From Orobanche coerulescens (lineage: Eukaryota > Streptophyta > Magnoliopsida > Lamiales > Orobanchaceae), in the NCBI GenBank assembly GCA_033398695.1, contig CM065804.1:122445501-122509500 (forward strand): a stretch of DNA of 64,000 bases, read 5' to 3'. This document shows positions 1 through 64,000 of this stretch, piece by piece. Position 1 is the first letter of the stretch; each line of letters begins with the position of its first letter. The notes below the pieces were generated by a model that made no database searches, had not been told where the DNA came from, and saw only the letters and a list, made by a program, of their open reading frames with translations. A program made the translations under genes and the position numbers.

Positions 1-811
1 TATCATGATCATTAGTGTGGCGCGTCTACTCAAGGCATCGGCCACGCGATTGAGGACTCTAGATTTGTGTTTGATGACAAATGGGAATTTCTGGAGGTAA
101 CTTACCCATCGCGCGTGTATTTTGCTTACTGTCTTTTGCCTATTGATGAACTTGAGGGCTTGATGGTTGGTAAAGAGGACGAATTCCTTTTGCACGAGAT
201 AATGCTCCCATTGCTTTAATGCTCGGAACACGGCGTAGAACTCTTGATCATAGGTGCTCCACTTTTGACCAGCATCACTTAATTTCTCGCTAAAGAAAGC
301 GATGGGATGTTTTTCTTGGGTGAGGACAGCTCCTACACCTATTCCGCTTGCATCACATTCAACTTCAAAGATTTTATCAAAGTCTGGTAGAGCGAGTACC
401 GGTGCGGAGCTTAACTTGCGTTTGATTTCGGCAAAACTCTTGTCTTGATCGGGCCCCCATTGGAATTTTCATTTCTTCAGACATCCAGTCATTGGTGCGG
501 TGATAGTGCTGAAATCTCGTACAAACCGTCGGTAGAATGTTGCCAATCCATGGAAGCTTCGTACATCGGTTACAGTTTTGGGAGTGGGCCATTCTTTTAT
601 CGCACGGACCTTGTCTTCGTCCACCTCTATGCCGGATTCTCCAACAACGAATCCTAAATATAGGAGTTTGTTGGTGCAGAAAGTACACTTCTTGAGGTTG
701 ACATAGAGCTTTTTTTCTTGGAGCACGGTCAAGATTTGTCGGAGATGCTCGAGGTGGTCTGTTTTGTCTCTACTATAGATAAGTATATCGTCGAAATATA
801 CAACTAAGCCC
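1..811 (-). pseudogene. Ty3/gypsy (CRM-like chromovirus) RT end and RNase H fragment
   Basis: Reading leftwards from about 811, the minus strand encodes the reverse transcriptase active site YFDDILIYS, then the thumb/connection region (motif VRSFHGLATFYRRFVRDF near 590-510), and an RNase H domain starting near 360 ([13 protein letters not shown]) that runs to ADALSRR at about 20. The frame shifts near 470. The upstream RT fingers, protease and gag are missing: the sequence starts abruptly in the middle of RT, joined to an LTR fragment. Integrase would lie beyond position 1. The RT wording resembles CRM-type chromoviruses (from memory of the family); the exact lineage is inferred. Confidence 0.85.
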
Positions 812-1124
812 AAAACATCTGAAATACACGATACACAATCGAAACACAAAACGAAAGCTCACAACATGCACACTAATATAAGAGGGATCTGCGGCAACCC
901 CGAAACGGCGGTTTCGAACAACGATTACGAGAATCAAACCAAATAGCAACGAAAATGAAATTAAACGCGGAGTTGAGTAAAACAGGTCTGAAACACACTC
1001 GGGTAACAAAAAGTCATGTATTAAATACTCTTAAAATATCAATACGGTTACAAACGAGCCACTAAAAATAAAAAATACACCAAAATAAAAAAATACCGGA
1101 AAAAAGAAAAATGCGGATATTACA
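812..1124 (-). mobile_element. Truncated Tekay-like LTR (5' end portion)
   Basis: On the minus strand the LTR begins TGTAATATCCGCA at 1124 and runs leftwards to about 812, where it breaks inside the segment that in other copies reads GTTTTGGGCCATTTTCG. The same LTR start is seen at 45369 (minus) and 53480 (plus), and near-identical starts at 33755, 39195 and 47138. Only about 313 of the 2-3 kb expected for this family remain. It is joined directly to the RT fragment at 811. Confidence 0.85.
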
Positions 1125-1140
1125 TTCTCCCCCTCTAAAA
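1125..1140 (-). other. Polypurine tract of Tekay-like element
   Basis: The minus strand reads TTTTAGAGGGGGAGAA immediately before the LTR start TGTAATATCC. This is the plus-strand priming site expected between pol and the 3' LTR, so the LTR fragment at 812-1124 is a 3' LTR. Confidence 0.75.
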
Positions 1141-1707
1141 ACAAGTTTCGTCCTGAAACTTAAGAAACAAATAACTCGGGGTACCTAGCACGCATGCTAT
1201 CCTCGGTTGCCCAAGTTGCCTCCTCGACACCATGCCTCGACCACTGCACCTTGACCAAAGGAATGGTCTTATGCCTTAGTCGCTTCTCACGGTGCTCCAA
1301 GATCTTCAAGGGACGCTCCTCGAAGGTAATATCCTCAGTTATATCGAGCTCACCATAGTCGATGACATGACTAGGATCGAAAACATATTTCCTCAACTGG
1401 AAACACATGGAAAATGCTTTGGACATGACTCAAAGCACGAGGCAATGGCAAACGATACGCCAACTCGCCGAACCTTTCAAGAGTCTCGAGAGGCCCAATA
1501 AATCTCGGACTCAACTTTCCCTTCTTTCCTAAGTGGAAAACTCCCCTCGTTGGTGACACCTTTAGCAAAACATGGTCTCCCACCTCGAATTCCTAAGCTC
1601 GTGATGAAGTCCATCGAAATATCTTCACTTTCCCATTCCAGAAACAAAAGCGACTCTAATAACCCAGATGGTCGCTGATGCTCGATTTTGACCTACTGAC
1701 AAGTCAA
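1141..1707 (-). pseudogene. Tekay-like integrase C-terminus with chromodomain, internally deleted
   Basis: Minus-strand translation shows, in order: an integrase zinc-finger end with MDFITSL (about 1700-1596), a jump into the C-terminal DNA-binding GPY/F-type region (VGDHVLLKVSPTRGVFHLGKKGKLSPRF, 1583-1500), and a chromodomain-like tail (EERPLKILEHREKRLRH, then PLVKVQWSRHGVEEATW) ending with a stop near 1157. The roughly 200-residue catalytic core that should lie between MDFITSL and VGDHVLL is absent, so an internal deletion near 1595 removed the active site. There is a frameshift between 1371 and 1426. Chromodomains of this kind target integration to heterochromatin in Tekay/Del elements. 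The enzyme is dead. Confidence 0.85.
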
Positions 1708-1744
1708 ACAAAATACCGGAAAAAGGAAAAATGTGGATATTACA
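1708..1744 (-). mobile_element. 37-bp stub of a second Tekay-like LTR start
   Basis: The minus strand at 1744-1708 reads TGTAATATCCACATTTTTCC followed by TTTTTCCGGTATTTTG, nearly identical to the LTR start at 1124. It is joined directly to integrase sequence. This is a second, much shorter LTR-end remnant only about 600 bp from the first. Confidence 0.7.
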
Positions 1745-1745
1745 C

Positions 1746-4700
1746 ATAGGGGTCCACATCACTGTAATATACCCTGAATATCTTGGGGGTATTACAATTA
1801 CATTGAGATGTGGTGCTTCTGGACCATGAGTCTCTTCAGCATTATTTGGTATAAAGGTGTCCCTAATAGGATCAAGTGACTGATCAATCATTTTGATGAG
1901 CGTGTTTCATCTGTATAAATTGCTTTATACCTTCTAGGTATAAGTGTGTTGATATACAAATAATACACTTTCCGAGTGTTTGTAATCCAAGACATATTGT
2001 AGATATTTCAAACTTTTTGATCTCAAATTATCTTCTCAAATATTCAAGTGTTAATTAGATCTGTTCTGAAGTTCCAGGCAATCTAAGATCATTCATATCT
2101 ATATATGACGTTGAGTCATTAATATACCTTTCTTTAGTCGAATAATATTGATTAAGATGATAATTTCAAATTCGACTGTACTATATGAATCCATATAAAT
2201 ATGAATCTATGTAAAGACTCTTACCATTTGAAGGAGTACATATATTTACATTTTTATTATATGCTTCAGGCATATCAAATCCTTCTAGGATTTCATGTAT
2301 CCATAAGACAAGTTTTTTCATGTACTTCCAATCACACTTAATATCTATATATGATTCAATTCATGAGTGGTCTTACAAAAAGACATAATCATTGTAAGAA
2401 ATTTTAACTCCAAGTCATGCTTCACATCTTATGTTTGTACGAGTAATGCTTAAAACTGTTGGTAACTCTTCAAGAGTTCCAATCATCATAATCACATAAA
2501 GTATGAATATTAATCAATATTCAACGAATTTTATTCAGTATGCTATTTTGGACTGCAGGCCAAATAACAAGTATTAACATTAATCAAATTATATTAAATT
2601 ATTTTGTCCATTTTGACAAAATAATTTATTTTCGAGATTAATCAAAATTCCGACATTAATCAATCTAGATCATTATGATCTTTATTTTTATCAAGTGTTA
2701 TTGTTAAATCTATTAACATAGGCTCCAAATTTCAATGCAACAAATTCTTAAAACGTTCTATAATTTAATTCTCTTCAAAAGTATGCTCCTCAAAAGCGAC
2801 GTCTTCGGGACGTTGAATTTTGTCAATAATGTTTCTTTTTTATCTCTAGAGATATATAATATATTTTTCACTATTTAGGTGGACTAGCCTTAAACTCAAT
2901 TATAGCACTTGCATGTGTCTTCCAGGACATCAGTTTGCAGCTGAATTTATTTAAACTCTTTTTGTGTGTATACATATAATTGATTTTAATTTCTACAAAA
3001 TTAATAATCTTTTGAACTTCAAGTTCATGATAAATAATATTTTTGATCGGTTGATACATTCCTCCCCTATTATTGAGACTGATACTATCAAACAATATCA
3101 ATCTTATTCATATCACTCATCAATACTTCAGGTATTGTCACAAATGATATACCCGACATATCTTAATATTCAATAAGATCCATAAGGGGGTATGTACACT
3201 GAAGTACTTGTCGGAATTCAAAATAAAGTACATTTGTGGATATCAAATCATAAATTACTCAAATATATAAACATTAAGTTTATTGTGATGATGATTATAA
3301 TTCAAAAGAATAAAGACAATTATGTCAACATCGAACCATTCTTGAATGAGTTTGTGACATAATCAACCTTTATTTTGTTGAATTTATAATACCATAATCT
3401 ACTTCAAGCGATATCAATAATATTCTATCTTCAAACATTAAAGATAGTAGTAGTTCCTCCTTCTGGGAGAAATATTATATTTTTCAAGAGCGTTTATTTT
3501 TCTCGACTGCATATTTATGCTTTATCAATGACACAAGTATCATCATCAATATTATATATAATAATCATCATTATTACTCTTTTTCGAGAAGAAAGTGCAA
3601 TGACTGTTATGAAATTAATCCAACATCTATATGATGCTTAGAAAAATTGGTCAACTCAAAATAATATAATTTTAAGTGTATAAATATACTTCACGATATT
3701 CGCTATTGATTTATGATACTTATCAAACTGTGTGTATAAATTTGTACTAATATATCTTCAAGATATATATACTATATCATAAATAAGTATATAGTTAAAT
3801 AAAATACAAACATGATGTAAACAAACTCTATCATTGAACATGTGATTTTAAACATGCAAATATTAAAAGTGTTAGAGATTTTTAGACTTCTGATCTAGTA
3901 AGTGGTGAATTTTACATATCATTTACTTTGACAGTTTCTCTAATATCCATTTCTTTTTAGAAACTGTATTTGTCATTTCTCCCATTTGTTTTCTCGGTCA
4001 TACATATTTCATTCGATATTTTTGAATATAATAAGTTATTTAGAGAGACCTAAAAGATAATATTACATAATCCGGCCCTTTTAGGGAGAATATAGTTGTT
4101 CTTCAGGAATCCTTACTAGTTTTGCACTATCACTTATAGTATTTTTTGGGACTTGGAAAAATATCATTTATATCTAAAGATGTTGTACATGTTTGTACAT
4201 TGATGAGATAATAAATTATGATCACTATTTAATTTCGAGAACTTGGCATTCGATTCACATAAATAAGAAATAAAATAAGTCAAGAATTTTAATGATGCAA
4301 ATATCTTCAGGATATTGGACCACTTTTATCACCAATTATATAGCAAAGATCAATTAAACTCATACTTTGGGTATGAAATCAATGATCTCATCTCATATTG
4401 ATAAACACTCATAATATATCATAAGATATACTAAAATATTAAACTACACAATAGATAAAATTAGATATTTGACATATAATCTTAGAATTATCATTTTCGT
4501 GTCCTTATCATTAGCAATTGATAATATCCGATTTAAGGGATATAACTATAAGTAATTATCCCCTACAAGGATAAAGACTAAATTTTATTTACTTCTCGGG
4601 ATAATTTCTACTGATATTATCTACTCCAGGAGATTATTTCTACGTATTATTAGTATTTGAGCCATGTATATTGAAGTTTATAATATAATATTGTTCACTT

Positions 4701-5410
4701 TTGAGAACAATTATCAGTAAATATGATAGAAATATTCAACCACTCATTAATCTTGCTACCACTGGAGCATAATCGGATTATGATTGTGGAGTATATCATA
4801 TTTTATACAATCTCGATTGAGAATATTCTTCATATTTTTTATTTGAGATATAAGTTATTTGTCCTCGAGGGATAATTTTATGCCATATGTCACTTATATT
4901 AAAATGTGTGCTACGTCAAGAGCATAATATTTTATTTATGCTATTATATTTATAAGTAACAAACAAGATTGTTCAGGAATATTGTATTATCATGTAAATT
5001 ATGAATACATAAGAATTATTCATTTAGAATAAGTAATATTCTTCAAGAATATTACAATTAAATGTGCTACTTTAGGAACAGTAATTTTAAGAAATATACC
5101 TAAATATACGAGAGATGATAAAATAACAAAATTCAAAATAACTAAATTAAAATATTGTGCCTTGAAGAGCCATTACATTATTCTACAGGAATATTGTTTT
5201 GTATTTTCAAAATGAAATTTACATAAATCTTTAAATCTCATAGTGTTCTTCATGAACACATCGTAATCAACTAGAATATGATAAAGTTATGTTTCTTCAA
5301 GAAATACAACATATTTTTTATCTTAATAATCTACTGGATTATTAAGTATTGTTGAATCATGTTTCTTCCTGAAACAAAGAGTAATATGATTTGATAATAG
5401 ATTTCTAGAT
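1746..5410. other. AT-rich intergenic block with many short hairpins, no gene seen
   Basis: About 3.7 kb of very AT-rich DNA without a convincing coding region. I recognise no transposon domain. A minus-strand peptide at 1891-1760 (GPEAPHLNVIVIPP) faintly recalls a copia integrase/RT hinge, but nothing around it supports this. The clear structure is a scattered series of short inverted repeats with loops such as TTC, TTCAG or TTCCT, for example at 1925-1943, 2277-2293, 2464-2478, 3013-3027, 3750-3767, 5243-5259 and 5361-5375. It ends sharply where GC-rich sequence begins near 5434. Confidence 0.6.
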
Positions 5411-5433
5411 CATCATATATATTGTTTATATAT

Positions 5434-5746
5434 GATGCCCGGGGAGTCCGACGTTTTTTGTCAGACTTGTCGCCTGGCGTGCCCTCAAAACGGCGTGTAC
5501 GCGGGTTTCGAGGGCTGCATTTAATGTGTCTCCCCGACGGTTGCACTTCAGCCCCCGGGATTCCGCCTATTTGCACAGAGGTCCCTGCTCTTGCCTATAA
5601 AAGGGCTAGGGCTGCTGGAGTTTAGATCTTTATGCGCTCTTGCCTTTATATGAAGACTCTGCCGAAATTCCTTGAAGCTTCTTGCGTCGATCGAAATTTT
5701 CTCTAGGTAAGAACAAAAATTTTTTTCCCCCATTTTCTCTTCGAAC
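5434..5746 (+). promoter_or_regulatory. Putative promoter and 5' leader of the antisense extra gene
   Basis: Base composition switches abruptly from AT-rich to GC-rich at about 5434. A TATA box (TATAAAAG) lies at 5596-5603, 144 bp upstream of the ATG at 5747. The leader contains a possible donor (AGGTAAGAAC near 5704) but no clear matching acceptor. The promoter faces away from gag-pol, on the opposite strand to the host retrotransposon. Confidence 0.6.
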
Positions 5747-6681
5747 ATGTCTGGAGGAGGATCCAATGTGTATGAGGCTGGTAGCTATTCTGCCACCGCG
5801 ACTTCACCTGCCCGGGAAGAAACCTCCGCGGCTCTTCACATGGAGACGGCCGTCGTGGCCATTCGTGCAGGGATTGCACCCGCCGAGGTTGAAGAGCTTT
5901 TCAATGAGGCTGATGTGGCGAGGTCGGCGGCGGCGGGGCAGAAGGCCTCGCCGGTAGACGAGGATGAGGCGGTGAGGATATATTGGGAACAGAACAGTGT
6001 GTTCGGCCCTGCCTTTATGGAATTCGCCGGACTTATGGATAGGTTGGCCGGACCATGGCCTCAGTTTAACTTCGGTGCATACTCAGTCGCCCACCCCTAT
6101 GAAACCGTGAAGCGGACATCATTCCAGGCCGCGGACCGCTCCCCGTGGACCCTCGGTCAGTTCCGGAGTTCGGCGACCAAGAAAGACTTGAGTCACTTGA
6201 GGGCGAGGTTCCATATCCCTTCTGATGTCTCATTGTATGTGCCCTCGGAGAACGAACATGCCGACCAACCTCCCGAGGGTATGGTCGCCGTTAACGAACT
6301 GATCCTGGAGGCCGGTTTGCGGTTCCCATTGCCGTTCGCCGTGTCATACCTGTTGACCGCATGGAATGTGGCGCCGCTCCAATTGACGCCGAACGCCTGG
6401 TTGCAGATCATCAGTACCTTGACTCTACTTGGCGGTCACCGGCTGTTCCGTCTACCTTCTGCTGGAAATGAACTACCTCTTCAAGCTGACGGGGCAGAAG
6501 GACTCAGTTGGCGGCTACCACATTCAGGGTCGCATGGGCAGAGTGGTCCTCGGGGTGCCGAACAAGACTCGAGGCGACCTGACGAAATGGTGTTGAGTCG
6601 GCGGAGCGTGGAGATCGGTGGCGAGTGATAAACCAGAGGATGAGTTGGATATCCCCACCAGCTTTCGGGAGAGGAATCCGA

Positions 6682-6750
6682 GTAAGGATTTCAACTCTCC
6701 CTTTGTTCGGATACGTCTTGGACTGATCTAATTTGGTTTCCTTTTTGCAG
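6682..6750 (+). other. Intron 1 of the antisense extra gene
   Basis: Donor GTAAGG at 6682 and acceptor TTTTTGCAG ending at 6750. Joining codon AGT(phase 1) to the next exon gives NPS-SLVPVSGDFLFDF in one frame, which continues to LPDNYIDVRTV. The frame agreement on both sides supports the call. Confidence 0.65.
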
Positions 6751-6908
6751 GCTCCCTTGTTCCAGTGTCCGGTGACTTTCTCTTTGACTTTCTGATCGTC
6801 TGGGAGTGAATCCGCAGTCTACCGGACAACTACATCGACGTTCGCACGGTCAACAACGAAGCTCATTGGTTGGGCGCTCGATTGTTTCGCTTCCCTCGCC
6901 ACTTGAAG

Positions 6909-7003
6909 GTTCCAGGTATAAATGTGTACTATCACTTTTCTTGTTTGATGATTGTCTGATTGAAAGAGATGTCTAACTTGGCTGAATTTCTTCTTTGACA
7001 CAG
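6909..7003 (+). other. Intron 2 of the antisense extra gene
   Basis: Acceptor TTTGACACAG ends at 7003, with a CTAAC branch-like site about 30 bp upstream. The donor that keeps frame is AAG|GTTCCA at 6909, giving RHLK-IHIPRYSEPP. The stronger-looking GTATAA donor at 6916 would break the frame, so the exact donor is uncertain. Confidence 0.5.
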
Positions 7004-7410
7004 ATTCACATTCCCCGCTACTCCGAGCCGCCGAGAGAGATTGCAATGTCGAACCCCGGACTCATGAGTCGTCTCCAGCAAGGGAAGAAGGCGGGCCGTG
7101 CCCCTGCAACAACGTCCTGCCCTGTCCCTGAGGCGAGACCTCTCATAGCGCCGGTCGTCGAGCCGAAAGCTTGGGAGGAGGAGCAGCTTCAGCGCAACCG
7201 CAAGACGCGGAGGCCGGAGGAGCCCCTGCCGACTGTTGCAGCGGAGGCATCCATTGTGGTGCCGCCGGTTTCCGCGCCTCCTATTTCCGCCATTCCAATG
7301 GCGGAGAGATCTACGCCCTCAGCGGCCTTCCTAAAGACTGCGGCGATCGCTGAAGCCGAGGCTCCGCGGGGTAAGCCCTATTTCAGCCGCGACCCCGAGC
7401 TGGTCGCAAG

Positions 7411-7487
7411 GTAAGACTGGTTTGATCTTTCTAAGTTAAGCTCCTTCTGTAGGGTGCATACTAACTCCTTCGTTTTTCATGTTGCAG
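7411..7487 (+). other. Intron 3 of the antisense extra gene
   Basis: A 77-nt intron with donor AAG|GTAAGA, a perfect TACTAAC branch motif at 7459-7465, a T-rich tract and acceptor TTGCAG at 7487. Splicing joins ELVA-R-VRLADPNTSPMVLDFLASKS in frame. This is the best-supported of the three introns. Confidence 0.75.
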
Positions 7488-8500
7488 GGTCCGCCTTGCC
7501 GATCCGAACACCTCACCGATGGTGCTGGATTTTCTGGCGAGCAAGTCCCCGCGCGAGCCTATCGACGTCGCTTCCTACGTCTCCCGGGCCATCTCCTCTC
7601 TTCCGAAGGCTTAGACGACCGACCTGGACGCAATTGCGCGCCGGCGGTCTGGAGATGCCATGCAGGCGACACTAGCCCTGACTCTCCAAGCGACGACGAT
7701 GGCCGCTCAAGCTGTTAAAGATTATGAGAGGCGGCCCTCTACTCCTCGCCTCCATTCGGATCTTGAGGTTGCTCGGAAACAGAACGCCGAGTTTTCCAAT
7801 ATGATCATGGCCATGGAGAAGGAGTATACTGAGACGGCCAAGCGAGCTAAACAAGATCTTGACCGGATGAGGCAGGAGCTCGACCGGTCCCAGGCGGTGG
7901 TCGATAGGATGTGCGACCAGGTGACGGAGGCTCGTCGGTTGCATGCGGCCTCGCAGGAGGAGGTCACCGGGCTGAATGAGGTGGTGGATCAGCTAAGCGG
8001 CGAGCTGGAATCGTCGAAGGGGGAACTGGCTGCTAAGGTAGCCGAGATCAAGGATGCGGACAAGACGGCCGCGGGGTTGAAGGAGAAGTTGGAGGCGATT
8101 GAGACCGATCACTACCTCAGCGTGGAGTACGTCGGCAAGTTTGCATATTACATGGCTTACGTCGGTGCCATCCGTGCTACCAAGAAGGGAGGGGTCGAGG
8201 TTGGACCTCTGATCGAAAACTTCAAAGCCTACGTGCTCGAGCATCCTTTGTAGCCAAACTTCTCTCTGCCGATCCTTGACATCACCGACCTTGGGATTGA
8301 TCTGAGCTGGTACCCTTCGCCGAACAAACTTGTTTATCCGGAGTCCGGTGAGGAAGCGCGCATCGATCCGTCTGCCGGAGGCGAAGGCCAGGCGGGGGTG
8401 GCCTGAGCGAGACCGCTGTTTATGATTTTTTTCTTTCCTTATAATTTCCATTTTCTTCTTGTCTTGCCTTCGGGCGTGTATGTACAAACAATTTGAATGG

Positions 8501-8506
8501 AATAAA
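8501..8506 (+). terminator. Poly(A) signal of the antisense extra gene
   Basis: AATAAA about 95 bp after the likely stop codon at 8404, preceded by TGTA-containing sequence (GTGTATGTACAAAC at 8476-8489). This order matches a plant 3' end for a plus-strand transcript. Confidence 0.55.
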
Positions 8507-8509
8507 ATA

Positions 8510-9662
8510 CGTTTTATTGCATCTGACTCTTTATTTGTACGATCGCCTCTCTGAATGTTTGCATACGAATTTACACAAGTGTTTATACAATTGCACCTGA
8601 TGCCTTGCTTGTATGATCTCCTTGTCTGAATGTTTCAGATCATTTCGACTTTGCACAATTGTCTGAATAGATCTGAATGCATTAGTACACTTGAAATTCT
8701 TACTTGTAAATTTCTTGAACAAAACCGATCGTCACATGTGTGTTTGAACAAAGCCGATCGTTTGTGGTTCCGTCCTCCTGATCGCATATACTAATAGCTC
8801 CACTTTTCCCCTTGTTTTCGTTTACATAGTGAAAGTAAGGCAACGAAAATAATACGTTTGGTGAGCTATCTTTAGTTTGTTTCTTGCGATCTTCAATTTT
8901 GTTGGTTCATCGAGGGAGGTTGATTGTTTCGACCTTGATGAACCGCGCACGGTCGCTGAGTTCGACAGACCGACCTCCATGACCGTGTCTTGTGCGCGAG
9001 GGACATTCCACCTATTGTCCTGTCTCGCGACTCATTTTATTGTGAGGTTCCTCCGTTAGGCTGCGCCCGCCTTGGATTTAAACGAAAGGCGAGCGATCTT
9101 GGTCTGGAGGAGTCCTTGCACGCGTCGTCGTCGGATTAATCGACTCCACGTTCGCATCTTGTTAGCACTTTTCTACCTCGGATCGTCATGTTAGATGGCG
9201 AGCCTCGACGGTATACGTTGTGACGGGGGTAGGGACATGTCGCTTTATCCGGGTCCATCATGTTAGATGATGAACCTTTGAGGGCGGGCGAGTGTGTCCA
9301 CAGATTTGTTTGGAGGGTCCTTCGGCTACGCCCGCCTCGTATTTAAACGAAGGGCGAGAGATCGCAGCCCAAATGAACCTTTCATGGACTGACTATCGGT
9401 TCCATCGACTTCCAGGACCATGGCATCACTTTTCTACCTCGGATCGCCATGTTAAATGACGATCCTCGATGGTATACGTTGTGCTTTGGGGGGGGGGGGG
9501 GGGCGAACGCTTGCATAGGTCTGTTAGGTTTGATGACGACCTCTTGTAGGGCGAGCGAGTCGTCCTCTTTTTATTTGTTTGTTTTGTTGAGGCGAATCAT
9601 ATATAGGGGATCGGAGGATCTCATTAAACTCTTTGTACATTGGGTAATTGAATATAGAGTTT
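8510..9662. repeat. Tat 3' untranslated region with about 260-bp tandem repeats
   Basis: Between the end of pol (9663, minus) and the antisense gene lies non-coding sequence. Two tandem units can be read: 9053-9321 and 9322-9560. Each starts with CGCCCGCCT...TTTAAACGAA...GGCGAG and ends with GGATCGYCATGTTAAATG/TTAGATG and a GGTATACGTTGTG block. The second contains a run of 16 G at 9488-9503. The first 500 bp (8510-9050) have no recognisable feature. The reverse complement of these units is seen at 63345-64000 in Tat copy B. Tandem repeats in this position are a known property of Tat-lineage elements. Confidence 0.8.
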
Positions 9663-12600
9663 TTATTGGTAATATTTCTTCAAATGCACGGCGTTCCGGG
9701 GATATTTTTCCGGAGTGCCATCTGGGTGTTGGAGTTCGTAGGCTCCTCTGGTCAGCCATTTAGATATTCTGAAGGCCCCCTCCCAATTTGGGCCAAATAC
9801 TCCCGTGTGAGTCTGGACCTTTTTGAGGACCAGGTCGCCCACTTGGACCTGCCTTTCCTTGACCTTCGAATTGAAGAATTTATAGGATTTCCTTTTGTGG
9901 ATCGTGTTCTTCATTTCCGAGGTCAGTCGCCGTTCTTCGAGCATATCCAAGTCGATCCGTCTGGCTATATCATTGTCCGTCGTCATTTCTTGTTCAGTTT
10001 GGTGGCTGAGGAGGGCGATCTCCGAAGGGATCACCGCTTCTATTCTGAAGGCGAGGGCGAATGAGGTTTCGTCGGTTGAGTTTTGGGTCGTCGTTCGGTA
10101 GGACCACAAAACATCCAGGAGCTCGCTCGCCCATCGTCCTTGTTTGGATTCGATTCTTGCTTTGATCGTGTGTTTGAGGATCTTGTTTACGGCCTCCACC
10201 TGCCCGTTCGTCTGAGGCTGGTAAGGGGCCGAGAACAACTTTTTGATTCCCCATTTCTCGCAGAATTGGATGACTTCCAAACCGTCGAACTACTTCTAGT
10301 TGTCGGAGATGATAGCCTGGGGTAGACCGAACCGGCATATGATGTTCTTCCAAATGAACTTGATTACTTGCTCTTGGCCGATCTTGTTAAGTGGCTCGGC
10401 CTCATCCCATTTCATGAAATAATCGACCCCCGCGATGGCAAATTTACATCCCCCTGGCGCCGTCGGCAAAGGACCGATGAGGTCGATGCCCCATTGGGCG
10501 AACGGCCATGGACTGTACATAGAAGTGAGCTGCTCGGGGGATAGACTGATGTTCGGGCCCATCACTTGACACCTGTGACATGATCGGGCATAGGCGATCG
10601 CGTCTTTTTGTAGTGTAGGCCAGGAAAAACCTTGTCTGGTTGTCTTGTGGATGAGTTCTTGTCCTCCAGCGTGATTTCCACAGATCCTGTCATGGATCTC
10701 GGGTAGAACGAGTCGGCCTTCCTCCGGCGTAATGCACTTGAGGAGAGGAAGGCCGAAAGCTCGTTTGTAAAGCTGGTCATCCAATAGGGTATATCTGGTT
10801 GCACAGAGCTGAAGATGGCGAGCATTGATACGATCGGCGGGGACCGTTCCGTCCTTCAAGTATTTGATGAACAGAGTCATCCAGTTCTCTTCGGCGATGG
10901 CAACTGTGGTGATCAGGCTCCTGTCGATCGCCGGCTTTGCTGACTTCGTGATTTGGATGTTAGAGAAGTCTGCCGCCCCATCTGACGATGTTAGTTTGGA
11001 TAGGGCATCGGCCTGGGAGTTGTGCTCTCTCGGGACTTGTTCGATCAGCACTTCTTCAAACTTAGTGCACATTTCGGCGACCAGTTCTTGGTATTTGATC
11101 ATCTATTTGCCGCGCGCCTCATATTCCCCCTTCACTTAGTTTACGACCAAGAGGGAGTCCATGAAGATGTGGAGGCGACGAACGTCCAAGGCGAGTGCTA
11201 GATCGAGCCCGCCCACCAAGGCTTCGTACTCGGCTTCATTGTTGGTCACACGGAACCCGAAACACACAGCATTTGTGAAACTTTGGCCGTCGGGGCTGAT
11301 GAGGACAATCCCTGCCCCTGCTCGCGAGTTGGTCGCCGAGCCATCCACGTACAATTTCCAGGCAGGGCGGCCGACCTGGGTCGGACTGGGTGGGAACGTG
11401 AATTCCACCACGAAGTCCGCCAGAGCTTGGCCTTTGATCTCCGTGCGAGGAGCGTACGTGATACCTTATTGGGCGATCTCCAGCGACCACTTGAGGAGTC
11501 GCCCGTTTGGTGTGTGGCCGGTGCAGAACTTGCCTTAAGGGGAGAGTCGTCAGAACCTCCACTTGGTGTTCGAAGAAGTACGCCCTCAGCTTACGAACAC
11601 TCATGACTAATGCGTAGGCGATCTTCTCCAAAGGTGTGTAACGCGTTTTCGCGTCATGGAGCGCTTGACTTACGAAATAGATCGGCAAGTGGGGTTGCCC
11701 CTCTGCTCGCACTAAAATGGCACTCAGTGCGACCTCCATGACCGCCAGGTAAAGGAATAGCTTTTCGCCGGGGATCAGCTTCGCCAAGATCTGGGGGTTA
11801 GATAGATACTCCTTGATTTTGGCGAACGCTATTTGACTCTCTTTTGTCCATGCAAACTTCTTGTTCTTTATGGTCTCGAAGAATGGCTTGCTTTTATCTC
11901 CGAGCTGAGAAATGAAACGGTTAAGGGCAGCTAGACAACCTGTGAGGCGTTGCACCTGTTTGACGTTCCGTGGCTCCTGCATGTCGAGGATCGCCTGGAT
12001 CTTGGTGGGGTTTGACTCGATCCCCCTCTGGCTCACGATGTGCCCCAGGAACTTTTCGGAGCTTACCCCGAAGTTGCATTTCTTGGGGTTCAACTTCATG
12101 TTGAACTTCTCGAGGATGGCGAACGTCTCGGCAAGGTCATTGAGGTGATCTTCCTTTTTGAGGCTCTTGACTACTATGTCGTCAATGTAAACCTCCATGG
12201 TCTTGCCGATCTGGTTGGCGAACATCCCGTTGACCAGCTGTTTGTAGGTTGCCCCCGCATTCTTCAGACCGAATGGCATTCGGACCCAAAAGTACACGTC
12301 TTTTTCCGTGTGGAACGACGTGTGTTTTATGTCTTTCTCCGCCATTGGGATCTGATGGTACCCGGCGAAGGCGTCCATGAACGACATCATTTCGCAACCT
12401 GCCGTGCTATCGACTAAGTGGTCAATATGAGGCATCGGAAAGTGGTCTTTTGGACATGCCGCATTGAGGTCGGTGAAGTCGATGCATAACCTCCAGGAGT
12501 TGCTCGGCTTTTTGACGAGCACCGCGTTAGCTACCCACTGTGGTTCGTCTGTAGCTACTCCGGTCCGTTTGTTGTCAAGTAGCTTTTTGACTTCTATGTC

Positions 12601-12711
12601 GAGCGCTGCGTACTTCTCAGGACTGAATTTCCTACGTTTCTGGTGAACAGGTTTCCTTGCCGGGTTGATCTTTAGATAGTGGCATGCGTGTTCAGGACTT
12701 ATGCCGACCAT
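9663..12711 (-). pseudogene. Tat-type Ty3/gypsy pol: RT, two RNase H domains, integrase
   Basis: Minus-strand order: RT (12711-11900) with the active-site motif VYIDDIVVKS; a first gypsy-type RNase H (about 11800-11600, SAILVRAEG...PIYFVSQAL); a second RNase H (11411-11136, WKLYVDGSAT...NNEAEYEALVGGLDLA...MDSLLVV); integrase with an H/C finger (HAGGQELIH...CHRCQ, near 10680-10570), the core start GIDLIGPLP, PQTNGQVEAVNK (about 10220) and the C-terminal DLVLKKV region ending in LKKYYQ. Two RNase H domains are a hallmark of the Tat lineage. Defects: a frameshift near 11540 and stops near 11490, 11105-11140 and 10290. RT itself looks intact, but the polyprotein is broken. Confidence 0.92.
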
Positions 12712-15456
12712 ATCTTGATGCGACTAGGAAAAGACTCTGATGTTCTTACGAAGTAAACTGATCAGGTCATCCTTTAACTCGAGGCCGATGCTTGTGCCGA
12801 TCTGTACTTCCCGCTCCGAATGAGCCGGATCTATCGTTATACTTTCCAACTCTTCAATGGGGACGGTCGCTTCTCATTTGGAACGATTTCCGGACTCGAT
12901 CTTTGGATCGATGTCAAGGCTAGGCTCGAAACCGATCCTTGGCTCGATGTCGTCCGTCAATTGATGTGAGATGCCGTCCTCTGAGTCGGGCTGGTACGAG
13001 GTGCTTGGCTCGTCGATCTCCATCGGTTGATTGTCGATCGTCTCAATGTTATAAATAGTATGGGAAGTGTTGAAAGAAGTCACGACACAGGAGTAATTCA
13101 AACATTTCTTAGCCATTAGTTGGTCTCCTTTTACAGTACCGATCGTCCCGTCGGCAGTAGGGAATTTGATAAAGTAAAAGAAAGAAGAGGCGACCGCCTC
13201 GAAGGTTTCTAGAAATGGGCGACCTAGGAACCCATTATAGATGCTATGGCTATCTATGATTACAAAATTGAGGTTCCTAGTAATCCTAACCTTGGGATCG
13301 TAATAACATATTAGCTCGACAGAGAGCTTGATCCTTCCATAGGCTTGGACTGTGCTGTCGCCAAACCCTTGAAGCACGGTATCAAATGGCTTGATAAACT
13401 TGGTCAGGTTGCCGAGCTGGTCAAGAGCGGATTTGAATATGATATTGCAAAAGCTCCCATTGTCAACCAGCACGCGATCGACCATTTTCCCAAGGATACA
13501 TGCAGAGATTACTAATGCATCCTCTTTGGGGCACTGCACTCTCTCCCTATCCTTGCTAGAGAAAGTGATGAGTGCGTCTTTGGAGATGGTCAGCTCTGGG
13601 GTTACCACGACATGGACCCCGGTGAACGCCCTCAATTCGGCCTTCCGCTTTTTATTCGACATGGTGGAAATCGGGGAAAGGCCTCTGAGGTTCCCACCTC
13701 CCGACTGAAGCATAATTATCCGGCCGTCGGGGTTGATCGGAGGGATTGATTCATCTGAGTACTCCGGCTCATTCTGATCGATCCTAGTGACCGGATTGGG
13801 AGGGATTCCATCGCTCTGTTGGCAGTCGCGCCCCCCGGTTCTTTCTGCTCGGGGTTCTGGCTTGGTAACCAAGTTATCCAACTTGCCTTCCTCAAACAGT
13901 CTCCAGAGTTGTCTGAGGAGGTCGCGGAACTGGTTGGTGTTGTGGCCGGGACTCTTGTGGTAGGCACAAAATTTGCTGCGGTCTAGATGATTGTTGTCCC
14001 TCATCGGCTTTGGTTTGCTGAGCCACTCGCGCCCCTTGATGGCGTTGAAAATGTGGGCCGGAGATAGATTGAGGTTGCGGAGGAGGTGAACTTCCACATC
14101 CTCGAAGGCTTTGAATTCACCGGGCGGCTTCGCGACCGCCTTTCTGGGCTTGGCGACCGCCTTTCTCCGGATGGAAGATGGTGCCTTCCCTTCCCCGGTA
14201 GATCCCTCACCTAAGCGAAGAGTGAGCATCCTCTGCCTAGCCAGAAAATTAGCGGCCCTGACGCGAAAGATCGCGTAGGTCGGGGGGATGTCCTTCGTGA
14301 GGTGCCTGAACATGGGCGAATGGCCATGGAATCCCCCTAGGTCCGAATAAAGAGCGAGCTTGTCGCTAATGGGCTCGCCGGTGAGGACTATTTCGTCCAC
14401 CCGGTCGATGTATTCTTTGTCGGGCTCGTCCTTCCCCTACCTGATCTTCATCATACGGTGGGGGCCTTCTGGCCGAGCGACTTTGGCGGCGAAATACGAT
14501 GTGAAGTCGTTCGCCAGCTTCTCAAAACAGTTGATTGAGCGCGGTGGCAATGAGATGTACCACCTATGGGCAAGATCGCCCAATGTCAATGGGAACATTC
14601 GGCACTTCATCATGTCCGATGCTCCGCATCCGGTCATGTAGATCCGGAACTTGCTCAAATGGGTCTAAGGCTCCGATCTCCCCTCATATAGAGGTGTTTG
14701 AGGAGGAGCGATCTTCGGTTGCACGGTGGCGAGCTAGATCTGGACCGCGAGTCGCTCATTTGGTCTGGCGATCGATCTCTTGGCGCCTGCCCCAGTTTCA
14801 ATGAGTGCCTTAATTTCGTCAAGCTGGCACTGCATTGCGGCCATCGCCGTGGCCTGACTGCTCGCGGATTGGCTCTCGAAGCGGGAGCTGAGGCGATCGT
14901 GTACCGATCTCCTGGCCCCGTGGTAGGTGACGAGTTCTCTGCCACCGAGCTCTATTCTTGGGTGAGTGGGAGCCCGTCGACCGGCCTGTCTTCTGGGAGT
15001 TAGGTATACCAAACTCCTGGTGATGGATTCGGACTCCGACGTCTCACGGATGAAGCCCGAATGCCCAGGTCACCATGAGGGATCACTCCCTAGGCAGCTC
15101 AAGACGGAATCGTCCCGCCTTACGAGCGCCTTTTCCTGCGACTCGGGGCTTTCTGACGATTTCTCGACATATTGCCCCTTGAGCTTCCGCTTGCCCGCAC
15201 GACGGATGGCTGATGGAGTGATGGTGGGCGAGTCGCATGCTCTCCGTCGCTCCCTGAGGATGGCCATGGCCTCCTCGATCTGTTCCTCAGTTTGAAACTG
15301 ATCGAGTGAGAGACTGGGGTCGTCCCTCGGGGGCGGGAGTGAGAGTCTAGCGTCGCCGCGGTCGCCTTCCGCCGTAGGTTGGGACTCGGTCTGGGCCGGA
15401 ATAAGGTGTCTGGGAGATCGTAGGGTGGCCCTTTTCGAGGTCGTGGCAGATGTCAT
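12712..15456 (-). pseudogene. Tat gag and protease
   Basis: The minus strand starts MTSATTSKRATLRS at 15456. Gag runs through a coiled region (ATAMAAMQCQLDEIKAL, near 14870) to the conserved capsid-like core HLSKFRIYMTGCGASD...LAHRWYISLPPRSI (14658-14500) and CAYHKSPGHNTNQFRDLL near 13950. The protease follows around 13480 with VDRVLVDNGSFCNIIF and ends with YNGFLGRPFLETFEAVAS near 13210. A linker to RT follows. In-frame stops occur at 15070-15072 (TGA where copies A and B have CGA), near 14730 and 14675, and at 14437-14439 (TAG where both copies have CAG). Confidence 0.9.
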
Positions 15457-15584
15457 GATTCTGAAGGTTTTTCTTTGAAGAACAGTGAGTGTTTCTTCAA
15501 GTATATGCCCCAGAGAACAGTGAGTGTTCTTCGAGACGGTCGGAATAAAAACGAAGGTTAAGATGCCCTCCTTCTAGCGCCAAT
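15457..15584 (-). other. Tat leader with primer-binding region
   Basis: Directly after the LTR end the minus strand reads ATTGGCGCTAGAAGGAGG, also found after LTR A (52244) and LTR B (61456). This is the primer-binding position. The sequence is conserved among the three copies, but I cannot name the tRNA with confidence. The leader also holds repeats of the word GAACACTCACTGTTCT. Confidence 0.6.
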
Positions 15585-16527
15585 TGTTGTTACCCAAAAT
15601 ATTATCCGGAGATGATATTGCTGGAATGGTCGAGTAACAAACAAAGTGCGAGAGCACGCCCGTGGGGAAATAAATAACACAAGATTTTCCGGGGTTGTTA
15701 GTCCCAGGCTTGAATGCTTTCGCGAGATGTTATTAATATGAATACTAGTGAGTACAGTTATTAAAGTTAGAGTACAATTACAATGAGTGTAAAGACTCTA
15801 GTTATCTTAGCTATCGAGTGCTGAAGATTGCCGGAAGAACCAGAGTTGAAGCTCTGTGAGTTCTTATTACAAAGATGGAGAGTTTTCCATATTATTTGCT
15901 TTTAGTGTTATGTGTTCACGTTGTAAACTGTCACTGTGTTAACGTTTTTTCACTCTCCGAGTTTTTGTGAATGTCTTTCACTGTGTTTTGGCCGCTGCTG
16001 GAGGCCTTCTATTTATAGGAGAAGAGGTCGCTAGGTTCTCCCTGTCCATCGCGGGCGACCGCCATTTCCTATATTAGAATAAGGTGGGCGATCGTGCCAG
16101 CATGTGGGACTATTTCCTTAAAGTCTGCGGCTGCTGCTGGTAGCCAGATGTGCGAGCCAATGAGAAGTCTGCACGCATCCTGAGTCACTGTCTCGGGAGG
16201 TCCCACTTCGCACCTTTCGACGGGTCTGTCGGTAGGTGAGAAGATGGTGGCAGGCTGGGGTCAAAGGGCCTTATCCTGTGGCGCCTTTTGCGGATCTGCA
16301 CGTGGGTCTTCATCCGAGATTCCGTCTTCGAAGACTTTGACGGGTGTCGGATTCATACGTGGCATGGTGCGATCATCTCCAGTCGTCCATTAGAGGCGAT
16401 CTCCAGATGCCAATAGGCGATCGCCTTGGACGTCGACCGCTAAGCGCTTGCCCATCATCTGTCTTCTTTAGCTGGCTCCAGACCATTTTGCCGATCACCA
16501 TCGAGGCGTATAAATCGCTGCACAACA
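15585..16527 (-). mobile_element. 5' LTR of the minus-strand Tat element
   Basis: A 943-bp LTR, start TGTTGTG (16527) and end CAACA (15585) on the minus strand. The lengths and ends match LTR A (51302-52243) and LTR B (60347-61455). A TATA box (CTATAAATAGAAGG on the minus strand) lies near 16005-16020. GCGATCG-type words are repeated upstream of it. No matching 3' LTR is seen left of the antisense gene, so the element is truncated there or the LTR lies outside what I can recognise. Confidence 0.85.
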
Positions 16528-16734
16528 ATGAGAAATCCATATCTCTCAGGTTCACGATGATTACGTATAGACCATGCAGAGCTGGTACAGAAAAAGTGGT
16601 CTCGACATCTCTATGTGAGTTTAAATCAGTTTTATCTAAAGGTTCAGTATCTATTTGTGGCTCTCTCATCTCATGAAGAGTTATTTTACTCCCACCATTT
16701 TTCTTGGAAATAAATTCCTTCTCAAGGAATACTC
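16528..16734. other. Unassigned stretch between Tat LTR and copia RNase H
   Basis: A short degenerate stretch. It should encode copia RT/RNase H linker on the plus strand, but I cannot read a convincing motif. A minus-strand reading (DVETTFSVPALHGLY) is not recognisable either. Confidence 0.4.
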
Positions 16735-17251
16735 AAGGACTAAAGATATGTTCTTGATATATAGTGGTCAAGATAGTGATTTGGTCCTTAATGGCTATGT
16801 CGATGCCAGTTTTGAGACAGACCAAGATGATTCAAAATCGCAGTCTGGATATATATTTTGCTTGAATGGTGGTGTTGTTAGCTGGAAAAGTTCCAAACAA
16901 CCAACCACAACTGATTTTATAACAGAAGCTGAGTAAATAGCCGCTTAGGAAGCAACTAAAGAAGCTGTTTGGATGAGGAAGTTCATTGGTGAACTGGATG
17001 TGGTTCCTAGCATTGTTGAACCAGTAAATTTGCACTGCGATAACAATGGAGCTATTGCACAAGCTAAAGAACTAAGATCACAACAAGCATCCAAACACGT
17101 ACTTAGAAAGTTTCACCTCATTCGAGAGATTGTCACTCGTGGTGATGTGAGGATATGCAAAGTTCACACGGATAATAACATGGCGGATCCTTTAACCAAG
17201 CCGTTTTCTCAAGCGAAGAATGATAGTCATATAAAGGATATGGGTCTTTAG
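16735..17251 (+). pseudogene. Ty1/copia RNase H fragment (plus-strand copia)
   Basis: The plus strand encodes the C-terminal copia RNase H: LNGYVDASFETDQDDSKSQSGYIF, GGVVSWKSSKQPT, LHCDNNGAIAQAKE, and the typical end MADPLTKPF...HIKDMGL with a stop at about 17251. Two in-frame stops lie near 16936-16950. Everything upstream (RT, integrase, gag) is missing, because the fragment begins at or near the Tat LTR. It is followed at once by a PPT and LTR. Confidence 0.88.
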
Positions 17252-17275
17252 TTTAAGTCTGTATTGGACTAAGAG

Positions 17276-17287
17276 CAAGTGGGAGAT
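17276..17287 (+). other. Polypurine tract of plus-strand copia
   Basis: AAGTGGGAGAT immediately precedes the LTR start TGTTAGTATTATGG at 17288, the usual copia arrangement about 25 bp after the pol stop codon. Confidence 0.75.
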
Positions 17288-18444
17288 TGTTAGTATTATG
17301 GTCTAAGTCTATTGTTTAATAATAATTTCGAGACATTTATAATTATTTAATATATAATATTGATTATATTATTGAATTAATATTTTGCTTACGATCATCA
17401 AGTATGTGACTTGATAGTAAAGCTCGTTAAAGCATTAAAGAATATTTATTCTGGATATCTTTAGTAATATGATTACTGATATGATAAATGATATGATGGC
17501 TATATTTTACTGGTCATGAACATGAGATGTTATATCACGTCATAGATACATGTAGAGACATCGTATTGAATATGACCTAACAAAGAGAATTATATATGGA
17601 TTAAGTCATTATAATTCCTCTGATTGTTATATATTATTTAAATCCTTATTACCTAAAGACACTGCAGTTTCCTACATAATGAGTGTCATATTTTAACACA
17701 ATATCAACGTCTTCTATAACAAGGGACCATACAGTTTGTGATTAGATACGGTACGATTTATGCAGAAGTAAGTAGTTTGCCCAGAGGGGACTTGTCCCTC
17801 CTATAAAATGGAGAAATATCCATGGGCCCTTGATAAGTTAAATTGTTTAAATGCATGGCCATGGTCAAATTGATCAATAAGAGTTATTGATAAATATTTG
17901 AATTGGACAATTGTAACTTGAGATCACGAATATTAATTAAGCTATATAAGGTCGACTTATCCATGCCTTATGCTTAATTAGGATATTGCGATGAGGGGAT
18001 TAAATATTATACAGTAACGGGATTTCGTTCATGCCGTCGAATTAATTCTTTTAATGCGGGTCGTCATAATGTCTAGCTAAAGGCCGCTTATGATTTATGA
18101 GTCATAAAATGGTTTTATACTCATTGTCGTATTAATTAAAACCTACAGGGTCACACACTTAAACGAGCAGAGCAGCTATTTTGTTCTGGTTGATTATGGT
18201 GGTGAAGGGGTTGGTGAACCCTTAGCCATGTAGAGGGCTATATAATAGTGTCTTGTGATAGCCCTTACACTTGACAAAACACAAGAGAAGACATAATTTG
18301 AGTAGAGAGAATCGAAAATCTGATTTTGATATTTCTCCCTCTAATAGTCGTGAAGATAATATTCAAGAGTTGAATAATAAAAAGGATCAAGAACATATCT
18401 TCATATCTTTGAAGATTGATTCTTTGACCAAGAAAAGTATTTAA
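17288..18444 (+). mobile_element. Plus-strand copia LTR, first part (split by insertion)
   Basis: The LTR starts TGTTAGTATTATGG after the PPT and runs to 18444, where the minus-strand copia is inserted. The remaining LTR continues at 35960. The 5-bp flanks TTTAA (18440-18444) and TTTAG (35960-35964) look like a target-site duplication with one change. Total LTR length would be about 1.59 kb. No gene inside. Confidence 0.8.
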
Positions 18445-20353
18445 TATTGGAATTCCGGATACAAGATCAAGTATGGAGCAGAATAATAAAACTCAATATA
18501 AAGAATCCCAAAATAGGATCGATCAAGTAACGTATATACGAAAAGTAAATTGACGAAGACAAAGGATTAAAGTCCCACACTTTTGAAGCATTTGATAATA
18601 TCTTCGTAATTTTGATGATGATCACGGAACCGAACATGAGCACGAATAATCCTTCGTTGCAAACACCGAAAGCACGATGTCTCTACTTCACACACGTCGG
18701 AACTTGATCGAAAAAAATCAAGGAGACTCCGTTCTATCAAGAATATGGCTAGGGAAACTCGTAGGAATTTTTCTCTCTTGTTTTTCTTTCTTTTCTTCCA
18801 CCTCAAAGATGAAGAATTTGTTGAAAAAAAATCTCTCCCTCTCTCTCTTTGGTGGTTCGTCTGAAATTTCTCTAAGTGTTCTTGTGGTGTTCTTGTTTTG
18901 ATAAGATATAAGAGATCATGTTGCTTAATTAAGATATTAAATATATTTCATAAAACCACCAAATCAAATCAATATGGAAGTATTCTCAAGTAACATGCCA
19001 TATCCCATAAAAAACAAACACACACCATGACAAAAAGAGGGGGAGGGGCGGCCACATGGAAGGTGCTAGGAAACGGGCAGAGTCACTCGGCTCGTGTACC
19101 GGACGTTCGTCAAACGACTCCATTTAATACACTACATTTTATCACCAATGTATTTATACTAATTAATTAATCCAATTAATTAATTATATCAATTACAAAT
19201 ATATTTCTCTAAGAAATATAATTTATGAATTAAATTAATTACCCAGTAACTTAATTTCAATTCATAAGACCGCTATTTGATTTATCCAATAACTCATAAT
19301 TAGATAGCCAATATCTAATATTATTAGAGAGAAAATAAATTCACATTTATCCGTCAATGATCCTGATGCGCAACTATATAGGTCCATCTCAGCCGGCATT
19401 AGGAGGAACCAATGAGTGCGGACAATGCTTAGACAGCCTAGCGGGCCGCACTGTAAACCCCGACTGAGAACGAATGAAGGATCATTCCAGAACCATTATG
19501 TCGTGAATACCATATACGTATAGACCCTTCACCAGATGTCCCGGTCAAGTCTTCGGGTCACGGTAAAGTCAAACCCTACTTTTGACTAGACACTACACAT
19601 GTGTTAATGTAAATCAAGACCGACAGATTACTAATGTATCCAATACGACTAAATCAGAATGTAAATCAAGACCGACAGATTACTAATGTATCCAATACGA
19701 CTAAATCAGAATGCTTTGTCCAAAGACTTATGATCTTATTTGCCATTAACCGTATTGGACATTCGCCCACTCACTAACAGGAGATGGAATCCTTTCTTGG
19801 CGTACAGCAAAGATTGCTACCTCTCCGTATAGTCCGCACTTCGAGGTTGACCCAGCGATTAAGCAAATGAGTCTAACTACTCTAATGACAAACTAAACTT
19901 CACAAGCATACGCATACTATCACAACCTTTCGATTCGTCATCGACTCTCCAAGAGTGAATACCATATGACTGAATCAAGTATGAGTCGGGTTTGAGTCCA
20001 CTGGTCCCACCAATATACTTATAATTATGCTATCAATACATGCACCTGTCCTAGCATCAATTATACAAGTCTTACTCAAAACTTAATGCCCAATTAAGTT
20101 ATCGACTTCCAAACGGTTTACGTAAATAAGTTTTAAACACTTCTAGTGCATTTATCTAATCCGATAACGAGAGTGGAATATTTGCTCTTATTTACATGGA
20201 CTTCACTTTAATGTTTACCAAATCAAGAATGCATTTGAAATACAATAAACGATAAATGAATCATATTGCCTTTTATTAATTATTCCATAATTACAAGTAC
20301 AATGCCCCTTCTCTCTCATCCCCTGAGTGGAATTCGATGGCATATTCCTTATA
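18445..20353 (-). mobile_element. 3' LTR of the minus-strand copia
   Basis: A 1.9-kb LTR matching 34055-35959 along its length, for example the block at 18480-18620 against 34095-34230 and the GGCCGCACTGTAAACCCCGA block. On the minus strand it starts TATAAGGAATATGCC (the partner has TGTTAGGAATATGCC) and ends CCAATA (partner CCAACA), so both ends have mutated. A PPT-like GTGGAAGAT precedes it at 20354-20362. It contains a private 52-bp tandem duplication at 19606-19709. Divergence from its partner suggests an old insertion. Confidence 0.88.
19606..19709. repeat. 52-bp tandem duplication inside the copia 3' LTR
   Basis: Two perfect 52-bp copies start at 19606 and 19658 (AATGTAAATCAAGACCGACA...). 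The 5' LTR at 34055-35959 has one copy only, so the duplication arose after insertion. Confidence 0.85.
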
Positions 20354-20369
20354 ATCTTCCACTTTCACT

Positions 20370-22122
20370 CAATGCCACACATCATGTTATCTAATTTCTT
20401 CAGATGTCTTTCCAAGATAGCCTGAGATAACGGCTTAGTTAGCGGGTCAGAGACATTGTCTTCTGAGTCTAATCTTTGCAACGAAACATATCTTTTTTCA
20501 ACCATCTCTCAAACGATGTGATACTATCTCTCTATATGCTTGGTGTTGTGGTGAGCCCTTGGCTCCTTGGCTTGGGCGACAACTCCATCATTATCACGGA
20601 ATAGTGATATAGGTAGATCCGCATTAGGCACCACTTGAAGTTCTTGCACAAACTTATGCATCCAAAATGCTTCATTGCTAGCCTCTGAGGCAGCTTGGTA
20701 CTCTACTTGGCAGGTGGAATCTGCAGTAGCGCTTGGCTTGGAGCTTCTCCAATATACTGCTCCTCCATTGAGAGTAAACAAGTACCCAGATGTCGACTTA
20801 GAGTCGTCCTTGTCTCCTTGAAAATCAGAATCGGTGAATCCAACCACCTTCAGTTCTCCACCACCGTAAGTAAGAACTATATCTCTAGTCCTTCTTAAGT
20901 ACTTAAGAATGTTCTTGATAGCAGTCCAGTATTCCCTTCCCGGGTTTGCTTGAAAATGACTTACCACACTTACAGCATAGGATAAGTACGGTCTCGTACA
21001 CAACATAGCGTACATGAGGATACCCACTGCCGAGGCATAGGGTACCTTACTCATCTCTTTTTTGTCTTCCTCACTTTGAGGACACATTTTCTCGATGAGA
21101 TGAATTCCATGTCGCATGGGAAGGAACCCTCTTTTAGAATTATCTATCTTGAATCTTCTCATGATTTTATCTATATATAGGGCTTGGTAAAGTCCTATCA
21201 TTCTTCACGGTCTATCTCTGTAAAGACGGATCCCTAGAATATAGGAAGCTTCTCCCAAGTCTTACATGGAGACTGTTTTAGAAAGCCAAGCTTTCACAGT
21301 GCTGAGCATTGCTACGTTATTTCCCATAAGTAGAATATCATCTACATATATTACTAAGAACACAATGTTGCTCCCACTGACCTTTTTGTAAACACGTGGA
21401 TCCTCCTCGTTTTGCACGAAATCAAAGTCCTTGACTACTTCGTTAAATCGAAGGTTCCAACTCCGAAAAGCTTGCTTCAGCCCATAAATGGATCGTTGGA
21501 GCTTACACACCTTGTGAATATTAGCTTTAGACACAAAACCCTTAGGCTGTTCCATGTAGACTTCCTCATCGAGGTATCCATTTAGAAAAGCCGTTTTTAC
21601 GTCCATTTGCCATATTTCATCATTGTAATGGGCAGCAATGGCAAGCCTCATGCGAATCAACTTGATCATAGCTACGGGCGAGAAGGTATCATGATAATCG
21701 ATCCCTTCTCTTTGGGTATAACCCTTTGCCACAAGCCTAGCCTTATAAACATCAATCTCACCATCCCCATCAGTCTTTCTCTTATAGATCCATTTACATG
21801 CAATAGGCTTCATGCCAATTAGTAGATCTACTAGAATCCAGAGCTGATTGGCATGCATCGAGTCTTTCTCAGCTTCCATAGCTTCTTGCCATTTATCGGA
21901 GTCCACATCCACTATCGGTTGGTCATAGGTGACAGGGCCGTCCTCTTGGATATCAGGAACGTCGTGGAGACTCAGTTCCTTGACATGTGTATAACCATAC
22001 CTCTCAGGTAAGTGAGACAACCTATCTGACCTTCGAAGTGGAGGTTGTGTTACAATACATTCAGTTCATGATCCCTGATTAGATGTCTCCTCAGGACTTT
22101 CATTGTGCTCTTCCAAAGAGAC
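20370..22122 (-). pseudogene. Ty1/copia RT and RNase H (minus-strand copia)
   Basis: The minus strand from 22122 encodes the hinge (RRSDRLSHLPERYGY), then RT with IACKWIYKRKTDGDGE, KARLVAKGYTQREGIDYHDTFSPVA, QMDVKTAFLNGYLDEEVYMEQPKGF and the active site FLVIYVDDILLMGN near 21350. RNase H follows (VPYASAVGILMYAMLCTRPYLSYAVSVVSHF, VVGFTDSDFQGDKDDSKSTSGYLF) and ends near 20370. In-frame stops fall near 21258, 21205, 20520 and later in the tail. The integrase portion is separated from this part by the CACTA element at 22126-27108. The Tork/TAR-like wording is recognisable, but the lineage is only inferred. Confidence 0.92.
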
Positions 22123-22439
22123 ATTCACTACTAGAAAAATACCCTTATAGTGACACTTTTTTTGTGACACTTTTAAACAAGTGTTGCTATATGTACATGT
22201 AATGACACTTTAATGTCTTATTAATTTTATAATCATATTTTGTGACGCTAAACATAATTTTCTTTTCTATTTCACCCCTCTTAGTCGTGTATCAAAACCT
22301 ATATGCTGCCTCCGCCTCCATTACCTCTCACATCTGTCCATCTATGCCTCCGCCCCCATTACCTCAGAAAATCTGTCTATCTCAAAATCGTTTCTTCTTC
22401 GATTGGCATCCGATTTCACAATCATCTCCTTACTAATTC

Positions 22440-23493
22440 TCTGCAGCCTGGCCTACGGCCGCTTCATTTCTGACCAATCAGATCTCGTCTCCGATGGGAT
22501 CGACGCCTCCAAGTTCACCAGCTCATTTGGCTCCCCATAGCGGAGGAGGAGACCTGCGAGCAGACCTACGGATTCATGCCGTGTACCTCCACCACACTCG
22601 GAAACCTCTTCTTAATTCTGCTGTATGGTTATCTAATGCTCCTCGCCGCAACTTCTCTCTCCGCCGACAGTGAGCAACTGCTTGAGATCCTCGGACCTGG
22701 ACTTTTCGGCGGACTTTTCCTTCTGATACTAGGAGCACTTCCTGATGCTATGCTTATTTTCGGTAACTCCACCCCCTCCCCCCTGCTTTTTTTTTTAAAA
22801 TACAAATGTCATGTTTTGAAAGTTATGCTCTGAATTGCGTTTGGATTTAAGGATTGGGGCTTTTAGGAGAATATGATTGCATAGAAGATTTCAATAACTA
22901 ACTATGAGTTCAAAAATTAAAAATCTACCAGAACATGAATTTCTCAACATCTCAATGGATTTGCGACTTAAAAAAGTGCTGATTTTTGTTTTAATCTCAG
23001 TCTCTGGGCTATCTGGAAGCACAAAAGTTGCTCAAAGTCAGGTATCAGTTGGAATGGGGCTTCTAGCTGGGTCAACAATGATGCTACTTACTGTAATTTG
23101 GGGTACCTGTATTCTTGTTGGAAAGTGCGATATAGAAAATAATGTCGCCATAGACTCTCGAGACACGAAAGGCTTCGTCAGTTTTACTGGTTTCTCTCTT
23201 ATTTTTTCCTCCAAGGGTTTCATGGCAGTATTTGTAGTTTATAACAAAATTTGCTTAAGTTGCTTTAACACTTGGAGATCTTCCATTTTACTTATTGGTG
23301 CGAGTTAAGGCGTCGATCGATATCTGGACGAGCTATGCAGGCATTATTATGGCTGTATCTGTGATTCCCTTCATGGTAGTCTAATTACCACAAATGCTGC
23401 ATTCCAATTCAGAAAGGCACTTGGCTGTCTTGATTGGTCTTATCACTTCCGTTTCACTACTAATATCTTATTGTCTTTACCAGGTATTATGGG
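22440..23493 (+). pseudogene. NCL: Captured NCL-type Na+/Ca2+ exchanger gene fragment
   Basis: Three exon pieces can be read. Exon a (to 22762) gives SDLVSDGIDASKF, then ETCEQTYGFMPCTSTTLGN and LLEILGPGLFGGLF...GALPDAMLIF. The intron at 22763-23000 has canonical GT...TTTTAATCTCAG ends and joins F-VSGLSGSTKVAQSQ. Exon b (23001 to about 23189) gives VSVGMGLLAGSTMMLL and TKGF. Exon c (about 23297-23493) gives SIDIWTSYAGIIMAVSVIPF and RHLAVLIGLITSVSLLISY. This is the N-terminal exchanger domain of plant EF-hand NCL exchangers, which move Ca2+ against Na+ across membranes. The EF-hand part is missing and stops occur (near 22543 and 23382), so it is a captured fragment. Introns show that DNA, not cDNA, was captured. 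Confidence 0.88.
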
Positions 23494-24156
23494 TAGTTTG
23501 AATATTAGATTTGCCTTCTTGTCTTCATTGCCATATATCTGGGCTTCTATTATATTTATCGTTTCATTGCTTTTTTTTTTCAAATAAAATGTAGGGGCAA
23601 GATTAGAGCAAATTGCTTTTTTACGACACTAACTTTTAGTGTTTTTCAATAATAGGCCAAAATTTTTCGGGCTTTCAGTTTTAGGACAATATCTATAAAA
23701 TTGATCATTTCCAGGCCATATTTGGGCCCGACCGGGCTAACTCAATTTTATTTGGCCCGATGCCACGTGGCTCTGCCAGCTAAGCAATACAGTTATCACA
23801 TTAAATAAATTAAAAAGTAAAATTAATAATTCTATTGCAAATACAGAAGCTAAGTTGTTCAAAAAACAAAAAATTCAATCGGCTGCCCCCAAAAACAGAA
23901 GAACCCTAGTCCCAAATCCATTGCAACTGTGGTGAAAGAAAGCTGAAGCAAGGTCCACGCGACGATGGTGAGACTGCGGGAGAAGAAAAACATTAATAGA
24001 CCACCACCCATGTGATGTACAGTAAGTTATTTGCAATTGCTTTTTATGCTTGGGGTTTTGAAAAGTGGGGTTTTGACGTGGGTTTTGAGAATGGGAATGA
24101 GGTTTTGGATCTACTTGGAAATTTCCAGAATATATATTAAATATTAATGTGTTTTA

Positions 24157-24576
24157 TTGTATTCTGAAATTGTTACTATGGTGAGCATTGGGTGGTTTTC
24201 ATTGTATTATTTTTTGGTTTGTATTGTTGCAGAGCCTTTAGGTGTTTATCTATCAGTTGTCTTGAAATATGGAGGAACATTAGTGCAGTCAACTAGTGCA
24301 AAATATGTTGGGGGAAGCAAAATTGTGCTAGACCATGTTATAGTTAAGCAGATTAGCATGAATTCTCTAAAAAATACTATTGAGCAGTGGCTTTTAATAA
24401 CTGGGGAACCAAAGATTTATATAATAAGTAACAATACTTTTAAGCGTGATCAGAGTCAAAGGAGAACTAGGGGCACGCATGTCGCAGTTCACCTCGTTGG
24501 GACTCAGGTGGTTCTAACACGTGCTATTTACAGTTTTGAAAATCCCGTTTGGAACCAAAGTTTCAGATTTACTTAA
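24157..24576 (+). pseudogene. Captured fragment: possible MULE N-terminal domain joined to a C2-domain (PLD-like) piece
   Basis: A 139-codon open frame. The middle (VVLKYGGTLVQSTSAKYVGG...VKQISMNSL, about 24255-24370) recalls the N-terminal domain of plant MuDR-type proteins. The end (THVAVHLVGTQVVLTRAIYS, then FENPVWNQSFRF) recalls the first strands of a C2 domain such as that of plant phospholipase D. It stops right where the domain should continue. The two halves belong to unrelated proteins, so this would be a chimeric frame. Both assignments come from short motifs. Confidence 0.45.
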
Positions 24577-24595
24577 TTACAAAAAAAAAACATAG

Positions 24596-24768
24596 CTAAC
24601 TTTCAAAGCTACAAAATACCCCTATAGTTCAGTGTTAAAATTGGAGAGCTAACTTTAATATTTTTACAAAATATGAAGGGGAGTTTTGAAAAGTTTTTTG
24701 CTTCTGAAGGGGTAAATTATAAACAAACCAAGATATCGGGAGGTAATTTTTGTAGTTCTGAAAGTTAG
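24596..24768. mobile_element. MITE-like element with about 25-bp inverted ends
   Basis: CTAACTTTCAAAGCTACAAA at 24596 is matched in inverse by TTTTGTAGTTCTGAAAGTTAG ending at 24768. About 173 bp, AT-rich, non-coding, flanked by runs of A and T. It lies directly after the C2-like fragment. Confidence 0.6.
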
Positions 24769-24851
24769 ATTTTTTTTTTTTGTACTTAGGTTAAACCTCA
24801 AGGGTAACTTTCGTAATGAACCCTTATTGATACTATGTGCTTATTTCCTTA

Positions 24852-25676
24852 GTAGGCTTCTCATGAAACTATGCACTTAGTACTTGAAACTCTGCAAGCA
24901 GCTGTGACATCTGGTTAGTACAAGTGGAGTTTACGACTCAACTTCAAGTTTGATATCGAGATGGGCTCCGATTTTGATCTCAATTCATTAGAAGCTCAGT
25001 TTGTGTTCCTTTTCATTTTATAGGCCATGAAGTTGCAGCATCAATTGAGCCAGTTATATCTCCTATCATGCTTAACATGTGGGCTTCTCATGTTTCGGAT
25101 CCTTTCATCAGTATTGATGCTCTAGAGGTCGTGGAGGTATTTGGTTTTTGAAATTTCTCATGATTAACAAATTAAAAGTTCCATAAAATGAAACTGTTAA
25201 ATTTCAATGTATTTCGGTAAAGGATATTATATAATCTGTCTTTTTGAGCTTTTCAGCCTATAAAAAGGCTCCTAGATGTATTCATCCTTTGGCTTCTCGA
25301 CTTTACCATATATCGGGCCAATTCTCAGTAATGTAAGTAAACTTTACCCATTGCTTACAGTAAAAATAAAATCAAACAAATTGAAGTTTTACTTTTTTTT
25401 TCTCTCATTATACTGTCTACATTTCAACCACAACAGCAACCCGATGGCTTAGTTGCTGGCTCTCTGGATCTTGTTACAATATTAGTGAAGGTTAGAACTG
25501 TTTTTTACATTACGACAGGTGTTTGCAATATGATTGAAAGAGTTCTTGGGATTGTAATTTGTATTATTTGGCAGAATGCTCCTATTGAAGTATTGATGTG
25601 TTAAAAGCAGCGTATCAAGTTTCATTTGAACATGTTGTTAGAATAATCCTTCAGAGTAATGACCACAGCGAGATGC
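24852..25676 (+). pseudogene. Captured importin-9-type karyopherin gene fragment, five exons
   Basis: Five exon pieces with intron-like breaks read as consecutive parts of an importin-beta family protein: ASHETMHLVLETLQAAVTSG (24852-24913), HEVAASIEPVISPIMLNMW and VSDPFISIDALEVVE (about 25024-25136), KKAPRCIHPLASRL (about 25258-25331), QPDGLVAGSLDLVTILVK (about 25436-25490), and NAPIEV...VLKAAYQVSFEHVVRIILQS (25575-25676). These match the HEAT-repeat region of plant importin-9 as I remember it. Importin-9 carries cargo into the nucleus. Donor and acceptor sites are still visible at most borders. A frameshift lies near 25600 and both ends of the gene are missing. Confidence 0.8.
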
Positions 25677-25730
25677 CGGTTATTTCTACTCCGTCTTAAC
25701 ATAAAGTCGCCTGTAATTAGTTTCTAGGAA

Positions 25731-25975
25731 TTAATTGCCAAAACTACCCCCGAGGTTTGGCTTAATTACTTTTAAAATTACAGAAGCCACCCTTGAAGTT
25801 TTATCTATCTTATATCGTGCGCCAACCATTACATAATGATTTTGTTGATGTCATCGTATATTTTACAATTACACCCCTCAACTTCTCCAAATATTACAAT
25901 TAGCTCCACCTTCGCCTGTCTAATTTGTGATATTTAGAAAAAGTTGAGGGATGTAATTGTAAAAATATAAGGTGA
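25731..25975. mobile_element. MITE-like hairpin
   Basis: TATATTTTACAATTACACCC at 25857 is matched in inverse by GATGTAATTGTAAAAATATA ending at 25969, with a further inner match (CTCAACTTCTCCAAATAT against ATATTTAGAAAAAGTTGAG). The flank TGCCAAAACTACCCCCGAGG (from 25737) may be part of the same element. Confidence 0.55.
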
Positions 25976-26281
25976 AAAGTTGGAGTTTCTTGTATTAATT
26001 TATTTGTAATTATTATTATTATTACCTGCAAATAAACAAGATCGTATTTCGTATAGTTACTCTACTTTTTCAGTTTTCTCCCTTATGAATTCCGAAAAAT
26101 AAAAAGAAAAACATGTTTCTTGCGATGATACATCTCTAAATTTTTTAGTATACTTGCTTGATGTCTTGGGGAACAAATAAACTTGTGTATCTATGTGTCG
26201 GTGTATAATTGTTATACTTGGTGATTCTTGAAAAGTTGTTATTCTCTAGTTTGAATTTCTTTAAATTTATTTTATATACAG

Positions 26282-26509
26282 GTGAGGGTAGCTCTTGAAA
26301 GAAGAATATTTTTGAAAAATGCAGAGGCTGTAGTGCAAAGGCGGATTATTTGGTCAGATTTGACTCATGAAATGAAAATAGAGTTCTTGGTGTTTAAGAT
26401 ACTTTTTGGACATGTAATTGTTCTGTATAGTTATATGTATAATTGTACTTGCATATGGATGTATAATTGTACTTATATATGGATGTGTATTTGGTTGGTT
26501 GTTTATTGA
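26282..26509 (+). pseudogene. Short captured exon-like fragment, perhaps an augmin subunit
   Basis: An acceptor-like ATATACAG precedes [35 protein letters not shown] (about 26283-26390). The wording is similar to a region I recall from plant augmin subunit 6 (microtubule nucleation), but the match is short and recalled from memory. After about 26395 the frame runs into low-complexity TATATGG repeats and ends. Confidence 0.35.
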
Positions 26510-26559
26510 AACTTTCTTGTTATTTTAAATTGAATTTGCAAATTATCATTAGAAAAAAG

Positions 26560-27100
26560 ATACGACGGTGATTTAAATAGGGTAGTTACATTATTTATAA
26601 ATGTATATAAATGACGCGACAAAGCGTCACAAATAGTGTATTGTGACACATGGAAGTGTCACTAAATGAGGTGGTTACGTTAGTTATAATATTTTTGGTG
26701 GCGCGAGAAAATGTTACTAAAATACATTATTGTGACCCTAGTTAGCGTCACCAAATAGTGTTACAAAAGAATAAACGTGTCACAATAGACATTTGTAGTG
26801 ACACTTTTAGTGTCACAATATATAAAAAAGTGTCACAACAGATATATGTTATGACGTCTTGAAAGTATCACAATATATAAAAAAGTGTAACAATAGATAT
26901 CTGTTGTGGCGCCTTGGAAGTGTTACAATATATAAAAAAGTGTCACAATAGATATCTGTTGTGTCGCCTTGAAAGTGTCACAATAATGGGCTATTGAAAC
27001 GCCAAATCAGGTGACGCTTTTGAAAAGCGTCACTATAGCAAAAGCGTCACAATAGACTACATATTGTGATGTTTTTTAGCGTCACTATAGTCATTTTTTC
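26560..27100. repeat. Right sub-terminal repeat array of CACTA 1
   Basis: Repeated words GTGTCACAATA, GCGTCACAATAG and their inverses. A degenerate tandem block of about 60 bp (AAAAAGTGTCACAATAGATA...) is repeated three to four times between 26800 and 26990. Such arrays are the expected transposase-binding zones of CACTA elements. Confidence 0.8.
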
Positions 27101-27111
27101 TAGTAGTGATT

Positions 27112-28161
27112 TCTATCCGAGCCACCTTCCTGAATGAATTCATCCTCAAGGAAGTGCACTTGTAGAGCCACAACGACCCCATGGTCTTCTGGAATGTAGA
27201 ATAGATAACCCATCGAGTCCTCTGGGTATCCTATGAAACGTCCCTTGGCGGACCTCGTTTCCAGTTTGTCCACCTTAGCCTTCTTGACATAGGTTGGACA
27301 TCCCCAAATCCTTATGTGATTAAGACTTGGTTTCTTACCTTTCCACATCTCATGCAGAGTGATAGGAATGGATTTGGAAGGACATATATTAAGGATATAG
27401 GTAGCGGTAAGTAGGGCGTACCCCCACAGGTAAATTGGTAAATCAGTATAATTCAACATGGAGTGGACCATGTCCAACAAAGTCCGATTTCTCCTTTCTA
27501 AAACACCATTTAACTGCAGGGTTCCTGGCGGCATGAATTGTGAAACTATTCCATGTTCCTTAAGGAACTCATCAAACTCTGTGCTCATATATTTGCCGCC
27601 TCGGTCTGACTGAAGTGCTTTGATATGACATCCAGTCTATTTTTAAACTAGGGCCTTAAATTCTTTGAATTTAGTGAAGGCTTCAGATTTATGTTTCATC
27701 AAGTACACAATCCCATGCCTAGTATGATCATCTGTGAACGTTATGAAATATTGATATCCATCTCGGGATGCTTCCAAAGCACCACAAACATTAGTATGTA
27801 CCAACCCAAGTTTCTCAGTAGCCCTTTCAAATGTCCCCGTGAAGGGGGACTTAGTCATCTTGCCTCTAAGGCAGGATTCACAAGTTGGATAGGGTTCTTC
27901 ACCCAATGTACTTAAAAGTCCATCTTTGTCCATTTTGTGAACCTTGGTCTGACCAACATGACCAAGTATAAGGTGCCACTTAAGAGCTTGATTAGTATCA
28001 TGCCTACCACTTTTTCTAGTTATAGTGTTCACTGCTGATTTATTTTGTAAGTTCAGATGATATAAACCATTCAACAATGTAGCTGTGCCAACCAATTTAT
28101 TTCGAAAATAAATTTTACAACTACCATTGCCAATGAAGAAAGAAAATCCTTTACGGTCCAA
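27112..28161 (-). pseudogene. Ty1/copia integrase (minus-strand copia)
   Basis: The minus strand encodes the H-H-C-C finger (HLILGHVGQTKVHK...CESCLRGK, about 27995-27850), the core (LGLVHTNVCGALEASRDGYQYF, LQSDRGGKYMSTEF, NGVLERRNRTLLDM) and the C-terminal region KPSLNHIRIWGCPTYVK ending QVHFLEDEF at 27150. The first catalytic aspartate, normally HTDVCG, is asparagine here (HTNVCG, near 27793). In-frame stops lie near 27640 and 27630. The frame runs up to the CACTA insertion at 27108. Confidence 0.92.
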
Positions 28162-28332
28162 GACTGGAATGGATACAATGTTTTTATGCCCCTTGGGAAA
28201 AACCAGTACTTAATCTAACGTCAAAATAAAACCAGATTCCAAACCCAGTAGGAGTGATCCAATATTGGTTGCCTCAACACTTTGTCCGCTTCCGAGAGTG
28301 ACCATCACTTCCCCAGCTTCAAGCTGACTACT

Positions 28333-29313
28333 TCATTCTAAATCCTGATTTATTCTATAAATATGAGAAGTAGCACCTGAATCCAGAATCAATGAAGAAG
28401 AATATACAGTAGCGGGAAAATTGGTTTCAAAAATAAAAAGTTCCGTACGTGATGACCCATTGATCTTGGGACAAGTCCTATGCCGGTGTCCCAGCTCACC
28501 GCATTCAAGACATTTGTTCGTAGGTTTAGGAACGCCTGCCTTCTGAACCTTTAGGGCCTTGCCCTTGCCTTTCTGCACCCCTTTCTTGGGTTTATACTAC
28601 TCATAGGTCTTTTTCTTCTTGTTCTTGGACCTTCGAGGCCCAGAAGAAATCATTAGAGCAGACTCGCTCGGCTTAGTCTTCATGTTAGACTGTGCCGTCA
28701 CCAGTTTGTTCATTAACCCAGCTAATGTACACGAAATTTCATTACAGTTGAAAATTGTTACAAACTGCATGAAGGAGTCAGGTAGAGATTGACGGATGAG
28801 ATCAATTTAAAGGGATAAATCCGTGTGAAAGTTGAGCACCTCGAGCCTCTCAATCATAGAGATCATCTTGAGGACATGGTCTCCCAATTTCTCCCCTTCC
28901 TTCATCCTAGCACTAAATAACTGCTCCGATATCTTATATCTAGTAGTCCTATTGTGCTCTCCATAAAGCTCGACCAAGTGTGTGAGAATCTGCCTAGCAA
29001 AAGTTATTTTCTCGTGCGCTCTCTGCAGCTCATTAGTCATTGAGCCCATCATAAAGCCGACCAGCACATCATCCTTGACCCATTTTTCATGGATGTCAAT
29101 TTCTTCCTGATTACCCCTAGTCCGAACTGGAGTCGGTGGAATATCCACCTCTAAGACGTATCCCAGAGACTCCATGCTGAGTACAATCATCAGATTCCGC
29201 AACCAGCCAACAAGTTGGGGCAGTAAGGAGATTCTTTTCAAGTAGTATCGCAAGTGGGTTCTTTGCCATTTTAAGAGAGATATTGTTTCGTTTCTCTGCA
29301 TTGATTTAGACAT
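28333..29313 (-). pseudogene. Ty1/copia gag and protease (minus-strand copia)
   Basis: The minus strand opens with MSKSMQRNETISLLKW at 29313 and shows the copia gag region LMIVLSMESLGYVLE, DVLVGFMMGSMTNELQRA and ISEQLFSARMKEGEKLGDHVLKM. A zinc knuckle CLECGELGHRHRTC follows at about 28508-28467, then the protease motif ILDSGATSHIY near 28385. In-frame stops are at about 28806, 28597 and 28335. Gag and pol form one polyprotein in this family. The start ATG is plausible but unproven. Confidence 0.9.
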
Positions 29314-30230
29314 GATTGAATTAGTGACTTGTTTTATTATGACCGAGTATAGAATTTAAGGGCTTGTATAATTCTTGTCTCAGCTCCCACTAATTTTATC
29401 GGAATTACACACTCCCATGTTATAACCCGGAAGTCATGGTTAGATTGACTTCTTAGTGGTGATCGAGTTCTTTACAAATTTTAACAGACGTAACCTGTCA
29501 GGTTTCTTGCCTATTAATTTCTGTAAAGTGGTGTCCAACACCAACCCATCCAATGTATGATTCGATCTTCTTTTACCCCTACATGCCCTCAACCTATTAG
29601 GTTTCTTGGCAATCCAGACTATCTAAGTTGTTGACCATCAACATCTAACAGTCTGACTATTGAATCTCGCTCAGCAACCTATCAGGTTTTTAGGGCGAAA
29701 TTTATCACCAACCGAAGGCATATAATGCACTCAAGAATTTTTCAACCTCTACCAAATGCACTACCCTGATAACTCGGAAGCATAGCACACCAGCTCGTAA
29801 CCTTTTTCAAACTTAATCTGTTTGTTGTTAGGAGAATTTCGCGATTAACGTTACACTTTCCACATTAATTCAATTATAAGCATGTTTGTGTTTGTCAATC
29901 ATTCAAAATGAAAAACAGTAAATAGCAACCTAGTTACGACCAACATGCAGTTTATGGACCGTTCCAAGAACAAAAACATCGTAATCTAATTACATGTCTT
30001 CGGTCTTGAATCTTCGTCTTCTCGAGCGGATCTTCCTCCGGTCTTCATCATTACATATAAATTTTATATTTGAAAAACTACATCCTATACAAATATTTCT
30101 AGTAAAATAAATAGGATCAAAAACGGCCTTTACAACCCAATCGAATAAAATCGAATGATTCAAAACTCGGTCCATGAACCACATCCCCATTCAAAAGTAT
30201 TCATCCAATAAATACTACATAAATGGATTG

Positions 30231-30261
<31 letters not shown>

Positions 30262-30598
30262 CCAAACAATATATATAAGCAACTATTAAATAGAATTGAT
30301 ACAATCAATTCTCACAATCAGTAAAATGAAAACGTCCAAAGTAATTCGGTCAATCACATGTATTCCATTTAATTAATTTTCCCTTATAAAATGAGATACC
30401 ATATATCATTTTAATCATATTAAATACAATTTAAAAAAGGGAATTAATTTCCAGGAATACACGAAGAAAACCAACCCTAAACAAGACGGAAGAAATTTGG
30501 ACGCGGTCCGAATAGCTGGACATGATGCGAATCTGCTGGTGCTCGGCGGCAGGCCAACACTGAGGCAGTCGCGATGCCAAGGGTTGGACCGCACGGAA
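29314..30598. other. 5' untranslated region of minus-strand copia (first part)
   Basis: Non-coding. Three short palindromic words occur: AACCTGTCAGGTT near 29498, AACCTATTAGGTT near 29592 and AACCTATCAGGTT near 29676. A (TA)n microsatellite lies at 30233-30260. A GC-richer section (30480-30598) is related to the plus-strand copia leader near 36990-37190. The region is interrupted at 30599 by a solo LTR. Confidence 0.6.
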
Positions 30599-33500
30599 TG
30601 TAACACCCCCAATCCGCTCAGGGATATTACATGCCGTAGAACCTTCCCTCAAGGTTCTACCAGGCTGGTAACAAAACCGAACGACTCAATAACGCCTTTA
30701 AGACTAAAATGACTCAGTAGACCGATTTGGTCTTTCAATAAATACATACAACTCAAATACAACTCATGCCCACGCAGGGGTCAAAATACAACCACACCCG
30801 TACAACGGGAAAAATATAGCAGCGGAAAATAAAGTAAAACTGAACCAATAAACAATGTACAGTTCCTCATGTGATTAGTATCGATCAACTTTCATCATCC
30901 TTCGTGCCGACCCTGTGTTATGCTCCAAAACCTGAATGCAAAAATAGACATCCACCCCCCAAATACTCGGGGGTTATCAAAACTCCATTGTTTTGCTAGT
31001 GCAAGAACAAAGTGCAAATACGAGCCATACAATTCACATTCCACGAATAACAATAACCAGGAATCCTCAAAAATCTAAACATAACAAAAAGTACTTCCCG
31101 AGGCAAGGATTTGGTAAAATATTCTAAAACCGAAAGGTCGCAATTCAAGGGAAACCAATTTATAAAACGGTTTATAATGCCATCGAGAGTTTTAATAGAA
31201 AGCGATTTGGATTAAGAATCCTTATCTTTCCAAAATCAATAGGGTCATTGACAAAGGTTTTGTTTTCACAAATAAAACCAACCATAATACACAAGGTTAA
31301 AACCCACGTCATGCATCCTCGACGGACATAAAATACACACGCACCCGTGAAGTTTCACTCGTGAATCCAGGTCGAAGCCATTGGAATTCCCTCCGTGGCC
31401 CCGTCGAACCCTCCCGAGGTGAGCAAACACATTCACAAAACATAAGCAACCGCACTCGTGAATCCAGGGCTATACCATTGGGCTCCCTCCGTGATCCCAT
31501 CGGACCCTCCCGAGGTGAGCGAAAAACAATCACAAAATATATACACGTAGCAGTGAAGTTTCACTCGTGAACCCAGGTCGAAGCCATTGGAATTCCCTCC
31601 GTGGTCCCGTCGAACCCTCCCGAGGTGAGCAAACACATTCACAAAACACGTACTCGCATCGCCTAGGACTGGGACGAAGCAGCAAATCCCACTCGAGGCC
31701 CCGTCGGACCCTCCCGATCTGGCTAGAAAAATACTCAAGCACCACACGTCACCTAGGACCGGGACGAAGCCACGAATCCCACTCGAGGCCCCGTCGGACC
31801 CTCCCGAGCTGGCTGCGAAATAATCAAGCACAAGTAACATATCGCACCAAGGATATCCAAACAATTCACCCAGAGGCATCAAACACTTAGCAAAACAACA
31901 CGTCAAACCACAATGCACCGAAATGAAACAATATACGTCTACACGCAAATACCAAGCGCATCATCAACACCAAACATATCCATAAGATTCACATACTCGT
32001 TCACGAATCACACCAATCACAAAACACACACGGTTTTGAAAGAGGGCCTTCAACAAGACTAACCAAATCTTTTGAAAACTCATTTCAAACAAACAAACAA
32101 ACACACCAAGACGATCACCAATCATCATATCCACAAAACAAGAATAGTATGGACAAGGTACTTGCCTCGAATAAGAACAACGCGGAGAATCGACCGAAGT
32201 AGGTTGACACGAACCGACTACGAACCCGCCGACTCCACCGATCGACAACTCGCGGTCATAAACTACGAAGGACAATAACAACAATGAAATGAAATCCATA
32301 ACACGACTCAAAGCCGTTGAATTCAAAGAACGAATGACGAAAGTTCAAGTGTTTTCCCCAAAACGGCCAAGAACACGATTCGTCCCGACAAAACACAAAA
32401 ACGGAATTCCAAGTCGAAATATGGATATACAATCCATAGAATATGTTTAACAACATTATTTAACCACAATCTATCCAACAAAAATGGATGGAAAACGAGA
32501 TCGAGAAGAAATCTCCCAAAAAGTCGATTCGAAGGAAATCAAGAAATATACTTCGATTCGACGAAGAACAATGGATTAAATGATGTTAAACAAAAGAATA
32601 CTACCAAGATTAATCATACCCATCATGAATTAATCTACAACACGGAACGAATCGGATAAAAATGCAAAAACCCCCAAATTCACGAAATTAGGGTTCTAAG
32701 GTGAGATTAACTTGATTCGCTGGATCAAAGGATGATAACGGATGATTGATCAATGATATAACCTCAAGAACTTCATGGATTTGTTGTTAAACAACATGGC
32801 TTCGCCACCTCCGAATCGCCAGCCGCGGACGGAAAAGGAAGGAAATGAAAAACGAGAGGAAATGTGACTGCTCTGTCACATTTATACTGGGCTGGACTAG
32901 CGTGTGCTAGGCTGCCGAGCTAGCGTCTTCTCGGCCTGTGCCGCGATCCGAGCCCCACGCCCTACTGACTCGGCCAGGTAGCATGCGCAGCCGTCCGGCC
33001 GTAGCGCGCACTACCTGCCGGTCGTAGCTTGCACAATGAGCAGCGATGGCGTGCACTACACCGCCGATCGTCCCGAGTCGATACTCGGTAACCCCTACGC
33101 CCGGCCCGATGGCGTCGCGAGGCGGCCCGATAGCGTGCGCTACACTGCCGGTTAAGCGCGCGCGACCTTTCGACCATGGCGTGCGCTCTGGCCGGTTCTG
33201 CCGTGCTTGCCGGCGGTGCCCGACACTTCCGGCCGTGCCGGCACTGTCGGCCATTCCTCAGCGTCATGACCCGGCGACTCGATTTAAGCGTGCGGAGCGA
33301 ACACGACGAAAAGCTCGCGGACAACATCATCGACCCGAAATGAAAACATAATGCAATAATTAATCATACGCAACCAAGAAAAGGGTCGAGACAACAATTA
33401 CAGATACGGATACCCGTAACTTTGGGTAAATTACAAAAATGGCCCAAAACGCCCGAAAATCACGATACGTGATCGAATAACCAAACCGAAGTTCACAACA

Positions 33501-33755
33501 CGTCTAACAAAGTTAAACGGACTTACGGGAAACTCGAAACAGCAGTTTCGAACGATATTCGCAAGAATCAAACTCAAGTGCGGAAAAGTCACTAAAAAGC
33601 ACGGAACTCAACAAAACGACACCGAAACGAACTCAGATGTCAAAAAGTGTAGAATTAATCATTCTCAGAATGATGAAACGGTCATGTGCGAGTCATCAAA
33701 ACGGACTTCTGCCGAAAAATAAAAAATTAACAGAAATCGAAATTACGGGTATTAC
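30599..33755 (-). mobile_element. Solo Tekay-like LTR, 3.16 kb
   Basis: On the minus strand it starts TGTAATACCCGTAATTTCG (33755) and ends GGGGGTGTTACA (30599). Flanks CGGAA (30594-30598) and CGGCA (33756-33760) form a 5-bp duplication with one mismatch. No internal region is present, so this is a solo LTR left by LTR-LTR recombination. It carries a tandem array at 31340-31830 and a GC-rich array of GTAGCGYGCACTAC-type words at 32980-33200. The several open frames inside are in LTR DNA and look like chance. Confidence 0.85.
31345..31830. repeat. Tandem array in solo LTR
   Basis: About five degenerate units of roughly 85-110 bp, with starts near 31361, 31458, 31567, 31650 and 31748. Each contains CCGTCGRACCCTCCCGAG preceded by CTCCGTGG or CTCGAGG. 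Two other family LTRs have an analogous array with a different unit at the same relative place. Confidence 0.75.
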
Positions 33756-34054
33756 ACGGCAACCCCCGGGCACTGTTTCGGGTGTCGTCCAACGGTAATA
33801 TGGTCCTCGATTTCTGACCGGATATCCAATATCCATATTTTTCAACATTCATATCTTCAATATAAATTATATTTCCATGAGATTAAAGATTTATATTTAG
33901 ACATATATTTACGAAAAATATAACAACAACGAACGAATAAACATATACCATGATTATGACAAAAATGATTCCAAATCATTCACCATATTATCAAGCATTC
34001 CAAATGCTAGAAAAATTCGTATATACGGTATCAATGACCTCGCTCCGATACCAC
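33756..34054 (-). other. Copia leader (second part) with primer-binding site
   Basis: The leader continues from the solo LTR to the 5' LTR. On the minus strand GTGGTATCGGAGCGAG (34054-34039) directly follows the LTR end CCCAACA. This matches the primer-binding site for initiator methionine tRNA used by copia elements. Confidence 0.8.
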
Positions 34055-35959
34055 TGTTGGGATTCCGGATACAAAATCGAGTACGCAGCAAAATAATAAA
34101 ACTCAATATAAAGAATCCCAAAACAGGATCGATCAAGTAACGTATATACGAAAAATAAATTGACAAAGACAAATGATTAGAGTCCCATACCTTTGAAGCC
34201 TTTGATAATATCTTCGTAATTTTGATGATGATCACGAACCCGAACACGAGTACGAAAAACCCTTCGTCACAAACACCGAAAGCACGATGTCTCTATTTCA
34301 CACGCGTCGGAACTTGATCAGAAAAATCAACGAGACTCCATTCTATCAAGGACACAGATAGGAAAACTCGTAGGAATGTTTCTCTCTTGATGTTCTTTCT
34401 TTTCTTCCACCTCTATGATGAAGAATTTGTTGAAGAAAAATCTCTCCCTCTCTCTCTTTGGTGGTTCGGCCGAAAATGCTCTAAGTGTTCTAGTGATGGT
34501 CTTGTTTTGATAAGATATATAAAAGATCATGTTAATTAAGATATTAAATCGATTTGATAAGATCACCAAATCAAATCAATATAGAATTATTCTCGAGTAA
34601 CATGCCATATCCCTTAAAAAACAAAGACACGCCATGACAAAAAGAGGGGGAGGGGTGGCCACATGGAAGGTGCTAGTAAACGGGCCGAGTCACTCGGCTC
34701 ATGTACTGGACATTCGTCAAACGACTCCATTAAATACACTCCGTTTTATCATCAATGTATTTATACTAATTTATTAATCCAGTTAATTAATTATATCAAA
34801 TAAAAATATATTTCTCTAAGAAATATAATTTATTAATTAAATTAATTACCTAGTAACTTAATTTCAATGCATAAGACCGCTATTTGATTTATCCAATAAA
34901 TCATAATTAGATATCCAATATCTAATATTATTAGAGAGATAATATATTCACATTTATCCATCAATGATCCTGATGCGTGACTCCGTAGGTCCATCTCAGT
35001 CAGCATTGGGAGGAACCAATGAGTGTGGACAGCGCTTAACCAGCCTAGCGGGCCGCACTGTAAACCCCGACTGAGAACGAATGAAGGGATCATTCCCGAA
35101 CCATTATGTCGTGAATACCATATATGTATAGACCCTTCATCATATGTCCCGGTCAAGTCTTCGGGTCACGGTAAAGTCAAACCCTACTGTCGACTAGACA
35201 CTATACATGTGTTAATGCAAATCAAGACTGACTGATTACTAGTACATCCAATACGGCTAGATCAGAATGCTTTGGCCAAAGACTTATGATCTTATTTGCC
35301 ATTAGCCGTATAGGACATTCGCCTGATCACTAGCAGGAGATAGAATCCTTTCTTGGCGTACAGTAAAGACCGCTACCTGCCGTATAATCCCCATCCCGAG
35401 GGGCGTTCCATGATTGACTGAAAACGGGAGATTAAGCAAATGAGTCTAACTACTCTAATGACAAACTAAACGTCACAGCCACGTCTATTACTGAACCCTA
35501 AAGTTAAAGGTCCACGTATACTATCACAACCTTTAGATTCATCATCGACTCTCCGAGAGTGAATACTGTGTGATTGAATGAAGTATGAGTCGTGTTCGAG
35601 TACAATGGTCCCACCAATATACTTATAACGATGCTATCAAGACATGCACATATCCTAGCATCAATTATACGAGTCTTACTCAAAACTTAATGTTCAATTA
35701 AGTTTATCGACTTGCGAATGGTTTACGTAAATAAGCTTTAAACACTTTCAATGCATTTTCTCTTATCTAATAATGAGAGTGGAATGCTTGCTCTTATTTA
35801 CAAGGACTTCACTTCAATGTTTACAAAATCAAGACTGGATTTTAAATACAATAAACAATGAATGAATCATATTGCCTTTTATTAATTATTCCATAATTAC
35901 AAGCACAATGCCCCTTCTCTCTCATCCCCTGAGTTGCATTCGAGGGCATATTCCTAACA
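34055..35959 (-). mobile_element. 5' LTR of the minus-strand copia
   Basis: A 1905-bp LTR, minus-strand start TGTTAGGAATATGCC (35959) and end CCCAACA (34055). Its partner is 18445-20353. The next 5 bp (TTTAG, 35960-35964) match TTTAA at the far end of the element, so the whole 17.5-kb copia inserted as one unit. Confidence 0.9.
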
Positions 35960-36400
35960 TTTAGAATACTCATCTAATCTTCATCTAATCTTGTGAGTTT
36001 GATCTTTAATAACATATTGAATAAGATTCATAGTTGTTATTTTAGATCAAAGTTCAAGAACATTTGAATAAAATTCTCGGTGTTCTTGCTCTTACCGTAA
36101 TCAAGAACATACCTATATTCAAATTGATTTAAGTGAAATCTTTATTGAATCGGAGCTAGCTATCTGTTAGATGCTCGGGACTTGGTCTTCATGTGGATAC
36201 CGTACAGGACGCTCACTTTTTGCAACGTCTCTAGAAAGGTCGATCGAAAACACGCTACAAGAGGTAACAATCTTGTTCTTCATACTTTGTTAATATACAT
36301 GGATCCTCGGAGGGTTTTACATATTATATTTATACTTCCGCTACACTATTTCGATATATGATGAGATCATAAATCTTATTAGTTTAATAAAAGCCCAACA
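35960..36400 (+). mobile_element. Plus-strand copia LTR, second part
   Basis: The continuation of the LTR begun at 17288-18444, ending AAAAGCCCAACA at 36400. It is followed directly by a primer-binding site, so this LTR acts as a 5' LTR on its right and a 3' LTR on its left. Confidence 0.75.
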
Positions 36401-36595
36401 GTGGTATCGGAGCGACTAGTATATTTTCATTGTTTCGATTTTCATATATGTTGATATATGATGTTCATATATGTGATTTTTGATGTTTATATATATGATA
36501 TATAAATTTTATCTATGACTATTTATATATATGATGATATATACAATTTTATAGATTTGTGTTTCGATCTATATCTATATCTATATCTATATCTA

Positions 36596-36638
<43 letters not shown>

Positions 36639-38342
36639 TGATTTATATGTTTGATCTTGACATATATGGTTCTTTGATATATGGAGATTCATGTGATGAT
36701 TTAGTCCTACTAATAATCCAAGAATCAAAGAACATATGATTTGATCTACATATAATTTTATGTTAGGATTATGAATTTTAAGAGGTGCGTATGAACTTAA
36801 ATTTGTTTATGTAAAGATTATGCTCCTTTAAAATTTTCATATGAACATAATTATATTTTGATTCCGAGGTTGTATAAATATAGATTTGATCTACTTGATT
36901 TATACATTTATATTGTTCAGTAGGTATTAGTCGAAGTATACATGAGATGTATACTCTAATACACATGTTTTGAGCAAAAATATAGGCTGCCGAGCGGTCC
37001 TGGGAAGGGGATCGTGATCCAACCCTGTAGATGGCCCCTGCCGCGCGGTCCAGACTGTTCGGACCGCGATCCAGGCTATTCGGACCGTGATCTAGACCAC
37101 TTCCGGGATCGTTTCGGCCTCGTTTTCTTTGTGTATTCCTGGAAATTTATTTCCCGTTTTACTCGGTTCGATGTTTGGCCCTCAAAACTTGATAACTGAT
37201 CGATTGTCGATATTTGACATATTTTATATATTATATAACTTATCGATAGTCGGTATTTAGTACAATTTATATATTATATATGCTTATGAATTCTTAAATG
37301 GTTAATGCATCATGGGTGGTATAGCCGTACTAGATCAATTAGATTGATGATTCAATTATGGTTGTAATAATCATAATACGACTTATATGTCGTGCCTTCC
37401 TATTATCATTTTGTAATTTCTCTTCTCATCTTACTCCCTTCGAATGTAACCCGAGGTTTATATTACAAAATGTAAATATATAGTTTAGAATAGTTCTAGC
37501 TATAAAAGGAAGGCGAAGGAGACGAGCAACTTACAAGGAATTTAAGAAGAAAGGCGTTATCGAAGATTACAAGGATCGACCTATTGACATTTACATATAT
37601 CATAATAGGATCTATGGCTATACCACACCACACCATATTGTTCATGTGAATGTATGAGATGCATCATATTTTAGCATATGGTTGTATGAGATGCATCATA
37701 TTTTTTTTATTTGCTTAATAATCATTATTTCCAAATAAATCAAACTCATTAAAACTTTTACATGTATGAGATACATTGTAATAATTTTGAGATAATCAAT
37801 TTTTGATAAAATAGTTTTATTTAAATCAATTGATATAAAATATAAGTCTCAAGATCCAACCATTTTCAAAAGACTCATCAAACTATCACTCATTTCTAAT
37901 ATGGTTCTGCCAAAGCAGGGTGTGTGGATTTTATTTTAAGGAGGCGAGATGAATAAACTAGATTATACATATGATTTAAAATGGTTAAGACTTATATAGG
38001 TTATACAAAATGGTTTTGGACCTATGGTTATTTGGGATTAATACGATTAAAACGACATAAGGTGTCATCCCAAATGATAATCAAAAGCATTTTTTAATTA
38101 CAGGGGACATGCCAAAGCTGTGCCTGTGGTTATTTGATCGTTGAATTTAATTCATATATGTATATGTGATACATAATATTTGAGACTAACATGTTGACAT
38201 AAGATGTCATCTCTATTGATAAAAGTTAAACTTCTTTTATTTGCGAGGGACATGCCATAGTTGTGCTTGCATTTACTTGATTGTTAGATTTTAAAATCAA
38301 TATATTTGACGAATAACTTTGCATATTAATATTGTAGAATCA
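36401..38342 (+). other. Primer-binding site and leader of plus-strand copia
   Basis: GTGGTATCGGAGCG at 36401-36414 is an initiator-Met-tRNA-type primer site. The leader is long (1.9 kb) and non-coding. It contains a (TATC)n/(CT)n/(TA)n microsatellite at 36567-36639. A short word pair (ACATGCCAAAGCTGTGCCTG, then TTACTTGAT / TTATTTGAT) recurs at about 37903, 38105 and 38249. Confidence 0.7.
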
Positions 38343-39165
38343 ATGGCGTCAATCAATACAAACTCATTGCGATCAATTCTTGACAAAGAAAAACTTTCTG
38401 GCACTAATTACCTTGATTGGTCAAGGAACTTGATAATTGTTCTCAAAGCTGAAAAGAAGCAGTACATTCTGGAAAATCCAATTCCTAATGATTCGGAATC
38501 AACCGCTACCAAAGCTCAAAAAGATGCTTACAGTAAGCATATGAATGATTCTTTGGATGTGATATGCCTTATGCTAGCAACCATGAACTCGGAGCTGCAA
38601 ATACAGTTCGAGGACATGGAAGCTTATGAAATGATGGGTCATCTTAAGGAAATGTTCCAAGAGCAAGACCGTCAGGAGAGGTTTGCCACTACGAAGGCAT
38701 TGAATGGTTGTAAAATTTCTTCAGGTACTTCTATGAGTGCTCATGTACTTAAGATGAAGGGCTACATTGAGCATATTGAATGGCTAGGAGCACCTATCAG
38801 TCAGGAACTCGCTACTGATATGATCTTAGCATCACTGCCTTCAGAGTACGATTAGTTTGTAGTGAACTTCAACATGCACAACATGGAGAAAACTATTACT
38901 GAGTTGCATGGGATGCTAAAACAAAACTGAGACAAACATTAAGAAAGTTGCTCCTAATGTTTTAATGGTTCAAAAGAAATGGAATAAAAAGAAAGGGAAT
39001 AATATGGCCCCAAAAGATAAAGGTAAGGGTAAAATTTAAACGCTGCCTAAACCCAAACCCAAACCTTTCAAGAAGTCATCGAAACAACCCAAAGAAGGGG
39101 CTTGCTACCACTGCAATGAAAGTGGTCATTGGAAAAGGAATTGCGAGGTCTACCTGGAATAAATG
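38343..39165 (+). pseudogene. Ty1/copia gag fragment (plus-strand copia)
   Basis: ATG at 38343 begins MASINTNSLRSILDKEKLSGTNYLDWSRNL. Typical copia gag blocks follow: IVLKAEKKQYILE, MLATMNSELQ and LNGCKISSGTSMSAHVLKMKGYIEHIEWLG. A stop falls at 38854 and frameshifts follow, but a zinc knuckle CYHCNESGHWKRNC is still readable at about 39105-39150. The gene is cut at 39194 by a Tekay-like LTR, so protease and pol are absent. Confidence 0.88.
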
Positions 39166-39194
39166 AGGAAACAGAAGAGCAGTGAGACTGCTGC

Positions 39195-40477
39195 TGTAAT
39201 ACTAGTACCTTTTATTTTTTCGGTTTATTTTGATATTGTGCTATTATTGGTTGTTTGTCTCGGACCGTTCCAGTTTGTTGGATATTTTCGATGTATTGTT
39301 GATTTCTCGGACCGTTGGGTCGGCATGTCATGTTACAGTTTTATCGTATTTTCAGTTGTGGTTGCGTCGTCGAGTAACCAGGAACTTTCTGGCCATACAT
39401 ACCTGTGCAAAACAGCGATGAAAACAGCTAAGATTTCCGCCGTGTTCTGTGCCGTTTGTCAAACAGTGCTGTCGAGCGCCGAGTCTTGCGTTGGGTGTTC
39501 GCGCATTTAGCCTTCTGCCGAAAATGGCCGATACACCCGCGCGAGTGCCTGCCATATGTGACGTGCCGTTTGTCGCAACACGGTGCTAGACCCGCGACAC
39601 TTTGCACCGTGTCAGTGCGTCGTGTCATACAGGCACGCACACTGTCTCGCAACACGGTGAAAGACCCGCGACACTTTGCGCTGTGTTTGTGCGCCGTGTC
39701 GTATAGGTACGCGCACTGTCCCGCAACACGGCGCTAAATACGGCGATAGTTGGGCCATTTGTTGCGCGTGTTCCGTCCAGGTATATATAGGACAAACACG
39801 GGGTTTGACCCCATTTTCACCTCTTCTTCTCGGATTTCCACCCCTTTCGGGTGATTTTGGGCGATTTCACTCCGGTGTTGCATTCAATCAGCTTATAACT
39901 CAGAATTGGAGATTATATCAAGAATCAATCATCTTCATTCCACCATTCATCGTCAAATTGAGGTATATTGTCCTTGTACCAAATTTTAGGATTCTTGGCT
40001 ATAATTCATTTTTCCAATCATTTTTGCTTCGATTAATGGTAGATTATAGTTGTGTAATCATGGTTTCATGTTTTCCTAGAAGTTTTGTGGATTAATTCCA
40101 AGTTTTCCTTGGTTGATCGAGTTTAACCTTTTATGCCCCCGTAGTGTTCCGTATATTGTCCATAAGGGTAGAAATTCGAATGATTCTTGGTTTTTCAGTG
40201 GGATTATAGTTGATTGAGTCTCTATTGTTGTTAGGATCGGAATTTGGAGATAATCCGGACCGAAGCCTTTTTCGTTCGTCGTTCACTTTGCATTTTAGGA
40301 ACCAAGGCAAGAACCTTATTACACTAGTTTATGGCATGTATTTCGGTGACGAAACTGTGATGTTTATGTGTTGTGAGGTTGTTCTCGGGGTACTCTCACC
40401 CGGGGTTGACTCGAAGGGGTTACACGGGGACTTGGTGGCTTAGCAGCTGGACCAGGTTGCGAGGGTTACTTTCGACT
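39195..40477 (+). mobile_element. Tekay-like LTR, truncated by CACTA 2
   Basis: Starts TGTAATACTAG at 39195. A TATATATAGG-type TATA box lies near 39782, followed by sequence matching other family LTRs (GAATCAATCATCTTCATTCC...GAGGTATATTG, near 39920-39970). A 74-bp tandem repeat is at 39574-39740. It ends where CACTA 2 begins at 40478. No gene inside. Confidence 0.78.
39574..39740. repeat. 74-bp tandem repeat in Tekay-like LTR
   Basis: The word CGCAACACGG starts at 39574, 39648 and 39722, with the intervening sequence (AGACCCGCGACACTTTG...GTGTC) repeated. It sits just upstream of the TATA box. Confidence 0.85.
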
Positions 40478-40494
40478 CACTACCAAAATTCACA

Positions 40495-40830
40495 CGTTAG
40501 CCGACGACCCGTAAAAAAACGGCCGCCGACTTTAAAGTGTCGTCGGCTAAACTTTGCACTTTAGCCGACGACCCGTACTGCCGTCGGCTAAACAGTTTTA
40601 GCCGACGACTTGATCTGGGTCATCGGCTATAGTACAACATAGTCGTCGGCTAAAGTGTTAAACTTTAGCCAACGACTTTTGTAATGGTTTAGCCGACGAG
40701 CCATATCAAGTCGTCGGCTAAACCCTTTTCCAAAAAAAGGGGTTTAGCCTATGACTTGATCTGGGTCGTCGGCTAAACTTTTGTAATGGTTTAGCCGACG
40801 ACCCAGATCAAGTCGTCGGCTAAACCTACA
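40495..40830. repeat. Palindromic sub-terminal array of CACTA 2
   Basis: At least ten copies of AGCCGACGAC or its inverse. Several form long perfect arms, for example GTTTAGCCGACGACCCAGAT against its inverse to 40825. The repeat spacing is irregular. Confidence 0.85.
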
Positions 40831-41293
40831 ATTTAAAATTATATATAGTCCATGTAACACCAACCGAATCTTGCCCCTTTCCCCGCTAAAGTGTACCTTT
40901 CTATTCCCGACCCTGTCAGTTATTCCCGAAAAAAGCTTGTGAGTTGCTACATTGAGTATTGCGACCTTGCGAAAAAGATCAACCCAGTTCTTGGAAACCC
41001 CTTTGTGTATTTTTTGAGTTTGTGTTGCTACTTTGAGTTGTGTTAGCTGGAGTGACGAAGGTTTCTACCGGTTTCTATAATCACCATTTCGATTAATTAA
41101 GGTATTTTATTGTATTTTTTATTATAATTTCGAAACTTTGTATTATTCATGTTGTAGATTCGAAAGCTTTTATGTATAAGGATTAGGTTTTATGATGATA
41201 ATCATTATGATTAATTGTTTATTGTGATTTCATTTATAATTTGAACAATATTAGTTAGTTGGATTAATACTGGAAAATTTATACATTTTCAGG

Positions 41294-42404
41294 ATGGACA
41301 AGAGTTGGATGGGGTTACGAAAATGGGATCCAAGTGTAATGGATGGGATGAAGCAGTTTATGAGATTTGTAAAAGAGCACGACAGTGGTAATACGTTGCA
41401 CTACTGTCCGTGTAATAAATGTAGATGTCGCAGTGATATGTATCATTTTGCATTTCATGAGGTCTGGGAACACCTAAAGAAGAATGGTTTTTGGAGTAAA
41501 TATACATGTTGGATATACCATGGTGAAGCACCGAATTCTGTTACTCGGTATGATCACGGACAATTTAGTGGTAACGACGGGTTCATCGATCCGAAGAGGA
41601 GGTTGATTGATGATGTCTTTGGTTATTCCGAGACGTTTGTACCAACTGAGACAATCCCACGACCCCGTAGACCGATGCCTTGCAATACTGCTGGGCTTGA
41701 CAGGTACAACAAGCTAATTCAACTCCAACAGACCCCTCTATACCCAGGGTGTAACATGACTGTTCTTGATTGTGTTATGGAAACGATGAGATTAAAGGTG
41801 GAAAACAGATAATCCATCAAGTCTGTACATGATTACTTGGAGCTTACGAGTAATATGCTTCCACAGGGTCATCATCTTCCTAAGACATATACCAAAATGA
41901 GACGAATTTTGAAAGATCTTGGTCTTTCCTACATTAAGTTCCACGTCTGCATGTATGATTGTGTTCTATTCTGGAGTCATCCTAATGAATACCTCACGAG
42001 ATGTCCTATATGTGATACAGAGAGATATAGGATCACTCCTTCTGGAAAAGAGAAACCGGTGAAGGTATTTTGGTATTTTCTACTGAAGGACAAGTTGGAA
42101 CGGCTTTTTATGTCTCCTCACACAGCAAAAGCAATGAGATGGCACGCTGAGCCGTGCACTAATGACAGGGATACTATGATACACCCTTCAGATGGAGAGG
42201 CGTGGAAGCATATAGATAGGGAGTATCCGAATTATTCTTAAGATATCCGAAATGTGAGGCTCGGGATTGCATCTGATGGTTTCAACCCTTTTGGTAACAT
42301 GAGTCTTTCATATACCATATGGCCTGTTGTAGTGATTCCTTACAATCTTCCTCCATAGATGTGTATGCGGAAGGAGTATAATATGTTGACCTTGTTAGTC
42401 CCGG
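41294..42404 (+). pseudogene. CACTA transposase (TNP2 / En-Spm TNPD type), truncated
   Basis: ATG at 41294 gives MDKSWMGLRKWDPSVMDGMK, the transposase-associated N-terminal domain, with CPCNKCRCRSD and WIYHGEAPNS. A stop falls at 41810. Beyond it the TNP2 (Transposase_21) region reads on: CPICDTERYR, FLLKDKLERLFMSPHTAKAMRWH, MIHPSDGEAWKHIDREYPNYS, NVRLGIASDGFNPFGNMSLSY and CMRKEYNMLTLLVPG. Further stops are at 42239 and 42357. The last readable residues LVPG are cut at 42404 by the next LTR, so the catalytic part is missing. Confidence 0.92.
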
Positions 42405-43335
42405 TGTAACACCCCCAGAATCAAACCGGGAATATTACACGCCGCAGACCTCCTCCATGAAGATCTACCAGGCTATACACTGAATCAACATAATACATTA
42501 CATGCCGACGTGGCAAAATCACGAATCATTAGACCGATTTGGTCTTTCATCACTGACATACAAATCAAAAATACATAATCCTATCCAGACTCATACCCAT
42601 ACAAGGGTAAAATACACTGATAAACAAAAGTACGACAGCGGAAAAGTCCACAATGAACTCCGACTGACCGCACCCAAAACTGGTCTTCATGTGATTAGTA
42701 TCATTAGCTTCCATCATCCTTCGCACCGATCCTGTGATTTGCTCCCAAAAACCCGTATGTACCTGGAGACAATACAGATATCAACCCCCCGATTACTCAG
42801 GGGTTAGCAAAACTCCACTGTTTCGCTAGTACAAGTATAAAGTGCAAATACGAGCCATACACAACACATTCCGAGAATACAATGAAAGACTTCCCGAGAG
42901 ATTTCATTTAGTTAAAATAGTTCAAGTCTTGAATGTAGAAACGAAACAAGTAAGCACTTTGAAAACACTTCCAAATCTCGGGAGTTTTGAAAACATTTGA
43001 AATTGAAAAGTTCTTAATTACTCGAAATCCACTTAGGGTCACAGTCCCAAGGTTCATTTTCCAAAAATGCAAATCCGTTAACAAAACTCGGGGTCCACGA
43101 CCCAACCTTTCCGGTCACAAAACACAGGGTCCACGACCCGGTCATCTACTTCAATTCACTTACAAGGGCACATTACACATAATACATTATTTATGCCATT
43201 CTAGACAAGCACCAAGACTCGATATATAATGTCTCTCGACCCCGAGAACAAAGCATTGTGATACTCCGGACAATATCACAATTAACGAAAACATCAACAT
43301 CAATATCACATAAACCACACTTGGTAACCCGTGGT

Positions 43336-43550
43336 CGTACCCATTAGTATCTGCCCCCAGAGGCCCCGTCGGACCATCCCCGGGTGGGAAACCACTTCCG
43401 CGGCTGTACCCATTAGTATCGGCCCCCAGAGGTCCCGTCGAACCATCCCCGGGTGGAAGAACAATGACACACGCACCCAAGTCCACTTCCATGGCCGTAC
43501 CCATTAGTATCGGCCCCCAGAGGCCACACATGCCATCCCCGGGTGGAAGA
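43336..43550. repeat. GATACTAATGGGTACG tandem array, LTR 42405-45369
   Basis: Three units start at 43336, 43406 and 43497 with CGTACCCATTAGTATC, each followed by CCCCCAGAGG and CCATCCCCGGGTGG. The same unit, in inverse, is found at 48500-48720. Confidence 0.85.
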
Positions 43551-44693
43551 ACGACAACACCCGCACACTAGCATTCACAATTCATAGTTAGCAAAATCAC
43601 AACTCTCAAGGGTCAAACACACAAAATATATAATCGAGGTACCTTGCTAGAATGGACAAATTATCCAACATATGCTCACGACCCAGAACTAATACTATCA
43701 ACAAGGAAGCACACTATTTCAACAGCACCGAACGGCACAACCAGTATCACATAAATTCACATATTCATTGATAACCACATGTCTCCACGTACAGCTTAAA
43801 CAAAGGATTAAACTTCAAAACTTACCGAAGACATAATCACTCATAATGGCATCATACGAAAGTAATGCGATCATATACTCAACATTAATACACATATTCA
43901 ATTAAACATATTAATTCTCGGAACACACGAGTCGTCTTCAAGAAAACCATTATGGTAAATATACCGATTCTTTTAAAAAAATGGTTATAAATATTTATTT
44001 AGCACATATCAACGATTAGCAACTATTATATCCACAAAAAACGTAATGTATGGGCAAGATACTTGCCAAGACAATTGATATAGGACACACTGAAGAACAT
44101 GGATCAACCGGGAAACCTCGAACACCTACAATTCTCCGGCGAAGACAATGAATACACCCTCGATCGGAAAGCTTGAAGAAAACGATGACCGGAAGAGTTC
44201 CGACTCGAGTTCTTCGCAAGGAACCTGACCCTAACATCATACCATCAATAAATTAATGGTTGAACGAGGAAGAATAATTGTAGAACGCCCGAATTCCCTT
44301 TGTGACATTTTATCAAATACCTTCAAGGCGTCAATAAGAAACTCAATAAAACGACGAATCCTCGGCAATCCAACCATGGAACAACAAGGAATTCAAAATA
44401 ATAAAGCTTAACAATCATCAACCCATCCCTATTCTGAGTTTATACGGATTAAATGGATAAATCGAACGAAATCCCCAAAATTAGATTTTAAGACAACTTA
44501 CCCTGATTAGATCGATCGGAGCATGTTATGGAAGAATTAATCGATGATATGGACTCAGGAATCTCATGGATTCATTGCCTAACAACATGCCTCCATGTTC
44601 GTGAAATCTCCAGCCGCGGAAGGGAAGGAAACGAGTGAGAAAATAGGTGAAAAACCCGTCTGCTGGGCCTTATATAGGCAGCCTCCCGGCCGC

Positions 44694-44822
44694 CTTACGT
44701 ACGTAATCGGCCATGGCCGAGTCTTCTGCCCGAAAATGCCGGCAGCATTACGTACGTAACCGGCCCAGGCTTACGCACGTAACCGGCCTTACGTCCGTAA
44801 CTGCCGGTCCCTTACGGCCGTA
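44694..44822. promoter_or_regulatory. Palindrome cluster TTACGTACGTAA upstream of LTR TATA box
   Basis: Words at about 44694, 44750, 44771 (GC variant), 44787 (TC variant) and 44811 (GG variant), all of form TTACNNNNGTAA with GCCGG between them. For the minus-strand element they lie upstream of the TATA box, in the position of an enhancer. Function is inference. Confidence 0.6.
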
Positions 44823-45369
44823 TTGGGGCCAGGGGTGGCCTGGCCCCAAAATGCCCGGCCATGACTCGGCCGGAGCCAACTCCGACGGCCCGGACGACCC
44901 CGAAACCCGAACCTGAATACAAATAGAAGATACGGATACGAAGTACTCGCAAAGACGAATCCGAGCACTAAGAGAACACATGATTCCGACCACCCGAAGG
45001 ATCGAAATTCGACAACAGAAAGTAATTACCCCAAACTTTGAGAAATTACGAAAACGGCCCAAAACGTCCGAAATACACGATACACGATCGAAACACCAAG
45101 TCAAATCTCGCAACATGAATAATAACATTAAATGAACTTACGAGAAACTCAAAACAACAGTTTCGTATGAGATTCGCACGAATCGAACCCAAGTGTGGAA
45201 AAGTCGCATAAGAACACGGAACTCAACAAAACGACACCAAAACGAACTCGGATGACAAAAAGTGCAGAAATAAATATTCTCGGAATGACGAAACGGTCAG
45301 GAGAGAATCATCAAAACGGACTTTCACCGAAAAAGAAAATTACCGGAAATCGAAATTGCGGATATTACA

Positions 45370-46342
45370 TACTACCCCCTTAAAAGAAGTTTCGTCCCGA
45401 AACCTAAAAAAAGTAAAGAGAAGCAACATCCCGCCAGGAAAACTCAACGAGATAAACAAGAAACGCGTAACTTACGCCCATCAGCGAAATGTTACAAGCA
45501 ACGCAAAGGATTATACGGCATGAAATCACGCTCGACGACAACGATCACAATGCCGCAAGCAAGGATCTAATAAAACCAACGAGTGACAAGCGTCGTCAAA
45601 CAGATGGTATAATCGAGTAAATTATCCGAACAATCTTAGAACAATAGGTACCAACATAAGAAGACAAGCACGGTCACGAAACAGAATTAAACACAAAACG
45701 ATCCACAAGGACAATCATAAACAATTCAGACTACGCCGAAATCCTCAAAAAGAACCTCAGCTACCGTCTCGCAATGCACAGCTCGGTGACCCATCTGGCC
45801 ACACTCGAAACAGCTGACTAACGGTGAACGATAATTCTTCGTGGTACGAGATCAGGCAACAACACTCGGACAACCACGATTGAACAATAATGATCGAACA
45901 ACAATGATCGAACAACAATGATCAAATAATAACGATCGAATAACAACGATTGAACAACAATGATCGAAAAACAACGATCAAATAACAACGATCGAACAAC
46001 AACGATTGAAAAACAATGATCGAGTAACAACGATCGAACAACAATGATCTAATACCAACGGTCGAGAAAAGAAAAAAAATGACTCCGAAGTTCACACTTC
46101 AACTCAAGACATTAAAGAGCTGATAGAAACTAAAAGATATTACTTTCGAACAAGGTTCACAAGAATGGAACCGGACTCGGAAAAGTCACAACGATAAGCA
46201 GATCGATCTGAACAAGGTCACAACCCGTTCGAATGATGACAACCGAGATACCAAATAAGTCCAAAAATATCAACGAACATGAGCAAATTGATAGAAATTA
46301 GAAGGAGAAAATGCAGAAGTCAAAAATAATACGGGTATTACA
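45370..46342 (-). other. PPT, degenerate 3' region and second LTR remnant
   Basis: 45370-45387 is the PPT (minus strand CTTTTAAGGGGGTAGTA). From there to about 45860 no integrase motif can be read. A 15-bp minisatellite of (AACAACAATGATCGA) type lies at 45866-46062. From about 46070 to 46342 the minus strand resembles the first 280 bp of a more diverged family LTR, starting TGTAATACCCGTATT at 46342. Confidence 0.6.
45866..46062. repeat. 15-bp minisatellite
   Basis: About thirteen degenerate copies of AACAACAATGATCGA. Copies differ at a few positions (GATTGA, GATCAA). Confidence 0.85.
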
Positions 46343-47137
46343 TTCGACCTCCTATAAAAGAAATGTCATCCCAGCAACTCACAACAACGAAATCAAGGTG
46401 ACAACACAACAAGCAACCGACAGAAACATCTTTCAACGGCCTCTAAAAGCCGATCCTGATAACTATGCTGAAGTTCGTACCCCGAGACACTCGGTAACCA
46501 ACTCACAAAACTGGATTTCTGTGTCCCTCGAGTCCACGCTTTCAATCTGCTACTGGCGGGGAAGACAATTTGTATGAACATGCCCCGGCACATTACAGAT
46601 GGAACACCTCGGCATACCGGAAATGCAACTGCTAGGTACAGTGGGATATAACATCGCAAAACAACATACCGGAGGTGCCAATTCAACACAACGTATCAAC
46701 GTAAGGCAACTCACTTACACACAATCACAGCAACGACGACATCGTTCGGTGATCTCAACGGCCCGAACGATAACCAGCACATAATCACAAACATTATGAA
46801 ACAATCATACATGTACACGCACTTACAATCCCAAGCTTTAACAGCTCACATGAGTGCATTCACATGCAAATCACCACAAAGCGACAACATTCAATATCAA
46901 CATCTCACCTCTCACAGAGGGCTAACACAACAATTGCGTGGCAAACGACTCAATGTTCACACCACCAGTTCAATTATAACTCGGGGGTTAACACCCTAAC
47001 GAAAGTGCGAACATCCTACAAATATTACCGGACTGCAAATAGGAACGGAAGGTTTTTAAAAATGAGAACCACTTTTAAAGAAAAAAAATTTGGAAACACC
47101 AGTCGATCTTGAGTATCATACTTCAAAAAGTAATACA
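46343..47137 (-). pseudogene. Tekay-like gag remnant with zinc knuckle
   Basis: Near 46562-46625 the minus strand encodes CSICNVPGHVHTNC, a C-x2-C-x4-H-x4-C zinc knuckle. The rest is too degenerate to place. A PPT-like TTATAGGAGGTCGA precedes the LTR start at 46342, so pol is missing between gag and the 3' end. Sequence between 46640 and 47137 has no readable domain. Confidence 0.5.
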
Positions 47138-47664
47138 CGTAATATCCGCACTTTCTATTTTGGTTATTTCTATTTTTGGTGTATGTTCGTTTCGAATGAC
47201 TCGCTTATTACTAGTTTGAAATTCTGAATTTGTTTTGTTCTTGGAGTTTTTCCATCCGGACGAGTTTCGAAGATATTTTGACGTATTTTCATCTTGAATT
47301 ATATGTTGTTGTATGTATGATCGATTCTCATAAAACTCATTCAATTTCATTATTCCTCTATTTCTATGAGTTCGTTTGGATAAGTTGCTCATGTTGTGAG
47401 TTTCGGATTGTTAATCCGACGTCGTATCATGAATTTTTGGATGTTTCGGTCATTTTGTAATTTCCTAGAAGTTTAGGGTGATTTTATCCTCCTTGTCGTA
47501 TTTCGGATTCCTCGGTAGTTGGAAGTGTATTTTCTTTCAACACTCGGCTTCGTTGTTATGGATAGCTCATGTTTACATTTTTGATTCTATCCTTGTGTTG
47601 CGTTTCGTCCTTGTATCGACTGTGCAGAACTAAGTGTTTAGCAGCGTGGGACTGCTGCATGCAT

Positions 47665-47860
47665 AACATACGTTATGCATGCTCCTTTATGTACGTTATA
47701 GAGGCATCATAACGTACATTATACCTTATTGGTAACGTACATTATGGTTTACACAATAGAGTACAAATTGTTTGTTACGTACATTAACCTGTGAGAGGTT
47801 ACGCACGTAAACATCATAACATACGTTAACAACTCGTGTTAACGTACGTAACACACTGTC
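47665..47860. promoter_or_regulatory. Palindrome cluster AACGTACGTTA in LTR
   Basis: Words such as CATAACATACGTTATG, CATAACGTACATTATA, GTTACGTACATTAACC and GTTAACGTACGTAACA recur about eight times. They occupy the place taken by TTACGTACGTAA words in LTR 42405-45369. Confidence 0.6.
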
Positions 47861-48499
47861 AGGCGTTTTAAATCCTGACTTAACCTCGGTCGCTTTATTT
47901 CGTTTCTTCTCATCCATTTGTGCGCGACGTGAGTTTCCTTGAGCAATTTGGAGCGATTTGTCCAGAGCAACCTGTAGAGTTCCTCTGAAGATTGATTATT
48001 GTGTACCAAGGGAGGTTAATCATCATCATAATCATCATTCTCTGTCCGAATCGAGGTATACATCGTTGAACCCTAGTTTTTGGGGATTTCGGGATTTTTG
48101 ACATAATTCTTCCTTTTAATCCGATTTAGCTCCGTCGAATTGTTAAATTACGAATGTGTAGTCGTAATCCCTTGTTTCCATTATAGTCTAACGAATTTAA
48201 CCTCGTAGTTTCGCCATTGTAAGATTAAGACCGTCTAAGACTTCGTAGTGACCGACAAATTGTTCCAACGGGTAGAATTAGGATTAATTCTTACCTTTCC
48301 GCAATATTGAAACTAGTTTGTATACCGTTATTGTGTTAGGAACGGATTTGGGAGGATTGTTCGGACCGAAAACTATTCTTTCGTCATTTCCTTCGCTTCG
48401 TCTTATTCAAGGCAAGTATATGTATTAAATTTCATTGTGTGTGTATGATTTTGATGCAAATGATGTAATTGTGCTATCGAATGAATGTGATTGTTGCTC

Positions 48500-48722
48500 T
48501 TCCACCCGGGGATGGCATACGGGGCCCCTGGGAGTTGATACTAATGGGTACGGCCACGGGAGTGGACTTGGTTGCGTGTGTTGTTGCTCTTCCACCCGAG
48601 GATGGTTCGACGGGACCTCTGGGGGCCGATACTAATGGGTATGGCCACGGAAATGGTTTCTCACCCGGGGACGGTCCGACGGGGCCTCTGGGGGTCGATA
48701 CTAATGGGTACGGCCGCGGGTT
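48500..48722. repeat. GATACTAATGGGTACG tandem array, LTR 47138-49286
   Basis: GATACTAATGGGTAC starts at 48537, 48628 and 48697, each preceded by CACCCGGGGA and a GGGGCCYCTGGG block. Confidence 0.88.
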
Positions 48723-49542
48723 ACCAATTGTGATTGTTATGATGTGGAAATATTGAGGACATACTGTTTTGGTGTAAATTGTGATATTCCGGAATATTGA
48801 TTTCAAATGTTTTTCTTATACGTTTTTGCTTATGTCAAATTGGATATATATATGATGTAGTGTAATTGTGTACTTACACTAGCTATTCGAATGCTAACCC
48901 CTTAAATCGGGGAAATGCGTCTTATGCATTTCAGGTACCGGGTGAGCTGAGGAGCTGGCACGAGATCCGGTTGTGAAAGATGGACTGGCATGATGATGAG
49001 GCTCGAGTTGTGTTTTATGTTTTACTATTGTCTTTATCTTGATGTTGGAGTTGGATTGAGTATTCTATAAATTGGTTTAAGTCCCAGGCGTGGGCAATGG
49101 ATCTATGTGGTTTTACACTTTTCGGTACTTAATTAAAATGTTTTGGCCGAGGCCACGGCCCTGTTCTACTATGGTAATTGTGTCTTTAGGGTTTTCATAT
49201 TCAGATTGTGTGTCATGTCTTTGCCTGGTAGGCCTCATGAGGGTCCTACGGCATGTAATGTCCCATTTGTGATTTGGGGTGTTACATTTATGGTATCGAG
49301 CCTTAGGTTGTGAATGCCTAGGCTGTCGGTTAATTTTGGGTCTGTCAGTTGTGTCGTTAGAGTCAGTCGTTGAGCCTAATATCATCGTGCTACCGTATTT
49401 TCGTGCGACCCGTGACTATAAGTCTCCTGGAACTCTTATGTATCTGTAATTCGTTTCCTCGTGTTATTTGGGTTGTGATTATGGTATCGATCTTGCAAAT
49501 TGTGAATCTTTCTGATATTGTTCTTTCATATCTTTCTTCAGT

Positions 49543-50736
49543 ATGTTGAGAGGTCGTGGTAGACCAGTTAGGGGACGCAGCCGAGTCCGTGGTCGGGGTG
49601 CTAATAATAAGGAAGGCTCACTTTCTCAGTCCTCTGTGGATTCAGCCTCTCATTCAGTGCCGTCGGGTAATAATGCTGATGCCGGGGCTACTGCTGTACT
49701 CCAACAGTTGGTAGCTCAGCTTGCCCAAATTGCTCAGGGTGGACGCCAGAATCCGCCTCCGACTCCTGAAGAAGAGGCTAGTAAGTGGCTTCAGATGGTG
49801 ACTAAGATGCACCCTCCCCGTTTCTCTGGATCTTCTGACTCCCTCAGTTGGGAGAATTGGCTATTTCAGTTGAGCAGGACTTTTGATGCCATAGCCTGCT
49901 CTGATGACAGGAGGGTACATATTGCTCAGTACCTTCTGGATAAGGAGGCTGCGAAATGGTGGGAGGCTGTGGCGCCCAGAGACCGCCGAGCCACTTGGGA
50001 GGAGTTCAAGGCTGCTATGGAAGCAGAATATTGTCCGCCGCCGGTCAAAGAACGCAGGATTGTGGGATTCTTCACTGCCACACCCCAGGATGTGCCGATT
50101 TATCAGGCCATTATCTCTTACAATCAATAGTTGGGTTTCGTGAAGGATCAGGTGAGGACTGAGGCTGATAAAATCCGTTATTTCAATATGCGCATGAAGC
50201 TGCATATCAGGCAGAGTATGGCACCACACACGTGTGCCACCTTGATGGAATACCAGGATCGCGCTCTAGCGATCGAGATGGCTGCCCCAGAATCAGAGTC
50301 GGTTTCAAAAGCTAAGAAGCAGAAGACTACTGGCGGTTTCTCGGCCAGTAATGGTGGTCAGTTTTCGAGGTCTCGGTCTGCTCCTACCTTTGGGAGGAAG
50401 CCGTTTCATCAGGCCAGTGGATCTCAGGGTGACCGTTTCGTCCAGTCTGCTGCATCTGGCGGTAGAGTTTGTTTTAATAGCAGTCAGCATGAGCATGTGG
50501 TGAAGGATTGCCCATTTCCATAAGTTGCATGCTTTACTTGCAGACAGACCGGGCATCGGGCAATTCACTGTGAGAGGGCCACCAGGGTCGCCAGAGCACC
50601 GACTATCACCACCGTTCAGATGGAGCAAAGTACTCCAGTTACTCATGTTCCTCAGGAATCGGGCCGTGGTAGGGATCGGGGTCAGCCAGATCGTCGTACA
50701 ACATCGAGTTCAGGCTCAGTTCACCCTCGATTATAT
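49543..50736 (+). pseudogene. Tekay-like gag
   Basis: ATG 49543 gives an arginine/glycine-rich start (MLRGRGRPVRGRSRVRGRG), then the capsid-like core KMHPPRFSGSSDSLSWENWL, EAAKWWEAVAPRDR and WEEFKAAMEAEYCPP. A TAG at 50128 (YNQ-stop-LGF, consistent with CAG) interrupts it. A degenerate knuckle (CFNSSQHEHVVKDC) and a good one (CFTCRQTGHRAIHC, about 50528-50570) follow, with a TAA at 50521 between them. The tail is glutamine- and arginine-rich. Confidence 0.9.
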
Positions 50737-50739
50737 TAG

Positions 50740-51301
50740 ATGAGGCGCATAGAGGAGGCAGACGTTCCGGTGGCATCAGGTACCACTCAGATCCTTACTC
50801 ATCTAGTTTCGGTGCTTTTTGATTTAGGTGCTACCCATTCCTTTATTGCTTCAGATTGTGTGAGTCGTATTGGATTTGATTGCTTGTTCGAGTGTGAACC
50901 GTTTGTGGTGAGTACGCCTAGCGGGGATCGTATGGTTGGGGACCGGGAAGTTAGGGATTGTCCAGTGAAGATCGGGAGCCGAGATTGGCCCTCGAATCTC
51001 ATTGTCATAGACCTTAAGGGTGAGGATTTGATCCTTGGGGACGATTGGCTGGATCGTCACGGTGCTATCATGAACTATCGGACTCGTACCATCTAGATAG
51101 TAGCCGAGGATGGAACCGAGCATACTCTCATCGGTTGTAAGCCGGGTAGATCGGGAAGTGTGATTAGTGCCTTGAAGGTGATGAAATTTCTGAATCAGGG
51201 TTGTGTCGGCTATTGGTGTTACGCTCTGCAGGCGGAGGATGGTGGAGTCGACATGTCGTCGATTCCAGTTGTTAGTGAGTACCCCGACGTATTTCTAGAT
51301 G
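50740..51301 (+). pseudogene. Tekay-like protease and start of RT linker
   Basis: The frame contains VSVLFDLGATHSFIASDCVSRIG at about 50802. The catalytic D-S-G is D-L-G here (TTA for TCA). LILGDDWLDRHGAIMNYRTRTI follows, then a stop near 51094, and AEDGTEHTLIG to VVSEYPDVF at about 51292. The element is cut at 51302 by the LTR of Tat copy A just before RT. Confidence 0.9.
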
Positions 51302-52243
51302 TGTTGTGTCGAGATTTATATGCCTCGACAGGCGATCGGCACAAATGTCGGGCGACCGAGCCAGAGTCGAGTAGACCAAGGCAGACTTGCCTACAAAATG
51401 GAGATCCCAGATCAAACCCATGTGCCGAGCGATCGACATCTAAGGCGATCGTCTCTTGGCACCTGGCGATCGACTCTGGTGCCCGTCCAAGGACGACCGT
51501 CTCATGCCGCATGCAAAGCCAACACCTGTCTAGTCTGCGAAGGCCGAAACACGAAGCAAGGACCCATCTGCAGATCCGCGAATGGCGCCGCAGAACATGG
51601 ATCGTTGACCACAGCCTGTCACTATCTTCTCACCTACCGACAGCGCCCGCCGAAATGTACAAGGTGGGACCTCCCGGGACAGCGACTCAGGACGCGTGCA
51701 GACTTCTCATTGGTCCACACAGCTGGCTGCCAGCAGCAACCGCGGACTTTAAGGCAACCAGCCCATGTGCTAAAAGACGGTCGCCCCCTTATTATATTAC
51801 AAGAAAGGCAATCGCCCGTCAGGATTAAAGGCATCCCAACTCCTATAAATAGAAGGCTTCCTGCACTTGGAAAGAGGTCTGTTTTTCTGGCTGCTTTCTC
51901 TCTCTTGGCTACACTATACACTTCGGACATCTTTCAATCTCTCACTCTCCGAACCTCTTAACCCAAAGACGTTCAACAGAAACGAGAACAAGAACTCACA
52001 GAGCAGCACTCAAGAGCTAGATAACTATGGTTTTGCACACTCATTGTAATCGCACTCTTACATTAATATTTGTACTCCAAACGTATTCGTATTAATAACA
52101 ACTCGCGAGAGCATTCAAGCTCGGGCCTAAAAAACTGGCAAATCTTGTCTTATTTTCTTCCCCACGGACGTGCTCTCGCATTTTGTTTGCTGCCCATCCA
52201 TTCCAGCAATATCTATCTCCAGATAATATTTTGGGTAGCAACA
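51302..52243 (+). mobile_element. LTR of Tat copy A
   Basis: 942 bp, TGTTGTGTCGAGATTTAT to TAGCAACA. TATA box TATAAATAGAAGG at about 51843. Four GCGATCG words lie upstream (about 51330-51470). Followed by ATTGGCGCTAGAAAGAGG, the primer-binding region shared by all three Tat copies. Confidence 0.88.
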
Positions 52244-52371
52244 ATTGGCGCTAGAAAGAGGGCATCTTAACCTTCATTTTTATTCCGACCGTTTCGAAGA
52301 ACACTCACTATTCTCCGGAGCATATACCTGAAGAAACACTCACTTTTCTTCAGAGAAAAACCTTCAGAATC

Positions 52372-53479
52372 ATGACATCTATCAACACATCGAAGAGAGC
52401 CACTCTCCGATCAGCCGGACGCCTTATTCCGGCTCAATCCGAGCCCCAGCCTACGACAGAGGGTAGCCGCGGCGACGCGAGACTCTCGATCCCGTGCCTG
52501 AGGGACGGCCCCAGTCTTTCGCTCGACCAGTTCCAAACCACGGAACAGATCGAGGAGGCTATGGCCATCCTAAGGAAGCGATGGAGAGCATTCGACGCAC
52601 CCGTAATTACCCCATCGGCCATCCACCGCACGGGCAAACGTAAGCTCAAGGGGTTACTTGACGAGCGATCGTCAGAAAGCCCCGATTCACGAGCAGAAGC
52701 ACTCGCGAGGCGGGATGGTTCCATTTTTAGCCGCCTAGGCAGCGACCCATCTTGGCGACTGGGGCATTCTGGCCCTAGCCATGAGATGACGGAGCCCGAA
52801 TCCGTCACCAGAAGTTCAGCTTATCCAACTCCCAGAAGGCAGGACAGCTATCTGGATCCTCTTCGCCGAAGAACCGAGATCGGTGGCGACGACCTTATCG
52901 CCTCCCGAGGAGTCAGGAGATCGGTACTCGATCACCTTGGCTCCCACCCCGATAGCCAAACCACGAGCGACCAAGCTACAGCGATGGCCGCGATGCAACG
53001 CCAGCTCGATGGCGTGAAGGCGCTCCTAGAAACTGGGGCAGTCGCCAGGAGAAAGATCGCTGGGCCGAGCGAGCCGCTTGCGGTCCAGATCGAACCCGCC
53101 CCCGTGCAGCCAAGGATCACTCCTCCTCAAACACCTTTGTACGAGGGGAGATCGGACCCCGAGACTCACCTGAGCAAGTTCCGGATCTACATGACCGGGT
53201 GTGGGGCATCAGACGCGACCAGGTGCCATATGTTCCCGTTATCACTGGGCGACCTGGCCCATAGGTGGTACATCTCATTGCCACCGCAATCCATCAGCTC
53301 CTTTAAACAACTGCGAACGACTTCACAACGTACTTCGCCGCCAAGGTCGCTCGACCAGAAGGTCCCCACCGAATGATGAAAATCAGGCAGGGGGAAGATG
53401 AGACCGACGCAGACTACATCGACCGGGTGGATGAGATAATCCTCAATGGCGAGCCCGTGAGCGACGAGATCGCCCTCTA
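52372..53479 (+). pseudogene. Gag of Tat copy A (truncated)
   Basis: ATG 52372 gives MTSINTSKRATLRSAGRLIP, then QFQTTEQIEEAMAILRKRW, ATAMAAMQRQLDGVKALLE, and the core HLSKFRIYMTGCGASDATRC...LAHRWYISLPPQSI. A one-base deletion near 53315 shifts the frame. MMKIRQGEDETDADYIDRVDE follows in the new frame. The gene stops at 53479, where a Tekay-like LTR begins. There are no premature stops before the frameshift, so this is the best-preserved gag N-terminus of the three copies. Confidence 0.92.
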
Positions 53480-54019
53480 TGTAATATCCGCAATTTTGGT
53501 TTTCTGGTAATTTTATTTTTTTGGTGGAAGTTCATCTTAGTGACTCTGTTGTGACCGTTTCATCATTCCGAGAATATTTAATTCTACACTTTTTCTCATC
53601 CGAGTTCATTTCGATATTGTTTTGTTGAGTTCCGTGTTCTTAAACGGCTTTTCCGCACTTGAGTTTGATTCTTGCGAATCTCATCCGAAACTATTGTTTC
53701 GAGTTTCTCGTAAGTTCATTTAATGTTATTATTCATGTTGTGAGCTTTGGCTTGGTGTTTCGATCATGTATCGTGTATTTCAGACGTTTTGGGCCATTTT
53801 CGTAATTTCCCAAAGTTTGGGGTAATTACTTTCCGTTGTCGAATTTCGAGCCATCGGTTGGTCGGAATGGTGTGTTATCTTAGCGCTTAGATTCATCTTT
53901 GCGAGTACTTCATAACCGTATCTTCGATTCATATTCAGGTTCGGGTTTCGGCGTCGTCCGGGCCGTCGGAGTGGCCACGGCCGAGTCACGACCGCACTTC
54001 TTGTAGCAGGGCCTGGCCT

Positions 54020-54310
54020 GGCCGAGTTACGGCCGTAAGGTGCCGATTACGGCCGTACGTGCTCGGCAGAGATGGCCGAACGAATGATGGTTACGGCCGT
54101 AATGGATGTCAGTTACGGCCGGACGGGTGCTAGGCAGTGTTCGGACGAATGCCGGTTACGGCCGTAAGGACCTACCGGGTATGGCCGTAAGTGCCGAGTT
54201 ACGGTCGTAAGGCCCTGTCAGTTATGGCCGTAAGCGATCAACAGGTGCTGGGCGGATTTTGACGAATGTCGGTTACGGCCGTAAGGCCCTGCCGGTTACG
54301 GCCGTAACCC
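54020..54310. promoter_or_regulatory. Palindrome cluster GTTACGGCCGTAAC in LTR
   Basis: At least nine words of form GTTACGGCCGTAA(G/C) with one-base variants, separated by about 20-40 bp and ending within 15 bp of the TATA box. Confidence 0.7.
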
Positions 54311-55226
54311 TGTCGGCCATATATAGGTCAGGGACGAGCCAGACCTTCATTTCTTCACCCGAGTGCGGCTGGCGACGGGAAAAATCGGGAAGTGGAGTTT
54401 TTGGTCGATTCCACTCGATTTCTAAGCATTTTTGAGGATTCTTGTCGATTATATCAACATCAAATCATTGTTCTTCGTCGAATCGAGGTAATTTCTTGAA
54501 ATCTCCTAGAATTTGATTTTCGGGATTTCTTCTTGATTTTCATTGTTCATCCGAATTTGATGAAACGGTTGATGTTAGAAAACATTATTAATTGTGTTCT
54601 ATGGATTGTATATCCATATCTTCGATTCGTTCAACCCGATTGATGATTCTTAGGTTCTTGAGGAAGTTTGAACATTTAGTGTTCGATTAAATGTCTCAAA
54701 GAGTTTCTTTCGGTCGTTGTGCTGATTTCGATTGATATTGTATTATTGAATGAATTGTATTTCATTCAAGGTTGTTCGAGTACTTGTGTTTATCGAAGGA
54801 CGCCGTTCGTTGTTCGTGGAAGGATTTCATCACCTTCGGTTGAGGCAAGTTTTATCCTTGTACTAGTCAACGAGATTAATGTTATCATATATGTGTATGA
54901 ATGTGTTGTATCATTCCGAGACTTAGTCTCTTCATGAGTTCATTGATATTAAGGGATCGTTCGATATGATACGTTTTGAAAATTATGCCAAATGTTGCTG
55001 TTGTTCATTAATGTCCGGTAAGGCATTGAGATACTCGTTGTTAATGTTATTGTCGATAGCCGGTTCACGGTATCGATGTATCGATTGTTGTTGCTAATAT
55101 TAATGTCGATCTAAGACATTGTTATTAATGTTGGCGTCCTGTCATTCATGTTGTATTGGCCGATTGAAGGCATTGTCGTATTCGTTCTCATCTTCGTCGT
55201 CGGTATCCGATTAAAGGTGCCGAGGC

Positions 55227-55500
55227 ATTCATTGTATCATTGTTATCGATTGGCCGTTCTAAGGCAATCGATGAGTTCAATCATTCATTGTATCATTGTT
55301 ATCGATTGGACGATCTAAGGCAATCGAGGAGTTCAATCATTCATTGTATCATTGTTATCGGTTGGCCGTTCTAAGGCAATCGAGGTACTCAATCATTCAT
55401 TGTATCATTGTTATCGATTGGCCGTTCTAAGGCAATCGAGGTGCTCAATCATTCATTGTATCATTGTTATCGATTGGCCGTTCTAAGGCAATCGAGGTAC
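55227..55500. repeat. 56-bp tandem repeat, five copies
   Basis: ATTCATTG starts at 55227, 55283, 55339, 55395 and 55451, an exact 56-bp period. Units contain ATCGATTGGCCGTTCTAAGG. Confidence 0.95.
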
Positions 55501-56460
55501 TGATACGAAACTGACTACTCCAAGCGAAGAAGACGAAGTAAGGATTGACGTAAAACACCTCGACCATACTCCAACATACTTAGGCAAGAAAACGAATACA
55601 AGACCCGGAGTTACCTTGATAACCGGACTTGGAGTAACTTAAACAATAGGCAACTTGCATCTTGGGAAAGGGGTCCAAGTGGTAAAACAATAAAAGAATT
55701 TCAGCATTTTCTTTATCATAAAAGCAGCAGGATTCTCGGCAGCATGCTTTGTGAAAGGCGGCTATCACCTTGGAGACAAAACCAATCTTTTACTTTTGTT
55801 TGCAAGTGATGTGGGGAACCTTGTATTTTCTTTTCCTTATTTTAAGACCAGCTTGTATTAGTTTAGATTATCTTTTCAGGCTACTTTTGCCTATAAATAG
55901 GGGCGATGGAGTTGTAATGGAAAGATTATTATTGAATGATAAAACAACATACCTTGTGTATGGTTTAAGTGTTGGACGAGTTTCCTTCAAAACATTGATT
56001 ATTATTCGACGCGTTTTCGAATCTTAATCTGATTGATTCTCAATAGGTCTTGAGAAGAAATCACTTTATCGAATTATAGGTCTAGTTCGATAAAATAACT
56101 GTTTCCTGGTCTATTTCAATATTCTTCTTATTTCCGATACAGGGTTGTACTTGTTCGGGATTCCGCATCAAGTGTTGTTCGATCGTTCGAACTTGTTTCT
56201 TGTTTTAATTAGCATCCGACCGAAACTTGCTGGTTCGATTGCCGTTGTTTGGAGGTTGCCTGTTTCGAGTCATCTTCATTCGGCCGGTTCCTGTCTTGTT
56301 GCTGTATCGAGCTGCCGCCATCATTTCCTATCGCGTGCGCACACCGGTAGCCAGTGTTATTGCTGTAGTGAACTGTTGTTATCAGTTCCTGACAGTTTCT
56401 TGTTGTTCGCTTCCGCTCGTCAAAATAGCCTCCCGCTGTACTGATAGAGAATTCGCATCA
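55501..56460 (+). mobile_element. 5' LTR of CRM-like chromovirus
   Basis: 960 bp, TGATACGAAACTG to GAATTCGCATCA, with inverse ends TGATRCG/CGCATCA. TATA box CTATAAATAGG at about 55891. The primer site TAAGTGGCATCGGAGCCC follows at 56461, similar to the initiator-Met site. Confidence 0.87.
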
Positions 56461-56499
56461 TAAGTGGCATCGGAGCCCAAGTTCTTGATCTTTGGCATT

Positions 56500-57342
56500 A
56501 TGGATCTCAACGACGCTGATTTCTTGGCAAAACTTCGCGACGCATTGCGTGACGTACCAGAATAATGTGACCAGCGTTGGCAACCTAGGCGTGGTGACTA
56601 TGGACGACCCTCACGCCATGTCGAAGAGTTCAAGGTGAACAAGCTTTCGGAGTTCGTTGGCGGAACATATCCTGAGGTTTACCTGGAATGGGAACGTACA
56701 ATTTATCGTATGTTCGAGCTCAATGACCTCGACGATGAGAAACGGTGCAAGTATGCAATTCTCAAGTTGGGGAAAGGCGCTTCGATTTGGTATGAATGAG
56801 TGAAAACGCGAAGAACCCGTGTGGGAAAAGAAAAGATCCGTTCATGGGATTCGTTAAAAAGAAAACTTCGTAAAAGATATGTACCAACATCACATCGGTT
56901 GTCCTTGTATAGAAAAATTTCAGATCTCATGCAAGGAAAGTTAAGTGTTAGTGAATACATTGAAGAGTTTGAGAATCTAACCTTAATGGGAGAGATAGAG
57001 GAGAATGCGGAGCGGAAGATGTCGCGATTCTTGCGTGGATTGCAACGAAGCATAGCTAACTCGGTGGAATTATATCCATACGAGGACTTCGATACATTAT
57101 GTGGGCTATGTGTGAAGTTGGAAGCTCAAAACAGGATGAAGTTGTATAAACCCGAGTTTCCAGCCAAATTTGGAAACCCAAGTGTCGGTTTGAGTTCAAC
57201 TACTAAGGCAACTGTACCGACTCCGGTCCCTATCACGATTCCTAAGGCCCCCTACATACCGAAGGAGACGAGTTTGGCTAAAGTAAGATGTTTCAAATGT
57301 CAAGGGTTCGGACATTATCAAAATGCTTGTCCGAACAAATGA
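56500..57342 (+). pseudogene. CRM-like gag
   Basis: The probable start is MDLNDADFLAKLRDALRD at 56500. The frame has a stop near 56561. It then reads VNKLSEFVGGTYPEVYLEWERTIYRMFELND, then a stop near 56798, WDSLKRKLRKRYVP, ISDLMQGKLSVSEYIEEFENL and SRFLRGLQRSIANSVELYPYEDFDTLC. The knuckle CFKCQGFGHYQNAC is at 57292-57333 and a stop follows at 57340. Confidence 0.9.
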
Positions 57343-57830
57343 GTGGTAACACTAAGAGAAGCTGTCATGATCCGAGACGAGTTGTTGGTCGAGGACGAAA
57401 AGGAGAGACTGGGTGATGTATTTGATTTCAGCATGAAGGACAAAGAAGGAGAAGAATGTGAGACATACGATGCTCCAAAATATGACGCGGCTTTAGTTCT
57501 GCGTACTCTACAAGCCAAAGCTGTTTCGAATGATTCGGAATAGCGGGATCAAATATTTCACACAAAGTGTCAAATCGGAAATAAATGGTGTAGTTTGATC
57601 ATTGATGGAGGGAGTTGCACCAACGTAGCTTCCAGCGATATGGTGACTAAACTCGGGCTGACCACTACGGCTCACCCGAAACCTTACACTTTGCATTGGC
57701 TCGATGACGGGAGCAAAATAATGGTGACTAAACAAGTGAGGATTGGACTAACCATGGGTTCATATGAAGACAACGTATTATGTGATGTACTCCCAATGGA
57801 TGCATGCCATGTACTTTTGGGAAGGCCATA
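57343..57830 (+). pseudogene. CRM-like protease region
   Basis: A linker (REAVMIRDELLVEDEKERLG) is followed, after a stop at 57541, by IIDGGSCTNVASSDMVTKLGL, PKPYTLHWLDDGSK, DNVLCDVLPMDACHVLLGRP and a stop at about 57830. The D-G-G-S triad variant and LLGRP ending are usual for this chromovirus group. It continues with ILLKPMSP-like sequence at 57904 after a frameshift. Confidence 0.88.
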
Positions 57831-57903
57831 GATGTTTGATAGGGACGTTTTACACCGATGAAGAAGCAATGAGTACGAGTTACGGGATAAGGGCAAAAAG
57901 ATT

Positions 57904-58960
57904 GTGCTTAAACCAATGTCACCTCAAGTTATTCACTCTATGAGTTCTAGTCGGAGTGAAAAACCAAAACTGGCCATGTTTGCTAGCGAACGGGATGTGG
58001 AACATGCTATTATTGATGGCGAGTGCGTGTACTTGTTGATTCTGAAGGAGAAATGGAATGGTAACATGGTTGTGCGGAACGACGAAATGATGGATGCCTT
58101 ATTGCACGAATTTGTGGATGTTTTTCCTAAAGAATTACCGTCGGGTTTGCCACCTATTTGTGGGATTGAACATCAGATCGACCTCATACCGGGTGCGGCG
58201 CTCCCTAACAAATCTGCCTATAGATGTAATCCCGAGGAAATGAAGGAATTACAAAACCAAATCGAAGAACTAATAAACCGCGGGTATGTTGAGAAAGCCT
58301 AAATCCTTGTGCGGTTCCGGTATTACTAGTTCCTAAGAAAGACGGATCTTGGCGAATGTGTATTGACAGTCGAGTCATGAATTATATAACCATCAAGTAT
58401 CGATTTCCAATTTCGAGGCTTGATGACATGTTGGACGAATTACACGGATCCGTGATCTTTTCAAAAGTTGACCTACGAAGTGGTTATCACCAAATCCGGA
58501 TGTGAGAAGTAGATGAGTGGAAGACGGCCTTCAAAACTAAACACGGGCTGTATGAATGGACCATTATGCCGTTCGTCCGTACAAATGTGCCGAGTACCTT
58601 CATGCACTTGATGAATGAGGTGCTTAAGCCATTCTTAGGGAAATTTGTGGTTGTATATCTATATGATATTTTGATTTATAGCCGATAATTGCAAGAACAT
58701 TTCGGACACTTGAGACAAGTCTTCGAAACCCTTAGGGACCAAAGGCTGTATGGAAAAGGGGAGAAGTGCTCATTTTTGGTCGAAAGTATAGTCTTTCTTG
58801 GCTATGTTGTTTCAAAGGATAGGGTGTCGGTCGATCAAACAAAGATCAAAGCAATTAAGTCCTGGCCAGTTCCCACTACAATGACGGAAGTTAGATCATT
58901 CCACAGACTGGCTTCATTTTACTGAATATTCATTCGAGATTTCAGCACCATTGCGAGCCC
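57904..58960 (+). pseudogene. CRM-like reverse transcriptase, dead
   Basis: Linker, then [88 protein letters not shown], and the catalytic block, which reads [11 protein letters not shown] in place of the usual YFDDILIYS (about 58652-58680). The first aspartate of the YxDD pair is tyrosine. In-frame stops lie near 58300, 58504, 58686 and 58922, with frameshifts. LGYVVSKDRVSVDQTKIKAIKSW and TEVRSFHRLASFY mark the thumb. Confidence 0.93.
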
Positions 58961-58973
58961 AATAACCGAATGT

Positions 58974-59600
58974 TTGAAGAAAGGTACGTTTAATTGGAGC
59001 TGGGCTACTCAGGAGTCGTTCGCAAATTTGAAGGCAAAGTTGTGCGAAGCACCAATCTTAGCATTACCCGATTTTTCGCAACCGTTCGAGGTAGAATGTG
59101 ATGCTAGCGGAGTTGGCATTGGAGCGATTGTCATTCAAGGAAAGTGGCCTATTGCTTACTTTTTAGAAAAGTTAAACGGTGCTCGTCTCAATTATTGTAT
59201 GTACGACAAGGAGTTTTATGCTATTGTGAGGGCTCTAGATCATTGGAGTCACTATCTTCGGCCGAAGCATTTCATCATATATTCGGACCATGAATCATTG
59301 AAGTATATTAACGGACAACACAAGTTGAGTCCCAGGCATGCGAAGTGGGTGAAATTCTTACAATCATTTCATTTCTCATCAAAGTATAAGGATGGCAAGA
59401 ACAATATTGTAGCAGATGCATTGTCTAGGCGTTATGCCTTACTCTCTACTCTTGATGTTTGTTTGCTTGGATTTGAGACAGTGAAGGAATATTACGACGG
59501 TGATGCAGATTTTGGCGAGACCTTCACCCTTTGCAAATCTGGGCCGATGGGAGAATTTTCGATACAGGAAGGCTTCCTTTTTAAGGGAAATCGTCTTTGC
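58974..59600 (+). pseudogene. CRM-like RNase H
   Basis: The frame runs [76 protein letters not shown] and [11 protein letters not shown]. All catalytic-looking acidic positions are present. It leads into the integrase finger. Open from 58974 to 59879 without a stop, the longest intact piece of this element. Confidence 0.93.
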
Positions 59601-60346
59601 CTACCCAAGCACACGATTCGAGAATTGCTGATTCGCGAGGCTCACGGGGGAGGTTTAGCTGGCCACTTTGGTTCGGCTAAGACATTAGATGTGCTGAAGG
59701 AACATTTTTATTGGCCAAAGATGCAGGGGGATGTTAGTAACATAATTAGTAAGTGTTTGACATGCCATGTTGCGAAGAGTTCGTTCAAACCAGGAATATA
59801 CACACCTTTACCGATTCCCGAGAGGCCATGGGAAGATGTCTCGATGGATTTTATTATGGCTTTACCCCGTACTCAATGAGGGAGGGATGCGATTATGGTA
59901 GTCATAGATCATTTTTCGAAAATGGCTCATTTTGTAGCGTGCCACAAGACAGACGATGCAAGCAATGTGGCCGACTTATATTTTTGAGAGGTGGTATGTT
60001 TACATGGGATTCCGAAGAGTATTGTTTCCGATCGGGACTCCAAATTTCTCAGCTACTTTTGGAACACCCTATCGAGGAAGGTGGGAACAAAATTCTTGTT
60101 TAGCACTTCACACCACCCTCAAACCGACGGGCAAACTGAAGTGACAAATCGAACCCTGGGAACACTGTTGCGAGGCCTGGTAGGCAAGACACAAAAGGAT
60201 TGGGATCTAAAATTGGCACAAGCGGAGTTTGCCTATAACCGTTCTCCTACTCATGCCACTGCGTGTTCTCCATTCGAAGTAGTTTACGGCCTGAATCCTT
60301 ACATACCGCTAGACTTAATTCCATTACCGAATGATGAATTGGTGCA
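59601..60346 (+). pseudogene. CRM-like integrase, truncated
   Basis: H-H-C-C finger HGGGLAGHFGSAKTLDVL...CLTCHVAK (59643-59775), then ERPWEDVSMDFIMALPRTQ, a stop at 59877, [24 protein letters not shown], a stop near 59984, [40 protein letters not shown] and [17 protein letters not shown]. It is cut at 60347 by the LTR of Tat copy B, so the C-terminal chromodomain-like tail is missing here. Confidence 0.93.
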
Positions 60347-61455
60347 TGTTGTGTCGAGATTTATTCACCTCAACCGGCGATCGACTTCAAGGCCGAGCGA
60401 CTGAGTCCACAACAAATCAAGCTATGGCGAACTCGCCTAAGCGAAGATACCAGACCTCCTTCGGGTATCTAGCGATCGAGTCTCAAGGCGATCGCCCTTT
60501 GGCACCTAGCGATCGACTCTGCTGCCCGGCTAAGGACGACCTTCCTATGGCCCGAACAGAGACCATCGTCTGTCGAAGTCCACGAAGACTGGACCTCAAA
60601 GCAGCGCCCATGTGCGGATCCACGACAGGTGCCGTGTTTCATGGATCATTTACCACAGCCTGTCACCACCCTCTCACCTACCGACAAGCCCGCCGAAAGG
60701 TAGAATGTGGGACCGCCCGTGACAGCGACTCAGACGCGTGCAGACTTCTCATTGGACTGCACAGCTGGCTGCCAGCAACTCCTGCAGACGTTAAGGGGAC
60801 TAGCCCATGTGCTAAAAGACGATCGCCCGCTTATTATAATACAGCAGAGGCGATCGCCCAACGTCTCCCAGTCCTATAAATAGAGTACCTCCAGCAACTG
60901 GAAAAAGGTTCCGAATTCGTTCACGCATTCTCCATTAAGTTCAGAGAAAATACATACAACGATACATACTTTCAAGCTCCCAGCTTCCTCTCCTGAATCT
61001 ATCTCAGGATTTCCCTCTCAGCACCCCTCAACCAGAAGACGGTCGGTAGAGGCAAGAAGTCTCCACAGTGTGGATTCTAAGAGACTCACAAGCCCAGGAG
61101 CTCAAACCTTCAACAGCTACACACCGTGAGAGACTGTCGATTTCTCACGGTTGTCACAGCTCATCAACGTTGTTACAAGAACTCACAGAGCATCATATCT
61201 GGTTCTTCCGGCAATCTACATGCTCACTCTAAGATAACAAGGGTCTTTACACTCATTGTAATTGTGCTCTTACATTAATACTTGTATCCCCGAATATTTG
61301 TATTAATAATATCTCGCGAGAGCATTCAAGCCCGGGACTAACAACCCCGGCAAATCTTGTGTTATTTACTTTTCCCACGGAAGTGTTCTCGCATTTGCTC
61401 GCTATCCATCCATCCCAGCAATATCTATCTCCGGATAATATTTTGGGTAACAACA
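60347..61455 (+). mobile_element. LTR of Tat copy B
   Basis: TGTTGTGTCGAGATTTAT to GTAACAACA, 1109 bp, about 165 bp longer than the other two Tat LTRs. TATA box CTATAAATAGAG near 60874. GCGATCG(C) words at about 60376, 60469, 60486, 60506, 60818 and 60848, all upstream of the TATA box. Confidence 0.88.
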
Positions 61456-61585
61456 ATTGGCGCTAGAGGAAGGGGGGGCATCTACACCTTCATTTTTATT
61501 CCTACCGTACCGAAGAACACGCACTGTTCTCGGGGCATATACTTGAAGTGACAGTCACTGCGCTTCAAAGAAAGCCATAAGAATC

Positions 61586-63340
61586 ATGAGGTCCGCTACT
61601 ACATCGAAGAGAGCCGCTCTCCGAACCGCCGGAAACCATATCCCGGATCAATCCGAACCCCAGCCGACAGCCGGGGGAAGCCACGACAATGCGAGACTCT
61701 CGATCCCGCACCTGAGGGGTGGCCCCAACCTCTCACTCAACTAGTTCCAAACCGAGGAACAGATCGAGGAGGCTATGGCCATCCTAAAGGAGCGACGGAG
61801 AGCATGCGCATCGCCCACAATAACTCCCTCGACCACCCGCCGCATGGGCAAACGGAAATTCAATGGGCTACTGGGCGAGCGATCGTCAGAAAGCCCCGAT
61901 TCGCGAGAAAAGGCTCTCGCACGAACGGATGGGTCCGTATTCAGTCGCTTGGGACGCGACCCATCATGGCGACCGGGGCATTCTGGCCCCAACTACAAGA
62001 CAATGGAATCCGAGTCCGTCACCCGGAGTTCGGCCTACCCGACTCCCAGCCGAACACAAATCAACCGTCTGGCTCCCGCTCCGAACGCCAGGGGGTCACC
62101 ACTTGATCGCCTCGGCTCCCGCTCCAAATGTCTGGCTGCGAGCAGCCAGGCCACAGCGATGGCCGCTATGCAACGCCAGCTCGACGAGATGAAACCACTC
62201 TTGGACACTGGGGCAAGCACCAGCAGAAAGATCATCGGGCCGACCGAGCCACTCGCGGTCCACATCGCACTCGCCCCCGTGCAACCAAGGATCATTCCTC
62301 CAAAAACACCTCTGTATGAAGGGAGATCGGACCCCGAGACCCACCTAAGTAAATTCCGAATTTACATGACCGGGTGTGGGGTAACAGATGCAACCAAATG
62401 CCGAAACTTCCCATTAACATTGGGCGAGCTGGCCCATAGGTGGTACATCTCGCTACCACCGCGATCGATCATCTATTTTGAGAAACTGGCGAATGGCTTC
62501 ACGTCACACTTCGCCGCCAAGGTCAACAGACACGAAGGCCCCCACTGCGTGATGAAAATCAGGCAGGGGGAAGACGAAACCGACGCAGATTATATCGACC
62601 GAGTAGACAAAATCATCCTCACCGGCGAGCCCATCAGTGACGAGCTCGCTCTCTACTCGGTCCTGGGGGGATTCTACGGTCATTCACCCAGGTTTAGGCA
62701 TCTCACCAAGGATATACCCCCAAACTACGCGATCTTCTGCGCTAAGGCTGCCGACTTTATGGCCAGGCAAAGGCTACTCACCCTCCGCCTAGGCGAGGAA
62801 ACGCTTCCTCCTGTCCGAAAGACGGCGATCGCCAATACCGAAAAGACGGTCGCCAAGTCATCCGACGACCACAAGGCCTTCGAGGATATGGAAGCCCATC
62901 TCCTCCACAAGTTCAACCGAACTCCGGCCCATATTTTCTACGCCATCAAGGGGCGCGAACCGCTGAACAAGCCAAAGGCGATAAGGGACCACGGTCATCT
63001 AGACCTCAATCAATATTGTGCATACCACAAGAGTCCCGGCCACAGCACCAACCAATGCCGCGACCTCCTCAAACAGCTCTAGAGATTGTTCGAGGAGGGC
63101 AAGTTGGATAGTTTATTGGCTTAGCCGGAGCCCCACCAATCTCCCAACACGGTAGCCCGAGTTGAAAGCGCACAGGTCGGAAAGCTCATACGAGCCGACC
63201 CCTCGATCAACCTCGGCGACCGTATCTACATGCTTCAATCAAGAGAAGGGAGCTTCGGAAGTCTCTCCCCGATTTCCCACCTCATTGAACCAAAGGCTAC
63301 TGCCTGAGCTAGCGCTTCAAAAAAGAGGAGGATTCGCTCT
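61586..63340 (+). pseudogene. Gag of Tat copy B, pol deleted
   Basis: ATG 61586 gives MRSATTSKRAALRTAGNHIP, with a TAG at 61742 (LN-stop-F where the other two copies read DQF). From 61775 to 63082 the frame is open for 435 codons: QLDEMKPLLDTGAS, HLSKFRIYMTGCGVTDATKC, LAHRWYISLPPRSI, DADYIDRVDKIILTGEPISDELALYS, and CAYHKSPGHSTNQCRDLLKQL. A TAG at 63080 replaces TGG. RLFEEGKLDS, a stop at 63122, RIYMLQSREGSFGSLSPIS follow. Protease and pol are absent: near 63340 the sequence passes into 3' untranslated repeats. Confidence 0.9.
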
Positions 63341-63344
63341 CCCT

Positions 63345-64000
63345 CTACAGTTCATCATCTAACATGTTGGACTAAGGCACGAGATCGCCTCCTCCGCACA
63401 ACGTACACCGTCGACGATCGGCATCTACCATGACGATCCGAGGTAGAAGAGTGCAGCCATGGTCCTGGTGGACGATGGAACCGACTGCTTCGGCCATGCG
63501 AGGTTCCTTTGGGCTGCGATCGCTCGCCCTTCGTTTAAATACGAGGCGGGCGTAGCTCAAGGATTCTCCAAATCAAACCAGTGGACACGTTCGCCCGCCC
63601 TCAAAGGTTCATCATCTAACTTGGTGGACCCAGACAATGCGACGCATCCCTACCCCCGTCTCAACATATACCGTCGAGGATTGCCATCTAACATGACGAT
63701 CCGAAGTAGAAAAGAGCTAACAATCCGCGGACGTGGAGTCGATTAATCCGACGACGACCTGTGCAAGGACTCCTCCAGACCAAGACCGCACGCCCTTCAT
63801 TTAAATACGAGGCGAGGCGCAGCCTAACGGAGGACCCTCACAATAAATTGAGTCACGAGACAGACAATGTCGCTCGCGCACAAGACATGGTCATGGAGAT
63901 TGGTCCATCAAACTCGGCGATCGTGCACGGTTCCTCAAGACCGAGATGAACGACCTTCCTCGAGGATTCGAAAAAATTGAAGATCGCTCACTCAACGATT
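63345..64000. repeat. Tat 3' untranslated tandem repeats, copy B
   Basis: This is the reverse complement of 8860-9500. Shared words include TTCATCATCTAACATG, CACAACGTAYACCRTCGAGG, GGCATCTACCATGACGATCC and the hairpin TCGCCCTTCGTTTAAATACGAGGCGGGCG (63530-63556), with a second hairpin at about 63790-63824. The sequence runs off the window, so the antisense gene of copy B, if it exists, lies beyond. Confidence 0.85.

Follow-up and report, generated by a model that had tools for sequence, protein, structure and literature searches.

A putative intron-bearing gene lies antisense to pol in a decayed Retand-like retrotransposon remnant of Orobanche coerulescens

The DNA analysed here, referred to as the window, is a stretch of 64,000 nucleotides from Orobanche coerulescens (GenBank assembly GCA_033398695.1, contig CM065804.1, positions 122,445,501 to 122,509,500). 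Its minus strand carries a Gypsy-type pol (9663–12711) that is broken into several ORFs for reverse transcriptase, RNase H and integrase, as identified by Pfam matches to RVT_1 (2e-30), RT_RNaseH_2 (1.9e-17) and Integrase_H2C2 (2.1e-9); a match to rve_3 (0.0023) was below its cut-off. An ORF on the gag/protease side (12874–14400, minus strand) lacks its own Pfam match at E 0.01. Beyond pol, the roughly 4.2 kb between its end (9663) and 5434 contain a candidate gene on the opposite strand, with a below-cut-off match to PF04195 inside. The location of a gene opposite gag-pol, as claimed by the original prediction, is thus borne out by the minus-strand reverse transcriptase, RNase H and integrase sequences. 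Two degenerate copies of a repeat of about 269 bp occupy 9036–9581, between the end of pol and the antisense gene; self-blastn aligns 9036–9312 with 9305–9581 at 68% identity, and Tandem Repeats Finder did not detect the 9036–9581 repeat.

The Retand/Tat lineage is defined by the position of its RT in a tree, and its members further have a Gypsy-type pol and two LTRs. RVT_1, RT_RNaseH_2 and Integrase_H2C2 are all matched above their cut-offs on the minus strand, whereas self-comparison of the window revealed no LTR pair bracketing the element. Because no LTR pair was detected, the element is labeled Retand-like and is not filed as a member of Retand/Tat. Placement in Tat, which had been claimed at the outset, fits the gene content, with the exact lineage remaining putative. 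GC content left of about 5430 drops from above 0.5 to 0.25–0.28, and the sequence changes again right of about 16.5 kb, where a copia-like RNase H region was recognized by eye. The element is a remnant, apparently cut off on both sides. The very AT-rich segment on the left (2000–5430, about 3.4 kb, GC 0.25–0.28) ends sharply at the upstream region of the antisense gene.

Other parts of the window contain related sequences. A related copy of the element on the plus strand (60340–64000) runs off the end of the window and includes a Retrotrans_gag match at 61745–63079 (E 0.00021, below its cut-off). Within it, position 63320 (matching 9572) directly adjoins position 63297 (matching 13647), and the gag side thus seems to join the 3' region without pol, in the manner of a non-autonomous derivative. 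The segment just downstream of the antisense gene (8886–9572) recurs in this copy at 63987–63320 beside gag-like sequence, as would be expected if the stretch belongs to the element. A further partial copy of the gag side on the plus strand (51302–54155) is 75% identical to 14347–16461 and ends at 53480, where another repeat starts that recurs at 44690–45371 and 33411–33756. A 1.9-kb direct repeat (18447–20349 and 34057–35955, 85% identical) is also present. A tblastn search of the window with six exon pieces did not turn up the antisense gene a second time.

The plus strand of 5434–8506 was examined in three frames and its ORFs were listed. A TATA box (TATAAAA, 5596–5602), one of three plus-strand TATAWAW sites in 5431–16500, lies upstream of the ATG at 5747, which begins an ORF of 5747–6628; an AATAAA polyadenylation signal is located at 8501–8506. 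The latter is the sole copy in 8401–8600 and is weak evidence by itself, because AATAAA occurs 57 times in the window. All three signals had been named in the original prediction and are present as described. A GTAAGA near 5707, noticed by eye in the 5' untranslated region, is a possible donor of another intron; such an intron was considered and dropped.

Four exons separated by three candidate introns can be drawn between these signals on the plus strand. Exon 1 (5747–6681, from the first ATG) encodes an N-terminal region and a Transposase_28-like region, and is matched in tblastn by P0001, P0002, P0003 and P0005–P0008, and also by P0004 and P0012 (P numbers denote the homologous proteins described below). 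Intron 1 (6682–6750; 69 nt, phase 1) reads GTAAGG...TTTTTGCAG and is followed by exon 2 (6751–6915), which is matched by P0002, P0003, P0005, P0006, P0007 and P0009. Intron 2 (6916–7003; 88 nt, GTATAA...GACACAG) is of phase 1 as judged from the homologs. Exon 3 (7004–7410) encodes a linker with a basic patch and is matched by P0002, P0006, P0009 and P0010, with P0005 and P0003 additionally matching its 3' end. Intron 3 (7411–7487; 77 nt, phase 2) reads AAG/GTAAGA...GTTGCAG/G and contains TACTAAC. Exon 4 (7488–8406, with its stop codon at 8404–8406) encodes a coiled coil and a conserved C-terminal motif, and is matched by P0001, P0002, P0005, P0006 and P0009–P0011. GC content is 0.58, 0.53, 0.64 and 0.59 in exons 1–4 as compared with 0.41, 0.33 and 0.40 in introns 1–3. 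In every exon frame, GC is lowest at the second codon position and highest at the third, a comparison made without a control.

The tblastn alignments of the homologs are interrupted at shared places across the region. P0002, for example, aligns with 6465–6923, with a 23-column gap at intron 1, then with 7004–7411 and then with 7486–7824. Each candidate intron has the features of a spliceosomal intron: GT-AG ends, a branch-like motif, reduced GC and a position at a break in homology. The branch-like motifs CTAAT, CTAAC and CTAAC (the last within TACTAAC) are located 19, 27 and 23 nt upstream of the acceptors of introns 1–3, respectively, and both the donor and acceptor signals of intron 3 are very strong. 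Six homology break points, which were gaps and ends of homology picked after the candidate introns were known, were each searched within 12 nt for the best splice sites; with a generic plant consensus matrix, the summed score was 56.4. For points drawn at random, sets from the whole window had a mean of 3.3 (sd 9.0) and sets from the element a mean of 4.1 (sd 8.7), and none of 20,000 random sets reached 56.4 in either case. The splice sites and the TACTAAC motif claimed originally are thereby upheld, and the three candidates look like genuine introns of the spliceosomal type, as predicted from their sequence.

Homologous proteins were collected by searching a database of 5.8 billion proteins. 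The exon 1 ORF yielded four plant proteins, and queries with P0002 (Orobanche hederae) and with A1, an alignment of ten proteins, yielded ten more, with about 8,000 best candidates scored for each. The resulting set comprises at least 14 distinct homologs, 12 from Orobanche (gracilis, hederae and minor), one from Sesamum and one from Acer. Among the candidates scored, the closest are 66–73% identical to the window over parts of exon 1. The Orobanche models are strongly diverged, being 38–55% identical to P0002. These homologs are gene predictions made by an unspecified method, which may itself have relied on splice signals and open frames; they are known here as proteins alone, and their position antisense within elements is presumed. 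Pattern searches of IMG/VR viral contigs returned 0, 6 and 37 stretches, none of which was a relative.

The exon joins can be compared with the continuity of these proteins. Eight of the 14 homologs span intron 1, and in five of them (P0002, P0003, P0005, P0009 and P0013) the phase-1 join yields the homolog spacing without a gap; of the others, P0006 is short by five residues, P0014 differs by a single residue at two places and P0007 is loosely aligned. At intron 2 the junction is free of insertion or loss in six of eight proteins (P0002, P0003, P0005, P0006, P0007 and P0013), P0006 being one residue shorter close to the junction, and the end of exon 2 is absent from P0009. In alignment A2 (seven proteins), six have no insert at this position and P0014 has one. 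The phase-2 join at intron 3 is gapless in four of the five proteins that span it (P0002, P0005, P0006 and P0010), with P0009 short by 14 residues; P0003 runs to the end of exon 3 and diverges beyond.

Two Orobanche models deviate in ways of their own. P0014 (Orobanche minor OROMI_009065) contains 26 extra aligned residues at the position of intron 2. Back-translation of the end of this insert permits a pyrimidine-rich stretch containing GCAG, which suggests a retained intron, but the start of the insert fits the donor position and phase poorly. An insert of exactly 88 nt, like intron 2 itself, was rejected: the alignment has 26 inserted residues, and the 88-nt reading would need three exon residues to be missing from P0014, whereupon the phases would not fit. 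P0001 (Orobanche gracilis OROGR_001651) extends a few residues past the donor of intron 1 and has no exon 2, which may reflect the use of other splice sites, an erroneous prediction or decay of the copy.

The copy in the window is dead. Comparison with the homologs locates a frame change within exon 1 at about 6425–6465, and stop codons interrupt the homologous frame at 6594 (exon 1), 6807 (exon 2), and 7612 and 8251 (exon 4). Introns 1 and 3 preserve the homologous frame, but joining across intron 2 as drawn enters exon 3 out of the homologous frame. Because of the four in-frame stops, the frame change in exon 1 and the loss of frame at intron 2, a full protein cannot be made from this copy. 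The original prediction had described a complete-looking unit with three frame-keeping introns. Its TATA box, ATG, introns and AATAAA are in place and two of the introns keep frame, but the reading frame of the unit is broken, intron 2 does not keep it and no LTRs were found.

Exon 1 matches Transposase_28 (PF04195) with E 0.0013 and 19.3 bits, below the gathering cut-off of 26.2. When ten homologs were scanned, six matched at E up to 0.01 (P0001, P0002, P0004, P0005, P0006 and P0012) and one, P0004, passed the cut-off with 26.9 bits; P0008, P0009, P0010 and P0013 were unmatched, of which P0009 and P0010 are without that region. None of 2000 shuffles equalled the heptad pattern of a 100-residue segment in exon 4, and a C-terminal motif in exon 4 is common to P0001, P0009, P0010 and P0011. 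The exon 4 piece also gave many Pfam matches (tropomyosin, intermediate filament and others), all below their cut-offs, which are read only as a sign of a coiled coil. The basic patch in exon 3, a 7-mer with a net charge of +5, is marginal, since 59 of 2000 shuffles are as high. The densest basic patches of P0002, P0003, P0007 and P0009 are also located in the linker, and those of six homologs are ordinary given their composition, with 169 to 1700 of 2000 shuffles reaching the same level. An AlphaFold2 model of P0002 from alignment A1 had a mean pLDDT of 38 and was unusable. The homologs and the splice signals together support the presence of a gene on the antisense strand that contains introns and encodes a Transposase_28-like region, in agreement with the original prediction. 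Capture of a host gene was considered and dropped; names give no argument against it, since all 14 homologs carry the label hypothetical or uncharacterized.

Antisense ORFs with similarity to Transposase_28 (TRP28) have been described in Retand elements. In the portions of the report by Vicient (2025; PMC11963269) available to us, such ORFs lie between pol and the 3' LTR in 97% of young Retand clusters, and 63 clusters studied in detail contain 104 antisense ORFs, 57 with TRP28 and 11 with matches to Smc. The gene described here resembles them in its orientation to gag-pol, its apparent location in the interval from pol to the 3' LTR and its putative TRP28-like region; some of the Retand antisense ORFs match Smc, which are coiled-coil proteins, and tandem repeats are often found near pol in those elements also. 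It differs in that separate ORFs are reported there, whereas here a single gene with three introns has both the TRP28-like part and the coiled coil among its exons. The ORFs in that study were called with ORF Finder, and the word "intron" occurs 0 times in the text available (PMC11963269). A much lower frequency, with Transposase_28 in 23% of Retand elements, is given in the consulted part of Neumann et al. (2019; PMC6317226), far under Vicient's figure for young clusters.

Maize Grande provides a second comparison. Its gene23 (Gómez-Orte et al., 2013, as cited in PMC7264820) is likewise antisense, is located in a long 3' internal region, and has its own promoter and a nuclear protein product; the excerpts of Vicient and Casacuberta (2020; PMC7264820) that describe it also call for the study of antisense and spliced transcripts. 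The portion of PMC3091746 at hand contains nothing on Grande splicing. Plant LTR-retrotransposons are generally intron-free, with Ogre and EVADE as exceptions, according to the available text of a 2025 review (PMC12786077), and the Ogre intron lies between two ORFs (PMC6317226, as far as its text was accessible). Ogre and EVADE thus share with the present element the occurrence of introns within a plant LTR-retrotransposon (PMC12786077, PMC6317226), but their introns serve their own gag-pol transcripts, only a subset of which is spliced in Ogre, whereas the introns here are on the opposite strand. Among the matches listed in literature searches, none described introns within antisense genes of Retand/Tat elements, and an earlier description may exist. 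Antisense Transposase_28 ORFs are an established Retand trait; the predicted spliced structure, in which a single gene has TRP28 and the coiled coil as exons, looks new.

HBZ of HTLV-1 is a bZIP protein of an animal retrovirus whose transcripts start at several positions in the 3' LTR, and in these respects it is unlike the gene described here, to which it is not known to be related. It is nonetheless comparable as an antisense gene, with a spliced and polyadenylated transcript, in a reverse-transcribing element (Cavanagh et al., 2006; PMC1459196, from the part available).

Taking the locus as a whole, we consider it likely that a decayed Retand-like (Tat-type) Ty3/gypsy remnant carried, in the region between pol and its 3' end, an antisense accessory gene whose introns were transcribed, spliced and kept through their antisense placement. 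It is unlikely that a separate intron-bearing gene or DNA transposon was instead inserted into the retrotransposon and took its antisense place by accident. A gene with introns and with promoter-like and poly(A) signals of its own could be such an insertion, the ends of the element are missing, and the AT-rich sequence left of about 5430 looks foreign. However, antisense TRP28 ORFs occupy the interval from pol to the 3' LTR in nearly all young Retand clusters, TRP28 similarity was not found outside transposable elements, both according to the available portion of PMC11963269, and the segment at 8886–9572 recurs beside the gag-like sequence at 63987–63320. The gene is probably not a chance passenger, given that antisense TRP28 ORFs occur in 97% of the young Retand clusters (PMC11963269, in the part available), although the earlier survey puts Transposase_28 in only 23% of Retand elements (PMC6317226).

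The remaining alternatives concern what the antisense transcript does and whether it is spliced at all. We regard as improbable a function of the transcript as RNA, either as a source of dsRNA and siRNA or by interference with genomic RNA, with coding and splicing incidental; such a role is raised as a possible additional one in the accessible text of PMC7264820. Protein similarity extends across all four exons in diverged homologs, with joins that match at introns 1 and 3, and counts against it because a purely RNA role would not need four-exon protein similarity. Very improbable, too, is an intron-less, decayed ORF in which the supposed introns are insertions or GT-AG stretches that occur by chance, and are skipped in the homologous models only because predictors avoid stops. 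Gene models can be forced round stop codons, and P0006, P0007, P0009 and P0014 do deviate at the junctions; against this reading stand the splice score, the GC drop and branch-like motifs in three of three introns, the join positions shared by several diverged models, and the very strong signals at both ends of intron 3.

The favored reading is that of an accessory gene on the antisense strand, equipped with a promoter and a poly(A) signal of its own and made up of four exons and three small spliceosomal introns; for it, the following course can be proposed. In intact copies, Pol II would transcribe the gene from the internal TATA promoter, and the three small introns would be spliced out. The protein, in which a TRP28-like region and a linker are followed by a coiled coil and a conserved tail, would most likely be nuclear, self-associating and a regulator of the element. 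Given how LTR elements generally replicate, the genomic RNA would start in the 5' LTR and hold the complement of the introns, whose ends are no splice sites, and reverse transcription would copy the introns whole. The spliced antisense mRNA, having neither LTR ends nor a primer site, would not serve as a template. The introns would thus survive transposition because splicing leaves their complement in the genomic RNA. This reason for intron persistence, anticipated in the original prediction, is logically sound and by analogy agrees with HTLV-1 HBZ; it is consistent with the shared intron places in the diverged Orobanche models, to the extent that these models lie, as presumed, in elements.

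A broader proposal, which we put forward tentatively as plausible without favoring it, is that the Retand antisense gene is in general a multi-exon gene, that the TRP28 and Smc-like ORFs reported separately are its exons, and that its introns have been carried antisense through reverse transcription since early flowering plants. P0012, from Acer and thus outside Orobanche, has a TRP28 match and a C-terminal part that is coiled-coil-like by eye; it fits this proposal without proving it. If the proposal is true in general, the Retand-type lineage would be a long-term natural carrier of introns: retroelements are expected to shed introns when they are copied via RNA, and the antisense gene would escape this fate, explaining how normal splicing is kept by an accessory gene of a retrotransposon. 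Many Retand annotations would then need correction, with separate ORFs becoming exons, and the unexplained TRP28 protein could be tested from its true full-length sequence. The gene would also constitute a plant counterpart to the spliced antisense HBZ of HTLV-1.
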